A stretch of DNA of 37,006 nucleotides from positions 1-37,006 of the forward strand of contig PLHQ01000051.1 of the NCBI GenBank assembly GCA_003138975.1, written 5' to 3'. Each line of letters begins with the position of its first letter. The stretch's first letter is position 1. The stretch is from Acidobacteriaceae bacterium. GTDB taxonomy: Bacteria; Acidobacteriota; Terriglobia; Terriglobales; Acidobacteriaceae. This document shows, in pieces, positions 1-37,006 of the stretch. Made by a program: the position numbers and the translations under genes. The notes beneath the pieces were generated by a model. It ran no database searches. It had not been told where the DNA came from and saw only the letters and a list, made by a program, of their open reading frames with translations.

Positions 1-101
1 CTGTCAAGTCAGATTCTTTCTGGCGCACAGGCTTACCCAATTTTCGACCGCGTCAGGGTTTATCACGCTTAGGAATAGTTTCTCTGGGCGAAAGAAACAA
101 G

Positions 102-296
102 GCTACTGCCTCCGCCAGAGCTCCGCATGCCATCACGCAGACTGCGGACGGGTACCTGTGGGTCGGGACGGAAGGGGGATTAGTACGCTTCGATGGCGTG
201 CGGTTTGTTCCGTGCACCGCACAGGAGGGCAAGAGCACAGTCCGGGTGGCGCAAGGCTGTACCTCGATGGTGGTACGACAAAATTCCGAGCTCTAG
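102..296 (+). pseudogene. Fragment of a Reg_prop (two-component regulator propeller) sensor
   Basis: Translating from 102 gives an open stretch containing AITQTADGYLWVGTEGGLVR followed by FDGVRF. This is the signature of the first blade of two-component-regulator propeller sensors, which are abundant in Acidobacteria. The frame ends at TAG 294-296 after about 64 codons. Intact family members have 600-1000 residues with further propeller blades, a transmembrane helix and a kinase or HTH output. No start codon with a ribosome site is visible, and nothing of the rest of the gene follows, because a DoxX-like gene begins 76 bases later. It is seen as a relic and is most likely not expressed. Confidence 0.6.
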
Positions 297-371
297 GGAT
301 TCCTTCTGCGATGACAGTTGTTAGTCTTTCTTCCGGGGCTGGGCAATACCGCTCAATCCAGGAGGCAGGAC

Positions 372-800
372 TTGCAAAGGCTGTATTCCACATTTCCCGG
401 CGGTTGGCCAGGCATAGGCCTGCTGCTGTTGCGCGTAGGGATTGGGGCAACGCTGATCATTCAGGGGGCTGCCTATTTGCTGGAACTGCAGGACCTGAGA
501 ATTGGGACCTGGGTGGTTTGCTTGCTGTTGCTTGGGAGTGGTGGTTCGCTCGTCATAGGGCTTCTAACTCCGATAGCAACTGCATTGTCGGTGCTCGGTG
601 GTTTAGGTGTGACGTTCATGTACTTTCCGGCACCGGGCTGGAATTTCTTGAACGGCAATCCGTTAACCTTCGATCTGCTCGTTATGGCGATGGCCTCTGC
701 TTTGCTCGGCCCAGGGGCGTTTTCGCTGGATGCGCAGCTGTTCGGGCGTCGCAAAATTATCATCCCTCGCTCGTCGGCCTCACGCTCACCGAAACCGTAG
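372..800 (+). CDS. DoxX-like small integral membrane protein
   Basis: About 142 residues with three to four hydrophobic segments: GIGLLLLRVGIGATLIIQGA near the N-terminus, then GTWVVCLLLLGSGGSLVIGL, a segment around TALSVLGGLGVTF, and FDLLVMAMASALLGPGAFSL. This pattern, with GxGLLLLR at the start and GPGAFSLDAxLFGRR at the end, fits the DoxX/DoxD membrane family. That family is loosely linked to respiration and redox or thiosulfate metabolism, and many members have no known role. I chose the TTG at 372 because GGAGG lies 6 bases upstream (361-365) and the family starts just before this point. An ATG at 318 would add 18 residues that do not look like the family. Not obviously in an operon. Confidence 0.72.
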   Translation: MQRLYSTFPGGWPGIGLLLLRVGIGATLIIQGAAYLLELQDLRIGTWVVCLLLLGSGGSLVIGLLTPIATALSVLGGLGVTFMYFPAPGWNFLNGNPLTFDLLVMAMASALLGPGAFSLDAQLFGRRKIIIPRSSASRSPKP

Positions 801-951
801 CAGGTCAGAGAGATGGATCCCCCGGATCCGCACCCACAAAGCGGAGCACAATGATTGCCCATGAGAGGCGTTGAGTCCGACCTAGAGGGACCGAGTCCAA
901 CTACTGTAGTGCTCGAAAACGAGTGAGCCCACAATGAAAAGGGAGAATCAA

Positions 952-1737
952 ATGACAAGCCCAGCAATCGGTGCGAGAATGCCCTTCAGGACGAATGATA
1001 CGTATCAGTCTCGAAGTCCAGTTCTTCACAAGCATATGAGTGAGTTCTGGTCTGGCGACCTAGGTCTTACTCTCATAACTATCTCTCTCGCCGTCCTCAT
1101 CTTCGTAATAACACCCCTTCGCGAAGCTGCCCTACCCGGCCGCTTCTTCTTCGACCTCATTGTGGTTACGCTGATGGTTTTCGGCGCCATGGCCGTAAAC
1201 CAGAGCCGCATCGCCAAGGCTTTCGTGATCGCCGTCGTGCTTGCCAGTGCGGCGGTGTCGGGGGCCGCTCGCCTCCATCCGACTCTGTTTCTACATCAGT
1301 TGTCGAGCGTTCTTTCTACCCTCACGCTGCTTCTCTACGTCCGCATTGTGTTGCTCGTGATGTTTCGCAAAGGCCCGGTGACGTGGAGTCGCATCCAGGG
1401 CGGCATATGCGCCTATCTTCTTGTTGGAATGGCGTGGGCTTCCGCCTTTCAGTTCCTTGAGCAACTCCTCCCGGGCTCTTTCCACTTCGTTACTGCGCCG
1501 GCGGATATGGACCAACTCACGTCAAAGCTTACCTATTTCAGTTTCGCCACGCTTACCACTGTCGGTAGCGACATCGCCCCTCTGCTTCCTTTCGCGCGCT
1601 CGCTCACCATGGCTGAGGCCATCGTCGGCCAGCTTTTCCCCGCCACCCTCATCGGCGCGCTCGTGGCCATGGCTATGCAGTCCCGCACCAACATTCGGTC
1701 AGAGCATGGCCCCATTGGTGTTCGTGACGTTTCATAG
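952..1737 (+). CDS. Potassium-channel-like (Ion_trans_2) membrane protein with altered filter
   Basis: About 261 residues. Four hydrophobic helices occupy roughly residues 35-150. A pair of helices then brackets a re-entrant pore loop: YFSFATLTTVGSDIAPLLPF, then MAEAIVGQLFPATLIGALVA. The order pore helix, TTVG and final helix is that of two-TM K+ channels (Ion_trans_2). The canonical filter TVGYGD is replaced by TVGSD, so one residue is lost and the aromatic Tyr is absent, and ion selectivity may differ. ATG 952 is preferred over ATG 934 because GGGAGA lies at a good distance before 952 and nothing suitable precedes 934. There is no cytoplasmic regulatory domain such as RCK. Similar proteins in soil bacteria are annotated only as ion channel family. 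Family assignment fairly sure, function inferred. Confidence 0.62.
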   Translation: MTSPAIGARMPFRTNDTYQSRSPVLHKHMSEFWSGDLGLTLITISLAVLIFVITPLREAALPGRFFFDLIVVTLMVFGAMAVNQSRIAKAFVIAVVLASAAVSGAARLHPTLFLHQLSSVLSTLTLLLYVRIVLLVMFRKGPVTWSRIQGGICAYLLVGMAWASAFQFLEQLLPGSFHFVTAPADMDQLTSKLTYFSFATLTTVGSDIAPLLPFARSLTMAEAIVGQLFPATLIGALVAMAMQSRTNIRSEHGPIGVRDVS

Positions 1738-1889
1738 GTGTCCTGCAGCGTAGCTGCTCGGGAGCAGAAGCTGAGGCGAGCTATAGCAGCGTGCCCTCCG
1801 TCCGAATTGGTGGAAGCAGGTCTGCGCTGCCCCGACTGTCGGTCAGACCAGTATGGTGAGGCGCTCTGCACGGCGAACGGGGTCGTACC

Positions 1890-2423
1890 TTAGATTTTTT
1901 CGAAAAAGTGGGCGACCTTCTTGCCTGCATCTTCGGTGTAGTAGACGGTAACCTTGGAGCCCTTTTCGGTTCCCCTTGCCATATCTTTCCCCGCATCCTC
2001 GGTGGCGTGGCCGGTCAGCCGGAACGTCTCCTCGGTGCCGTCGGCTGTCTTGACGACCAGTGTTTTCCCACCTCTATCGATGTCTTTGATGGCGCCATCC
2101 GTTGCTTTCAAGCCGTCCTTGCCAACCTTGTCAATCTCCACCGTCGTGTCTTCAGCCCCACGCGTGGTGTAATGAGCCACGACCTCTGTTCCTTCCTTCA
2201 ATCCATGCCAGGAATCTTTCGCTGAGGCATCTGCCCCATGGACCGTCGTTTTAGCGGCAAAATGCAGCGAGTGCTCCGTGCCATCGGTCGTCTTGACTAC
2301 GATGGTCTTGGTACCCGAATCGATCTTTGTGATCACCCCGTGGACAGCGCTGACAACATCTTCCGCGGCGTACACAGTCGCAATCAGCATCAATGCGAGG
2401 ATTACATTCCCAATCGTTTTCAT
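1890..2423 (-). CDS. Secreted protein with two tandem DUF-like beta repeats
   Basis: About 177 residues. It begins with a signal peptide (MKTIGNVILALMLIATVYAA, cleavage after A-A). The mature part holds two copies of one motif: ITKIDSGTKTIVVKTTDGTE and IKDIDRGGKTLVVKTADGTE, each followed by a hydrophobic strand and a Lys/Gly-rich tail (EGTEVVAHYTT; KGSKVTVYYTED). This looks like a duplicated small beta-barrel domain resembling the DUF5666/OB-like periplasmic fold. I do not recognise a named family with certainty. The ATG at 2421-2423 is chosen because the signal peptide starts there and AGGAG precedes it; an upstream in-frame ATG would bury the signal. It stands alone, convergent with the channel gene. 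Confidence 0.65.
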   Translation of the reverse strand: MKTIGNVILALMLIATVYAAEDVVSAVHGVITKIDSGTKTIVVKTTDGTEHSLHFAAKTTVHGADASAKDSWHGLKEGTEVVAHYTTRGAEDTTVEIDKVGKDGLKATDGAIKDIDRGGKTLVVKTADGTEETFRLTGHATEDAGKDMARGTEKGSKVTVYYTEDAGKKVAHFFEKI

Positions 2424-3043
2424 TATCCTGCAAGCTCCTGAGTTAAGATTTTCCACGCATTCTAAATCTTTCAATCTAAATCTATCCAGCTTTTTATATC
2501 CACTATGTCCACATCAACTCGGAGTTCGGTACGGGCCACTTTGAATCGCCCTCATCACTCTGCTCCGGAATGGTGCCTCACGCGGCGGTCGAGGTCGGAG
2601 TGGGACGCCTCGATTCTGATCCCGCCTCGCCAGAAGTTTGGAGGGAAAGCGGGAATGAGCGAGTTCTCCATGTTTTCGCCGCTCTTCGGCCGCGTCCCAA
2701 AGTCGCGTTGCTTCTGATCTACCCGATAGTGGTATCCCGGAATGCCGCCCGCAGTGGTACCGGGCAAACCCGTAGCTGAGTTATCTCCACATGCCCCCAG
2801 CCGTGGTAGCCAAAAAACCTCTTATCTCGTGATGTGCGTTCGGCTGCGATCCCGCATAGTACCTGCATGGAAGCGAGAAAGCATACAACAAGTGGCGAGC
2901 TAAGTTTCACATCCGCAGAAGTGGCTTTAGACCAGACGCTGTAGTTGACCGACTGAGCGTCTGGATGTGAGGCCGTGAGAGAGCAGTCCAAAAGAAGAGC
3001 GTGCTTCCATCGACTCCGTACATTATTCGAAAAGCAGCTACCG
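2424..3043. other. Intergenic stretch without a recognised gene
   Basis: About 620 bases between a minus-strand secreted-protein gene and a plus-strand one. Short open frames exist on both strands (for example minus 2555-2767), but none shows a family motif, a convincing ribosome site or a signal peptide. It should hold the two divergent promoters. I cannot place boxes with confidence. Confidence 0.4.
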
Positions 3044-4405
3044 ATGAAAACAGGAATTATGACCACAAAACGCACCACGACGTACCGCTTCTACTTTTCT
3101 ACTCGGATGCTTACTGCTCTTCCGATCCTTTTGGCGCTCTGCCTGATTTTCCCAACGGCGCGCGCGAACGCCGCAGTTGCAGACCGCGTTGGTTGCCCTG
3201 CAGAGAGTGCGGGCTGTGTAGTTAACCTGACCAGCATTGCGGCTGCTCCAAATGGCGGACTCTGGGTTCAAGTCGACGGAGTCGCCAACGGCGGCGCGAG
3301 TCGGACTCTGGCACTCGACGGTGCACCGCAATTCGATAACGTCCCCTATCGGGGAGCGATCGCCGCCATCCCCGGCCGGAATGGATATTGGGTTGTCGCT
3401 TCCGATGGAACGATATATTCGCGAGGTGACGCGCCTCCTTTGTGCGGCGGCCGGCTCAGCAATTGCTCGAAGTTCCCCTCAAATCCTGACCCGGGCCATC
3501 TGGTACTGGCGGTGGCCGCGACACCGGATGGTCAAGGCTTTTGGGCGCTCACGGAGGACGGGAAGGTATTTACAGCCGGCAACGCCGCACCCTACGGCGA
3601 TGTGACCAGGGATAGCGCGAAACCGAGCGGCATCGTCGCCACAACGTCCGGTCGCGGATATAACATCGTGCTGCGGGATGGAGGCGTATACAGCTTTGGT
3701 GACGCCATCTTCTACGGCTCCACGGGTGGAAAGAAGCCTGGCGGATCTGATGCATCCGGACTTGCGGCAAGTCTTGATGCCGGCGGGAAAATAAACGGCT
3801 ACTGGATGGTTGCTTCCGACGGCGGAGTCTTCACCTTTGGCGACGCGTCGTTCTTAGGGTCCACCGGCGGCAACACCAGCTCTTCCGTCACCGGCATTGT
3901 CGAGCTGCCCGACGGACATTCCTATGCCTGGGTTTATGGCAATGGCAAGGTGGGCCATTCGGCGACCTTTGCCAAGGTGGTGATCTCCTCCGACAAGTAC
4001 GGTTCAGTGTGGAGTGTCCCCGAGGGCAGCAAGGACCCCGCGACATCCCTCCAGTTGATGGGAGCTGACGGCAGTACCAGCCAACAGTGGAATATCTGGC
4101 CTACGACCAAGGACGGCAAAGTAGTGCAGATCGTCAACGTCAACAGCGGCCTGTGCGCCGATGTTACGACGCGCGATAAACACCCCTGGGGAGCGTATCT
4201 CATCCAGTACACGTGCAAAGGGAAGACGGAAGGCTGGGACAACCAGCGCTTCACCCTCACCAACGACAGTGCCGGACACATACAGTTCCTGCCCGTGGAC
4301 AGCCCCAACTACATCGTCTGGGCCCAGACAGCCAGCTCAGAATTGACCCTCATTCCCTATCAGGGCGGGGATCCCACGGGCTGGATCTTCACGGGAGTCA
4401 AATGA
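3044..4405 (+). CDS. Secreted propeller-repeat protein with C-terminal ricin-type lectin region
   Basis: About 453 residues. A long n-region and hydrophobic core (LTALPILLALCLIFPTARAN) form a signal peptide. The middle has four propeller-like repeats: GYWVVASDGTIYSRGDA, GFWALTEDGKVFTAGNA, GYNIVLRDGGVYSFGDA and GYWMVASDGGVFTFGDA. This pattern (GYW-ASDGG-F-FGDA-F-GS) is common in actinobacterial exported proteins and less so here. The last ~120 residues contain SLQLMGADGSTSQQWNIWP, NSGLCADVTT and a later QRF, as in ricin B-type beta-trefoils with QxW repeats, so carbohydrate binding is plausible. The start could be ATG 3044 or ATG 3059; the ribosome site is weak for both. Single gene. Extracellular role unknown. 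Confidence 0.7.
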   Translation: MKTGIMTTKRTTTYRFYFSTRMLTALPILLALCLIFPTARANAAVADRVGCPAESAGCVVNLTSIAAAPNGGLWVQVDGVANGGASRTLALDGAPQFDNVPYRGAIAAIPGRNGYWVVASDGTIYSRGDAPPLCGGRLSNCSKFPSNPDPGHLVLAVAATPDGQGFWALTEDGKVFTAGNAAPYGDVTRDSAKPSGIVATTSGRGYNIVLRDGGVYSFGDAIFYGSTGGKKPGGSDASGLAASLDAGGKINGYWMVASDGGVFTFGDASFLGSTGGNTSSSVTGIVELPDGHSYAWVYGNGKVGHSATFAKVVISSDKYGSVWSVPEGSKDPATSLQLMGADGSTSQQWNIWPTTKDGKVVQIVNVNSGLCADVTTRDKHPWGAYLIQYTCKGKTEGWDNQRFTLTNDSAGHIQFLPVDSPNYIVWAQTASSELTLIPYQGGDPTGWIFTGVK

Positions 4406-4579
4406 CCCAGCGGCTGAAGAAGGATGAAAGGACGAATGTGAGAACCGAGGTCGTGAACAACGGGCCGCAATGAACTCTGAAAGGACTGGGGATGTTATGT
4501 CGCTGACGCATCGCTTCCTCTTCCATATTTAGCAGAATCCGTTAAAGAAACGGCAATTCAAACAAACAAGGAGATAGTT

Positions 4580-5536
4580 ATGAAGTCACGAATGATCCAG
4601 ATGTTTTGCTCTGCACTAACCATGGTGGCGATGGTTACGAGCATCGTTCCCCTAAACGCACAAGAGGCATCGACGGCTACCGTTCCCGTGAAGATGACGG
4701 TTACGGCGAACGTCGCCAGCGACAAGCGCATGCCTGAAATCAACCAACAAGATGTCTTCGTTAAACAGGGCAAGGAACGCCTGCGGGTGACGGAGTGGTT
4801 TCCGGCTCAGGGAGACCGCGCCGGGCTTGACCTGTTCATCCTGATCGACGACGCGTCCGACGCGAGGCTCGGCTCGCACCTCGAGGACTTACGCACGTTC
4901 ATTAACGCTCAGCCGTCGACGACTTCAGTCGGAGTCGGATACATGAGGAATGCCACGGTTCAGATCGTACAGGACTTCACGACTGATCACGCCGCGGCTG
5001 CCAAGGCACTGCGGTTGCCCTTGGGTTCCGCAGGCGCGTATGGGAGTCCATACCTTTCGGTAATTGATCTCATGACGCGCTGGCCCGCTAACCAAAACCG
5101 TCGTGAGGTGGTGATGGTGACCGACGGAATCGACCGCGCACGGCGCGGCATGTTCTGGCGCGGATTGAATGTCAATCCGGATGTAGATTCGGCAAGTGAT
5201 GTCGCTATGCGCACAGGCACGATCATCCACACGATCTATGCTCCCGGTGTGGGCCGTCTGTACCGCAACTACTGGGAAGCGACCAATGGACAACTCGGCA
5301 TTGCCAAGCTGTCGGATGTAACTGGGGGCGAGTCTTTCTTCCTGGGTCTGCAAAGCCCGGTAAGTTTCGCCCCCTACCTCGATCAACTGCAGAAGATACT
5401 CGACAACCAGTATCTGTTGAGCTTCTCCGCCAAGCCGGACAAGAAGGCGGGTTTGCAATTTGTAACGCTCAGCACTGAGGTCGCGGGTGTAGAGTTCGCC
5501 GCAGCCGACGCCATCTGGGTACCTGCTGCGAAGTAA
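4580..5536 (+). CDS. Secreted VWFA-like protein of the acidobacterial type
   Basis: 318 residues. Signal peptide with cleavage after VPLNAQ. Residues about 30-70 form a small beta domain (PEINQQDVFVKQGKERLRV), as in the N-terminus of VWFA-related acidobacterial proteins. A von Willebrand A fold follows: LDLFILIDDASD (degenerate MIDAS; DxSxS reads as DDASD), STTSVGVGYMRNATVQIV, then REVVMVTDGIDRA. The C-terminus (YLLSFSAKPDKKAGLQFV) matches the tail of this family. AAGGAGAT lies 5 bases before ATG 4580. A strong terminator follows directly, so it is probably monocistronic. The family is hugely expanded in Acidobacteria and its function is undetermined. Confidence 0.8.
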   Translation: MKSRMIQMFCSALTMVAMVTSIVPLNAQEASTATVPVKMTVTANVASDKRMPEINQQDVFVKQGKERLRVTEWFPAQGDRAGLDLFILIDDASDARLGSHLEDLRTFINAQPSTTSVGVGYMRNATVQIVQDFTTDHAAAAKALRLPLGSAGAYGSPYLSVIDLMTRWPANQNRREVVMVTDGIDRARRGMFWRGLNVNPDVDSASDVAMRTGTIIHTIYAPGVGRLYRNYWEATNGQLGIAKLSDVTGGESFFLGLQSPVSFAPYLDQLQKILDNQYLLSFSAKPDKKAGLQFVTLSTEVAGVEFAAADAIWVPAAK

Positions 5537-5541
5537 GCAGA

Positions 5542-5581
5542 GAGCGGGCGGATCTCGCGGATCCGCCCGCTCCATTATTTT
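5542..5581 (+). terminator. Rho-independent terminator after the VWA gene
   Basis: A perfect 13-bp inverted repeat (GAGCGGGCGGATC at 5542-5554 and its complement at 5560-5572) with a 5-base loop is followed by CATTATTTTG. It starts 5 bases after the stop codon of the VWA gene. Confidence 0.85.
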
Positions 5582-5710
5582 GGAAATGAGCCGAGGTAGC
5601 CGAAACAATCAAGATCGTGCTCGCAGGAGTCTAGCCATGTCATTTGAATTTTTTCGCTCCACGTCCGAAGTCGCACCCGCTTTGTCTATTCCAGCACTTG
5701 GTGTCGAGCA

Positions 5711-6136
5711 ATTCTTATCATTCCAAACTCCGATTTCATTACGAAGCAGGTTCTGAACTGGACCGCCAGCGACCCAAAAATTCGGATCACGGTGCCCGTT
5801 TCAGTTGCTCACGGAACCAATCCGAAAGGAGTAATTCAGATTCTTCTTGAACTAGCCGACGGCCACACCGATGTCATGAAAGATCCAGTTCCCGTGGCCA
5901 TACATTCCGAGATAGGCCCCAATGCAATCACTATTGCCCTTCGCGTGTGGACTCTCACCCAGGCAGCCAACTTCGCACAGCTGCGAAGTGAACTCTACCT
6001 GTTGATCTTAAGACGTTTCAAGGAAGAGAAAATTGAAATGCCGTTTGCCCAGTTAGACCTGCACGTAAAGTCGATTGAGGTCCCGGTTTCGGTCTCGAAC
6101 GTACACCAGGGTGCCAAATCAGAGGAAATTCGTTAA
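5711..6136 (+). pseudogene. C-terminal fragment of an MscS-type mechanosensitive channel
   Basis: The frame opening at 5711 reads ILIIPNSDFITKQVLNW, then SDPKIRITVPVSVAHGTNP, and later ALRVWT and EEKIEMPFAQLDLHVKS. These are, in order, the beta-domain (IPNS) and C-terminal alpha/beta cage domain of small-conductance mechanosensitive channels. The transmembrane region with the pore helix, normally about 170 residues or more, is absent. Upstream in this frame the similarity stops abruptly at 5711. A separate short frame from ATG 5638 overlaps the junction but does not supply the missing part. It is seen as a 5'-truncated gene. A GTG at 5792 could in principle be translated, but would yield only the soluble tail. 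Confidence 0.7.
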
Positions 6137-6156
6137 CAAACATTTCCATTAGAAAG

Positions 6157-7480
6157 ATGATTGTCATGAATGCGAACAGACGGCAATTTTATCTCGGGTT
6201 GACAACTGTGTTGCTTGGCTTGGGCGCGAGTCCCAACCTTCGCGCGCAGAAATCCGAAGATCATCCCACCACACCGCATGGTGCCACTCGTCCACCTTAC
6301 TTCTTTAAGCATCCGACCTTTGAAATTATTTTTCTAACCAGCCTTGGCCGAGCTTATCACTCGGCAGGAAACGTGGGGAAGGTCCTGTATCTGACCAGGC
6401 AAGTAGAAGACGGCAATTTTGAGAGCGCATACATGGCCTTCAAACAAGCCGGGGATGAAGCCCTAGCACAAGCTGAAGAGTCGGCGAGCCATGGCCACAA
6501 AGAGAGCGCCCGGCAGGCGTATCTATGGGCTCAGAATTTTTAGGATAGCTCCACCTAGCTTTTTGGAGGGCTCAAAAGATCCGACCCGATTCCTGCCGAC
6601 CTGGGAACTCCTTTATGATTGCTGGCTGAAGTCACTCCCTCTTTTCGACCCGCCCATCGAGCCCGTGAGCATTCCTTATGAAGGTACCGAGCTACACGGG
6701 GTTTTCATTCGAGGAGCGAGTACGTCGGGCAAACGCCCATTGTTGATCCTGGTCAACGGCAGCGACGGCTCGCTTCTGGATATGTGGACGTGGGGCGGTG
6801 CAGGAGCGCTCGTCCGAGGATATAACTGCCTGACCTTCGACGGACCGGGACAGGGATACGCTCTGTGGAAGCAAAACCTCTACTTTCGGCCAGATTGGGA
6901 AAAGGTGATCTCGCCGGTTGTTGACTACGCCATCAGCAGGGCGGATGTTGACCCGAAGAAGATCGCCCTTCAAGGAATCAGCCAAGGCGGATATTGGGTG
7001 CAGCGGGCAGTTGCATTCGAGAAAAGAATCGCCGCGGCCATTGCCGACCCGGGTGTGGTTGATGTGTCTACGTCGTGGACCGCGAGCTTGCCCAATCCGA
7101 TGCTTGAATTATTGAAGACCGGACGCAAAGCAGAATTCGACGGCTATATGTCAAAGTTGTTGGACCCGGCAACGAAGTCTAATTTGACCTTCCGTATGAG
7201 GCCCTTCGGTTTCACATCCTATTTCGGCACCTATAAAGCCGTTCTGAACTACAATCTCGCAGATGTCGCCGGCCAGATTCGTTGCCCATTTCTGATTACC
7301 GAACCGGCTAATGAGTCATTTTGGCCAGGACAGTCGCGTCAACTCTACGACCTGTTGACTTCGCCCAAAAAAATTGTGCACTTCTCGGAAAGTGATGGAG
7401 CTGACCTTCATTGCGAGCCGAACGGGACTGGAATACGCGATCTCCGCGTATTCAATTGGCTCGATGAGACATTACGGTAA
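6157..7480 (+). pseudogene. Tat-exported alpha/beta hydrolase, frameshifted
   Basis: Two frames make one protein. Frame one (6157-6543) begins with a likely twin-arginine signal (NRRQFYLG, then a hydrophobic stretch ending SPNLRAQ) and a helical cap up to QAYLWAQNF. Frame two continues from about 6537 with RIAPPSFLEGSKDPTRF and holds the hydrolase: PLLILVNGSDGS, FDGPGQGYAL, nucleophile elbow GISQGGYW, and the histidine region ADLHCEPNG. Together they are about 440 residues, as in the 2,6-dihydroxypseudooxynicotine hydrolase/FrsA-like group. The break is at a run of five T (6537-6541); removing one T restores a continuous reading. Either a real mutation, a sequencing error in a homopolymer, or slippage. 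The catalytic residues are intact. Substrate unknown. Confidence 0.7.
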
Positions 7481-7512
7481 AGCTTTGCTACTCGGATTCA
7501 AAGGAGAGCAGT

Positions 7513-7848
7513 ATGAAAATTGACTGGCTCGTGAAATTCCTCTTGCTACTCATCGCTGTTTCACTGGGCGTGATCGTCCTACGTCCCTACCTGACTCCGC
7601 CTATAGTGGTAGCGCAATCCGGCGAGGGCCACCCATTCTATATCGAGCCTGGTACCAGCATGCTGCGTGCCCCTGATGGCAGCCGCCAAGTATTGGGCAA
7701 AGTCGTGATCGATTTGCGCAACGGCAATGTCTGGGGATTCCCGACGATGACGCAAGATCCCTACCCCGCAGCCGGAGCTCAAACCACTCCGCAAACCTCG
7801 CATCCATTCTTGCTAGGCAAGTTTGCGTTGGCGGATACGGACAAGTAA
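7513..7848 (+). CDS. Small membrane-anchored periplasmic protein, unknown role
   Basis: 111 residues. One N-terminal hydrophobic helix (WLVKFLLLLIAVSLGVIVL) is followed by RPYLTPPIVVAQS and a soluble part with FYIEPGTSMLRAPDGSRQ, GKVVIDLRNGNVWGFPT and SHPFLLGKFAL. The arrangement fits an uncleaved or cleaved signal anchor with a short periplasmic domain. I have seen this kind of short conserved protein in acidobacterial genomes but know no function. AAAGGAGAG stands 5 bases ahead of ATG 7513. It follows the hydrolase by 32 bases and may be cotranscribed with it. Confidence 0.65.
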   Translation: MKIDWLVKFLLLLIAVSLGVIVLRPYLTPPIVVAQSGEGHPFYIEPGTSMLRAPDGSRQVLGKVVIDLRNGNVWGFPTMTQDPYPAAGAQTTPQTSHPFLLGKFALADTDK

Positions 7849-8049
7849 GCGGTATCCCAGGAAAGGCACCGCGAGATGTCGGCTTTCCGGCCGGTTGCGG
7901 CCCGCCACGGACGAGTCAACAGCCGAGGTCCAAGCTTTGGCTGCGTTTCGTTGCGGGGACGTCATGTCTACAAGTTTTGCAGGATGCTTTATTTCGCATG
8001 CGCCCTGACTCTCAGGAGGCATTTGTTAGATTTGACTATATAGGTCCAA

Positions 8050-8454
8050 TTATTCTTGTGCCTGCCGCTCGAAGTAAAGGGCAATGCCCAACGCAAGAAT
8101 CAGGGCCGCGACTGCGAACAAGGTCAAGCCTGACACGGCGTTGGGTTCTTCAATGATGACCTTCCGCGCCATGGCTATGAGTGCAACTTCCAGGACGACG
8201 CGCACATGAATGACGTCTTTCTTCAGGTACGCTTTCAGCGTCTCCAGCAGCTCCACTCCGATCAGCACCAGCAGGAAGTATCCAAAAATGTCGAGTAGGC
8301 CCTGCACCGGAATGAGAAACCGGGGCTGCTTCCAGATTTCTTCACCGATCAGCATGCCTAGGTGCGCCGTGGAGAGCACCACGACGACGACGAGCATTCC
8401 AGCAAGCACCAGGACTGTAAACTTCTGGATTTTCGCGAGCAGTGTGTCCAACAT
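8050..8454 (-). CDS. PsiE-like (phosphate-starvation-inducible) membrane protein
   Basis: 134 residues with four transmembrane helices: FTVLVLAGMLVVVVVLSTAH, LIPVQGLLDIFGYFLLVLIG, VVLEVALIAMARKVII and a last helix around TLFAVAALILALGIAL. The motif FGYFLLVLIGVELLETLKAY followed by HVRVVLEVALIAMARKV is characteristic of the PsiE family. Its members are small inner-membrane proteins of unknown biochemical role, induced by phosphate starvation in enterobacteria. The start is well supported: GGGGGAGA lies 2-3 bases before the ATG. Alone on this strand, downstream of another minus-strand gene by 45 bases. Confidence 0.78.
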   Translation of the reverse strand: MLDTLLAKIQKFTVLVLAGMLVVVVVLSTAHLGMLIGEEIWKQPRFLIPVQGLLDIFGYFLLVLIGVELLETLKAYLKKDVIHVRVVLEVALIAMARKVIIEEPNAVSGLTLFAVAALILALGIALYFERQAQE

Positions 8455-8499
8455 GATCTCCCCCCGTGCCTGGTGCCCCAGCCTTTTCGCCGGTCATTT

Positions 8500-9183
8500 C
8501 TAATGACAAGATCCGTCATCCTGAAACTGCCTACTGGCCACCATTGACACCAGAGACCGTGCACAGCTCAGGATTTGCTGGTTCAAAGTATCGTTCTTCA
8601 GCGCGTCTGGGGAAATACTTTGCAGGTCCTGGTGCGCCGCCACAATGTTATTGCTGAACTTCTGCATTTTATCGAGTTCGTTGCTGAGCAATTGATAAGC
8701 ATTTCGATCAGAATCGGTTGACACTGCTACGTATGCGAGTCTGAGATTCTTGGCAGCTTGCGCCCGGTAATCGGCCACAGAGTCATCCGTCACGGGGTAG
8801 CCATTCTGAATGGCACTGACTAGCGCGCTGCGCCATTCCCTGATCACGGCCATGGTTTCGATGCCTGCCTTCAAGAAATCTTTCGAGAATGCAGAGTTTG
8901 CAGTCTCGCTTGCCGGGGAAGTTGCCGTTGGTGTGTTTGCAGCGGACGTAGGCAGTGTTAACGTAATTTGGTTTCCCTTGAAGCTGAGGGAACCACTCGT
9001 CAGTCTTGTCAGTGCTTCGACGTCCACGTAGGACCTGCCGTTTATCTGGATAACCGGTGCTTGTCCCGGCTGGCCGCTTACAATGAGTGTCCGATTCTCC
9101 CGCACAGTCTGCGACAAAGCTAGCCTTGGGTTAGCCAGCAGCCATACCAGGATCAACCCTGCACTCAATAGCTTCCTTCTCAT
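8500..9183 (-). CDS. Secreted protein with copper-amine-oxidase-N-like domain
   Basis: About 227 residues. Signal peptide MRRKLLSAGLILVWLLANPR, then a short beta region QINGRSYVDVEALTRLTSGS followed by LSFKGNQITLTLP. This resembles the copper amine oxidase N-terminal (stalk) domain used by many exported proteins. The rest is helical (LNNELDKMQ-type) with a conserved-looking SCARSLVSMVASRQFQDDGSCH tail in which two Cys may pair. The start at 9181-9183 coincides with the signal peptide and has AGGGTGA upstream; earlier in-frame ATGs would precede the signal by 25 residues. Possibly transcribed with the PsiE-like gene. No function inferred. Confidence 0.65.
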   Translation of the reverse strand: MRRKLLSAGLILVWLLANPRLALSQTVRENRTLIVSGQPGQAPVIQINGRSYVDVEALTRLTSGSLSFKGNQITLTLPTSAANTPTATSPASETANSAFSKDFLKAGIETMAVIREWRSALVSAIQNGYPVTDDSVADYRAQAAKNLRLAYVAVSTDSDRNAYQLLSNELDKMQKFSNNIVAAHQDLQSISPDALKNDTLNQQILSCARSLVSMVASRQFQDDGSCH

Positions 9184-9371
9184 CTGATTCACCCTAGTTT
9201 TCCATCGTGAACTCGAGACATGCATTGGTGTCGAAACGAGATCGAGTTTTCGCATCAAGTTGCATCGGAGAGTCTACACCACCGTCGAATGCTTTGACAG
9301 TTCCCGATTAATGGGCCACTGGCAGACCGGATTTCGCATCGTCGAACCGTCGGGGGCGGATCACTAATCAG

Positions 9372-11921
9372 CTATTCGCTCGGTTCGAGGTAACGCCGAG
9401 GAGACGGGAGAATCACCGATCCGCTGACCGCGATCGAAAATGTCTTTCCTGCGGATATGCCATCAAGGCCCTCAGCGGTGAACCGCACTTTGTAATTTCC
9501 GGCAGCAGTATACGCGTGAGTGAGGATTGCGCCATCGGCGACCACTCCATCGCCGAAATCCCAATGACAGGCGAGCGTTGGGACTCCGTCTTTAGACACT
9601 ATGCTGGAGAGCTCAATTTCTTCCCCAATTTTTGCTTGAGACGGTACTTGGAAGGCAATCGAGGGCGCGGCCATCGGGATCGAAGTATCAATAATCTTGA
9701 TCAACTTGACTGAGTGCGCGGGTTGATTGTCCAGGCGGAGCGTTTCGTGGTCCATGGCCAACGGCCGATCTTGAGCTAGCGAGTCAAATAGCTTGTACGA
9801 ATGCTCTGCGGGAAGCTTCAAATCGGAAAAAGTGAGAATGTGAGAACTCGACTGCTCCGTCCAGTTAAAGACTGCCAAAATGGACTGACGCTGGTCTTCG
9901 CGCAGCAGAAAAACGCTCGGCTGCTCATCCTTATCTGCAAAAGTCAGGAGATCTAGAGGCAAAGCAGCGCGTCCAAGTTTCGCCATTGCGAGCAAATCTG
10001 GATTCTTGACCAATGCCACGCGTTCCGGATCACTCCCCAGTGTTGGGAGGTCGTCGCCAATTTCGAACATTCCTCCAGAAACTGCCGCCAGAGCGATCGA
10101 GACCTGAGCCTCATTCAATGTGAGTGGAGCTTGAATGGTTCGCTCTTCAAGCAGTTGCCGGGAAACTGTGAACGCGTCCGGGTCATCGATGAAAAAGTTG
10201 CGATGCATGTAATAGCGCGCCGCGATGCCCGGCTCAGCTTCCTTGCTGCGCAGAAACGCATGACCTGTATCCTGGGATATACGACCTTCATCCACCAGGC
10301 CAACAGGGTTCAACATGGGACTGCCATCTTTATCGAGCAGCACGTCTTCGCCGACTGTCTTGCGAATAATCTCGAGCCCAATTCGCTGCGCCTCAAGTGC
10401 CGTTGTGTTCGGACGATGGTAATAACCCTCGATTGCCGTGTTGTCCATGAAGTCGAGCTTAATGTAGCGCGCACCCCACTCCCGGACCAGCGTGCGATAG
10501 GTCTGTCGAAGATATTCCTGGGCATCCGGATGAGTGACGTCTAAGACGAACAGGGGTTCACCCTCCACCTCTTCGGCCTTTCCAATCGAAATCGGATCGC
10601 CATGTGCGTTATGCACCAGCCAATCTTTATGGTGTTCGTAAATCCAGGCCCGCTCACCTACTTCAAAGGGAGCCGTCCAAACTCCTACCTTCAATCCCAA
10701 TCGGCAGATGCGGTGAGTAAGATCCCACATGCCACCTGGAAATTGAGATGCATTGGGCGTCGCATATTCACTGCGAGAGTATCCGTAACCCAGGTCGAAA
10801 TGAAAATAGTCGTAACCCAGTATCTTCAAGTGCTCGGCCAGCCATTGAGCATTGGCGAGCGCGGCGCCTTGCGTGATTTTTGTATAGAAGGCCGTCCAAC
10901 TCCACCATCCCAGCATGTTGTCTGCGGTAACCCGACTGTGATGCAGTTCCCGAATTGTGGCACCGTAATTCTCAAGTTGCGAGTGGTAGCTTCTTCCGGC
11001 GGCAAACATCACGCGTTCTGAAGTTATTGATTCGCCTGCGGGAAGAGGAACGCTTAATTCAATCAGGTTTTCCGCAGGCCCTTCTCGCAGACCGGATTCT
11101 GGATCGGTCGCTTGTATCTCAGTAGTTCCAGTTGAATCAACCGTGTATGAAGCGATGCTGGGGCCATCTGGTGATGAGGATTGCGTTTGCAAATGAATGA
11201 TAGTGAGGAAGCGGCTGGAAGTGAGAGCCCCCAAAAACAGGCTCTCCGTGCTATCCCGGTTGTAGATAAGTTGGCTGCCTACGGCGCGGTGCATGCCCTC
11301 CGGAGCTTTTCCTAAAGTGTAAATCTGCAATGGCGGCCAGTCTTCGCTGAAGCTGTCCGAGAGAACTCGGTTGCTCTTCTGCGTGCCGCTGAGATCGATA
11401 ACTTTGTTTCCGACGGCTTCGACGCTTCGGATACTTTGGATTGTTACCGGATTGCCTGTGTGATTTTGTACTTCAGTCTCGATGACACCAAAAGCTCTCC
11501 CATCATAGATTTGCAATGTATATGCAAGATCAGGGAAATTCGGAAGGCCGGACGAAGTGACTGTTATTTTCTTGCCGTGTCCGAGAGCATCCTCAAAACT
11601 CGATTGAGATATTTCATGTTTCGGATAATCGGTCGATTTGACCCATTTGTGATCGATCTCTGCTGCCACCCTTGCGTGAATGACGCTGTGTCCGCCATTT
11701 TCTGTTTGGATTTCATATGTGCCATCGCTCGGCTGAACGACCACAGACAGACCCTCGGTATGAGCAACTGCCTGAGAACCCCGAGCCGGGTCAGAAGAGC
11801 CCAGACAGCCTTCAACTAAGATCAGCAAGCAGGCTATCAAGAGACTTGCGATCTTGACCTTGCGGATTTTTCCGGCCCATGCTTTCGGCAGCCGAAAACC
11901 ACGACAATTATGCTCAATCAT
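9372..11921 (-). CDS. GH36/27-like alpha-galactosidase lipoprotein with PKD domain
   Basis: 849 residues. The N-terminus has a basic region and hydrophobic core ending in ILVEGC, a probable lipobox with Cys about 39. A beta-sandwich (to ~330) is followed by a TIM barrel of the clan-D glycosidase type: GWWSWTAFYTKIT, YDYFHFDLGYGY, KVGVWTAPFEVGERAW. The predicted nucleophile is D490 in RYIKLDFMD and the acid/base is D551 in RISQDTG, both as in GH36 enzymes. A beta domain and a C-terminal PKD fold (HWDFGDG, then THAYTAAGNYKVRF) close the protein. ATG 11919-11921 has AGGAGGA 5 bases upstream. It lies 53 bases after the permease gene on the same strand and is likely cotranscribed. Substrate alpha-galactoside or a related alpha-linked sugar, by family only. 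Confidence 0.8.
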   Translation of the reverse strand: MIEHNCRGFRLPKAWAGKIRKVKIASLLIACLLILVEGCLGSSDPARGSQAVAHTEGLSVVVQPSDGTYEIQTENGGHSVIHARVAAEIDHKWVKSTDYPKHEISQSSFEDALGHGKKITVTSSGLPNFPDLAYTLQIYDGRAFGVIETEVQNHTGNPVTIQSIRSVEAVGNKVIDLSGTQKSNRVLSDSFSEDWPPLQIYTLGKAPEGMHRAVGSQLIYNRDSTESLFLGALTSSRFLTIIHLQTQSSSPDGPSIASYTVDSTGTTEIQATDPESGLREGPAENLIELSVPLPAGESITSERVMFAAGRSYHSQLENYGATIRELHHSRVTADNMLGWWSWTAFYTKITQGAALANAQWLAEHLKILGYDYFHFDLGYGYSRSEYATPNASQFPGGMWDLTHRICRLGLKVGVWTAPFEVGERAWIYEHHKDWLVHNAHGDPISIGKAEEVEGEPLFVLDVTHPDAQEYLRQTYRTLVREWGARYIKLDFMDNTAIEGYYHRPNTTALEAQRIGLEIIRKTVGEDVLLDKDGSPMLNPVGLVDEGRISQDTGHAFLRSKEAEPGIAARYYMHRNFFIDDPDAFTVSRQLLEERTIQAPLTLNEAQVSIALAAVSGGMFEIGDDLPTLGSDPERVALVKNPDLLAMAKLGRAALPLDLLTFADKDEQPSVFLLREDQRQSILAVFNWTEQSSSHILTFSDLKLPAEHSYKLFDSLAQDRPLAMDHETLRLDNQPAHSVKLIKIIDTSIPMAAPSIAFQVPSQAKIGEEIELSSIVSKDGVPTLACHWDFGDGVVADGAILTHAYTAAGNYKVRFTAEGLDGISAGKTFSIAVSGSVILPSPRRYLEPSE

Positions 11922-11974
11922 GAATTCCTCCTGCTGTGCGTGGAACTTGCTACGGCGGAACGTCGATTTGCCTC

Positions 11975-13342
11975 TCACTCAGAATCCTGACTTGGGTTGA
12001 AGGGCCATGTAGCTTTCCACTTCGCCCAGATGAAGAAAACCAGAACGCCGGTTAGTAGCGTCAATAATCCGATCTTGATGTAGAGCCAGCCTGAGGTCAG
12101 AAAAACGTATGCCCATCCAAAGAAAGCAATGACAATGGGGACGGGATAAAACCACATCTTGTACGGCCGCGCGCTGTCTGGAAACTTTCGTCGCAAGAGT
12201 GGAATCGCAAATAGCTGTCCGAGAAACTGGACCAAAATTCTGGTAGTGATCAACGCACTGACAAGCTGATCAAGTTTAAGGAACGCGGCAGCAATAGATA
12301 CACCGCCCAGAACCAGAAGGGAAACTTGCGGATAGTTTTTCGTAGGATGCAGTTGCGCAAACGGACGGAAGAAATAGCCGTCGATGGCAGCCGCATAAGG
12401 AATGCGCGAATAACCCAGAAGAAGCGCGAACACAGAGCCAAAGGCCGACCAGAGGATCAAAATTGTTACCGCGATTGCGGCGCCCCTGCCGTATAGGCGC
12501 TCCATGAAGTCAGAAACGATGAAGTTCGAATGAATTCCTTCCCGCCACGGCACCACTCCGATCAAGGCGAGATGCAGCGCTAGGTATCCTACACAGCAGA
12601 TTGCCAGCGAAAACAGAATCGATCGCGGCACTACGTAGGAAGGATTCTGCACTTCGTCACCGATGTAGCACACATCGTAATATCCGAGATAGTTGTACAC
12701 AGCGATCAGGGTAGCGCTGCCGAGACCGAGCACGAAGCCACGATTGAAGGCCATCGCTCCTGGGGGAAAATCGAACGCCCTGTGGGCATTGAAGTGAGGG
12801 AAACCGGTGACGATGACGGCTACCATCGCCAGCACCGTGCCAATCCAAAGAGTGAGCGTGACCTTGCTCAAAAATGTGATCTTTCGGCACAAGAGGAACA
12901 AAGCAACAAGGCCTGCGGCAACCGCTATGTATTGCTGGCCTCGACCGCTCAATCCTGGCCAGAGATATGTAGAATAGTTTCCAAATCCGATCATCCCGGA
13001 TGCGATTTCCAAAGGCCCACTCAGAACGAATTGCCAGATGAAAAGAAAAGCCATCAGGCGACCCCAACTTTGATGGCCGTATGCCTCGCGAAGAAAATGG
13101 TAACTACCGCCGGAGCCTGGCAACGCCGCCCCCAGTTCGCTCCATATCAGACCATCGGAAATTACGATGAGCGCACCCGTCAGCCAGCCCAGCATGGATT
13201 GCGGGCCGCCCATGGAAGCCATCAATAGTGGGATTGTGATGAAAGGCCCGATCCCAACCATGTTTGACATGTTCAGGGCCGTGGCAGGAAGTAAACCAAA
13301 CGCGCGCGTCAGGTGGGGGTGCGTTTCAGTCTCCATTGCCAT
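11975..13342 (-). CDS. APC-superfamily permease (amino-acid/polyamine type)
   Basis: 455 residues with about twelve hydrophobic helices. The first carries the APC signature for unwound TM1 (ALNMSNMVGIGPFITIPLLM, close to the GxGIF motif). Next comes SELGAALPGSGGSYHFLREA, the standard TM3 region. APC proteins carry amino acids, amines or amine-modified sugars. Here the gene is first in a unit with a secreted glycosidase and shares its promoter type with a sugar operon, which is unusual for a plain amino-acid carrier. FrlA (fructoselysine permease) is a known APC member that carries a sugar-amine, and is the nearest precedent. Start at ATG 13340-13342 or 13334-13336. Specificity undetermined. 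Confidence 0.8.
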   Translation of the reverse strand: MAMETETHPHLTRAFGLLPATALNMSNMVGIGPFITIPLLMASMGGPQSMLGWLTGALIVISDGLIWSELGAALPGSGGSYHFLREAYGHQSWGRLMAFLFIWQFVLSGPLEIASGMIGFGNYSTYLWPGLSGRGQQYIAVAAGLVALFLLCRKITFLSKVTLTLWIGTVLAMVAVIVTGFPHFNAHRAFDFPPGAMAFNRGFVLGLGSATLIAVYNYLGYYDVCYIGDEVQNPSYVVPRSILFSLAICCVGYLALHLALIGVVPWREGIHSNFIVSDFMERLYGRGAAIAVTILILWSAFGSVFALLLGYSRIPYAAAIDGYFFRPFAQLHPTKNYPQVSLLVLGGVSIAAAFLKLDQLVSALITTRILVQFLGQLFAIPLLRRKFPDSARPYKMWFYPVPIVIAFFGWAYVFLTSGWLYIKIGLLTLLTGVLVFFIWAKWKATWPFNPSQDSE

Positions 13343-13506
13343 GGGCGTGCAAGATCGTAAAAGTTCTAGGCTGCATCACAGCGATTCCTTATGCAGAAAG
13401 ATCCCATAAGCATTCGCTGCGCTCGTCTTGCTGAGCTATTCGTTTTGCCGCTATGCCGTTCCCTTCACTCCAATGCGGGTCGCGTCACTCACCTTACAAT
13501 TGCGCG

Positions 13507-13550
13507 AATCTACCGACAGCTTGCCCGTTTGTCAATTAGATTGTTTGTTT
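13507..13550 (-). promoter_or_regulatory. Promoter of the permease/glycosidase unit, regulon copy C
   Basis: On the minus strand TTGACA (13535-13530), a 17-base spacer and TAGATT (13512-13507) are followed by CGCGCAAT. Upstream of the -35 lies ACAAACAATCTAA. The whole block closely matches the promoter in front of the TonB receptor: 13 of 14 bases agree from the -10 onward, TTGACAAACG is identical, and the upstream tract is 9 of 13. Transcription would start near 13500, about 160 bases before the permease. A DeoR-type regulator is the natural candidate to bind the upstream element. Confidence 0.75.
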
Positions 13551-13673
13551 CTGATCGATTGTGACTCCTGGAGGTACACTTTTTGCGGTACAAATCGTCC
13601 ACATCCCAAATACAATTGGTGCCGCGGAGCCACCGATCCGCGCCAGGTTGGGCAGCCAGGAGAGCCAGACATT

Positions 13674-14495
13674 ATGCTCGCAGAAGAGCGCAGATTTCGC
13701 ATTCGAGAGATCCTTTCCGGTCAACGCACCATTACCGCTTCCGACCTCTGCGCTGCTCTGGGGGTTACCGCCGCCACGGTGAGGCGAGACTTGGCGGCTT
13801 TGGAGCAGGATGGCGTACTGGTCCGTTCGCATGGGGGAGCGGTTTCCAGGATGTCCAGCACAAACTTCCAACCTTCCTACGAGACTTTGTCGCATAGCCA
13901 CAGCGGCGAAAAGCATGCGATTGCGGTCGCGGCTGAACATTTGGTGCTTGATGGCGAGACTGTGTTTCTTGAGGGAAGCACCACAGTGTATGAACTTGCC
14001 TGCGGCTTAAATCAGCGGAACCGACTGACCGTCGTGACAAATTCTCCGACGATCGTTTGCCAGTTGCAGAGAAGCTCGGGTGTGACTGTCCTTTGCACCG
14101 GCGGCGATCTTCAAAAGGATACGTTCTACTTTTCCGGCGAATGGGCGCAGCGTGCGCTCTCCGAAATTCGGTTAGACAAAGCGATTTTGGGAGTGAGCGC
14201 AATCGATCTTTCGTATGGAATCTCGACCGCGAACCACGCCGAGGCACAGATCAAGAAGATGATCATGAGAGCTGCGAAGACCCGGATCGCGCTGGCAGAT
14301 CACAGCAAGTTTGGTACTCAGAGCTTCGCCTATGTCGGCCCGGTGGCGGACATCGACGTGCTCGTAACCGACTCCGGCACCGATCCAAAATACATCAAGG
14401 GCCTGCGTGAAGCGGGTGTCGAAGTTGTGGTTGCGGAATTGCAAGAAACGCGTAAAACACCGCACAAAAGAACACATGCGAACAAAACAGGTTGA
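13674..14495 (+). CDS. DeoR/GlpR-family transcriptional regulator
   Basis: 273 residues. An N-terminal winged helix (ERRFRIREILSGQ, TASDLCAALGVTAATVRRDL, EQDGVLVRSHGGAV) is the DeoR HTH. The C-terminal domain is the ISOCOT sugar-phosphate sensor fold: GETVFLEGSTTVYELA, LTVVTNSPTI, VLCTGGDLQKDTFYFSG, GVSAIDLSYGISTANHAEAQ, LADHSKFG. These regulators are usually repressors relieved by a phosphorylated sugar intermediate. ATG 13674 is chosen as it begins the HTH (MLAEERR) and has AGGAGA 10 bases ahead; the 82 codons upstream in frame are not family-like. Divergent from the permease unit and directly upstream of the aldolase operon, so it likely controls both. Its last codons contain the operator of the next operon. 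Confidence 0.88.
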   Translation: MLAEERRFRIREILSGQRTITASDLCAALGVTAATVRRDLAALEQDGVLVRSHGGAVSRMSSTNFQPSYETLSHSHSGEKHAIAVAAEHLVLDGETVFLEGSTTVYELACGLNQRNRLTVVTNSPTIVCQLQRSSGVTVLCTGGDLQKDTFYFSGEWAQRALSEIRLDKAILGVSAIDLSYGISTANHAEAQIKKMIMRAAKTRIALADHSKFGTQSFAYVGPVADIDVLVTDSGTDPKYIKGLREAGVEVVVAELQETRKTPHKRTHANKTG

Positions 14496-14520
14496 CAATC
14501 GCTCAAATGCGGGATAATTT
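14479..14520 (+). promoter_or_regulatory. Promoter of the aldolase-kinase-isomerase operon, regulon copy A
   Basis: CGAACAAAACA (14479-14489), two bases, TTGACA (14492-14497), a 17-base spacer and TAATTT (14515-14520). The -35 overlaps the regulator's stop codon TGA (14493-14495). The first start codon is 36 bases downstream at 14557. The CGAACAAAACA element is identical in the TonB promoter. Confidence 0.78.
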
Positions 14521-14556
14521 GAGTCCCGTCTTGGTTCAGCGAGGACGAGGGGAACT

Positions 14557-15384
14557 GTGAGCGATTGCGGCAAGAGGATTCGCTTGAATCGTGTGCTCGG
14601 AGGCTCGGAGCGCCGAGCCCTGGTAGTCGCTTTCGATCATGCTTTGGTACTCGGGCCGATTCCTGGGACTGAGGACCCATTACGAAAGATTCGCCAGTTT
14701 GCCCAAGCCAGAGTCGATGCATTGCTGTTGAACCTTGGGCTCATTCGTCAATTCGCAAACTCGACAATAGTCGGCCCAATACCAGCTCTAATTGCCCGCC
14801 TGGACTGGACAACCGTTTGGTCTGCGATTGGGCAAAACGGAAGTGGCGCGCTGCACAGCTCGCTTCTCGCACGCCCCGAGGAAGCGTTACGACACGGCGC
14901 AGATGCCGTTCTCACCTATCTCGTCGTAGGCACCGGTGATGCCGAGTTCGAGATGAAGGAGATCACTCGCAACGCGGAAATCGCCCGCGAATGTGAACGA
15001 GTTGGAATCCCGCTGATTGTTGAATCTCTCGCACGGGGGAAGGATGTGCAGAATCCAGGTGATCCCAAGTGGCTGAACCTCCACACTCGTATGGCAGCCG
15101 AGCTTGGTGCGGATGTCGTTAAGACGGATTACAGCGGGGATACAGCCTCGATGCATTCGGTGGTGGAAAAATGCCCTATACCAATCCTGGTGCTCGGTGG
15201 AAGCCGTCATGCCTCCGACAGACGTGCGCTTGATGTGGTCCGCGAAGTTGCGGCCGCAGGAGCGGCTGGTGTCTTCTTTGGCCGCAATGTTTTCCAAGCC
15301 GACAACATCAGCACATTTCTAGAACAGGCGCGTGCTGCTCTTGACGGAGCGGTGGCGGCAGAATTTCAAGCAATCCCAAGATGA
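14557..15384 (+). CDS. Class I DhnA/LacD/FbaB-type aldolase
   Basis: 275 residues. The barrel motifs of the DeoC/LacD/FbaB/LsrF group are present: RALVVAFDHALVLGPIPG at strand 1, ALRHGADAVLTYLVVG, RVGIPLIVESLARGKDV, and the Schiff-base lysine in ADVVKTDYSGD, followed by PILVLGGSR and GVFFGRNVFQ (phosphate-binding loop). These enzymes cleave or transfer on phosphorylated ketoses (fructose- or tagatose-1,6-bisphosphate, sulfofructose-1-phosphate, or HPD-phosphate for LsrF). Starts with GTG at 14557, with GAGGGGA immediately upstream. First gene of the operon; its stop overlaps the next start by four bases (ATGA). Substrate not resolvable from sequence. Confidence 0.82.
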   Translation: MSDCGKRIRLNRVLGGSERRALVVAFDHALVLGPIPGTEDPLRKIRQFAQARVDALLLNLGLIRQFANSTIVGPIPALIARLDWTTVWSAIGQNGSGALHSSLLARPEEALRHGADAVLTYLVVGTGDAEFEMKEITRNAEIARECERVGIPLIVESLARGKDVQNPGDPKWLNLHTRMAAELGADVVKTDYSGDTASMHSVVEKCPIPILVLGGSRHASDRRALDVVREVAAAGAAGVFFGRNVFQADNISTFLEQARAALDGAVAAEFQAIPR

Positions 15385-16562
15385 CGACATCGGGTTCCCA
15401 GGCCCAGGCAGTTTTGTGCGACAAGAATGTGATGGACGGTCGTCCCGGATTCCGCCTGCGGGCCGATTGGGGATATATTTCAGTTCTTGAGGGCGGTGGG
15501 CATATCTGCGCGTTGAATCTGAATGCATGTTCCGGAGTGAACCCGCTATGGCGGCCGCAATGGGCCACGATCGATCCATCCCAGTACGAGATTTCGAAAC
15601 ATGCTCGCAAGTACGGGCCTCCGCCGGACGGCAGGTTACTCTCCGGCATTGCCGGACATAGCCTCAGCTTTGATCAGTTCGGGCCGCCTTCCATAGAAGA
15701 AACAGCAGCGGGTCTCACCACCCACGGCGAAGCGCCCGCATTGAAGTGGAAGATCCAGAAGCAAGCGCAGTCGCCGAAGCCACAATTGCAATATGGTCTG
15801 ACTCTTCCCGAAGCTCGGATCAGTTTCAGCAGGAAGCTCACCCTCGACCGCGTGAATCCGGTGATTTATTGCGAAGAAGAGGCGGTCAACCTGAGTAGTT
15901 ACGACCGCCCCATTTCGTGGAACGAACATGTAACTTTCGGGCCACCGTTTCTGGAACCAGGAACCACCTGGTTCGACATGCCGGCAAAGCGGGCAAAGGT
16001 TTGTCCGACGAGCTACAGCCCTCGATTTTTTCTTCAGCCGGATTCCGAGTTTACTTGGCCCAACGCACCGACAAAAGATCGCAAGCGGATGAACTTGCGT
16101 ACTACGCCGGCACAGCGGTTCGGACACTACACAGCGCAATTGCTGAGTCCGGAACGTGAGATTGGTTTCATCGCGGCATGTAACCCTCGCCAGAAGCTTC
16201 TCGTCGTCTATGCATTTCGACGGGCAGACTTTCCCTGGGTGGGCAATTGGGAAGAGCGATACAACCGAACCCAAGCGCCGTGGCGAGGGAAAACGTTCTG
16301 TCGAGGACTGGAGTTCAGCACGACTCCGTTCTCTATTCCGCGGCGCGAAACGATCGAGCAAGGTCCGCTGTTCGGCGAACCAACGTATCGCTGGCTTCCG
16401 GCTAAATCCAAGGCTCAAGTTCGGTTTCTGATTTTGTTGGTTAAGGTGCCAGAGACATTTCGTGGCGTAGCGAGTGTTTCCGTTGCTAAAAGAAAGATCG
16501 ATGTTGTCGAGTCCGGAGCTCGTGGCCGGAAGCTTTCAGTCGCGGCAGACAAATTCCTGTGA
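15381..16562 (+). CDS. Aldose-1-epimerase-like (galactose mutarotase fold) protein
   Basis: 393 residues, no signal peptide. The central part shows the mutarotase-superfamily feature GHSLSFDQFGPPSIEE followed by LTTHGEAP (catalytic His in HGE), then a series of beta strands, and WNEHVTFGPPF in the second half, where the family has its H-E-H binding face. It resembles cytosolic members that interconvert anomers or remodel sugars rather than GalM itself, and I know no established function for this subgroup. Start ATG 15381 overlaps the aldolase stop by four bases, and the stop is followed directly by the kinase ATG, so these genes are translated together. Role likely in presenting the right anomer to the isomerase or kinase, by inference. 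Confidence 0.62.
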   Translation: MTTSGSQAQAVLCDKNVMDGRPGFRLRADWGYISVLEGGGHICALNLNACSGVNPLWRPQWATIDPSQYEISKHARKYGPPPDGRLLSGIAGHSLSFDQFGPPSIEETAAGLTTHGEAPALKWKIQKQAQSPKPQLQYGLTLPEARISFSRKLTLDRVNPVIYCEEEAVNLSSYDRPISWNEHVTFGPPFLEPGTTWFDMPAKRAKVCPTSYSPRFFLQPDSEFTWPNAPTKDRKRMNLRTTPAQRFGHYTAQLLSPEREIGFIAACNPRQKLLVVYAFRRADFPWVGNWEERYNRTQAPWRGKTFCRGLEFSTTPFSIPRRETIEQGPLFGEPTYRWLPAKSKAQVRFLILLVKVPETFRGVASVSVAKRKIDVVESGARGRKLSVAADKFL

Positions 16563-18125
16563 ATGGCGTCGATCATGAGTTTGCTTGCCATTGATATCGG
16601 TTCGAGTAGATGCAAAGCGGTGGTGTTTGCGCTGACGGGTGAGATACTCACACAGCACGCCTGCGCGTACACACCGGCTTTTCCCGCTCCTTCGCACGCC
16701 GAGATAAATCCCGAGACCTTTTGGCAGGCAGTCTGTCATTGTTCGCAAGCGGTGTCGAAGAATCTTTCTGATCCCGTCCGAGCATTGTGTCTGAGTTCGC
16801 ACGGCGAAACTTTCGTGCCGGTAAATGGACGCAACCAGCCAGTCGCTCCGGCCATTCTCAACCAGGACAATCGAGCCACGGAAGAAACGGTGTGGCTCGA
16901 AAGAACATTCGAAAGAAAGCGACTTTTCGAAATTACCGGCCTGGTCGCTCATCCCATGTATCCGGTTCCGAAATTTCTCTGGCTGCGTAAGCACCGACCG
17001 GACGTTGTTGCTCCCTCGGTTCGTTTCCTCAGTGTGATTGGTTATGTTCTTTCGCGATTGGGGCTACCCGCTTATATCGATTATTCTCTGGCCTCCCGTT
17101 ATCTGGCATTTGATATACGGCAGCGCCGCTGGTCCGAAGAAATTCTTGCCGCCACAGAAATAAGTGCCGAATGCCTGCCCATTCCTGTACCTGCTGGAAC
17201 GATTGCTGGAAAAATAGATGCACACGTTGCCAGTCAACTCGGCCTTTCACCCGGAACAATTGTTGTGATGGGAGGGCACGATCAACCTTGCAGTGCATTG
17301 GGAGTTGGCGCTATTGGTTCGGGCCGCGTGGCAGACTCAATGGGCACTTACGAATGTCTGCTGGCAGCTTCCGATCAGCCCTGCTTAACGGATGAGGCGC
17401 TTGCGGCTTCTCTCAACTCTTATTGTCACGTGGTTCCAGACAAGTTCGTTACGCTGGCATACTTCCCATCAGGAATCATGGTTAAGTGGTTCCACGATCT
17501 TTTGTACGCAGCAGCGTATGGTGAAGGCTCGCTCGCTCAAAACGGGGATCCATCGGACTCGGAGTCTATTCACTATGCGTCACTCGAACGAGAAGCACCA
17601 GCGGGCCCGACGGGTCTCTGCATTACTCCGAATCTGATCGGCACCTGCAATCCCGATTTCAATCCGCGTACACGTGGAATAATCTCTGGCCTGGGCCCGG
17701 ACACAACCCGCAGCCAAATTTACAAGGGCATCCTCGAAGGGCTCGCTTGTGAGCTGTCACAGATGACCGACATTCTGACAAATGCGGTGGGAGAGTTTCG
17801 GGACGTTTACGTCACCGGCGGAGGCGCGCGATCAGCTTTAGGTCTCCAGCTGCGAGCCGCTTTATCGGGCCGGGAGCTGCATGTAATGAAGTGTCCGGAG
17901 GCAGTGTGTCTGGGCGGAGCCATACTCGCCGGAGTCGCATGCGGGGAATACGGAAGCTTGCGAGAAGCAGTGGAGCTTGTAGTCCACGATGTGTCGACGG
18001 TATCGCCCGACCCAGCGCTTGCGGCAGCCTATGCACAACAAGCCAAACAATATCGCCATTTGCGTTCAGCGCTCACGGCGGGCGCAACCACCGAGAGTGC
18101 AATAGGCCGACAGGAGGAGCAGTGA
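16563..18125 (+). CDS. FGGY-family carbohydrate kinase
   Basis: 520 residues. N-terminal actin-like domain begins LLAIDIGSSRCKAVVFALTG (phosphate 1), then NPETFWQAV, and ALCLSSHGETFVPV. The second domain holds GTIVVMGGHDQPCSALGVGA (adenosine-side conserved HDQ), SGRVADSMGTYECLL and FRDVYVTGGGARSALGLQLR, the FGGY signature region. The family phosphorylates polyols, ketoses and aldoses such as xylulose, fuculose, rhamnulose, glycerol and autoinducer-2. ATG 16563 follows the previous stop with no gap; ATG 16575 is an alternative. The stop TGA (18123-18125) overlaps the GTG start of the next gene. A kinase in front of an aldolase and beside an isomerase-like protein argues for phosphorylation of a ketose. 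Confidence 0.85.
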   Translation: MASIMSLLAIDIGSSRCKAVVFALTGEILTQHACAYTPAFPAPSHAEINPETFWQAVCHCSQAVSKNLSDPVRALCLSSHGETFVPVNGRNQPVAPAILNQDNRATEETVWLERTFERKRLFEITGLVAHPMYPVPKFLWLRKHRPDVVAPSVRFLSVIGYVLSRLGLPAYIDYSLASRYLAFDIRQRRWSEEILAATEISAECLPIPVPAGTIAGKIDAHVASQLGLSPGTIVVMGGHDQPCSALGVGAIGSGRVADSMGTYECLLAASDQPCLTDEALAASLNSYCHVVPDKFVTLAYFPSGIMVKWFHDLLYAAAYGEGSLAQNGDPSDSESIHYASLEREAPAGPTGLCITPNLIGTCNPDFNPRTRGIISGLGPDTTRSQIYKGILEGLACELSQMTDILTNAVGEFRDVYVTGGGARSALGLQLRAALSGRELHVMKCPEAVCLGGAILAGVACGEYGSLREAVELVVHDVSTVSPDPALAAAYAQQAKQYRHLRSALTAGATTESAIGRQEEQ

Positions 18126-19504
18126 TCCAAGCCACAATCGGATTCGTAGTTTTTGGAGTTCACAAAGATGGTCTGAAAGACCCAATGGGCACCCCATTCA
18201 TCGATGACGCATTGGTTCAGCGCGCCAAGAGTGCACTGGTTGCCGCGGGTCTGAAAGTTATTGAGTATGGCGTTGTTGTCGCCAGCAAAGAAGAAGCTCG
18301 GGCCGCATTCAAGAAAATGAAATCCGACGATGCCATCGATGCGGTTGTCCTATTTTCTGGGACCTGGGTTTGGGCGGCGCACATGGTCGGCGCGATTCGC
18401 GATTATTGCGCAAGTGGAAAAGGCTTGCTTCTGTGGACGCATCCCGGCTCTCAAGGTTGGCGGCCGGTTGGCGGATTGGTGCTGCACGGAGGTTTGCTCG
18501 AAATCGGTGTCCCGCACAAATTTCTATACGGAAGCTTGGAGGAACCAGATACCGTAAGCAAGATCGTCAGCTATGCTCAGGCTTCATATCTGAAGAACTT
18601 CTTAAACATGTCTACCATTGGTACTTTTGGCGGTCGCGGGATGGGGCAAACCTGCGGCACCGCCGATCCTTCTCAATGGATGAGAATGTTTGGCATCGAT
18701 ATCGATTCCCGGGACACGACGGAGTTGAAGCAAACTGCTGAAGGAATCTCATCAAGCGAACTGGATCAGCTGCAGCCGAGGTTGAAGCAGTTGTTTGGCA
18801 AGGAACCCGAGCGAAACGCGGTGACCGAGCGCTCGATGCGTCTATATCTCGCTCTGAGAAAAGTTGTAGCGAGAGAAAAGTTTGATTTCTACACGATTCA
18901 ATCTTTTCCTGGTCTAGCCGGCGATTACTCTGCCACTTGCTTCGCTCAGAGCATGATGCTTGAGGATGGAGTTGGTACTTCTACCCTGGGCGATTTCAAT
19001 ACCGCTTTGACCGTTCTCCTGCTCACCAAATTGAGCAGGGAGAGAGTGTATTACGGTGATTTGCAGCACATTGACAAAAAAACAAGAGAAATCAAGATCA
19101 TCGGGGATGGCGCTTGTCCACCCTCACTGGCCAGCAAGCTGGGTCCGGCTGGCTTCTCTGAACACGGTATCCCTACGGAAGGCGAAGCCGGCGGCCTGTC
19201 TGTAAAGCTCACCTGCAAAGTGGGGGAAGGAGTACTGGCCCGGCTCGGCAGAGTGAACGGTGCGTTTCAAATGGTCATTACTCGAGCCAGCATTTTCGAG
19301 CCGGCACCGAATCAGATAGAAAAACGGCTCAACGAATGTGGCATCCCATTCTGGCCGCACGGTTTTGTGACCGCGCATTGTGACATCGACGTTTTGCTCC
19401 AGCATTGGACCAATGAATATGCATGCCTCGGCTACGGCGAAGAGCTATATCCGGCGTTAGTCGATTTTTGTGAGATCACGGGAATAAGGGCAATCCTTCC
19501 CTGA
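18122..19504 (+). CDS. L-fucose/L-arabinose isomerase-like protein
   Basis: 460 residues from GTG 18122. It has two Rossmann-like N-terminal domains (IGFVVFGVHKDGLKDPMGTP; AVVLFSGTWVWAAHMVG) and a C-terminal domain with FGGRGMGQTCGTADPSQWMR, DFYTIQSFPGLAGDYSATC, and HCDIDVLLQHWTNEYACLGY, in the style of FucI/AraA. Family enzymes are Mn-dependent ketol isomerases; several Glu/Asp and His candidate metal ligands are present (GDFNTALTV; EHGIPTEGEAGG) but the exact set is not certain. Ribosome site GGAGGAG lies just before GTG, inside the kinase gene, and the start overlaps the kinase stop (GTGA). Last gene of the operon. Many homologs of this type in soil bacteria have no assigned substrate. Confidence 0.78.
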   Translation: MIQATIGFVVFGVHKDGLKDPMGTPFIDDALVQRAKSALVAAGLKVIEYGVVVASKEEARAAFKKMKSDDAIDAVVLFSGTWVWAAHMVGAIRDYCASGKGLLLWTHPGSQGWRPVGGLVLHGGLLEIGVPHKFLYGSLEEPDTVSKIVSYAQASYLKNFLNMSTIGTFGGRGMGQTCGTADPSQWMRMFGIDIDSRDTTELKQTAEGISSSELDQLQPRLKQLFGKEPERNAVTERSMRLYLALRKVVAREKFDFYTIQSFPGLAGDYSATCFAQSMMLEDGVGTSTLGDFNTALTVLLLTKLSRERVYYGDLQHIDKKTREIKIIGDGACPPSLASKLGPAGFSEHGIPTEGEAGGLSVKLTCKVGEGVLARLGRVNGAFQMVITRASIFEPAPNQIEKRLNECGIPFWPHGFVTAHCDIDVLLQHWTNEYACLGYGEELYPALVDFCEITGIRAILP

Positions 19505-19617
19505 GCGTTCAATAGAGGGATGATCGATTCAAGGGGAACCTGACAGGACACGATGCGGGAGACAGACGGGACCGACCGAAGGATATCCCTGAAAAGGGCT
19601 GGGAAATGTTGGTGGCT

Positions 19618-20010
19618 ACCAGCAACCCGCTGAACCGCCGACGGAGGCGCGATTAGAGAGAGACTCGGACGGCCGAATTTGCTGGAACGGGCAAACGGCC
19701 ACCACGATTCGCGCAACATGCAGCATGGCGCGATTTACTTTTGCTTCCAGAAGATTCGGCGGGATCGGCCCACAGTGGATGTCGAAGCCATCGACGCCCA
19801 AGAAAAGAATGTCGGCATTCAGCGGCGCAATGTTTCTTCCGCAATTGGCCCAACCAGCGAAAAAGAATTCTTCCGCAGAGTCCCTCCTGTCAGAATTACC
19901 TCCAGAGACGAGCCGGCTCGTTCCGCAGCGATATTCACTGCGTTGGTGATAATCATCAGATTTTGATGATGGCGGGTGAAGAGTGCGAGTCAACTACAAC
20001 TGGCGAGTAT
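19618..20010 (-). pseudogene. Decayed second DeoR/AgaR-type regulator
   Basis: On the minus strand, pieces in different frames add up to the sensor domain of a DeoR/AgaR regulator, in order: VVVDSHSS (near 20000), LMIITNAVNIAAERAGSS, LEVILTGGTLRKNSFSLVG, then after a frame change NADILFLGVDGFD and EAKVNRAMLHVARIVVAVC, then after another shift RSSKFGRPSLSLIAPPSAV. At least two single-base frameshifts and a probable deletion break it, and the N-terminal HTH is missing. It lies immediately upstream of, and divergent from, the AgaS-like gene, the position usual for AgaR. It is therefore likely a regulator once dedicated to that gene, now lost. It explains most of the 726-base gap between the isomerase-like and SIS genes. 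Confidence 0.8.
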
Positions 20011-20140
20011 TCCTTTCTAACGTCATTAGCTTCGTTTGTCCATGTAAAAGAGCTCGGGCCTGACGACCGGCCCAAACCAGGGAAGGCATACCTAGAAGGC
20101 ATATCCAGACAAAAACAAGTCAGTCTCGCGTTTTTTCCGC

Positions 20141-20169
20141 TTGACTTCCGTACGAATCGCAAGTAAATG
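20141..20169 (+). promoter_or_regulatory. Likely promoter of the SIS isomerase gene
   Basis: TTGACT (20141-20146), a 17-base spacer and TAAATG (20164-20169). The start codon is 62 bases downstream at 20231. An AAAAACAAG stretch lies about 24 bases above the -35, only loosely like the CGAACAAAACA element of the other promoters. Confidence 0.5.
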
Positions 20170-20230
20170 TTTAAATACGTAATAATTCGAAAGCACGCCG
20201 AAACTGATCTTTGGCCGAGGAGTCTGTGGC

Positions 20231-21418
20231 GTGGATGCTCTTGCTAAACTGCTTGATCTTTCGAGAGAAGAGAAGATCGAACGCGGTCTGTTATACACTC
20301 CTGCGGAGATTGCCCAGCAACCTGCCACCTGGGAGTCAACATTCTCTATCTTTCAAGAACACCGCACGAGGCTTGCGGAGTTCCTTGGGGACGCCGGGTT
20401 CGGCGATCCCGTGTGTCCGAAACCAGTTGTTTTTCTCGTCGGTGCTGGCACTTCTGACTACGTGGGCAGAAGTCTGGTGCATTTGCTTCGTCGGCTCTGG
20501 AAGTGTGAAGTCATTGCCATTCCCAGCACCAGTCTCCTGACCCACGGGGAAGAGTGGCTGATTCCAGGTCAGAGGTACGTCTGGATTTCATTCTCCCGAT
20601 CCGGCGATAGCCCGGAGGGTGTGTCTGTCCTGGAAAAAGCTCTGGTGAGTCATCCGGATATTCATCACATTGTCGTGTCGTGTAACGCAGAAGGGCGGAT
20701 GATTCGTTGCACGGCTGGCAAACGACAAGCGTTCGCCGTTGCCCTAGACGATGCGGTTAACGACCGGGCTCTGGCCATGACCAGTTCTTTCTCTAATATG
20801 GTCGTATTCGGCCAGTGCATGGCGCATGTTCATAATTTCACACAATACGAAGCTATACTCAGCCAGCTTGTAGAAGCGGGAAAGACTTTCCTTCCACACG
20901 CCGCTGACGCCGCGGCGGCCCTTGCTGCAGAACCTTTTGAGAGGGTCTGTTTTATCGGATCGGGCGCGCTTGAGGGCGTAGCCGTTGAATCTGGGTTGAA
21001 GGTACTAGAACTGACTGCGGGCAGAATCCTGACCATGGCGGAATCCGCCATGGGACTGCGCCACGGTCCTATGGCAGCTCTCGACAAAACTACGCTGCTG
21101 GTTGCTTTTCTTTCGAGCGATGAAAAGGTTGCCCGCTATGAAAGAGATCTGTTGCAGGAACTCAAGCGGAAGCGACTCGTGAAAACTCAGATCGCAGTGG
21201 GTGGGCACTCCGGGCCGCCGTTGGATGGTTTCGCAGAGCGCCATCTTTCGCCGGACATTCGCACAGCGGTCCCGGATGATTGTCGTCCGCCAGTGGATGT
21301 CTTGTTTGGTCAGTTGTTGGGGCTGTTTTTCTCCTTGCGCTGTAACTTGAGGCCGGACCGGCCCAGCCCCGACGGCGTCATAAGCCGAGTCGTTCAAAAT
21401 GTGAGGATTTACGCCTGA
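20231..21418 (+). CDS. AgaS-like SIS-domain sugar-phosphate isomerase/deaminase
   Basis: 395 residues. An N-terminal helical lead (EEKIERGLLYTPAEIAQQP) matches AgaS proteins. Two SIS domains follow: first VVFLVGAGTSDYVGRSL with ISFSRSGDSPEGVSVL, second CFIGSGALEGVAVESGLKVL with MAESAMGLRHGPMAAL (the GLRHGP histidine loop). AgaS converts galactosamine-6-phosphate to tagatose-6-phosphate plus ammonia; relatives act on other 6-phospho-amino-sugars or Amadori compounds. GTG 20231 has GAGGAG 9 bases upstream. It has its own promoter candidate and sits between a decayed regulator and the TonB gene. With the aldolase, it would form the lower part of a galactosamine- or tagatose-like route, but this is inference. 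Confidence 0.83.
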   Translation: MDALAKLLDLSREEKIERGLLYTPAEIAQQPATWESTFSIFQEHRTRLAEFLGDAGFGDPVCPKPVVFLVGAGTSDYVGRSLVHLLRRLWKCEVIAIPSTSLLTHGEEWLIPGQRYVWISFSRSGDSPEGVSVLEKALVSHPDIHHIVVSCNAEGRMIRCTAGKRQAFAVALDDAVNDRALAMTSSFSNMVVFGQCMAHVHNFTQYEAILSQLVEAGKTFLPHAADAAAALAAEPFERVCFIGSGALEGVAVESGLKVLELTAGRILTMAESAMGLRHGPMAALDKTTLLVAFLSSDEKVARYERDLLQELKRKRLVKTQIAVGGHSGPPLDGFAERHLSPDIRTAVPDDCRPPVDVLFGQLLGLFFSLRCNLRPDRPSPDGVISRVVQNVRIYA

Positions 21419-21460
21419 TTCGCGCCGTGCGCCTCGGGGGGAGTATGAATCGATCATAAA

Positions 21461-21501
21461 CGAACAAAACAATTGACAAACGAGCACACTATGAGTAAAT
21501 T
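21461..21501 (+). promoter_or_regulatory. Promoter of the TonB receptor, regulon copy B
   Basis: CGAACAAAACA (21461-21471), TTGACA (21473-21478), a 17-base spacer and TAAATT (21496-21501), followed by CGCGCAAT. It shares CGAACAAAACA with the aldolase promoter and the downstream CGCGCAAT and TTGACAAACG with the permease promoter. Predicted start of transcription about 21508. Confidence 0.78.
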
Positions 21502-21507
21502 CGCGCA

Positions 21508-21720
21508 ATCGCAACCTTGCAGGCCTCATGTATCGCTTTCGCAGGTTCTTGTTTTGTGAAGCGCTGAACGGATCTTTCAGCGAGCGAGTGTAACGTTTCT
21601 TGTTTTGGTCGTGGAGAGTGGAGATGGTTTAAACGATGGCTCGTCGAGTGAAACGAAAGCCCGGCAAACGATAGTCCAGTAGGTAACGCAAGCATATTTG
21701 GCTCTCAGGGACGGTGAACG
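21508..21720 (+). other. Long 5' leader of the TonB receptor mRNA
   Basis: If transcription begins near 21508, the receptor mRNA carries about 210 untranslated bases. A possible stem GGCT/AGCC with an inner CGT/ACG lies around 21635-21660, followed by CCCGGCAAACGATAG and GTAGGTAACGC. No open frame with a ribosome site is seen. I could not match it to a known riboswitch with confidence. The ribosome site before ATG 21721 is weak (GGGACGGTGA). Confidence 0.4.
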
Positions 21721-24700
21721 ATGAAGAGAAAATTTCGGAACCTATTGCCAGCGCGTCGGTTCATTTGCTTCTCCCTCGGACTCATTCTGGTTTTCGGATC
21801 GACGATGCCTGTGTGGGCCCAATACACGACTGCGCGACTCAGCGGGATCGTCAGTGATCCATCGGGCGCAGTGGTGGCGGGAGCGACTATTACCGTTCAA
21901 GAGGTTGGGACGGGATATACGCAGAGCACAAACAGCACATCTGCCGGACAGTATCTCTTTCCCAGCCTGCCGGTCGGCACCTATCAGATCACGGTTTCAA
22001 TGGCCGGCTATACCTCTTATGTGCAAAAGGGTATTGTGCTGTCCCTGGGCCAGGCGGCCGCGCAAGATGTTCAACTGCGAGTGGGCAGGGTTGAACAACA
22101 GGTGGTGGTGAATGCAAATTCTTCGCTGGTTACCACTGACTCGGCCACCGTGGGGCAGCTGATTGATCAAAGGGAAATCAGCCAACTGCCGTTGAACGGA
22201 CGCGACGTACAGCAGTTGGTGTTTCTGGCGCCGGGGACTACCAACGTGACCGCCAATTATTGCGCAGCCAACTGCGAGGGAGGAGTATTCCCCAGCGAGC
22301 AGTATGCCAAGGTGAACGGAGGCGGCGCGAACGGAGTCAATTACCTGTTAGACGGCGTCGATGCCAACGACACCTACATCAACGCGAACGTGCCTTTCCC
22401 CAATCCTGACGCGATTCAAGAGTTCAATCTGATTACCGGGAATATGAGCGCCAGCTTCGGGAACGCGATCGGTGGCGTGGTCAACGTGGTCACGAAATCG
22501 GGAACGGACCAGATTCACGGAGATGTATTTGAATTTCTGCAGAACTCCGCGCTGGATGCCAGCGATTATTTTTCCCAAGGACATGTCAATCCGCTTAAGC
22601 AGAATCAATTCGGGGGAAGTGTCGGCGGTCCCATTGTCAAGAACCGCCTATTTTATTTCGGGAGCTACCAGGGAACGCGGTTCCGCACCGCGAACAACGG
22701 CCAGATTGCCACCGTTCCGAATGCGACCGAACGTACCGGGGACTTCTCCGACGTGCTTCCGGGTACGCAGTTGATAAATCCGACTTCGGGGTCGAACTAC
22801 ACCAATAATCAAATCCCCGTCAGCCCCGTCGCCACGTACATTCTGGACCATATCCCGCTTCCCAATGGACCCAACGATCAGCTTACCTTTAACGGTGGGC
22901 CGGACGCTCAGAACACCGATGAATACTTAGCCAAGGTGGACTTCAACATCGGGAAGCATCATCTGAGCGGTCATTACTTCCAGATGGGTTATACGGACCC
23001 GGTGTTTATTCCGCCTTCCACGAACCTTCTGGAACTCCGAGGCGATGCCGAACATCTCGTTCTCAAGAACGTGAGCGTAGTCGACATCTATACCATTACG
23101 CCCACCTTCTTACTGAGCAGCTATTTTGGATATAACAGCGAAAATGGCACCACCCTGTCCTCGGCTCCGTTCAGCATGGCAGATGCAGGCGTGAACATGG
23201 CAGTGCCGCAAAACCGTGGAGGGGGCGATGCCGCGGTTTTGAATGTGACAGTAAGCGGGGGCGGGGCCTTCATTCTACCGGGTACGCCGTATGGGGTGTG
23301 GAATCGCGGAGATCAATCGCTGCGCGAGATTGCCACCTGGATAAAGGGTAAGCATGAGGTCCAATTCGGCGGAGAAATTCTCCGGGTTCGCCTGCCCATG
23401 GGAAATCAGTACCAGGAAAGCGGAGTTTTCGACTTCGAGAATCTGACCGGCAATCCTCTGGCGGACTTTGAACTGGGAGCTGTGTCGTCGTTTACGCAGG
23501 GCGGAGGACTTTACCTGAATGTTACGGGATACAGAGAGAGCCTCTTTGCGCAGGACAGTTGGAAAGCCACCCCCCGTATGCTGTTAACCGCAGGACTCCG
23601 GTGGGATCCTTTCTTCCCCTATACAGACAGCGAAGGGCGGGTAGCTTGCTTCGTTCCGGGAGCACAGTCTCAGCGTTTCCCCACGGCCCCGGTGGGTATG
23701 CTGTTCGGCGGAAAGAACCACGATCCTGGATGTCCGGCCTCTTCCATTTATAACAATCCAAGAAACTTTGGACCGCGCTTGGGTTTTGCCTATCGGATTA
23801 CAGAAGATGGCAATACCAGTATTCGCGGCGGAGCGGGTTATTACTACGAGGCTCCAAACACGGTTGCGTTCGAGGATGTGGTGGGGGTTCCCCCGTTTGC
23901 TCCTATTATTAACGTAGGTTCCAGTCCAGGATCCCCGTTGGTGACCCTGGCAGATCCGTACGGAAGTTCCGGAACCACGAATCTGTTTCCGGGGCAGTTT
24001 GGTCCAACTAATCCAAGCCCGAGCGATGCAATTTTCCCTACTTCGGGTATTTCTTTCAGTCAGATATTCGACCGCCATTTCCGCTTACCCATGGTGCTGT
24101 CGTGGAACCTGACGGCGGAACACGGATTCAAACAGGACTGGATGTTGCGCGTTGCCTACGTAGGCAATAGTGGACACCATCTCAGCGGCACGGGAGACCA
24201 GGAAAGCGGCCTACTCCAATTGAATCCCTCTCATTGGGATCCGGTTACGCAGCAGGAAGTCCCCGTTTATCCTGCTTATGGATCGATCGCTTCTATCAAT
24301 TCCGGAGTCGACAGCAACTACAATGCTGCTCAGATCACGCTCACGAAGCGCATGACGCACGGCTTTTCTTTTCTGACCAACTTTACATGGGCCAAGGAAC
24401 TGGATGACTTCGCTCCAATAGGCGGGTCACCTTATTTGACCAATAGCTGCAGTTGCGGCCGCGATTTCGATTATGGCCCGTCCGATGACGATCTCTCGAA
24501 GACCTTCAAAATCAACGGTGAGTATATGGTTCCGCGCATCAGCCTGCCCAAGGCAGTCGACAAAATTGTGAATGGTTGGGAGCTTTCCGGAACGGTAAGC
24601 TGGCAGACTGGATTTCCGTTTACGATCTTTAGTGGGGCCGACAATTCTTTGAGCGGCATGTTAGGCGATCGGGCCGATCTGGCCGTGGCTAGCGTTCAGC

Positions 24701-25071
24701 AAGCTGTGCTGGGCAGTGGCCGTTCCCATGCTGCCGAAGTGCAGGAATGGTTTAACACCAGTGCATTTGTGCCGAACGCGTTACAGACCTTCGGCGATAC
24801 GGGAAAGAATATTCTTCGCGGACCAAGATTTTTCGATGCCGATTTGGCGGCAGTTAAGAATGCCAAGATTACCGAAAGACTCTCGATGGAATTCCGAGCC
24901 GAATTCTTCAATGCATTCAACAATGTCAATTTCGGCAGGCCGGACGGTAACCTTGCCGATATCGGCGCCACCTACGGAGAGATTACCGGATTGGCCGGGT
25001 CGTCGTCCTCCAACACCTACGGAACGGCGCAGCCCAGAATCATTCAATTCGCAGTGAAGTTCTCGTTCTGA
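21721..25071 (+). CDS. Oar-like TonB-dependent receptor with carboxypeptidase-regulatory domain
   Basis: 1116 residues. Signal peptide ends PVWAQ. Residues about 38-120 form a CarboxypepD_reg beta domain (ARLSGIVSDPSGAVVAGATI; SAGQYLFPSLPVGTYQITVS). The plug follows, with ISQLPLNGRDVQQLVFLAPG, NYLLDGVDANDT and FGNAIGGVVNVVTKSGTDQI, then a long outer-membrane barrel ending in an aromatic terminus (IIQFAVKFSF). These receptors import large or complex ligands, mostly glycans or peptides, in Acidobacteria and Bacteroidetes. The gene lies in the sugar locus, shares the regulon promoter, and is followed after 14 bases by the amidohydrolase gene, so it probably takes up the locus substrate. No partner SusD is present. 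Confidence 0.88.
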   Translation: MKRKFRNLLPARRFICFSLGLILVFGSTMPVWAQYTTARLSGIVSDPSGAVVAGATITVQEVGTGYTQSTNSTSAGQYLFPSLPVGTYQITVSMAGYTSYVQKGIVLSLGQAAAQDVQLRVGRVEQQVVVNANSSLVTTDSATVGQLIDQREISQLPLNGRDVQQLVFLAPGTTNVTANYCAANCEGGVFPSEQYAKVNGGGANGVNYLLDGVDANDTYINANVPFPNPDAIQEFNLITGNMSASFGNAIGGVVNVVTKSGTDQIHGDVFEFLQNSALDASDYFSQGHVNPLKQNQFGGSVGGPIVKNRLFYFGSYQGTRFRTANNGQIATVPNATERTGDFSDVLPGTQLINPTSGSNYTNNQIPVSPVATYILDHIPLPNGPNDQLTFNGGPDAQNTDEYLAKVDFNIGKHHLSGHYFQMGYTDPVFIPPSTNLLELRGDAEHLVLKNVSVVDIYTITPTFLLSSYFGYNSENGTTLSSAPFSMADAGVNMAVPQNRGGGDAAVLNVTVSGGGAFILPGTPYGVWNRGDQSLREIATWIKGKHEVQFGGEILRVRLPMGNQYQESGVFDFENLTGNPLADFELGAVSSFTQGGGLYLNVTGYRESLFAQDSWKATPRMLLTAGLRWDPFFPYTDSEGRVACFVPGAQSQRFPTAPVGMLFGGKNHDPGCPASSIYNNPRNFGPRLGFAYRITEDGNTSIRGGAGYYYEAPNTVAFEDVVGVPPFAPIINVGSSPGSPLVTLADPYGSSGTTNLFPGQFGPTNPSPSDAIFPTSGISFSQIFDRHFRLPMVLSWNLTAEHGFKQDWMLRVAYVGNSGHHLSGTGDQESGLLQLNPSHWDPVTQQEVPVYPAYGSIASINSGVDSNYNAAQITLTKRMTHGFSFLTNFTWAKELDDFAPIGGSPYLTNSCSCGRDFDYGPSDDDLSKTFKINGEYMVPRISLPKAVDKIVNGWELSGTVSWQTGFPFTIFSGADNSLSGMLGDRADLAVASVQQAVLGSGRSHAAEVQEWFNTSAFVPNALQTFGDTGKNILRGPRFFDADLAAVKNAKITERLSMEFRAEFFNAFNNVNFGRPDGNLADIGATYGEITGLAGSSSSNTYGTAQPRIIQFAVKFSF

Positions 25072-25085
25072 GCGTCGGAGGTGAA

Positions 25086-26216
25086 ATGCCACGAAGCGAG
25101 AGTCACCTCCGAGTCGTCGGCTTCATCACCATCGCTCAACTCATATTATGTCTCTGCATCGCGCTGTCTTCCACGGCACAAGCGCCAACTTCCGCGTCCG
25201 CTCCAGCAAAACCCGCCGACGAAGAAGTGGCTCTCCGCGCGTTCGCTGCTATTCATCCTATTGATGTCCACGTTCATGTCTTCAAGACCGATCCCGCATT
25301 TCAGAAGATGCTCGAACGGCTGAGCCTGAAAGTGCTGAATATCCTTGTGGTGGACGACACGCTCGCCTATCGCAAGCATTTGCAGCCGCAGATCGATGAC
25401 GCACTGGCGCTGGTTCGGTCGAGCCATGGCCACATTGCGCTGTGTACGACATTCGATCCGTACAAAGTCGATAGTGCTTCATTCGCTGCCGATGCCATCA
25501 AGCAGATCGACCGCGACTTCGCGCAGGGAGCCGTGGCGGTCAAGATCTGGAAGAACATCGGAATGGAAATCAAGAACGCCGCCGGCCAGTACATGATGGC
25601 CGATGATCCGAAGTTCGAGCCGATCTACAAAGACATCGCGAACCATGGCAAAACGCTGATGTCCCACCAGGCCGAACCCGATGTGGCCTGGGGGCCACCG
25701 GATGCGTCCGATCCGTCCTGGTCCTATTACCAGGAAAATCCGCAATGGTACGTCGCCAACCAGCCCGGCTTCCCCTCGAAGCAGAGGATTCTCGAAGCGC
25801 GTGATCATGTGCTCGCCAACAATCCCAAACTGCGCATGGTTGGAGTCCATCTGGGCAGCATGGAGCGAGATCTCGACAACATCGCCAGCCACTTGGACAA
25901 GTATCCGAATTTTGCCATCGACACAGCCGCGAGAATGGAATATCTAATGCTGATGCCTCCGGAAAAAGTGCGCACATTTCTCATCAAGTATCAGGACCGC
26001 GTCCTCTATGGCACCGACCTCGACTTGGCCCCGGACGCCAACCTCCCGGACGTGTTGAAAGACTGGCAATCCACGTACGCACGAGACTGGAAATTCCTGG
26101 CAACCGGCGAGACTCTTAACGTGGAAGGCAAGCAGCTGCATGGATTGAATCTGCCCCAGCCAGTCCTCCAGAAGATATTTCGCAGCAATGCCATTCGTTG
26201 GATTCCGGGATTGTGA
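25086..26216 (+). CDS. Secreted amidohydrolase-family (Amidohydro_2) metal-dependent hydrolase
   Basis: 376 residues. A signal sequence (IAQLILCLCIALSSTAQA) is followed by a TIM-barrel enzyme: HPIDVHVHVF (metal-binding HxH), GAVAVKIWKNIGM (Lys at the site), HGKTLMSHQAEPD (His), LRMVGVHLGSMERD (His), and VLYGTDLDLAPD (catalytic Asp in GTD). All usual ligands of the family are present. GGAGGTGA precedes ATG 25086 by 2 bases. Relatives include decarboxylases, lactonases and unassigned hydrolases. Cotranscribed with the TonB receptor, hence likely tied to the same substrate, for example removing a substituent outside the cytoplasm, by inference. Confidence 0.8.
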   Translation: MPRSESHLRVVGFITIAQLILCLCIALSSTAQAPTSASAPAKPADEEVALRAFAAIHPIDVHVHVFKTDPAFQKMLERLSLKVLNILVVDDTLAYRKHLQPQIDDALALVRSSHGHIALCTTFDPYKVDSASFAADAIKQIDRDFAQGAVAVKIWKNIGMEIKNAAGQYMMADDPKFEPIYKDIANHGKTLMSHQAEPDVAWGPPDASDPSWSYYQENPQWYVANQPGFPSKQRILEARDHVLANNPKLRMVGVHLGSMERDLDNIASHLDKYPNFAIDTAARMEYLMLMPPEKVRTFLIKYQDRVLYGTDLDLAPDANLPDVLKDWQSTYARDWKFLATGETLNVEGKQLHGLNLPQPVLQKIFRSNAIRWIPGL

Positions 26217-27101
26217 TGGACCGCGAGTCGGTTGTGGTGGACTGGCCCCCGCGTTGATCCTGTTTGCGGTTTGGGTCTTGAAAGTCGAAAATCGGGCACT
26301 TTCGTTTTGCTCGGGCCTTTTCGTCTCGTAAGTTGGCGGCGTGGCTGAGCCACCCTGGATCAAGCGGAACCTTGAAGAGGCAGTTGACCTGACGGGCGAA
26401 GGTCCCGAGGACTTTCGGCACCTTGATGACTCTCCTGTTAGGAACTACTGATAACCGTTTTAAGTTGTGAGCTCTGAGTCTTGAGTAGTTGCTTTACTCA
26501 TAACTCAGAACCTGGGACTCAATGCTTGTAGCATGTCTGTGCTATGTCTTTGAAACCTGCAGTTTCCTTAACATCTCAGCGGGAGGCATTTCCGGCGCAG
26601 GGATCCCCGAACTGAGCCCGGGCGATACAAATCCCGCCCCTGCCGAAGAATTGCAACCCATTCTCATCGCTCCTCGTCATCCCTTGAACCGCTCTGAAGA
26701 GCAGTTACTCCAGTGGCGGGCGACTCTTCCGATAGGCTATTCATGAAGAGTCGGTGACAATGCGCCGAGAACCATTTGCGATTAGAGTGAATCCCGTCGG
26801 TCGCTTCTGTTCAGCTTTACGCGCATCTACATATCATGGGGTATGACCCGCGCTGAAGGCTGAGGATTTCCTTTTGACGGGGTCGTCGGTACAACGCACT
26901 CGGAGCTTTCTCTGCCCAGTGTTTCACGCGGCGCAAGTATGCTACTACGACGCTCAGCTTCCGGACTTGTGCGGCTAGTCACAGACAGAATGGTTTAAGC
27001 CGGCTAGTGTTGAAGTACTCACCTGCTTCTTTCACTGTCTCAGGCACAGCAGGTGTGATCCATTCCGCGACGGCCGTCCGGCCGCAAAAGAGGAGGATGC
27101 C
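26217..27101. other. Gene-poor stretch
   Basis: About 885 bases with no recognised gene. Short frames on both strands lack family motifs. One of these, on the minus strand, reads GWLSHAANLRDEKARAKRK; it has no obvious match to a family I know and overlaps the end of the hydrolase gene region, so I do not call it. A small imperfect hairpin is listed separately. The promoter of the sensor gene at 27102 must lie in the last 100 bases, but I cannot place it. Confidence 0.4.
26476..26506. repeat. Small imperfect inverted repeat
   Basis: GAGTCTTGAGTA at 26476-26487 pairs, with two mismatches, to TACTCATAACTC at 26495-26506 around a 7-base loop. The surrounding bases repeat CTGAGT and ACTCA-like words. 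Lacks a T tract, so a dispersed repeat is as likely as a terminator. Confidence 0.4.
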
Positions 27102-28232
27102 ATGCCCCTCGATTCTCTGGAACTCCGTGCTTCTCTCCAAAGAGTGCTTAGCGGTCTCATTTTGATTTTGGTTCCGCTCACTGTGTTCGGCTTCTATGTA
27201 GCGTTGCAGGGAGACAGCCAAATTCGCCAGATGGCCGGCGAAAACATCCGTTCCATTACACGCACCTCGGCTGAGTTCACCTCCGAATTCATCGTAGGGA
27301 GCGTGAAGGACGTGAGCGTGATCGCCAATAACCCGAGTCTCGTTCAGGCAGTCATTTCCGCGAACCACCAATACGAGCATCTTTCAGAGGACGCCATTGG
27401 CAGCAAACTCGGAGCCATCGAGCTGAAATGGAACAGCTCGGAGAGCGATGCCTTGGCGAGAAACGTCCTCACCTCCGATTTAGCCCGCCAACTCCGTCGC
27501 ACGCGGGATCTAAATCCGAGTTTGCTGAAAGTCACCGTTGCGGATACCGTCGGCGCCACCGTGGCAGGAACGGATAAGCCATCGCACTACTATCAGACGG
27601 ATCGCGCGTACTGGGGGGTGTTGTATTCCCAAGGACAGGGTGCAATCGACGTGGCCGATCTGCGCTACGACGAACAGAATCGGCTGTACTACCTCAGCAT
27701 CGCCTACCCCATCCTACAGGAAAGCACAGGCAGGTTCATCGGCGCGGTCACTGCTCTGGTCGATGTCTCGCCCCTGTTTGCTCAACTGAACCGGGAGCAG
27801 ATCGGCCGTACCGGGCGACTGTTGCTGGTGCGCGACGATGGAACCGTGATTGAAGGACCCGGCGTAGCCCCCTCCTTGAAGATGCGCTCCGAGGAATACA
27901 CCGCGATCCGCGACTCGCTCGGGAACCTGCGGGGTCGCGAAACCGGATACCTTTTCGCCAGGCTTTCCAAGGGCGAGTCCTATCTCATCGGGTTTGCCGA
28001 TACCGGATTGAAGGAGGCCTACCCCAACCTTCCTTGGATCGTCGTGGCCAGTCAGGAAGATCGTGAGATTACCCGCCCCATCCGAAATCTGACTGCTTTC
28101 GCGTTGTTTGTCATGATTCTGTCGCTATTGATGCTTACTCTGCTCGCCGCGTACGTATTCCTGCATCGCATTCAGAAACTGGAGGATATTGAAACGTCGC
28201 AAGAGGACAAGCCGAGTCCGACAGCTGGATGA
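27102..28232 (+). CDS. dCache-domain membrane sensor lacking an output domain
   Basis: 376 residues. N-terminal TM (LSGLILILVPLTVFGFYVAL), a large periplasmic dCache-type double PAS-like domain with YYQTDRAYWGVLYSQGQGAI, QNRLYYLSIAYPIL and GAVTALVDVSPLF, and a second TM (LTAFALFVMILSLLMLTLLA) near the end. Only about 40 residues follow, ending DIETSQEDKPSPTAG. Normal dCache proteins continue into HAMP, methyl-accepting, kinase or GGDEF domains, so this one stops right after the sensor. GAGGAGG lies 5 bases before ATG. No signalling gene adjoins it. Either it works with a partner, or it is a truncated copy with an intact frame. Confidence 0.78.
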   Translation: MPLDSLELRASLQRVLSGLILILVPLTVFGFYVALQGDSQIRQMAGENIRSITRTSAEFTSEFIVGSVKDVSVIANNPSLVQAVISANHQYEHLSEDAIGSKLGAIELKWNSSESDALARNVLTSDLARQLRRTRDLNPSLLKVTVADTVGATVAGTDKPSHYYQTDRAYWGVLYSQGQGAIDVADLRYDEQNRLYYLSIAYPILQESTGRFIGAVTALVDVSPLFAQLNREQIGRTGRLLLVRDDGTVIEGPGVAPSLKMRSEEYTAIRDSLGNLRGRETGYLFARLSKGESYLIGFADTGLKEAYPNLPWIVVASQEDREITRPIRNLTAFALFVMILSLLMLTLLAAYVFLHRIQKLEDIETSQEDKPSPTAG

Positions 28233-28332
28233 AGACGCGGGGACTCCGGGGCGGTGCCACTCACAAACCGGGGGAGTGCCTATGCATCGACTCGGTACGC
28301 GGAAGAGATACCGAAGTACAGTCTGGCAACCT

Positions 28333-28620
28333 TCAGAACATGACACAGGCCTCGTTGACCTTCTCCAGTACTCGTTCCAGCAGCGTCAGTTGCCGCTGCA
28401 GTTCCGCCTTCGGCGTGCCGTCCGACTGCCGCGCGATTTCATTTTTAAGGCTGCGCTTCTTGCCAGCGAGGAGTTCTGCTGTTTGTTCGAGTTCACCGGA
28501 GTCGAAGCGCAAATCGCGGGCCATCACCTTGTTCAGCAATTCGTTATACTGCCGGGGGTCTTGCTCTAACAAGACGTTCGCCAGCAGCTTTAGCTCGTCT
28601 GTTTCCAAGTGGAATTGCAT
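28333..28620 (-). CDS. Small helical conserved hypothetical protein
   Basis: 95 residues, highly charged and helical. It contains HLETDELKLLANVLLEQD and a heptad-like tail (KRSLKNEIARQ, RQLTLLERVLEKVNEA). I do not recognise a family; it could be a small regulatory or coiled-coil protein. The start at 28618-28620 has GAGAGGG 3 bases upstream. The frame is open further 5', but the added 87 residues have no supporting site. Convergent with the sensor gene. Confidence 0.55.
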   Translation of the reverse strand: MQFHLETDELKLLANVLLEQDPRQYNELLNKVMARDLRFDSGELEQTAELLAGKKRSLKNEIARQSDGTPKAELQRQLTLLERVLEKVNEACVMF

Positions 28621-29116
28621 GGCCCTCTCTTCAAATAGAGAAACTGCCTCGGAAACTCTATATATAAATTGGATGCCGGTAACTCTCGAACTGTCAGTGA
28701 CAAAAATCACAGAACGACACAACTCCCCCAAGTCAACGAACACGGAGGTGAGGACTTCGTTGGGCGGCCCACACCAGCAGTGAACGGCGTGCTTCATTTC
28801 TGCCGAAGCGCGTTTGTGTTGAACCGCACCGAAGCCGAACTGCTGCCTAAACCTGCCAGGCATCCTTATGGGTAAACTCAACCTTCATGGCCAACCCGTA
28901 GCGGATTATGTCCACCAGAGTACGAATTCGGGAGAGTACTGCGAAATCACTCACCGCGTGATTAGGATGGCTTCCTCCTGAAGCTATGGCTTGGGGTCGG
29001 TATAGTGAAGCTCGGCCCAATCAGGAGAAAGGAGCACGAAAAAACGACTTACCAAACTTCCTGCCGAAGCGTTTCGCCACAGATGGCTTTGGTCCATTCC
29101 GGTAGGTTTCAGAGTC
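28621..29116. other. Intergenic stretch without a clear gene
   Basis: About 500 bases. A TATATATA tract at 28658-28665 could be the -10 of the minus-strand gene. On the minus strand a short frame ends ATGAAGGTTGAGTTTACC and codes for a tail DIIRYGLAMKVEFTHKDAWQ; it is about 33 codons from a GTG and lacks a good ribosome site, so I do not call it. Confidence 0.35.
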
Positions 29117-29344
29117 TTAGAATTTGAACCACAGGTAGACACCTACGGCCAATGAAAAGAGTATGAGTGCGACCAGTTTGAGATTATATCGTCGCGCCTT
29201 TTCCTTAGCCGTGTCGATTTGCTGGAGTGCTCTTTCGCGGGTTTTGTTGATGAGTTCGTCAGTGGGGTGTTCCACACCTGTGTTGCGTAGCCACTGAGCG
29301 TATCTCTCTCGCTTTTGCGGGGACATCGTTGTGCCGTTTTTCAA
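29117..29344 (-). CDS. Small protein with C-terminal transmembrane helix
   Basis: 75 residues: a charged N-terminal half (YAQWLRNTGVEHPTDELIN), a helical DTAKEKARRYN linker, and one C-terminal membrane helix (LKLVALILFSLAVGVYLWFK). Tail-anchored form. TTG at 29342-29344 has GGAGGT 3 bases ahead; ATG 29326 lacks one, so TTG is preferred. No function inferred. It precedes, in transcription, nothing close; it belongs to a cluster of small orphan genes. Confidence 0.5.
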   Translation of the reverse strand: MKNGTTMSPQKRERYAQWLRNTGVEHPTDELINKTRERALQQIDTAKEKARRYNLKLVALILFSLAVGVYLWFKF

Positions 29345-29442
29345 TCTACCTCCGTTGTCATCCCGGACACTCTACGCACAGCCCGGAGCATGAACCTGTC
29401 ATCATTCCCGCATGAAGGAATCACCTTCAACCTGTCAGCCAT

Positions 29443-29643
29443 TCACAGGTAGCCAACCTTCCAGCCTATGTTGCTGTCCCTCATTTCCTGAGCCGTGTTG
29501 GTGTACGCACGCACGACGGTCCACGGGCGTGGATCACCTTTGCAGAGGAGAACCATGCCCGGTTTCGGTTTCAAGGCAGCGTTGAGCCACGTCAACGTGT
29601 GCGTGGTGTCAGTTCTTAATTCGACTTGGATGATGTGCTCCAT
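29443..29643 (-). CDS. Small conserved hypothetical protein
   Basis: 66 residues with the recognisable block KPGMVLLCKGDPRPWTVVRA. No domain I can name. Its ATG (29641-29643) shares one base with the stop TAA of the upstream zinc-finger-like gene (TAATG), so the two are translationally coupled. Likely part of a small accessory unit. Confidence 0.55.
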   Translation of the reverse strand: MEHIIQVELRTDTTHTLTWLNAALKPKPGMVLLCKGDPRPWTVVRAYTNTAQEMRDSNIGWKVGYL

Positions 29644-29945
29644 TACGCGCTCACCCATCTGATACCGAGAGCACGGGCTAATTCAATTACGGGGACGGCT
29701 TCCGGTTCCGGTCGGATGACGGGCACGCCTGATGCGAAGGCGTGGCAGGCCTTGTGGTGAGCCATGTGCTTCAACATGTCCGTTGCTGATTGAAGGGGCT
29801 TCTCACAAAGCTTGTTCATACTGATCGCGTCCCCGCAGTCGCTGCATGTCATAAAAGTGCCGCCCACAATGTTTCTGGTAGTGGTGTACATAGCTTCAAG
29901 GTTACGCTTCATTGATGGACGGTGCTGAGGGCATTCGTACAGCAC
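29643..29945 (-). CDS. Mini zinc-finger-like protein
   Basis: 100 residues from GTG 29943-29945; an ATG at residue 12 is an alternative. The centre shows CSDCGD followed about 23 residues later by MLKHMAHHKACH, a possible C2H2-type metal site. The C-terminal half (VIRPEPEAVPVIELARALGI) is plain. The same C-x2-C ... MLKH-x4-H layout recurs in the divergent gene at 30021, so both may derive from one ancestor. Coupled to the 66-residue gene downstream. Confidence 0.55.
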   Translation of the reverse strand: MLYECPQHRPSMKRNLEAMYTTTRNIVGGTFMTCSDCGDAISMNKLCEKPLQSATDMLKHMAHHKACHAFASGVPVIRPEPEAVPVIELARALGIRWVSA

Positions 29946-30020
29946 CTAATGAGGGCCACCATTAACCAAAAGGTGATGCTGATCACATTGATATCGGAAG
30001 ACATTCTGTACTCTTTTATT

Positions 30021-30248
30021 ATGTACCGCATTGGTAGAGACAAGAACGGGGTGCTCCTCCTCTGTCTTGCCTGCACTCACACAGAGCGCGTCCAAGACTT
30101 TAACGGAGACATGGGAAACCAGCGAACGCTGGCCGCTCACGCAATGCTGAAGCACGTCCATGCCGCGCACAGCCGTGAAACTCACGTTCGTGCAATGGCG
30201 ATGGTAATGGAACGTCAGAACGCGCCCCGACAGCCCTCCCGCACTTAG
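30021..30248 (+). CDS. Mini zinc-finger-like protein, divergent partner
   Basis: 75 residues from ATG 30021. LLLCLACTHTERVQDF is followed by LAAHAMLKHVHAAHSRETH, giving C-x2-C and H-x4-H, a C2H2-like finger. Starting at 30021 leaves a 75-base divergent gap with the minus-strand gene; longer in-frame starts (29922, 29949, 29976) would overlap that gene or its leader. No good ribosome site at 30021, so the start is uncertain. Zinc binding and possibly nucleic-acid binding by inference. Confidence 0.5.
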   Translation: MYRIGRDKNGVLLLCLACTHTERVQDFNGDMGNQRTLAAHAMLKHVHAAHSRETHVRAMAMVMERQNAPRQPSRT

Positions 30249-30310
30249 TAGAAGAGAACGGTCTAGAAGAGAACCTGCCTTTGGGCCATTCTTCAGAAAG
30301 GACACCTTAC

Positions 30311-30403
30311 ATGCGAAGCGTATTCGTGGAGAAGTGGCGGTCACTGGTGAAGTTCGTCCTATTGGTTAGTGTCGTGTTGTTCGTTATGATTCGCTGGGCC
30401 TGA
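30311..30403 (+). CDS. Possible 30-residue membrane microprotein
   Basis: MRSVFVEKWRSLVKFVLLVS followed by VVLFVMIRWA and stop. One amphipathic-to-hydrophobic helix with basic N-side and WA end, the form of a single-pass microprotein. AAAGGA lies 9 bases ahead of ATG 30311. Follows the zinc-finger gene by 62 bases in the same direction. Too short to be sure that it is translated. Confidence 0.35.
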   Translation: MRSVFVEKWRSLVKFVLLVSVVLFVMIRWA

Positions 30404-30443
30404 AAAAGAGCCATTCGATACCTGCCGGGCGTGTTCGGCTGCT

Positions 30444-30640
30444 CTACTTCGAATAGAAGAAGGTCTCACCGCGCTGAAGCGCCTCGATCGCATAGGGTAT
30501 CTTGCTTATTTCCGTCTTTGAAATCGCACTCCGCAAACCAGCCTTGTGCACCAATTCCATGATCTCAGGTGAAAGGTTCAGAGTGAAGAGCAGGATCGGG
30601 ATGTCTGTACCGGATTTGGCTACGCGTTCAGGAGATGCCG
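30444..30640 (-). pseudogene. C-terminal half of a response-regulator receiver domain
   Basis: On the minus strand: ERVAKSGTDIPILLFTLNLS, then PEIMELVHKAGLRSAISKTE and IPYAIEALQRGETFFYSK before TAG at 30444-30446. This is the second half of a receiver fold: strand 4, the TL near the switch Thr, and the conserved Lys in SKTE. The phospho-acceptor Asp half is missing; upstream the frame runs into DUF429-like sequence in another frame. A decayed single-domain regulator. Confidence 0.65.
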
Positions 30641-30808
30641 TTGGATTTCGGGGAAGATAGGGCTCAGAAAGCGAACCTCGCGGTCACCCCCTTGCTCTCC
30701 GGCAAGCGCCCAGAAGCAAAACTCGGGGTGAACCTCGAAAGCCCACTGCTGGCACTCTGGCGTCATTGCGTCATCTACTTGCTTGATTTTGACCCTATGT
30801 GGAATGCC
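30620..30808 (-). pseudogene. Fragment of a DUF429 (RNase H-like) protein
   Basis: The minus-strand frame ending at 30620 contains VKIKQVDDAMTPECQQWAFE followed by VHPEFCFWALAG, the conserved EVHPE block of DUF429 proteins, then a shortened segment and IFPEIQRHLLNA. The block usual between the two (the KKT-rich loop) is missing, and the N-terminal part with the catalytic DxP is not found. Remnant of a predicted nuclease. It abuts the receiver fragment. Confidence 0.55.
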
Positions 30809-30922
30809 TGTAGGCTCAGCTCTCAATCCGTCTTCTGTCGACTTACTGCGCTCGCCTCGGCATGGTTCTTTGCACACAAAGCCGCACGACAAGGCGACCC
30901 CGCAGGGACCCGTGCAGCAAAT

Positions 30923-30942
30923 ATGGATTAAAGAATGGATAA
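30923..30942 (+). repeat. Arm-type direct repeat, left copy
   Basis: ATGGATTAAAGAATGGATAA, which itself holds two ATGGAT words at 12-base spacing. A near-identical copy lies at 31112. The two flank the tRNA fragment at 49 and 75 bases. Confidence 0.6.
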
Positions 30943-30991
30943 AAACCGGGACTGGAGAGATGGGCAACGGCTCCAAACCGTTGAAAATAAA

Positions 30992-31036
30992 TGGTAGGCA
31001 CGAGGAGACTCGAACTCCTGACCTCTACCGTGTCAA
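30992..31036 (-). tRNA. 3' half of a tRNA-Val(GAC), attachment-site remnant
   Basis: Minus strand. From the anticodon loop (TTGACAC, anticodon GAC at 31034-31032) through the 3' anticodon strand, a variable region, a perfect T arm (AGGAG, TTCGAGT, CTCCT), acceptor strand CGTGCCT, discriminator A and encoded CCA (30994-30992). The matching 5' half, which should end with pairing to CGTGCCT, is absent; upstream sequence is unlike a D arm. Such 3' tRNA halves are left by integrases that recombine inside tRNA genes. Not a functional tRNA. Confidence 0.7.
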
Positions 31037-31111
31037 TTCAGTCCTTCCAACAGCTTACATCACCGCTAGGGCCGCCCCAACCCTTGGAAACACGTGTAAG
31101 GCGAAGCTTCG

Positions 31112-31132
31112 ATGGATTGAAGAATGGATTGA
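31112..31132 (+). repeat. Arm-type direct repeat, right copy
   Basis: ATGGATTGAAGAATGGAT followed by TGA, differing by one base in 18 from the copy at 30923. Direct orientation. Confidence 0.6.
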
Positions 31133-31438
31133 ACAGTTCACAAACCTGGCCTAACGGAAGTGACGAACAGGGTTCCGGCCGGTCTCTAGCCGGAAGTAAC
31201 GGCGTTCCACCAGTTGCTAGGACATAGGGATTGTTAATGGCGCCGAAGGCGGCGGCGCTCACAAAGTCTGATCTCCTCCATTCAATCTAGCTGGCCCCTT
31301 AATCCCGTGTCTCACTTTTGGGGTGCACTCCATTACATCCCCCCAGAAGTTTCCCCACTCCCTCCCAGGGGTTCCAGATCTGGGGACACTTTGGTGGTGA
31401 CCGGCGGGAGCGGGGCGCCTACGGTCTCCTCGCTAAGA

Positions 31439-31546
31439 TCATTGTCCCGCGCCGTCGTGGGGAATCGTGGGGCGTTCTTTCAGCGTCGCCTGAATCTGCC
31501 GGCGCTGCTCAGCGCTCAGGGCCGTGAACCGGAATCCGTACTCTGT
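31439..31546 (-). pseudogene. Possible PilZ-domain C-terminal fragment
   Basis: TEYGFRFTALSAEQRRQIQA followed by a short tail and stop resembles the end of small acidobacterial PilZ proteins (YGFRF then a helix). The N-terminal RxxxR c-di-GMP motif is not visible. Weak call. Confidence 0.35.
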
Positions 31547-31818
31547 TCCAGTGCACGAACAACTTTTGCCGGGATCACCGTGCGTTGGGGGGTGGCCAGG
31601 CGGATCATGTGGGCCTCGGTTTTGACGATTCCGTCGTCGGCATTTGTGGCGGCGATTGCATTCTGGCTGGTGCGATTTATTCATCCGGGAGCGTAACAGT
31701 TTTCGGGCAACTTTCTCGGTCTCCTATCGCTCCAAACACTGTCATGGAATTCTAATGGCTGCACGATTAGAAGGATCACTCCCGGCATAACGGAGGAGGC
31801 TAGCTCCCCGGACCTCAG

Positions 31819-31855
31819 GGGCCGGTGACATAGCGCCACCGGCCCTCTTAAGTCT
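31819..31855 (+). terminator. Strong hairpin, plus-strand terminator candidate
   Basis: GGGCCGGTG at 31819-31827 pairs perfectly with CACCGGCCC at 31837-31845 (9-base loop), followed by TCTTAAGTCTTT. It lies 45 bases beyond the stop of the minus-strand phosphoesterase gene and could also stop that transcript. Confidence 0.6.
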
Positions 31856-31889
31856 TTATGTTATTTCCAAGGAGCGACAATACCGCGGG

Positions 31890-34800
31890 TCAATCGCGGT
31901 CATCATCCTCCGCTTTTCCCTTCGCCTGCTGGTTGGCGACGCCGGGGTAAGGCTTATCGTCTCCCATGATCCCCTTCCACAGAATCCGATTGAACAAATC
32001 GGAGTTGATCATGTCAGGGTGTTTGAAGTTAAAGCCTTTGGTCGCTTGCGCCCACCAAGTGCCGTCGTGGAGCGATTTGATCGCGACCGTTACCGGGCGT
32101 TTCCCAGGATTCTTGCACTCGGGGACCAGCGTCGGGTCTACCGGAGGCTGGCACAAGATACCCGGGATGGGCGCGACATAGGGCTGCAGGTTGGGTTCTT
32201 TGATGAACACGTCGGACATCGGAACGGCGTTCGCATCGTTGAGACCGAGGTAGTTGACGCCGAGGATATCCTCGATGGTTCGGACCACGTTGGTAGAGTT
32301 GTAATTGGTGTGGATCACGGCTCCGCTGTTTGTGTAGGGCGACGCGATGAACACCGTAGAACGATGTGCATCCACGTGATCCGGCCCATTCTGCGCATCA
32401 TCTTCCACCACAAATATCGCTGTGTCTTTCCAGTACGGAGAGTTTGACACGGCCTCGACCAGACGGCCCACCGCGTAGTCGTTGCTCGCGAACTGCGCCA
32501 ATGGATTTTCCAGATCTGCGGCGTTCGACGAGAAGTTGCCGAAATGATCTTCCATGAAGTCGACCATCTCGAAGTTGGGCAGATTGCCGTTTTTCACATA
32601 CTCATTGAACTCGCGATTCCACTCTTCGAAGCGGTACTGATCAGGAGTGTTCAGGTCCCAACCACGATAGTAGACATCGGTTTTGTCGAGCAGGGAGTGA
32701 CGCACGGGTACCGCCTGCACCACCTTCTGCGCGAAGGCGTCGCGCACGATGGGGATGTAGAACGGGGCGCCCGCGTAAGGATCGACATAATAGTTTTCGT
32801 CTGCGTAGAGGCCGTAGTGGCGAACCGTCAGCCCGGCGCGCATCACGGTGTCCCATATGTAGCCGCCGAGCGCGTCGGAATCCAGGTCGTCCGCGCCTTG
32901 CGATGCGGTGATGTCCTTCGTCCCGGGCTCAATCGATGAGCCGCCGGTCGGATCGAACAGCGTGGTAATGCGTACCGTGCTAGGACTGGGCGTTCCACTG
33001 GTTGTGTCGGGCAGTGCAATCCCGATATTACGCGGATTGCCGTTCCAGTCGAAGGGAATGTTGTAGTTCGCGTTGCCATAGCCGACGAGCACGTTTTTGG
33101 TTGTGGCATCGTTGGCATGGCCCTGCGTGTCCCAGTTCCATCCGTCGCCACTTACATCGCCGGCATCGTAGAAATTGTCGAGCAGAGCGAATCTGGTCGC
33201 CAGCAGGTGATGGTTGGGAGAGATGGGCTGCGGAAACTGCACCCGGGCCGGATCGCCGTTGCCCTGCTTCAGATCGCCGAGTATCTGATCGTATGTACGG
33301 TTCTCCTTCTGGATGTAGATCACGTGTTTAATGTGGTTATGCAGGAACGCCATCATCGGATCGCGGCCACGGTTCACGAAGCCGTTGTTGGCATCCACGA
33401 GAGCCGACAGATAGCTTAGGGTATCTGCGTCCGGCACGGGAATGGTCAGAAACCCCGCCTTCAGCAGGGCCAAGATGTATTCATTGCGTGACGTCGGATT
33501 CGGTGGCGGACACAGAAGGCTCGAGTACTCCGGCGGTATGCCCTCCCCGGGGCAGTCCGACCGGTACTCCAGATTCGGGCCGGCGTTGGATTTCATGTTC
33601 ACCACGAACAGCTTTTTCCCGTCGGCGCTGACCGTCACCGAGCTTGGGTACCAGCCGGTAGGGATACGACCGAGCAGTTGTTGCGAAGCGACATCGATAA
33701 CAGCCACGGCATTCTCTCCGCCAAGCGTGGCATAGAGACTGCGGCCATTGGGACTGAGCGCCACGGAGTTGGGGCTGGAACCCTTGTAGGGGTAGCCTGG
33801 CCGAGCGACTGAAATTCGGCTTTTGAGCGCATCTGTCGTGGTGTCGATTACCTCAATCTCATCCAGATCGCCATTGGCCACGTAAAGGCGAAGCTGATCT
33901 GCGGACAGTGCCATGCGATTCGGTTCGCCGCCAACCTTGATCACCTTGAACGATCCTGAAGGGCTCACCGACAGCACCTGGCCATCGCGCTGGCTGCTCA
34001 CATAGGTCTTAACCGGAGCGCCCTTGGAATCCGATAGCACTACCGGCCAGTAAGGCATTTCTCCGATTGCCGTCGTTTGTCCGGGGGCGAAGAAAACTAC
34101 TTCTTTGGATACGGTGCGCGTTGACGTATTGATGATTGACAGCGAATCGTTCTGGTAATTGGCCACGTACAGTGTCGAGCCGTCCGGGCTGATTGCCAAT
34201 CCAGCTGCCAGAGCACTGAACGGCATGAACATGTACTGCGCAATGGGGTTGCTGTTGATCGGCGTCGTGCTGAACAATCCGCCCGTCGGATACTGCTGTA
34301 CCGGAACGTCGGCGGGCGTGTTATGCCCCAGGAGCACGAACGGAGCATCAGGCACGTAGGTACCATCGGCACTAGCCCCGGTGGTCGTCGACTTAAATAT
34401 CTCCACGCGGTCGTCAATGCCTCCGGCAACGTAGAAGCGCGTGCCCGACGGATCCCACTGCAAGCCGTGATAGGTGTTGGGGATGTTGATCAGTTGTTTC
34501 TGCTTTGGCCGCACGCCACGGACATCGAAAACGAATACCCACTCCGCATTCGGAGTGGTGGTGGATGACGGAATTCCTGTAAGAGGGTCGAGGGCAGCCC
34601 AGAGGATCGCAGTACCGTCCGGACCCTGAGTGTAGAAGTCGGTGTTGTAACCCGTAGTGAGGATCAGCAAAGCGGTGCCGTCCGGACTGAGCGCAGTGTT
34701 CACTGCGCCATTTGCATTGGCGGAGCCGTCAGGGCGTAGGCCAGTGGGTAGGTTTTGGAAAATTGAGCCGGGCGCGGCAGTAGGAGTAATGTAGAAACCG

Positions 34801-34925
34801 TTGGGTAGAAGGTTGCCAGCAACCGACGCTGCGTTCCGTATCTGACCACCCGCGAGTGCGGGTAGCATCAGGCAGAGTAGCAGGGCCGGCACAGCGCAAA
34901 AGCAAAAGCTCATCTTTCGTCGCAT
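31890..34925 (-). CDS. Secreted YVTN beta-propeller / phosphoesterase fusion
   Basis: 1011 residues. Signal peptide MRRKMSFCFCAVPALLLCLM to ALAGGQ. Residues about 50-450 are YVTN/YncE-type propeller blades (ALSPDGTALLILTTGY; AISPDGSTLYVANYQNDSLS; ALSPNGRSLYATLGGENAVA; VSADGKKLFVVNMKS). Residues about 530-930 are a phosphoesterase/alkaline-phosphatase-like domain: HVIYIQKENRTYDQILGDL, NFYDAGDVSGDGWNWDTQGH, and AIFVVEDDAQNGPDHVDAHR, with Asp, His and Asn expected to hold metals. GAGGAGGG lies 3 bases ahead of the start. This fusion type is common in Acidobacteria; its substrate is unknown. Transcribed toward lower positions, with the TonB stub upstream. Confidence 0.82.
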   Translation of the reverse strand: MRRKMSFCFCAVPALLLCLMLPALAGGQIRNAASVAGNLLPNGFYITPTAAPGSIFQNLPTGLRPDGSANANGAVNTALSPDGTALLILTTGYNTDFYTQGPDGTAILWAALDPLTGIPSSTTTPNAEWVFVFDVRGVRPKQKQLINIPNTYHGLQWDPSGTRFYVAGGIDDRVEIFKSTTTGASADGTYVPDAPFVLLGHNTPADVPVQQYPTGGLFSTTPINSNPIAQYMFMPFSALAAGLAISPDGSTLYVANYQNDSLSIINTSTRTVSKEVVFFAPGQTTAIGEMPYWPVVLSDSKGAPVKTYVSSQRDGQVLSVSPSGSFKVIKVGGEPNRMALSADQLRLYVANGDLDEIEVIDTTTDALKSRISVARPGYPYKGSSPNSVALSPNGRSLYATLGGENAVAVIDVASQQLLGRIPTGWYPSSVTVSADGKKLFVVNMKSNAGPNLEYRSDCPGEGIPPEYSSLLCPPPNPTSRNEYILALLKAGFLTIPVPDADTLSYLSALVDANNGFVNRGRDPMMAFLHNHIKHVIYIQKENRTYDQILGDLKQGNGDPARVQFPQPISPNHHLLATRFALLDNFYDAGDVSGDGWNWDTQGHANDATTKNVLVGYGNANYNIPFDWNGNPRNIGIALPDTTSGTPSPSTVRITTLFDPTGGSSIEPGTKDITASQGADDLDSDALGGYIWDTVMRAGLTVRHYGLYADENYYVDPYAGAPFYIPIVRDAFAQKVVQAVPVRHSLLDKTDVYYRGWDLNTPDQYRFEEWNREFNEYVKNGNLPNFEMVDFMEDHFGNFSSNAADLENPLAQFASNDYAVGRLVEAVSNSPYWKDTAIFVVEDDAQNGPDHVDAHRSTVFIASPYTNSGAVIHTNYNSTNVVRTIEDILGVNYLGLNDANAVPMSDVFIKEPNLQPYVAPIPGILCQPPVDPTLVPECKNPGKRPVTVAIKSLHDGTWWAQATKGFNFKHPDMINSDLFNRILWKGIMGDDKPYPGVANQQAKGKAEDDDRD

Positions 34926-35045
34926 GTTCCCTCCTCAAGAGTTGTTTTCTTGGCCTCGCGTGATTCAGAAAAGCTTGAATCCTAATTTGGTGGGGTCTAG
35001 AAAATGGAGGCCATTCTACACCGAATCCCGGCTCTGTGTGGGGTT

Positions 35046-35714
35046 TTAGAAGGTAAGCCGCGCGGAAAACTGCAGCACGCGGGGAAGTCCGTTGGGACTA
35101 ATTTCCTGCAATGCTCCGAAATTACCCGGTCCGGAATTGGGGACTAGATAGCACGTCTGATTCAGAGATGAGCCGTCGCCGCAGTTGGACCCTATGGGAT
35201 TGTATTGCAGCTGATTGATGCCATCGCCATTCTGCACGTAGTAATTGGCATGGTTGAACAGGTTGAATGCCTGAGCCTGAAATTGCAATTCCTTGCCTTC
35301 CTTGATCTCAAAGCTGCGGGCCAATCCAACATCAATTCTCTCCAGCCACGGGCCGTAGAAGGAATTCAATCCGATCCCGGGTGTGGGCCCAGCGCCATTG
35401 ATGCCGGCCGCGGTGTTTGCGGTGTCTTGATTGAAGGCGGTGTCGTTGAGGTCTCCATCGGCGCCGTCGCAATTGCTGAATGACAGGGTCGAACTGGTGC
35501 ACGCCGGGCTCAACAAACCCGCAAAAGGACGGCCCGAGGAGAACTCCATGACACTGCTCAACGTCCATCCTGAGAGCAGAACACGCCCTTTGTCGGACCC
35601 CGTGAGCTTTTCCAGTTCCGGCCGGTACACCGCGGCAAAACTAATTCGATGCCGCTGGTCTAACAGCAAAGGAGCATGCGTATTGCTGAAGTCGAACTGA
35701 TTATTGAAGTCCAT
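35046..35714 (-). pseudogene. C-terminal stub of a second TonB-dependent receptor
   Basis: About 222 residues of outer-membrane barrel: DFNNQFDFSNTHAPLLLDQR, WLERIDVGLARSFEIKEGKE and the aromatic end GLPRVLQFSARLTF. This is the tail of an Oar-like receptor of about 1100 residues, and the first 900 residues are gone. Upstream of ATG 35712-35714 the frame stays open for 44 codons, but the sequence is no longer receptor-like. It ends near the TPR fragment on the other strand, so the rest was removed by a deletion or insertion event. Confidence 0.72.
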
Positions 35715-35774
35715 CCCTCTAGCATCACGCTCTTGGCGAAGGTGTAAGAAAATTGCAAAGCAAGACCTTGTGAC

Positions 35775-35948
35775 ATGCGCGACTATGCCTTGGCGGGCGA
35801 AAAGGATAAGGCGTTCGAGTGGCTGGCAAAAGCCTATCAGGAGCACGACAGTGGGCTTGTACTTCTCAAAGTTGAACCAGAGTTCGACAACATCCGCTCG
35901 GACCCCCGCTACGCCGACCTGCTGCGCCGGATCGGACTGCCGCAGTGA
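35775..35948 (+). pseudogene. C-terminal stub of a TPR-containing protein
   Basis: 57 codons: DYALAGEKDKAFEWLAKAYQ and LLKVEPEFDNIRSDPRYADL before LLRRIGLPQ and stop. This is the classic last repeat and tail of acidobacterial TPR regulators (winged-helix or protein-kinase fused). No start signal or upstream part. Seen as a relic bordering the rearrangement at about 35,715-35,775. Confidence 0.7.
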
Positions 35949-35984
35949 GAATCAGTATTTGATTGGTCAAAAGGTATACCCTCG

Positions 35985-36647
35985 TCACCAACGCGCCTCG
36001 CCTGAACTCGGCTGCACAATATCAACAACGTCAACAACTTGAGTTGGCGGCGGTACAGAGCCTTCGTCACCAATCCGTGATCTGTTTACCAGTTTGCAAA
36101 CGAGGCTTCGGGAAACGCTCCACTTCTTGGAGACTGCGGTCAGAGTCATTCCGCCAACTCGGTCGCGAACGATGGCTGGTCGGTCTAGGTTCATCGGTGC
36201 GCGTCCGATCCGCACCCCATCAAGTTTCGCTCTCCGCATTCCGGCTAAAACCCTTTCCCGAATGAGATCGGATTCGAGTTCGGCAATCATGCCAATCAGC
36301 GTTAGGAGGAGACGTCCTATAGGTCCGCTCGTGTCAATGTTTTCGCGCCGGGAAATGAAGACGACGCCCAAGCTGTCGAACTCGTCCATGACTTGCAGGA
36401 AGTGCTTGACGCTTCTGGCAACTCGGTCGAATGCAGCGACTAGCACGACAGAAAATTTCTTACGCCGCGCATCCGCGATGAGCGCGTCGAGACCGGGACG
36501 CCGTGCTCTGCGCCCCGATACGCCCCAGTCCGAATACTCCTGCACGACTTCGAAGCCGCGCTTCGCCGCAAGCTCGCGCAGATCGTAAAGCTGTGACTCG
36601 ACGTGCTGGTCGGCGGTACTCACGCGTACATAAATCGCTGCTTTCAA
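35985..36647 (-). CDS. Small serine recombinase (resolvase/invertase family)
   Basis: 220 residues. N-terminal catalytic domain of the resolvase fold: IYVRVSTADQ with the nucleophile Ser10 and Arg8, then EYSDWGVSGRRARRPGLDAL, VAAFDRVARSVKHFLQVMD and the E-helix region ESDLIRERVLAGMRRAK. A C-terminal HTH (TAVSKKWSVSRSLVCKLVN) would bind its sites. TTG 36645-36647 is preceded by AGGAGAG. Length and layout match Tn3-type resolvases and plasmid or phage invertases more than large integrases. Divergent from a zinc-ribbon gene, with two 23-base dyads between them that may be its res or operator sites. Confidence 0.85.
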   Translation of the reverse strand: MKAAIYVRVSTADQHVESQLYDLRELAAKRGFEVVQEYSDWGVSGRRARRPGLDALIADARRKKFSVVLVAAFDRVARSVKHFLQVMDEFDSLGVVFISRRENIDTSGPIGRLLLTLIGMIAELESDLIRERVLAGMRRAKLDGVRIGRAPMNLDRPAIVRDRVGGMTLTAVSKKWSVSRSLVCKLVNRSRIGDEGSVPPPTQVVDVVDIVQPSSGEARW

Positions 36648-36714
36648 TGGGTGCTCTCCTGAAATTGAATTGGGTGCCTATTCTTCAAAACTCTTAGTTC
36701 ACGGCACTTGCTGT

Positions 36715-36787
36715 ATTCTGCCCACTGGACATATTATAGAGGCTTTCCAGCCAAACAGTCAAGGATATTATGTCCCTTGGACAGAAT
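36715..36787. repeat. Two 23-base dyad sites in inverted orientation
   Basis: Site 1 (36715-36737, ATTCTGCCCACTGGACATAT and on) and site 2 read on the other strand (36787-36765, starting ATTCTGTCCAAGGGACATAA) agree at 19 of 23 bases. Each site is itself a near-palindrome around TCC/GGA. They are 27 bases apart. Both overlap promoter boxes, so autoregulation by the recombinase or by a repressor is plausible. Confidence 0.65.
36733..36762 (-). promoter_or_regulatory. Likely promoter of the recombinase
   Basis: Minus strand: TTGACT (36762-36757), an 18-base spacer and TATAAT (36738-36733). It lies over dyad site 1. Start of transcription near 36726, about 80 bases before the recombinase TTG. 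Confidence 0.6.
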
Positions 36788-36791
36788 GCGA

Positions 36792-36797
36792 TATAAT
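36792..36797 (+). promoter_or_regulatory. -10 box before the zinc-ribbon gene
   Basis: TATAAT at 36792-36797 ends 6 bases before ATG 36804, so the message may be leaderless or nearly so. No clear -35 sits at 17 bases upstream; dyad site 2 occupies that place, which suggests activation or repression there. Confidence 0.45.
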
Positions 36798-36803
36798 GGT
36801 GAC

Positions 36804-37004
36804 ATGGGCTGGACGAGAATGCGGATCGCCGTGTGCGACGTTTGTGGACATCGGTGGATACCAGAGACCGAGAACCCGCCGAACTGCCCGTCGAAGAAGT
36901 GCCGCTCAACCCTGTGGGACAAGGGCGGTGTGGACGGCAGAACACGGCAAGCAAGAATCAAAACGGGGCGTAGCCGTAAGACGGCGGCGAAGAAGAGCCG
37001 ATGA
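36804..37004 (+). CDS. Small zinc-ribbon protein with basic tail
   Basis: 66 residues from ATG 36804. A zinc ribbon (VCDVCGHRWIPETENPPNCP, then KKC: C-x2-C ... C-x4-C) and a basic tail ending RKTAAKKSR, typical of small nucleic-acid-binding proteins of plasmids and islands. The start is set by the TATAAT just upstream and by the ribbon; longer frames reach back into the dyads. Ends two bases before the window end. Divergent from the recombinase. Confidence 0.6.
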   Translation: MGWTRMRIAVCDVCGHRWIPETENPPNCPSKKCRSTLWDKGGVDGRTRQARIKTGRSRKTAAKKSR

Positions 37005-37006
37005 CG

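Follow-up and report, generated by a model that had tools for sequence, protein, structure and literature searches.

CGAnCA half-site arrays at three promoters of an acidobacterial sugar locus point to a probable local regulon of the neighboring DeoR-family protein

We analyzed a stretch of 37,006 nucleotides (the window) from the 5.45-Mb genome of a member of the Acidobacteriaceae, in which the gene of a DeoR-family regulator lies between genes of a sugar locus (Table 1). The regulator combines an N-terminal HTH_DeoR domain (PF08220, 51.4 bits, cut-off 21) with a C-terminal DeoRC domain (PF00455, 157.1 bits, cut-off 31.8), and this sensor domain is related to the structure of the deoxyribose operon repressor (7l6l, E 3.9e-9). 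Its score with the AgaR equivalog model NF040755 was 194.7, under the cut-off of 260, and it was therefore not filed as AgaR. Among the 25 window ORFs scanned for domains (of 83 with at least 100 aa), it is the sole transcription regulator recognized, with one resolvase N-domain besides.

Table 1. Genes, promoter boxes and operator units of the sugar locus (positions in the window).
Feature	Position	Strand	Details
Alpha-galactosidase-like glycosidase with PKD domain	9372..11978	minus	Melibiase 44.1 and PKD_4 49.2 bits, over cut-off
APC-superfamily permease	11975..13342	minus	PF13520 117.4 bits
Permease promoter	-35 TTGACA 13535-13530; -10 TAGATT 13512-13507	minus	17-base spacer
Permease operator-promoter	13501..13557	minus	CGATCA 13557-13552, CAAACA 13547-13542, CGGGCA 13527-13522, CGCGCA 13506-13501
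DeoR-family regulator, 273 aa	13674..14495	plus	proposed repressor of the three promoters
Aldolase-operon operator-promoter	14469..14520	plus	AGAACA 14469-14474, CGAACA 14479-14484, CGCTCA 14500-14505
Aldolase promoter	-35 TTGACA 14492-14497; -10 TAATTT 14515-14520	plus	17-base spacer
DeoC/LacD (DhnA-type class I) aldolase, first operon gene	14557..15384	plus	PF01791 113.6 bits
DUF4432-like protein	15381..16562	plus	PF14486 27.1 bits, under cut-off 32.5
FGGY-family sugar kinase	16563..18125	plus	PF00370 166.2 and PF02782 91 bits, over cut-off
L-arabinose/L-fucose-isomerase-fold enzyme	18122..19504	plus	predicted model, pLDDT 83.8
AgaS-family SIS protein	20231..21418	plus	TIGR02815 274.7 bits, under cut-off 529.2
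TonB-receptor operator-promoter	21451..21507	plus	CGATCA 21451-21456, CGAACA 21461-21466, CGAGCA 21481-21486, CGCGCA 21502-21507
TonB promoter	-35 TTGACA 21473-21478; -10 TAAATT 21496-21501	plus	17-base spacer
TonB-dependent outer-membrane receptor (CarboxypepD_reg and OMP_b-brl_4)	21721..25071	plus	PF25183 637.7, Plug 29.8 bits

The aldolase has MJ0400 and LsrF as relatives in the PDB, and the DUF4432-like protein encoded after it is, we assume, a possible sugar mutarotase. The predicted model of the isomerase-fold enzyme shows the L-arabinose/L-fucose isomerase fold along the whole chain. In a Foldseek search the top match is an L-arabinose isomerase of 16% identity (E 4e-27; TM 0.78, normalized by query length), and L-arabinose, D-arabinose and L-fucose isomerases make up the first 41 matches, at 13-16% identity and a TM, normalized likewise, of 0.75-0.81. 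The product is accordingly presumed, from this model, to be an aldose-ketose isomerase; it scores 64.6 with the model of the sulfoquinovose isomerase SftI (NF048012, cut-off 700) and is also under the cut-off of the AraA model. The glycosidase, presumably of family GH36, matches PDB alpha-galactosidases (E 3.3e-29); its gene and that of the permease have 4 bases in common and likely form one operon. No Rfam model matched at the gathering threshold between 11900 and 22000, and a structured leader before the TonB gene (21508-21720) was rejected, its fold being weaker than that of shuffled sequences (z +1.67; 193 of 200 shuffles at least as stable).

As originally predicted, all three promoters combine TTGACA with a 17-base spacer and share an upstream element that is identical in two and related in the third. 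Exact copies of CGAACAAAACA lie before the aldolase operon (14479-14489) and the TonB gene (21461-21471), and the first, again as predicted, falls within the last codons of deoR. The aldolase operator-promoter thus overlaps the 3' end of the regulator gene, whose stop codon (14493-14495) is enclosed by the -35 box. The further agreement claimed for the permease and TonB promoters, also after the -10, was borne out: with the -35 box excluded, 44 of 58 columns are identical in a gap-free comparison, including the -10 region and CGCGCAAT. When TTGACA-like sites across the window were compared two by two (48,828 pairs; mean 14.7 columns, sd 3.4), this pair scored highest, the runner-up at 43 being the same pair read on the other strands, and the likeness exceeds chance. 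The aldolase and TonB promoters agree in 31 of 58 columns when the upstream part of the aldolase promoter is shifted by one base, and in 20 without the shift.

The predicted 11-mer holds as a shared element but not as the repeating unit. The natural motif is instead an array of hexamers with the consensus CGAnCA, separated by one or two turns of the helix. The permease and TonB promoters carry units at -22, -12, +8 and +29 relative to the -35 box, which falls between units 2 and 3; in the aldolase promoter the units stand at -23, -13 and +8. Across 18 transport-type sites (the L038 permease site, present but outside the position filter, was excluded), CGA.CA has its highest means at +8, -22 and -12 (4.5, 4.0 and 3.9 of 5 fixed letters), against 1.35 across all offsets. 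The fourth unit is weak, its mean at +29 (2.94) being below that at +1 (3.0), yet at least four letters occur at +29 in 10 of the 18 sites and four letters never occur at +1. The periodicity of 10-10.5 bases was reached by none of 300 column shuffles. With the octamer at +6..+13 of each site as the probe for that site, the best other lags are 20 (5.22 of 8) and 30 (4.50), followed by lag -21 at 3.72, equal to lag 16 (mean 2.21, sd 0.79). The aldolase-type site departs from the transport type in that it has T at +7, a 21-base step from unit 2 to unit 3 and lacks unit 4, and its upstream units are loose, with at least four letters in 6 of 15 sites at -12, 6 at -13 and 4 at -22. These imperfect direct repeats, which run over the promoter in steps of 10, 20 and 21, have the form of DeoR-family operators given in PMC3870299. 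Literal CGAACAAAACA or AACAAAACA-NN-TTGACA proved too short for a regulon signature, the latter having 50 genome matches at up to 3 mismatches against 62 for a reversed control, and the phased array was therefore taken instead. We also rejected a second operator made up of a 10-mer at the aldolase start (TGAGCGATTG, 14558-14567) and its inverted counterpart (CAATCGCTCA, 14496-14505). In the relatives compared the 10-mer at the start does not always track changes in unit 3 (L040 has CGATCA at the promoter, yet GGGTGATTG at the aldolase start), so that coding constraint is the simpler reading.

Two profiles were built from relatives with the window excluded, R1 from the aldolase sites of 12 relatives and R2 from the transport sites of 10, and scans of the own genome scored the best 150 of 1,868 and the best 150 of 1,712 first-look candidates. 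Among these candidates, at E<=10, R1 reported only the aldolase (6.3e-9) and TonB (0.00185) sites, without that of the permease, and R2 only the TonB (1.4e-12), permease (2.4e-9) and aldolase (3.8, not significant by itself) sites; neither reported anything outside these three. A weight matrix from 23 distinct sites (one of them, L120, poor; L116, the window, left out) scored the window's three sites at 50.6, 45.7 and 44.5 and the next-best place at 6.0, and no high-scoring copy lies upstream of the AgaS-family gene, the window having only three such sites. The regulon had been predicted to fail if its motif were common before unrelated genes, to be judged by a genome-wide search within 3 bases of TTGACA. 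Only two of the five exact copies of CGAACAAAACA in the whole genome stand so, both in the locus, to which the matches of the relatives' profiles are likewise confined (best 150 candidates scored).

The sites are kept in orthologous loci of relatives. A survey of aldolase promoters took in the genes of loci L036-L116 that have 120 bp or more in front of them (30 rows; L117-L126 left out), where a DeoR ortholog is directly upstream in 13 rows, divergent or remote in 4 and absent from the locus in 13. All 13 promoters right downstream of the ortholog score at least 35.8 (12 of them are training sites); the top score of 410 null stretches, drawn from L073-L115 minus L085 and L098, is 7.3, and aldolases of 72-78% identity with no DeoR ortholog in the locus (L045, L047, L058) have scores of at most 1.6. 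Outside the survey, L118 carries an aldolase site with a weaker unit 3, CAATCAATCT. The array also stands before non-orthologous TonB genes of 27-39% identity (L037, L039, L043, L071, L215) and, in G071, before an APC permease that shares 23% identity. The permease ortholog of L041, about 1.1 kb from deoR there, had no site in the 330 bp inspected.

Across 200 genomes of the family, with the best 31 first-look candidates scored per genome, R1 or R2 matched at E<=0.01 in 9, each of which belongs to the 12 that carry a DeoR ortholog, and in none of the 188 without one; G114, G124 and G172 have the ortholog and gave no match at this threshold. Four of the nine supplied R1 training sites, and the co-occurrence arises partly because deoR and the aldolase promoter adjoin. 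At E<=0.5, R2 matched in 47 and R1 in 37 of the 200 genomes (again the best 31 candidates each), mostly ortholog-free ones, where the best E-values were 0.035 and 0.017, respectively; we read these matches as background. One R1 match in G152 (C182:14811-14839) faces away from the adjoining TonB gene and has no nameable target.

The restriction of the array to the locus (best 150 candidates scored), its conservation, its presence before non-orthologous receptors and a different permease, its co-occurrence with the ortholog and its direct-repeat form support the predicted single regulator, and the three promoters quite probably form one local regulon that the neighboring DeoR protein would repress. 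DeoR binding, repression over activation, and the inducer are what we infer. With TTGACA taken as the -35, units 1, 2 and 3 would lie near -57, -47 and -27, the third within the spacer, and many transport-type sites would have unit 4 near -6, placing the half-sites roughly on one helix face through the core promoter. The DeoR protein, whose gene lies between two of these promoters, may use its N-terminal HTH to bind the direct repeats, cover the promoters and block RNA polymerase. A phosphorylated sugar from the isomerase-kinase pathway would then bind the DeoRC domain and release the repressor, and the receptor, the permease and glycosidase, and the aldolase-kinase-isomerase operon would be turned on together. 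As local regulons go, this one is of an ordinary type, though the case for it is well supported. It offers a testable operator code for an acidobacterial sugar locus, and a literature search on acidobacteria and DeoR returned nothing beyond a rhizosphere-microbiome paper. One signal would join outer-membrane receptor, permease, glycosidase and isomerase-kinase-aldolase pathway, which narrows the search for the substrate, and such a regulon can retain its operator while its transport genes vary among relatives.

It is unlikely that a single protein encoded elsewhere binds all three promoters while DeoR acts on something else. Such a regulator could account for L049 and L093, which keep units 1-2 (21.0 and 16.4) with no DeoR ortholog in the locus, and the genome does hold two further DeoR-family matches at E<=1e-30 (e.g. 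C223:35092, 34% identity). However, a global regulator should have further sites, and the profiles report this locus only (best 150 candidates scored); the matches track the DeoR ortholog across the 200 genomes (best 31 candidates each); DeoR is the only regulator recognized in the ORFs scanned; and what we presume to be the recognition helix is not the same in three family members of 34% identity from other genomes (ISQITIRKDL vs VTAATVRRDL). Far less probable is a duplicated segment, which would make the likeness of the permease and TonB promoters historical rather than regulatory. The 44 gap-free identical columns, with the -10 region and the letters after it, would fit a duplication, but agreement falls to 13/34 and 10/42 columns in the flanks beyond the array edges, the likeness survives in relatives with different spacer letters, and the conserved letters are the phased units, which recur with other spacing at the aldolase promoter and stand before non-orthologous genes as well. 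A duplication might also have spread the operator and is in that sense compatible with regulation. Least credible are promoters that are simply strong and constitutive, under no specific regulator: as a -35, TTGACA matches the sigma-70 consensus and the A-rich upstream elements lie where the alpha subunit contacts an UP element, but the specific C/G letters keep helical spacing, also in the spacer and often after the -10, and the array was not reported elsewhere in the genome (best 150 candidates scored).

Within the DeoR regulon, we consider, as a rather unlikely reading, that one DeoR-type repressor may use two operator grades, set by gene function and not by descent. Aldolase promoters read TTGACA-AT-CG(C/A)TCA, and all 15 of their sites have T at +7. 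None of the 18 sites of transport and glycosidase promoters has this T; there TTGACA-A(A/G) precedes unit 3, and in many of them a fourth unit lies over the -10 or start. A difference in affinity between the grades would make uptake and breakdown switch on in a set sequence, with receptors and permeases gaining the transport grade as they are recruited. This reading is made less probable by G152 (L065, L210), where TTGACAAACGATCA puts transport letters before catabolic genes (DUF4432-kinase-isomerase).

The regulator shares its two-domain architecture with GlpR and AgaR, DeoR-family proteins of E. coli. GlpR recognizes CGAACA half-sites arranged as inverted repeats, unlike the direct repeats found here. 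As a probable local sugar regulator, the protein of the present locus also resembles FruR, RhaR and UxaR of Caldicellulosiruptor bescii (PMC8579813), where sites of the DeoR family are placed within 5' UTRs or across promoters, which is interpreted as repression; AxgR, DeoR-family or AraC-family within that source, has a site with tandem-repeat structure. Organism and regulators differ, and a TonB receptor is not among the targets in the passages of PMC8579813 consulted. RhaR of Chloroflexus aurantiacus is a local sugar-catabolic regulator with a tandem four-unit operator; PMC3870299 describes direct repeats of 10-11 bp as the motifs of DeoR-family RhaR proteins, and for the C. aurantiacus one EMSA on a 38-bp array of four TCGAAA units. 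In the present locus, by contrast, the unit is CGAnCA, the -35 box sits between units 2 and 3, and genes for a TonB receptor and an APC permease are among the proposed targets.

The permease, aldolase and TonB receptor promoters belong to a real and conserved regulon whose operator has the form of DeoR-family sites. Re-reading of the sequence bore out the promoter details of the original prediction, namely three TTGACA promoters with shared elements. Outside the -35 box, the permease and TonB promoters are identical in 44 of 58 columns. When TTGACA-like sites in the window are compared two by two (48,828 pairs; mean 14.7 identical columns, sd 3.4), no pair scores higher. In the flanks the likeness falls off, with 13/34 and 10/42 columns identical. 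The aldolase promoter agrees with the TonB promoter in 31 of 58 columns with a one-base spacing difference allowed, and in 20 of 58 without. The word CGAACAAAACA, proposed for a genome-wide check of its proximity to TTGACA, has five exact occurrences in the whole genome, of which only two, both in the window, lie within 3 bases of that box. The aldolase promoter also carries CAATCGCTCA, which recurs exactly in inverted form, as TGAGCGATTG, at the aldolase start codon; this copy does not track the promoter change in L040, a related locus.

Alignment on TTGACA of the sites from the window and from relatives brought out a repeated hexamer, CGAnCA. In 18 transport-type sites (before a permease, TonB receptor or glycosidase, that of locus L214 lying between glycosidase and deoR) it recurs at -22, -12, +8 and +29 from the -35 box, which sits between units 2 and 3; four or five of the five fixed letters match in 15/18, 11/18, 16/18 and 10/18 sites, respectively. 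The +29 unit is the weakest, its mean match of 2.94 falling just under that at +1 (3.0), where 0/18 sites have four letters. Aldolase sites keep the unit strictly at +8 (15/15) and more loosely upstream (-12, 6/15; -13, 6/15; -22, 4/15). The 10-10.5-base periodicity of these units was reached by none of 300 column shuffles, the hexamer itself having been picked from these data. A probe free of that choice, each site's own octamer at +6 to +13, gave top lags of 20 (5.22 of 8) and 30 (4.50), with -21 third at 3.72, tied with lag 16 (3.72; mean 2.21, sd 0.79). The shared words originally described are recast here as parts of one array: CGAACAAAACA is unit 2 with an A-rich tail, TTGACAAACG the -35 box together with the beginning of unit 3, and CGCGCAAT unit 4. 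Base +7 is T in 15/15 aldolase sites and 0/18 transport sites. Because the aldolase promoters are mutually orthologous, the T on their side may be explicable by shared descent; the transport side of the split spans several unrelated genes. In genome G152, the site before the DUF4432-kinase-isomerase genes (L065 and L210, same contig) is TTGACAAACGATCA, which speaks against a split by gene function.

Two sequence-only profiles that left out the window were built from relatives: R1 from 12 aldolase sites, and R2 from 10 transport sites (7 TonB, 2 permease, 1 glycosidase). On the window's own genome at E ≤ 10, R1 reported the aldolase (6.3e-9) and TonB (0.00185) sites but not the permease site, and R2 reported the TonB (1.4e-12), permease (2.4e-9) and aldolase (3.82) sites, the last not significant alone. 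Sites of one class therefore point to the other. No further sites appeared among the first-look candidates fully scored (150 of 1,868 for R1; 150 of 1,712 for R2). A motif common before unrelated genes genome-wide had been named as the result that would undo the regulon; with 150 candidates fully scored per profile, both report this locus only, to which the regulon is apparently confined. With a weight matrix whose training excluded the window, the three window sites score 50.6, 45.7 and 44.5, and the fourth-best place in the window 6.0.

Of the permease orthologs with upstream DNA examined, those of the window, L036, L037 (one record with L117), L038, L040 and L044 have the site; the DNA examined lacks it in L041, whose permease and deoR genes are 1.1 kb apart, and in L057, whose permease gene comes straight after the isomerase gene. 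All six TonB genes examined at >80% identity have it (window, L036, L038, L041 with TTGAGA, L044, L217). Transport-type sites also precede TonB genes 27-39% identical to the window receptor (L037, L039, L043, L071, L215), and a weaker one (20.2) precedes another such gene in L211. In G071 an APC permease that shares 23% identity with that of the window is preceded by a site scoring 21.5. In G152 the interval from deoR to a divergent dihydrolipoamide acyltransferase-dehydrogenase pair holds a site that scores 32.2 and reads TTGTCA at the -35 position; by eye, G124 has look-alike ORFs of this pair with a weaker site (19.4). In L213 (G165) and L214 (G112) the site between glycosidase and deoR is oriented away from deoR, and may serve deoR itself there.

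Coordinates of genes and elements in the window and in related loci (L)
Feature	Location	Strand	Remark
Conserved block 5' of deoR	13585-13618		TACAAATC...AAATACAATTG
CAATCGCTCA	14496-14505		aldolase promoter
TGAGCGATTG	14558-14567		inverted copy
Isomerase	18122-19504
Resolvase N-domain protein and adjoining ORF	35046-36647	minus
Dihydrolipoamide acyltransferase + dehydrogenase pair of G152 and look-alike ORFs of G124	L209:2531-5268 and L218:3087-5877		G152 pair: beside deoR ortholog, operator-like site in front
APC permease start as taken, G071	L212:5059
Broken deoR ortholog	L040:6707-7519
Broken deoR ortholog	L063:15602-16419
Broken deoR ortholog	L127
Broken deoR ortholog	L215:3091-3872

The DeoR protein is the best-supported candidate for regulator of the three promoters. 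Its ortholog (at least 69% identity; next matches about 36%) occurs in 12 of 200 family genomes (G000, G071, G082, G093, G112, G114, G124, G126, G152, G165, G172, G192). Matches at E ≤ 0.01 fall in nine genomes for R1, four of which supplied R1 training sites (G071, G082, G112, G165), and in four for R2, trained partly on G082 and G093; every genome matched belongs to the 12, leaving the other 188 without a match, the genome handles agreeing between the DeoR, R1 and R2 searches among the matches listed. The R1 match in G152 points away from the adjoining TonB gene and has no nameable target. The best E in genomes lacking the ortholog was 0.017 (R1) and 0.035 (R2); at E ≤ 0.5, R1 matches 37/200 and R2 47/200 genomes, mostly without the ortholog, and we take these ortholog-less matches as background. 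The neighborhood of deoR and the aldolase promoter accounts for part of this association. Where the gene directly upstream is a DeoR ortholog, the aldolase promoter scores at least 35.8 in 13 of 13 cases, compared with at most 7.3 among 410 null stretches; 12 of the 13, but not the window, were weight-matrix training sites. Scores are high outside the training set too (L215, 41.6; L216, 37.3; L217, 45.2). Aldolase promoters score ≤1.6 in 11 of 13 loci without the ortholog, including L045, L047 and L058, whose aldolases are 72-78% identical, which argues against a purely neighborhood effect. The exceptions, L049 (21.0) and L093 (16.4), both keep the upstream pair, which is unaccounted for unless those genomes have deoR at another place. 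Loci with a divergent or remote ortholog (L048, L061, L072, L075) score from -0.9 to 12.9; by eye, L048, L072 and L075 show CGATCA- or CGCTCA-type units about 10 bases apart. In some relatives (L040, L063, L127, L215) the deoR ortholog has an in-frame stop or is split over two frames, through decay or assembly error.

The genome, 5.45 Mb in size, is assembled in 223 contigs, of which the window is C102. Among named records, the loci nearest to it come from acidobacterial MAGs, several of them labelled Candidatus Sulfotelmatobacter; names such as palsa and peat soil no more than hint at an origin in soil or peat. Near the regulon, the minus strand encodes an APC permease and an alpha-galactosidase-like glycosidase. 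On the plus strand the DeoR-family regulator is followed by an operon for the DeoC/LacD aldolase, a DUF4432-like protein, an FGGY kinase and the isomerase, and further on by genes for an AgaS-like protein and the TonB-dependent receptor. Isomerase, kinase and aldolase are a standard sugar-breakdown set. The isomerase matched Pfam and NCBIfam models below their cut-offs only, and its predicted model (pLDDT 83.8) has the fold of L-arabinose/L-fucose isomerases. It is strikingly conserved, with versions 54-76% identical in MAGs whose titles name Bacillota, Armatimonadetes, Chloroflexi, Lentisphaerae, Bacteroidetes and other phyla, and appears to be a widely distributed sugar isomerase that lacks a curated family match here. 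The block 5' of deoR, conserved by eye in several relatives, contains a CGnnCA-like word and is a possible deoR promoter. Elsewhere in the window, a resolvase N-domain protein adjoins a 266-aa ORF covering only positions 646-815 of the 838 in the OMP_b-brl_4 profile, a possible mobile-element edge and receptor remnant.

The array spans about -57 to -6, crossing the core promoter, so the simplest action would be exclusion of RNA polymerase by regulator bound there. DeoR-family sites of C. bescii are located in 5' UTRs or across promoters, a placement interpreted as repression (PMC8579813). Effectors of E. coli DeoR-family repressors are typically phosphorylated pathway intermediates (PMC12632272), and by this analogy the inducer here would likely be the kinase's phosphorylated product. 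The array also resembles the RhaR operator of Chloroflexus aurantiacus, where a 38-bp region holding TCGAAA four times in tandem was tested by EMSA (PMC3870299).
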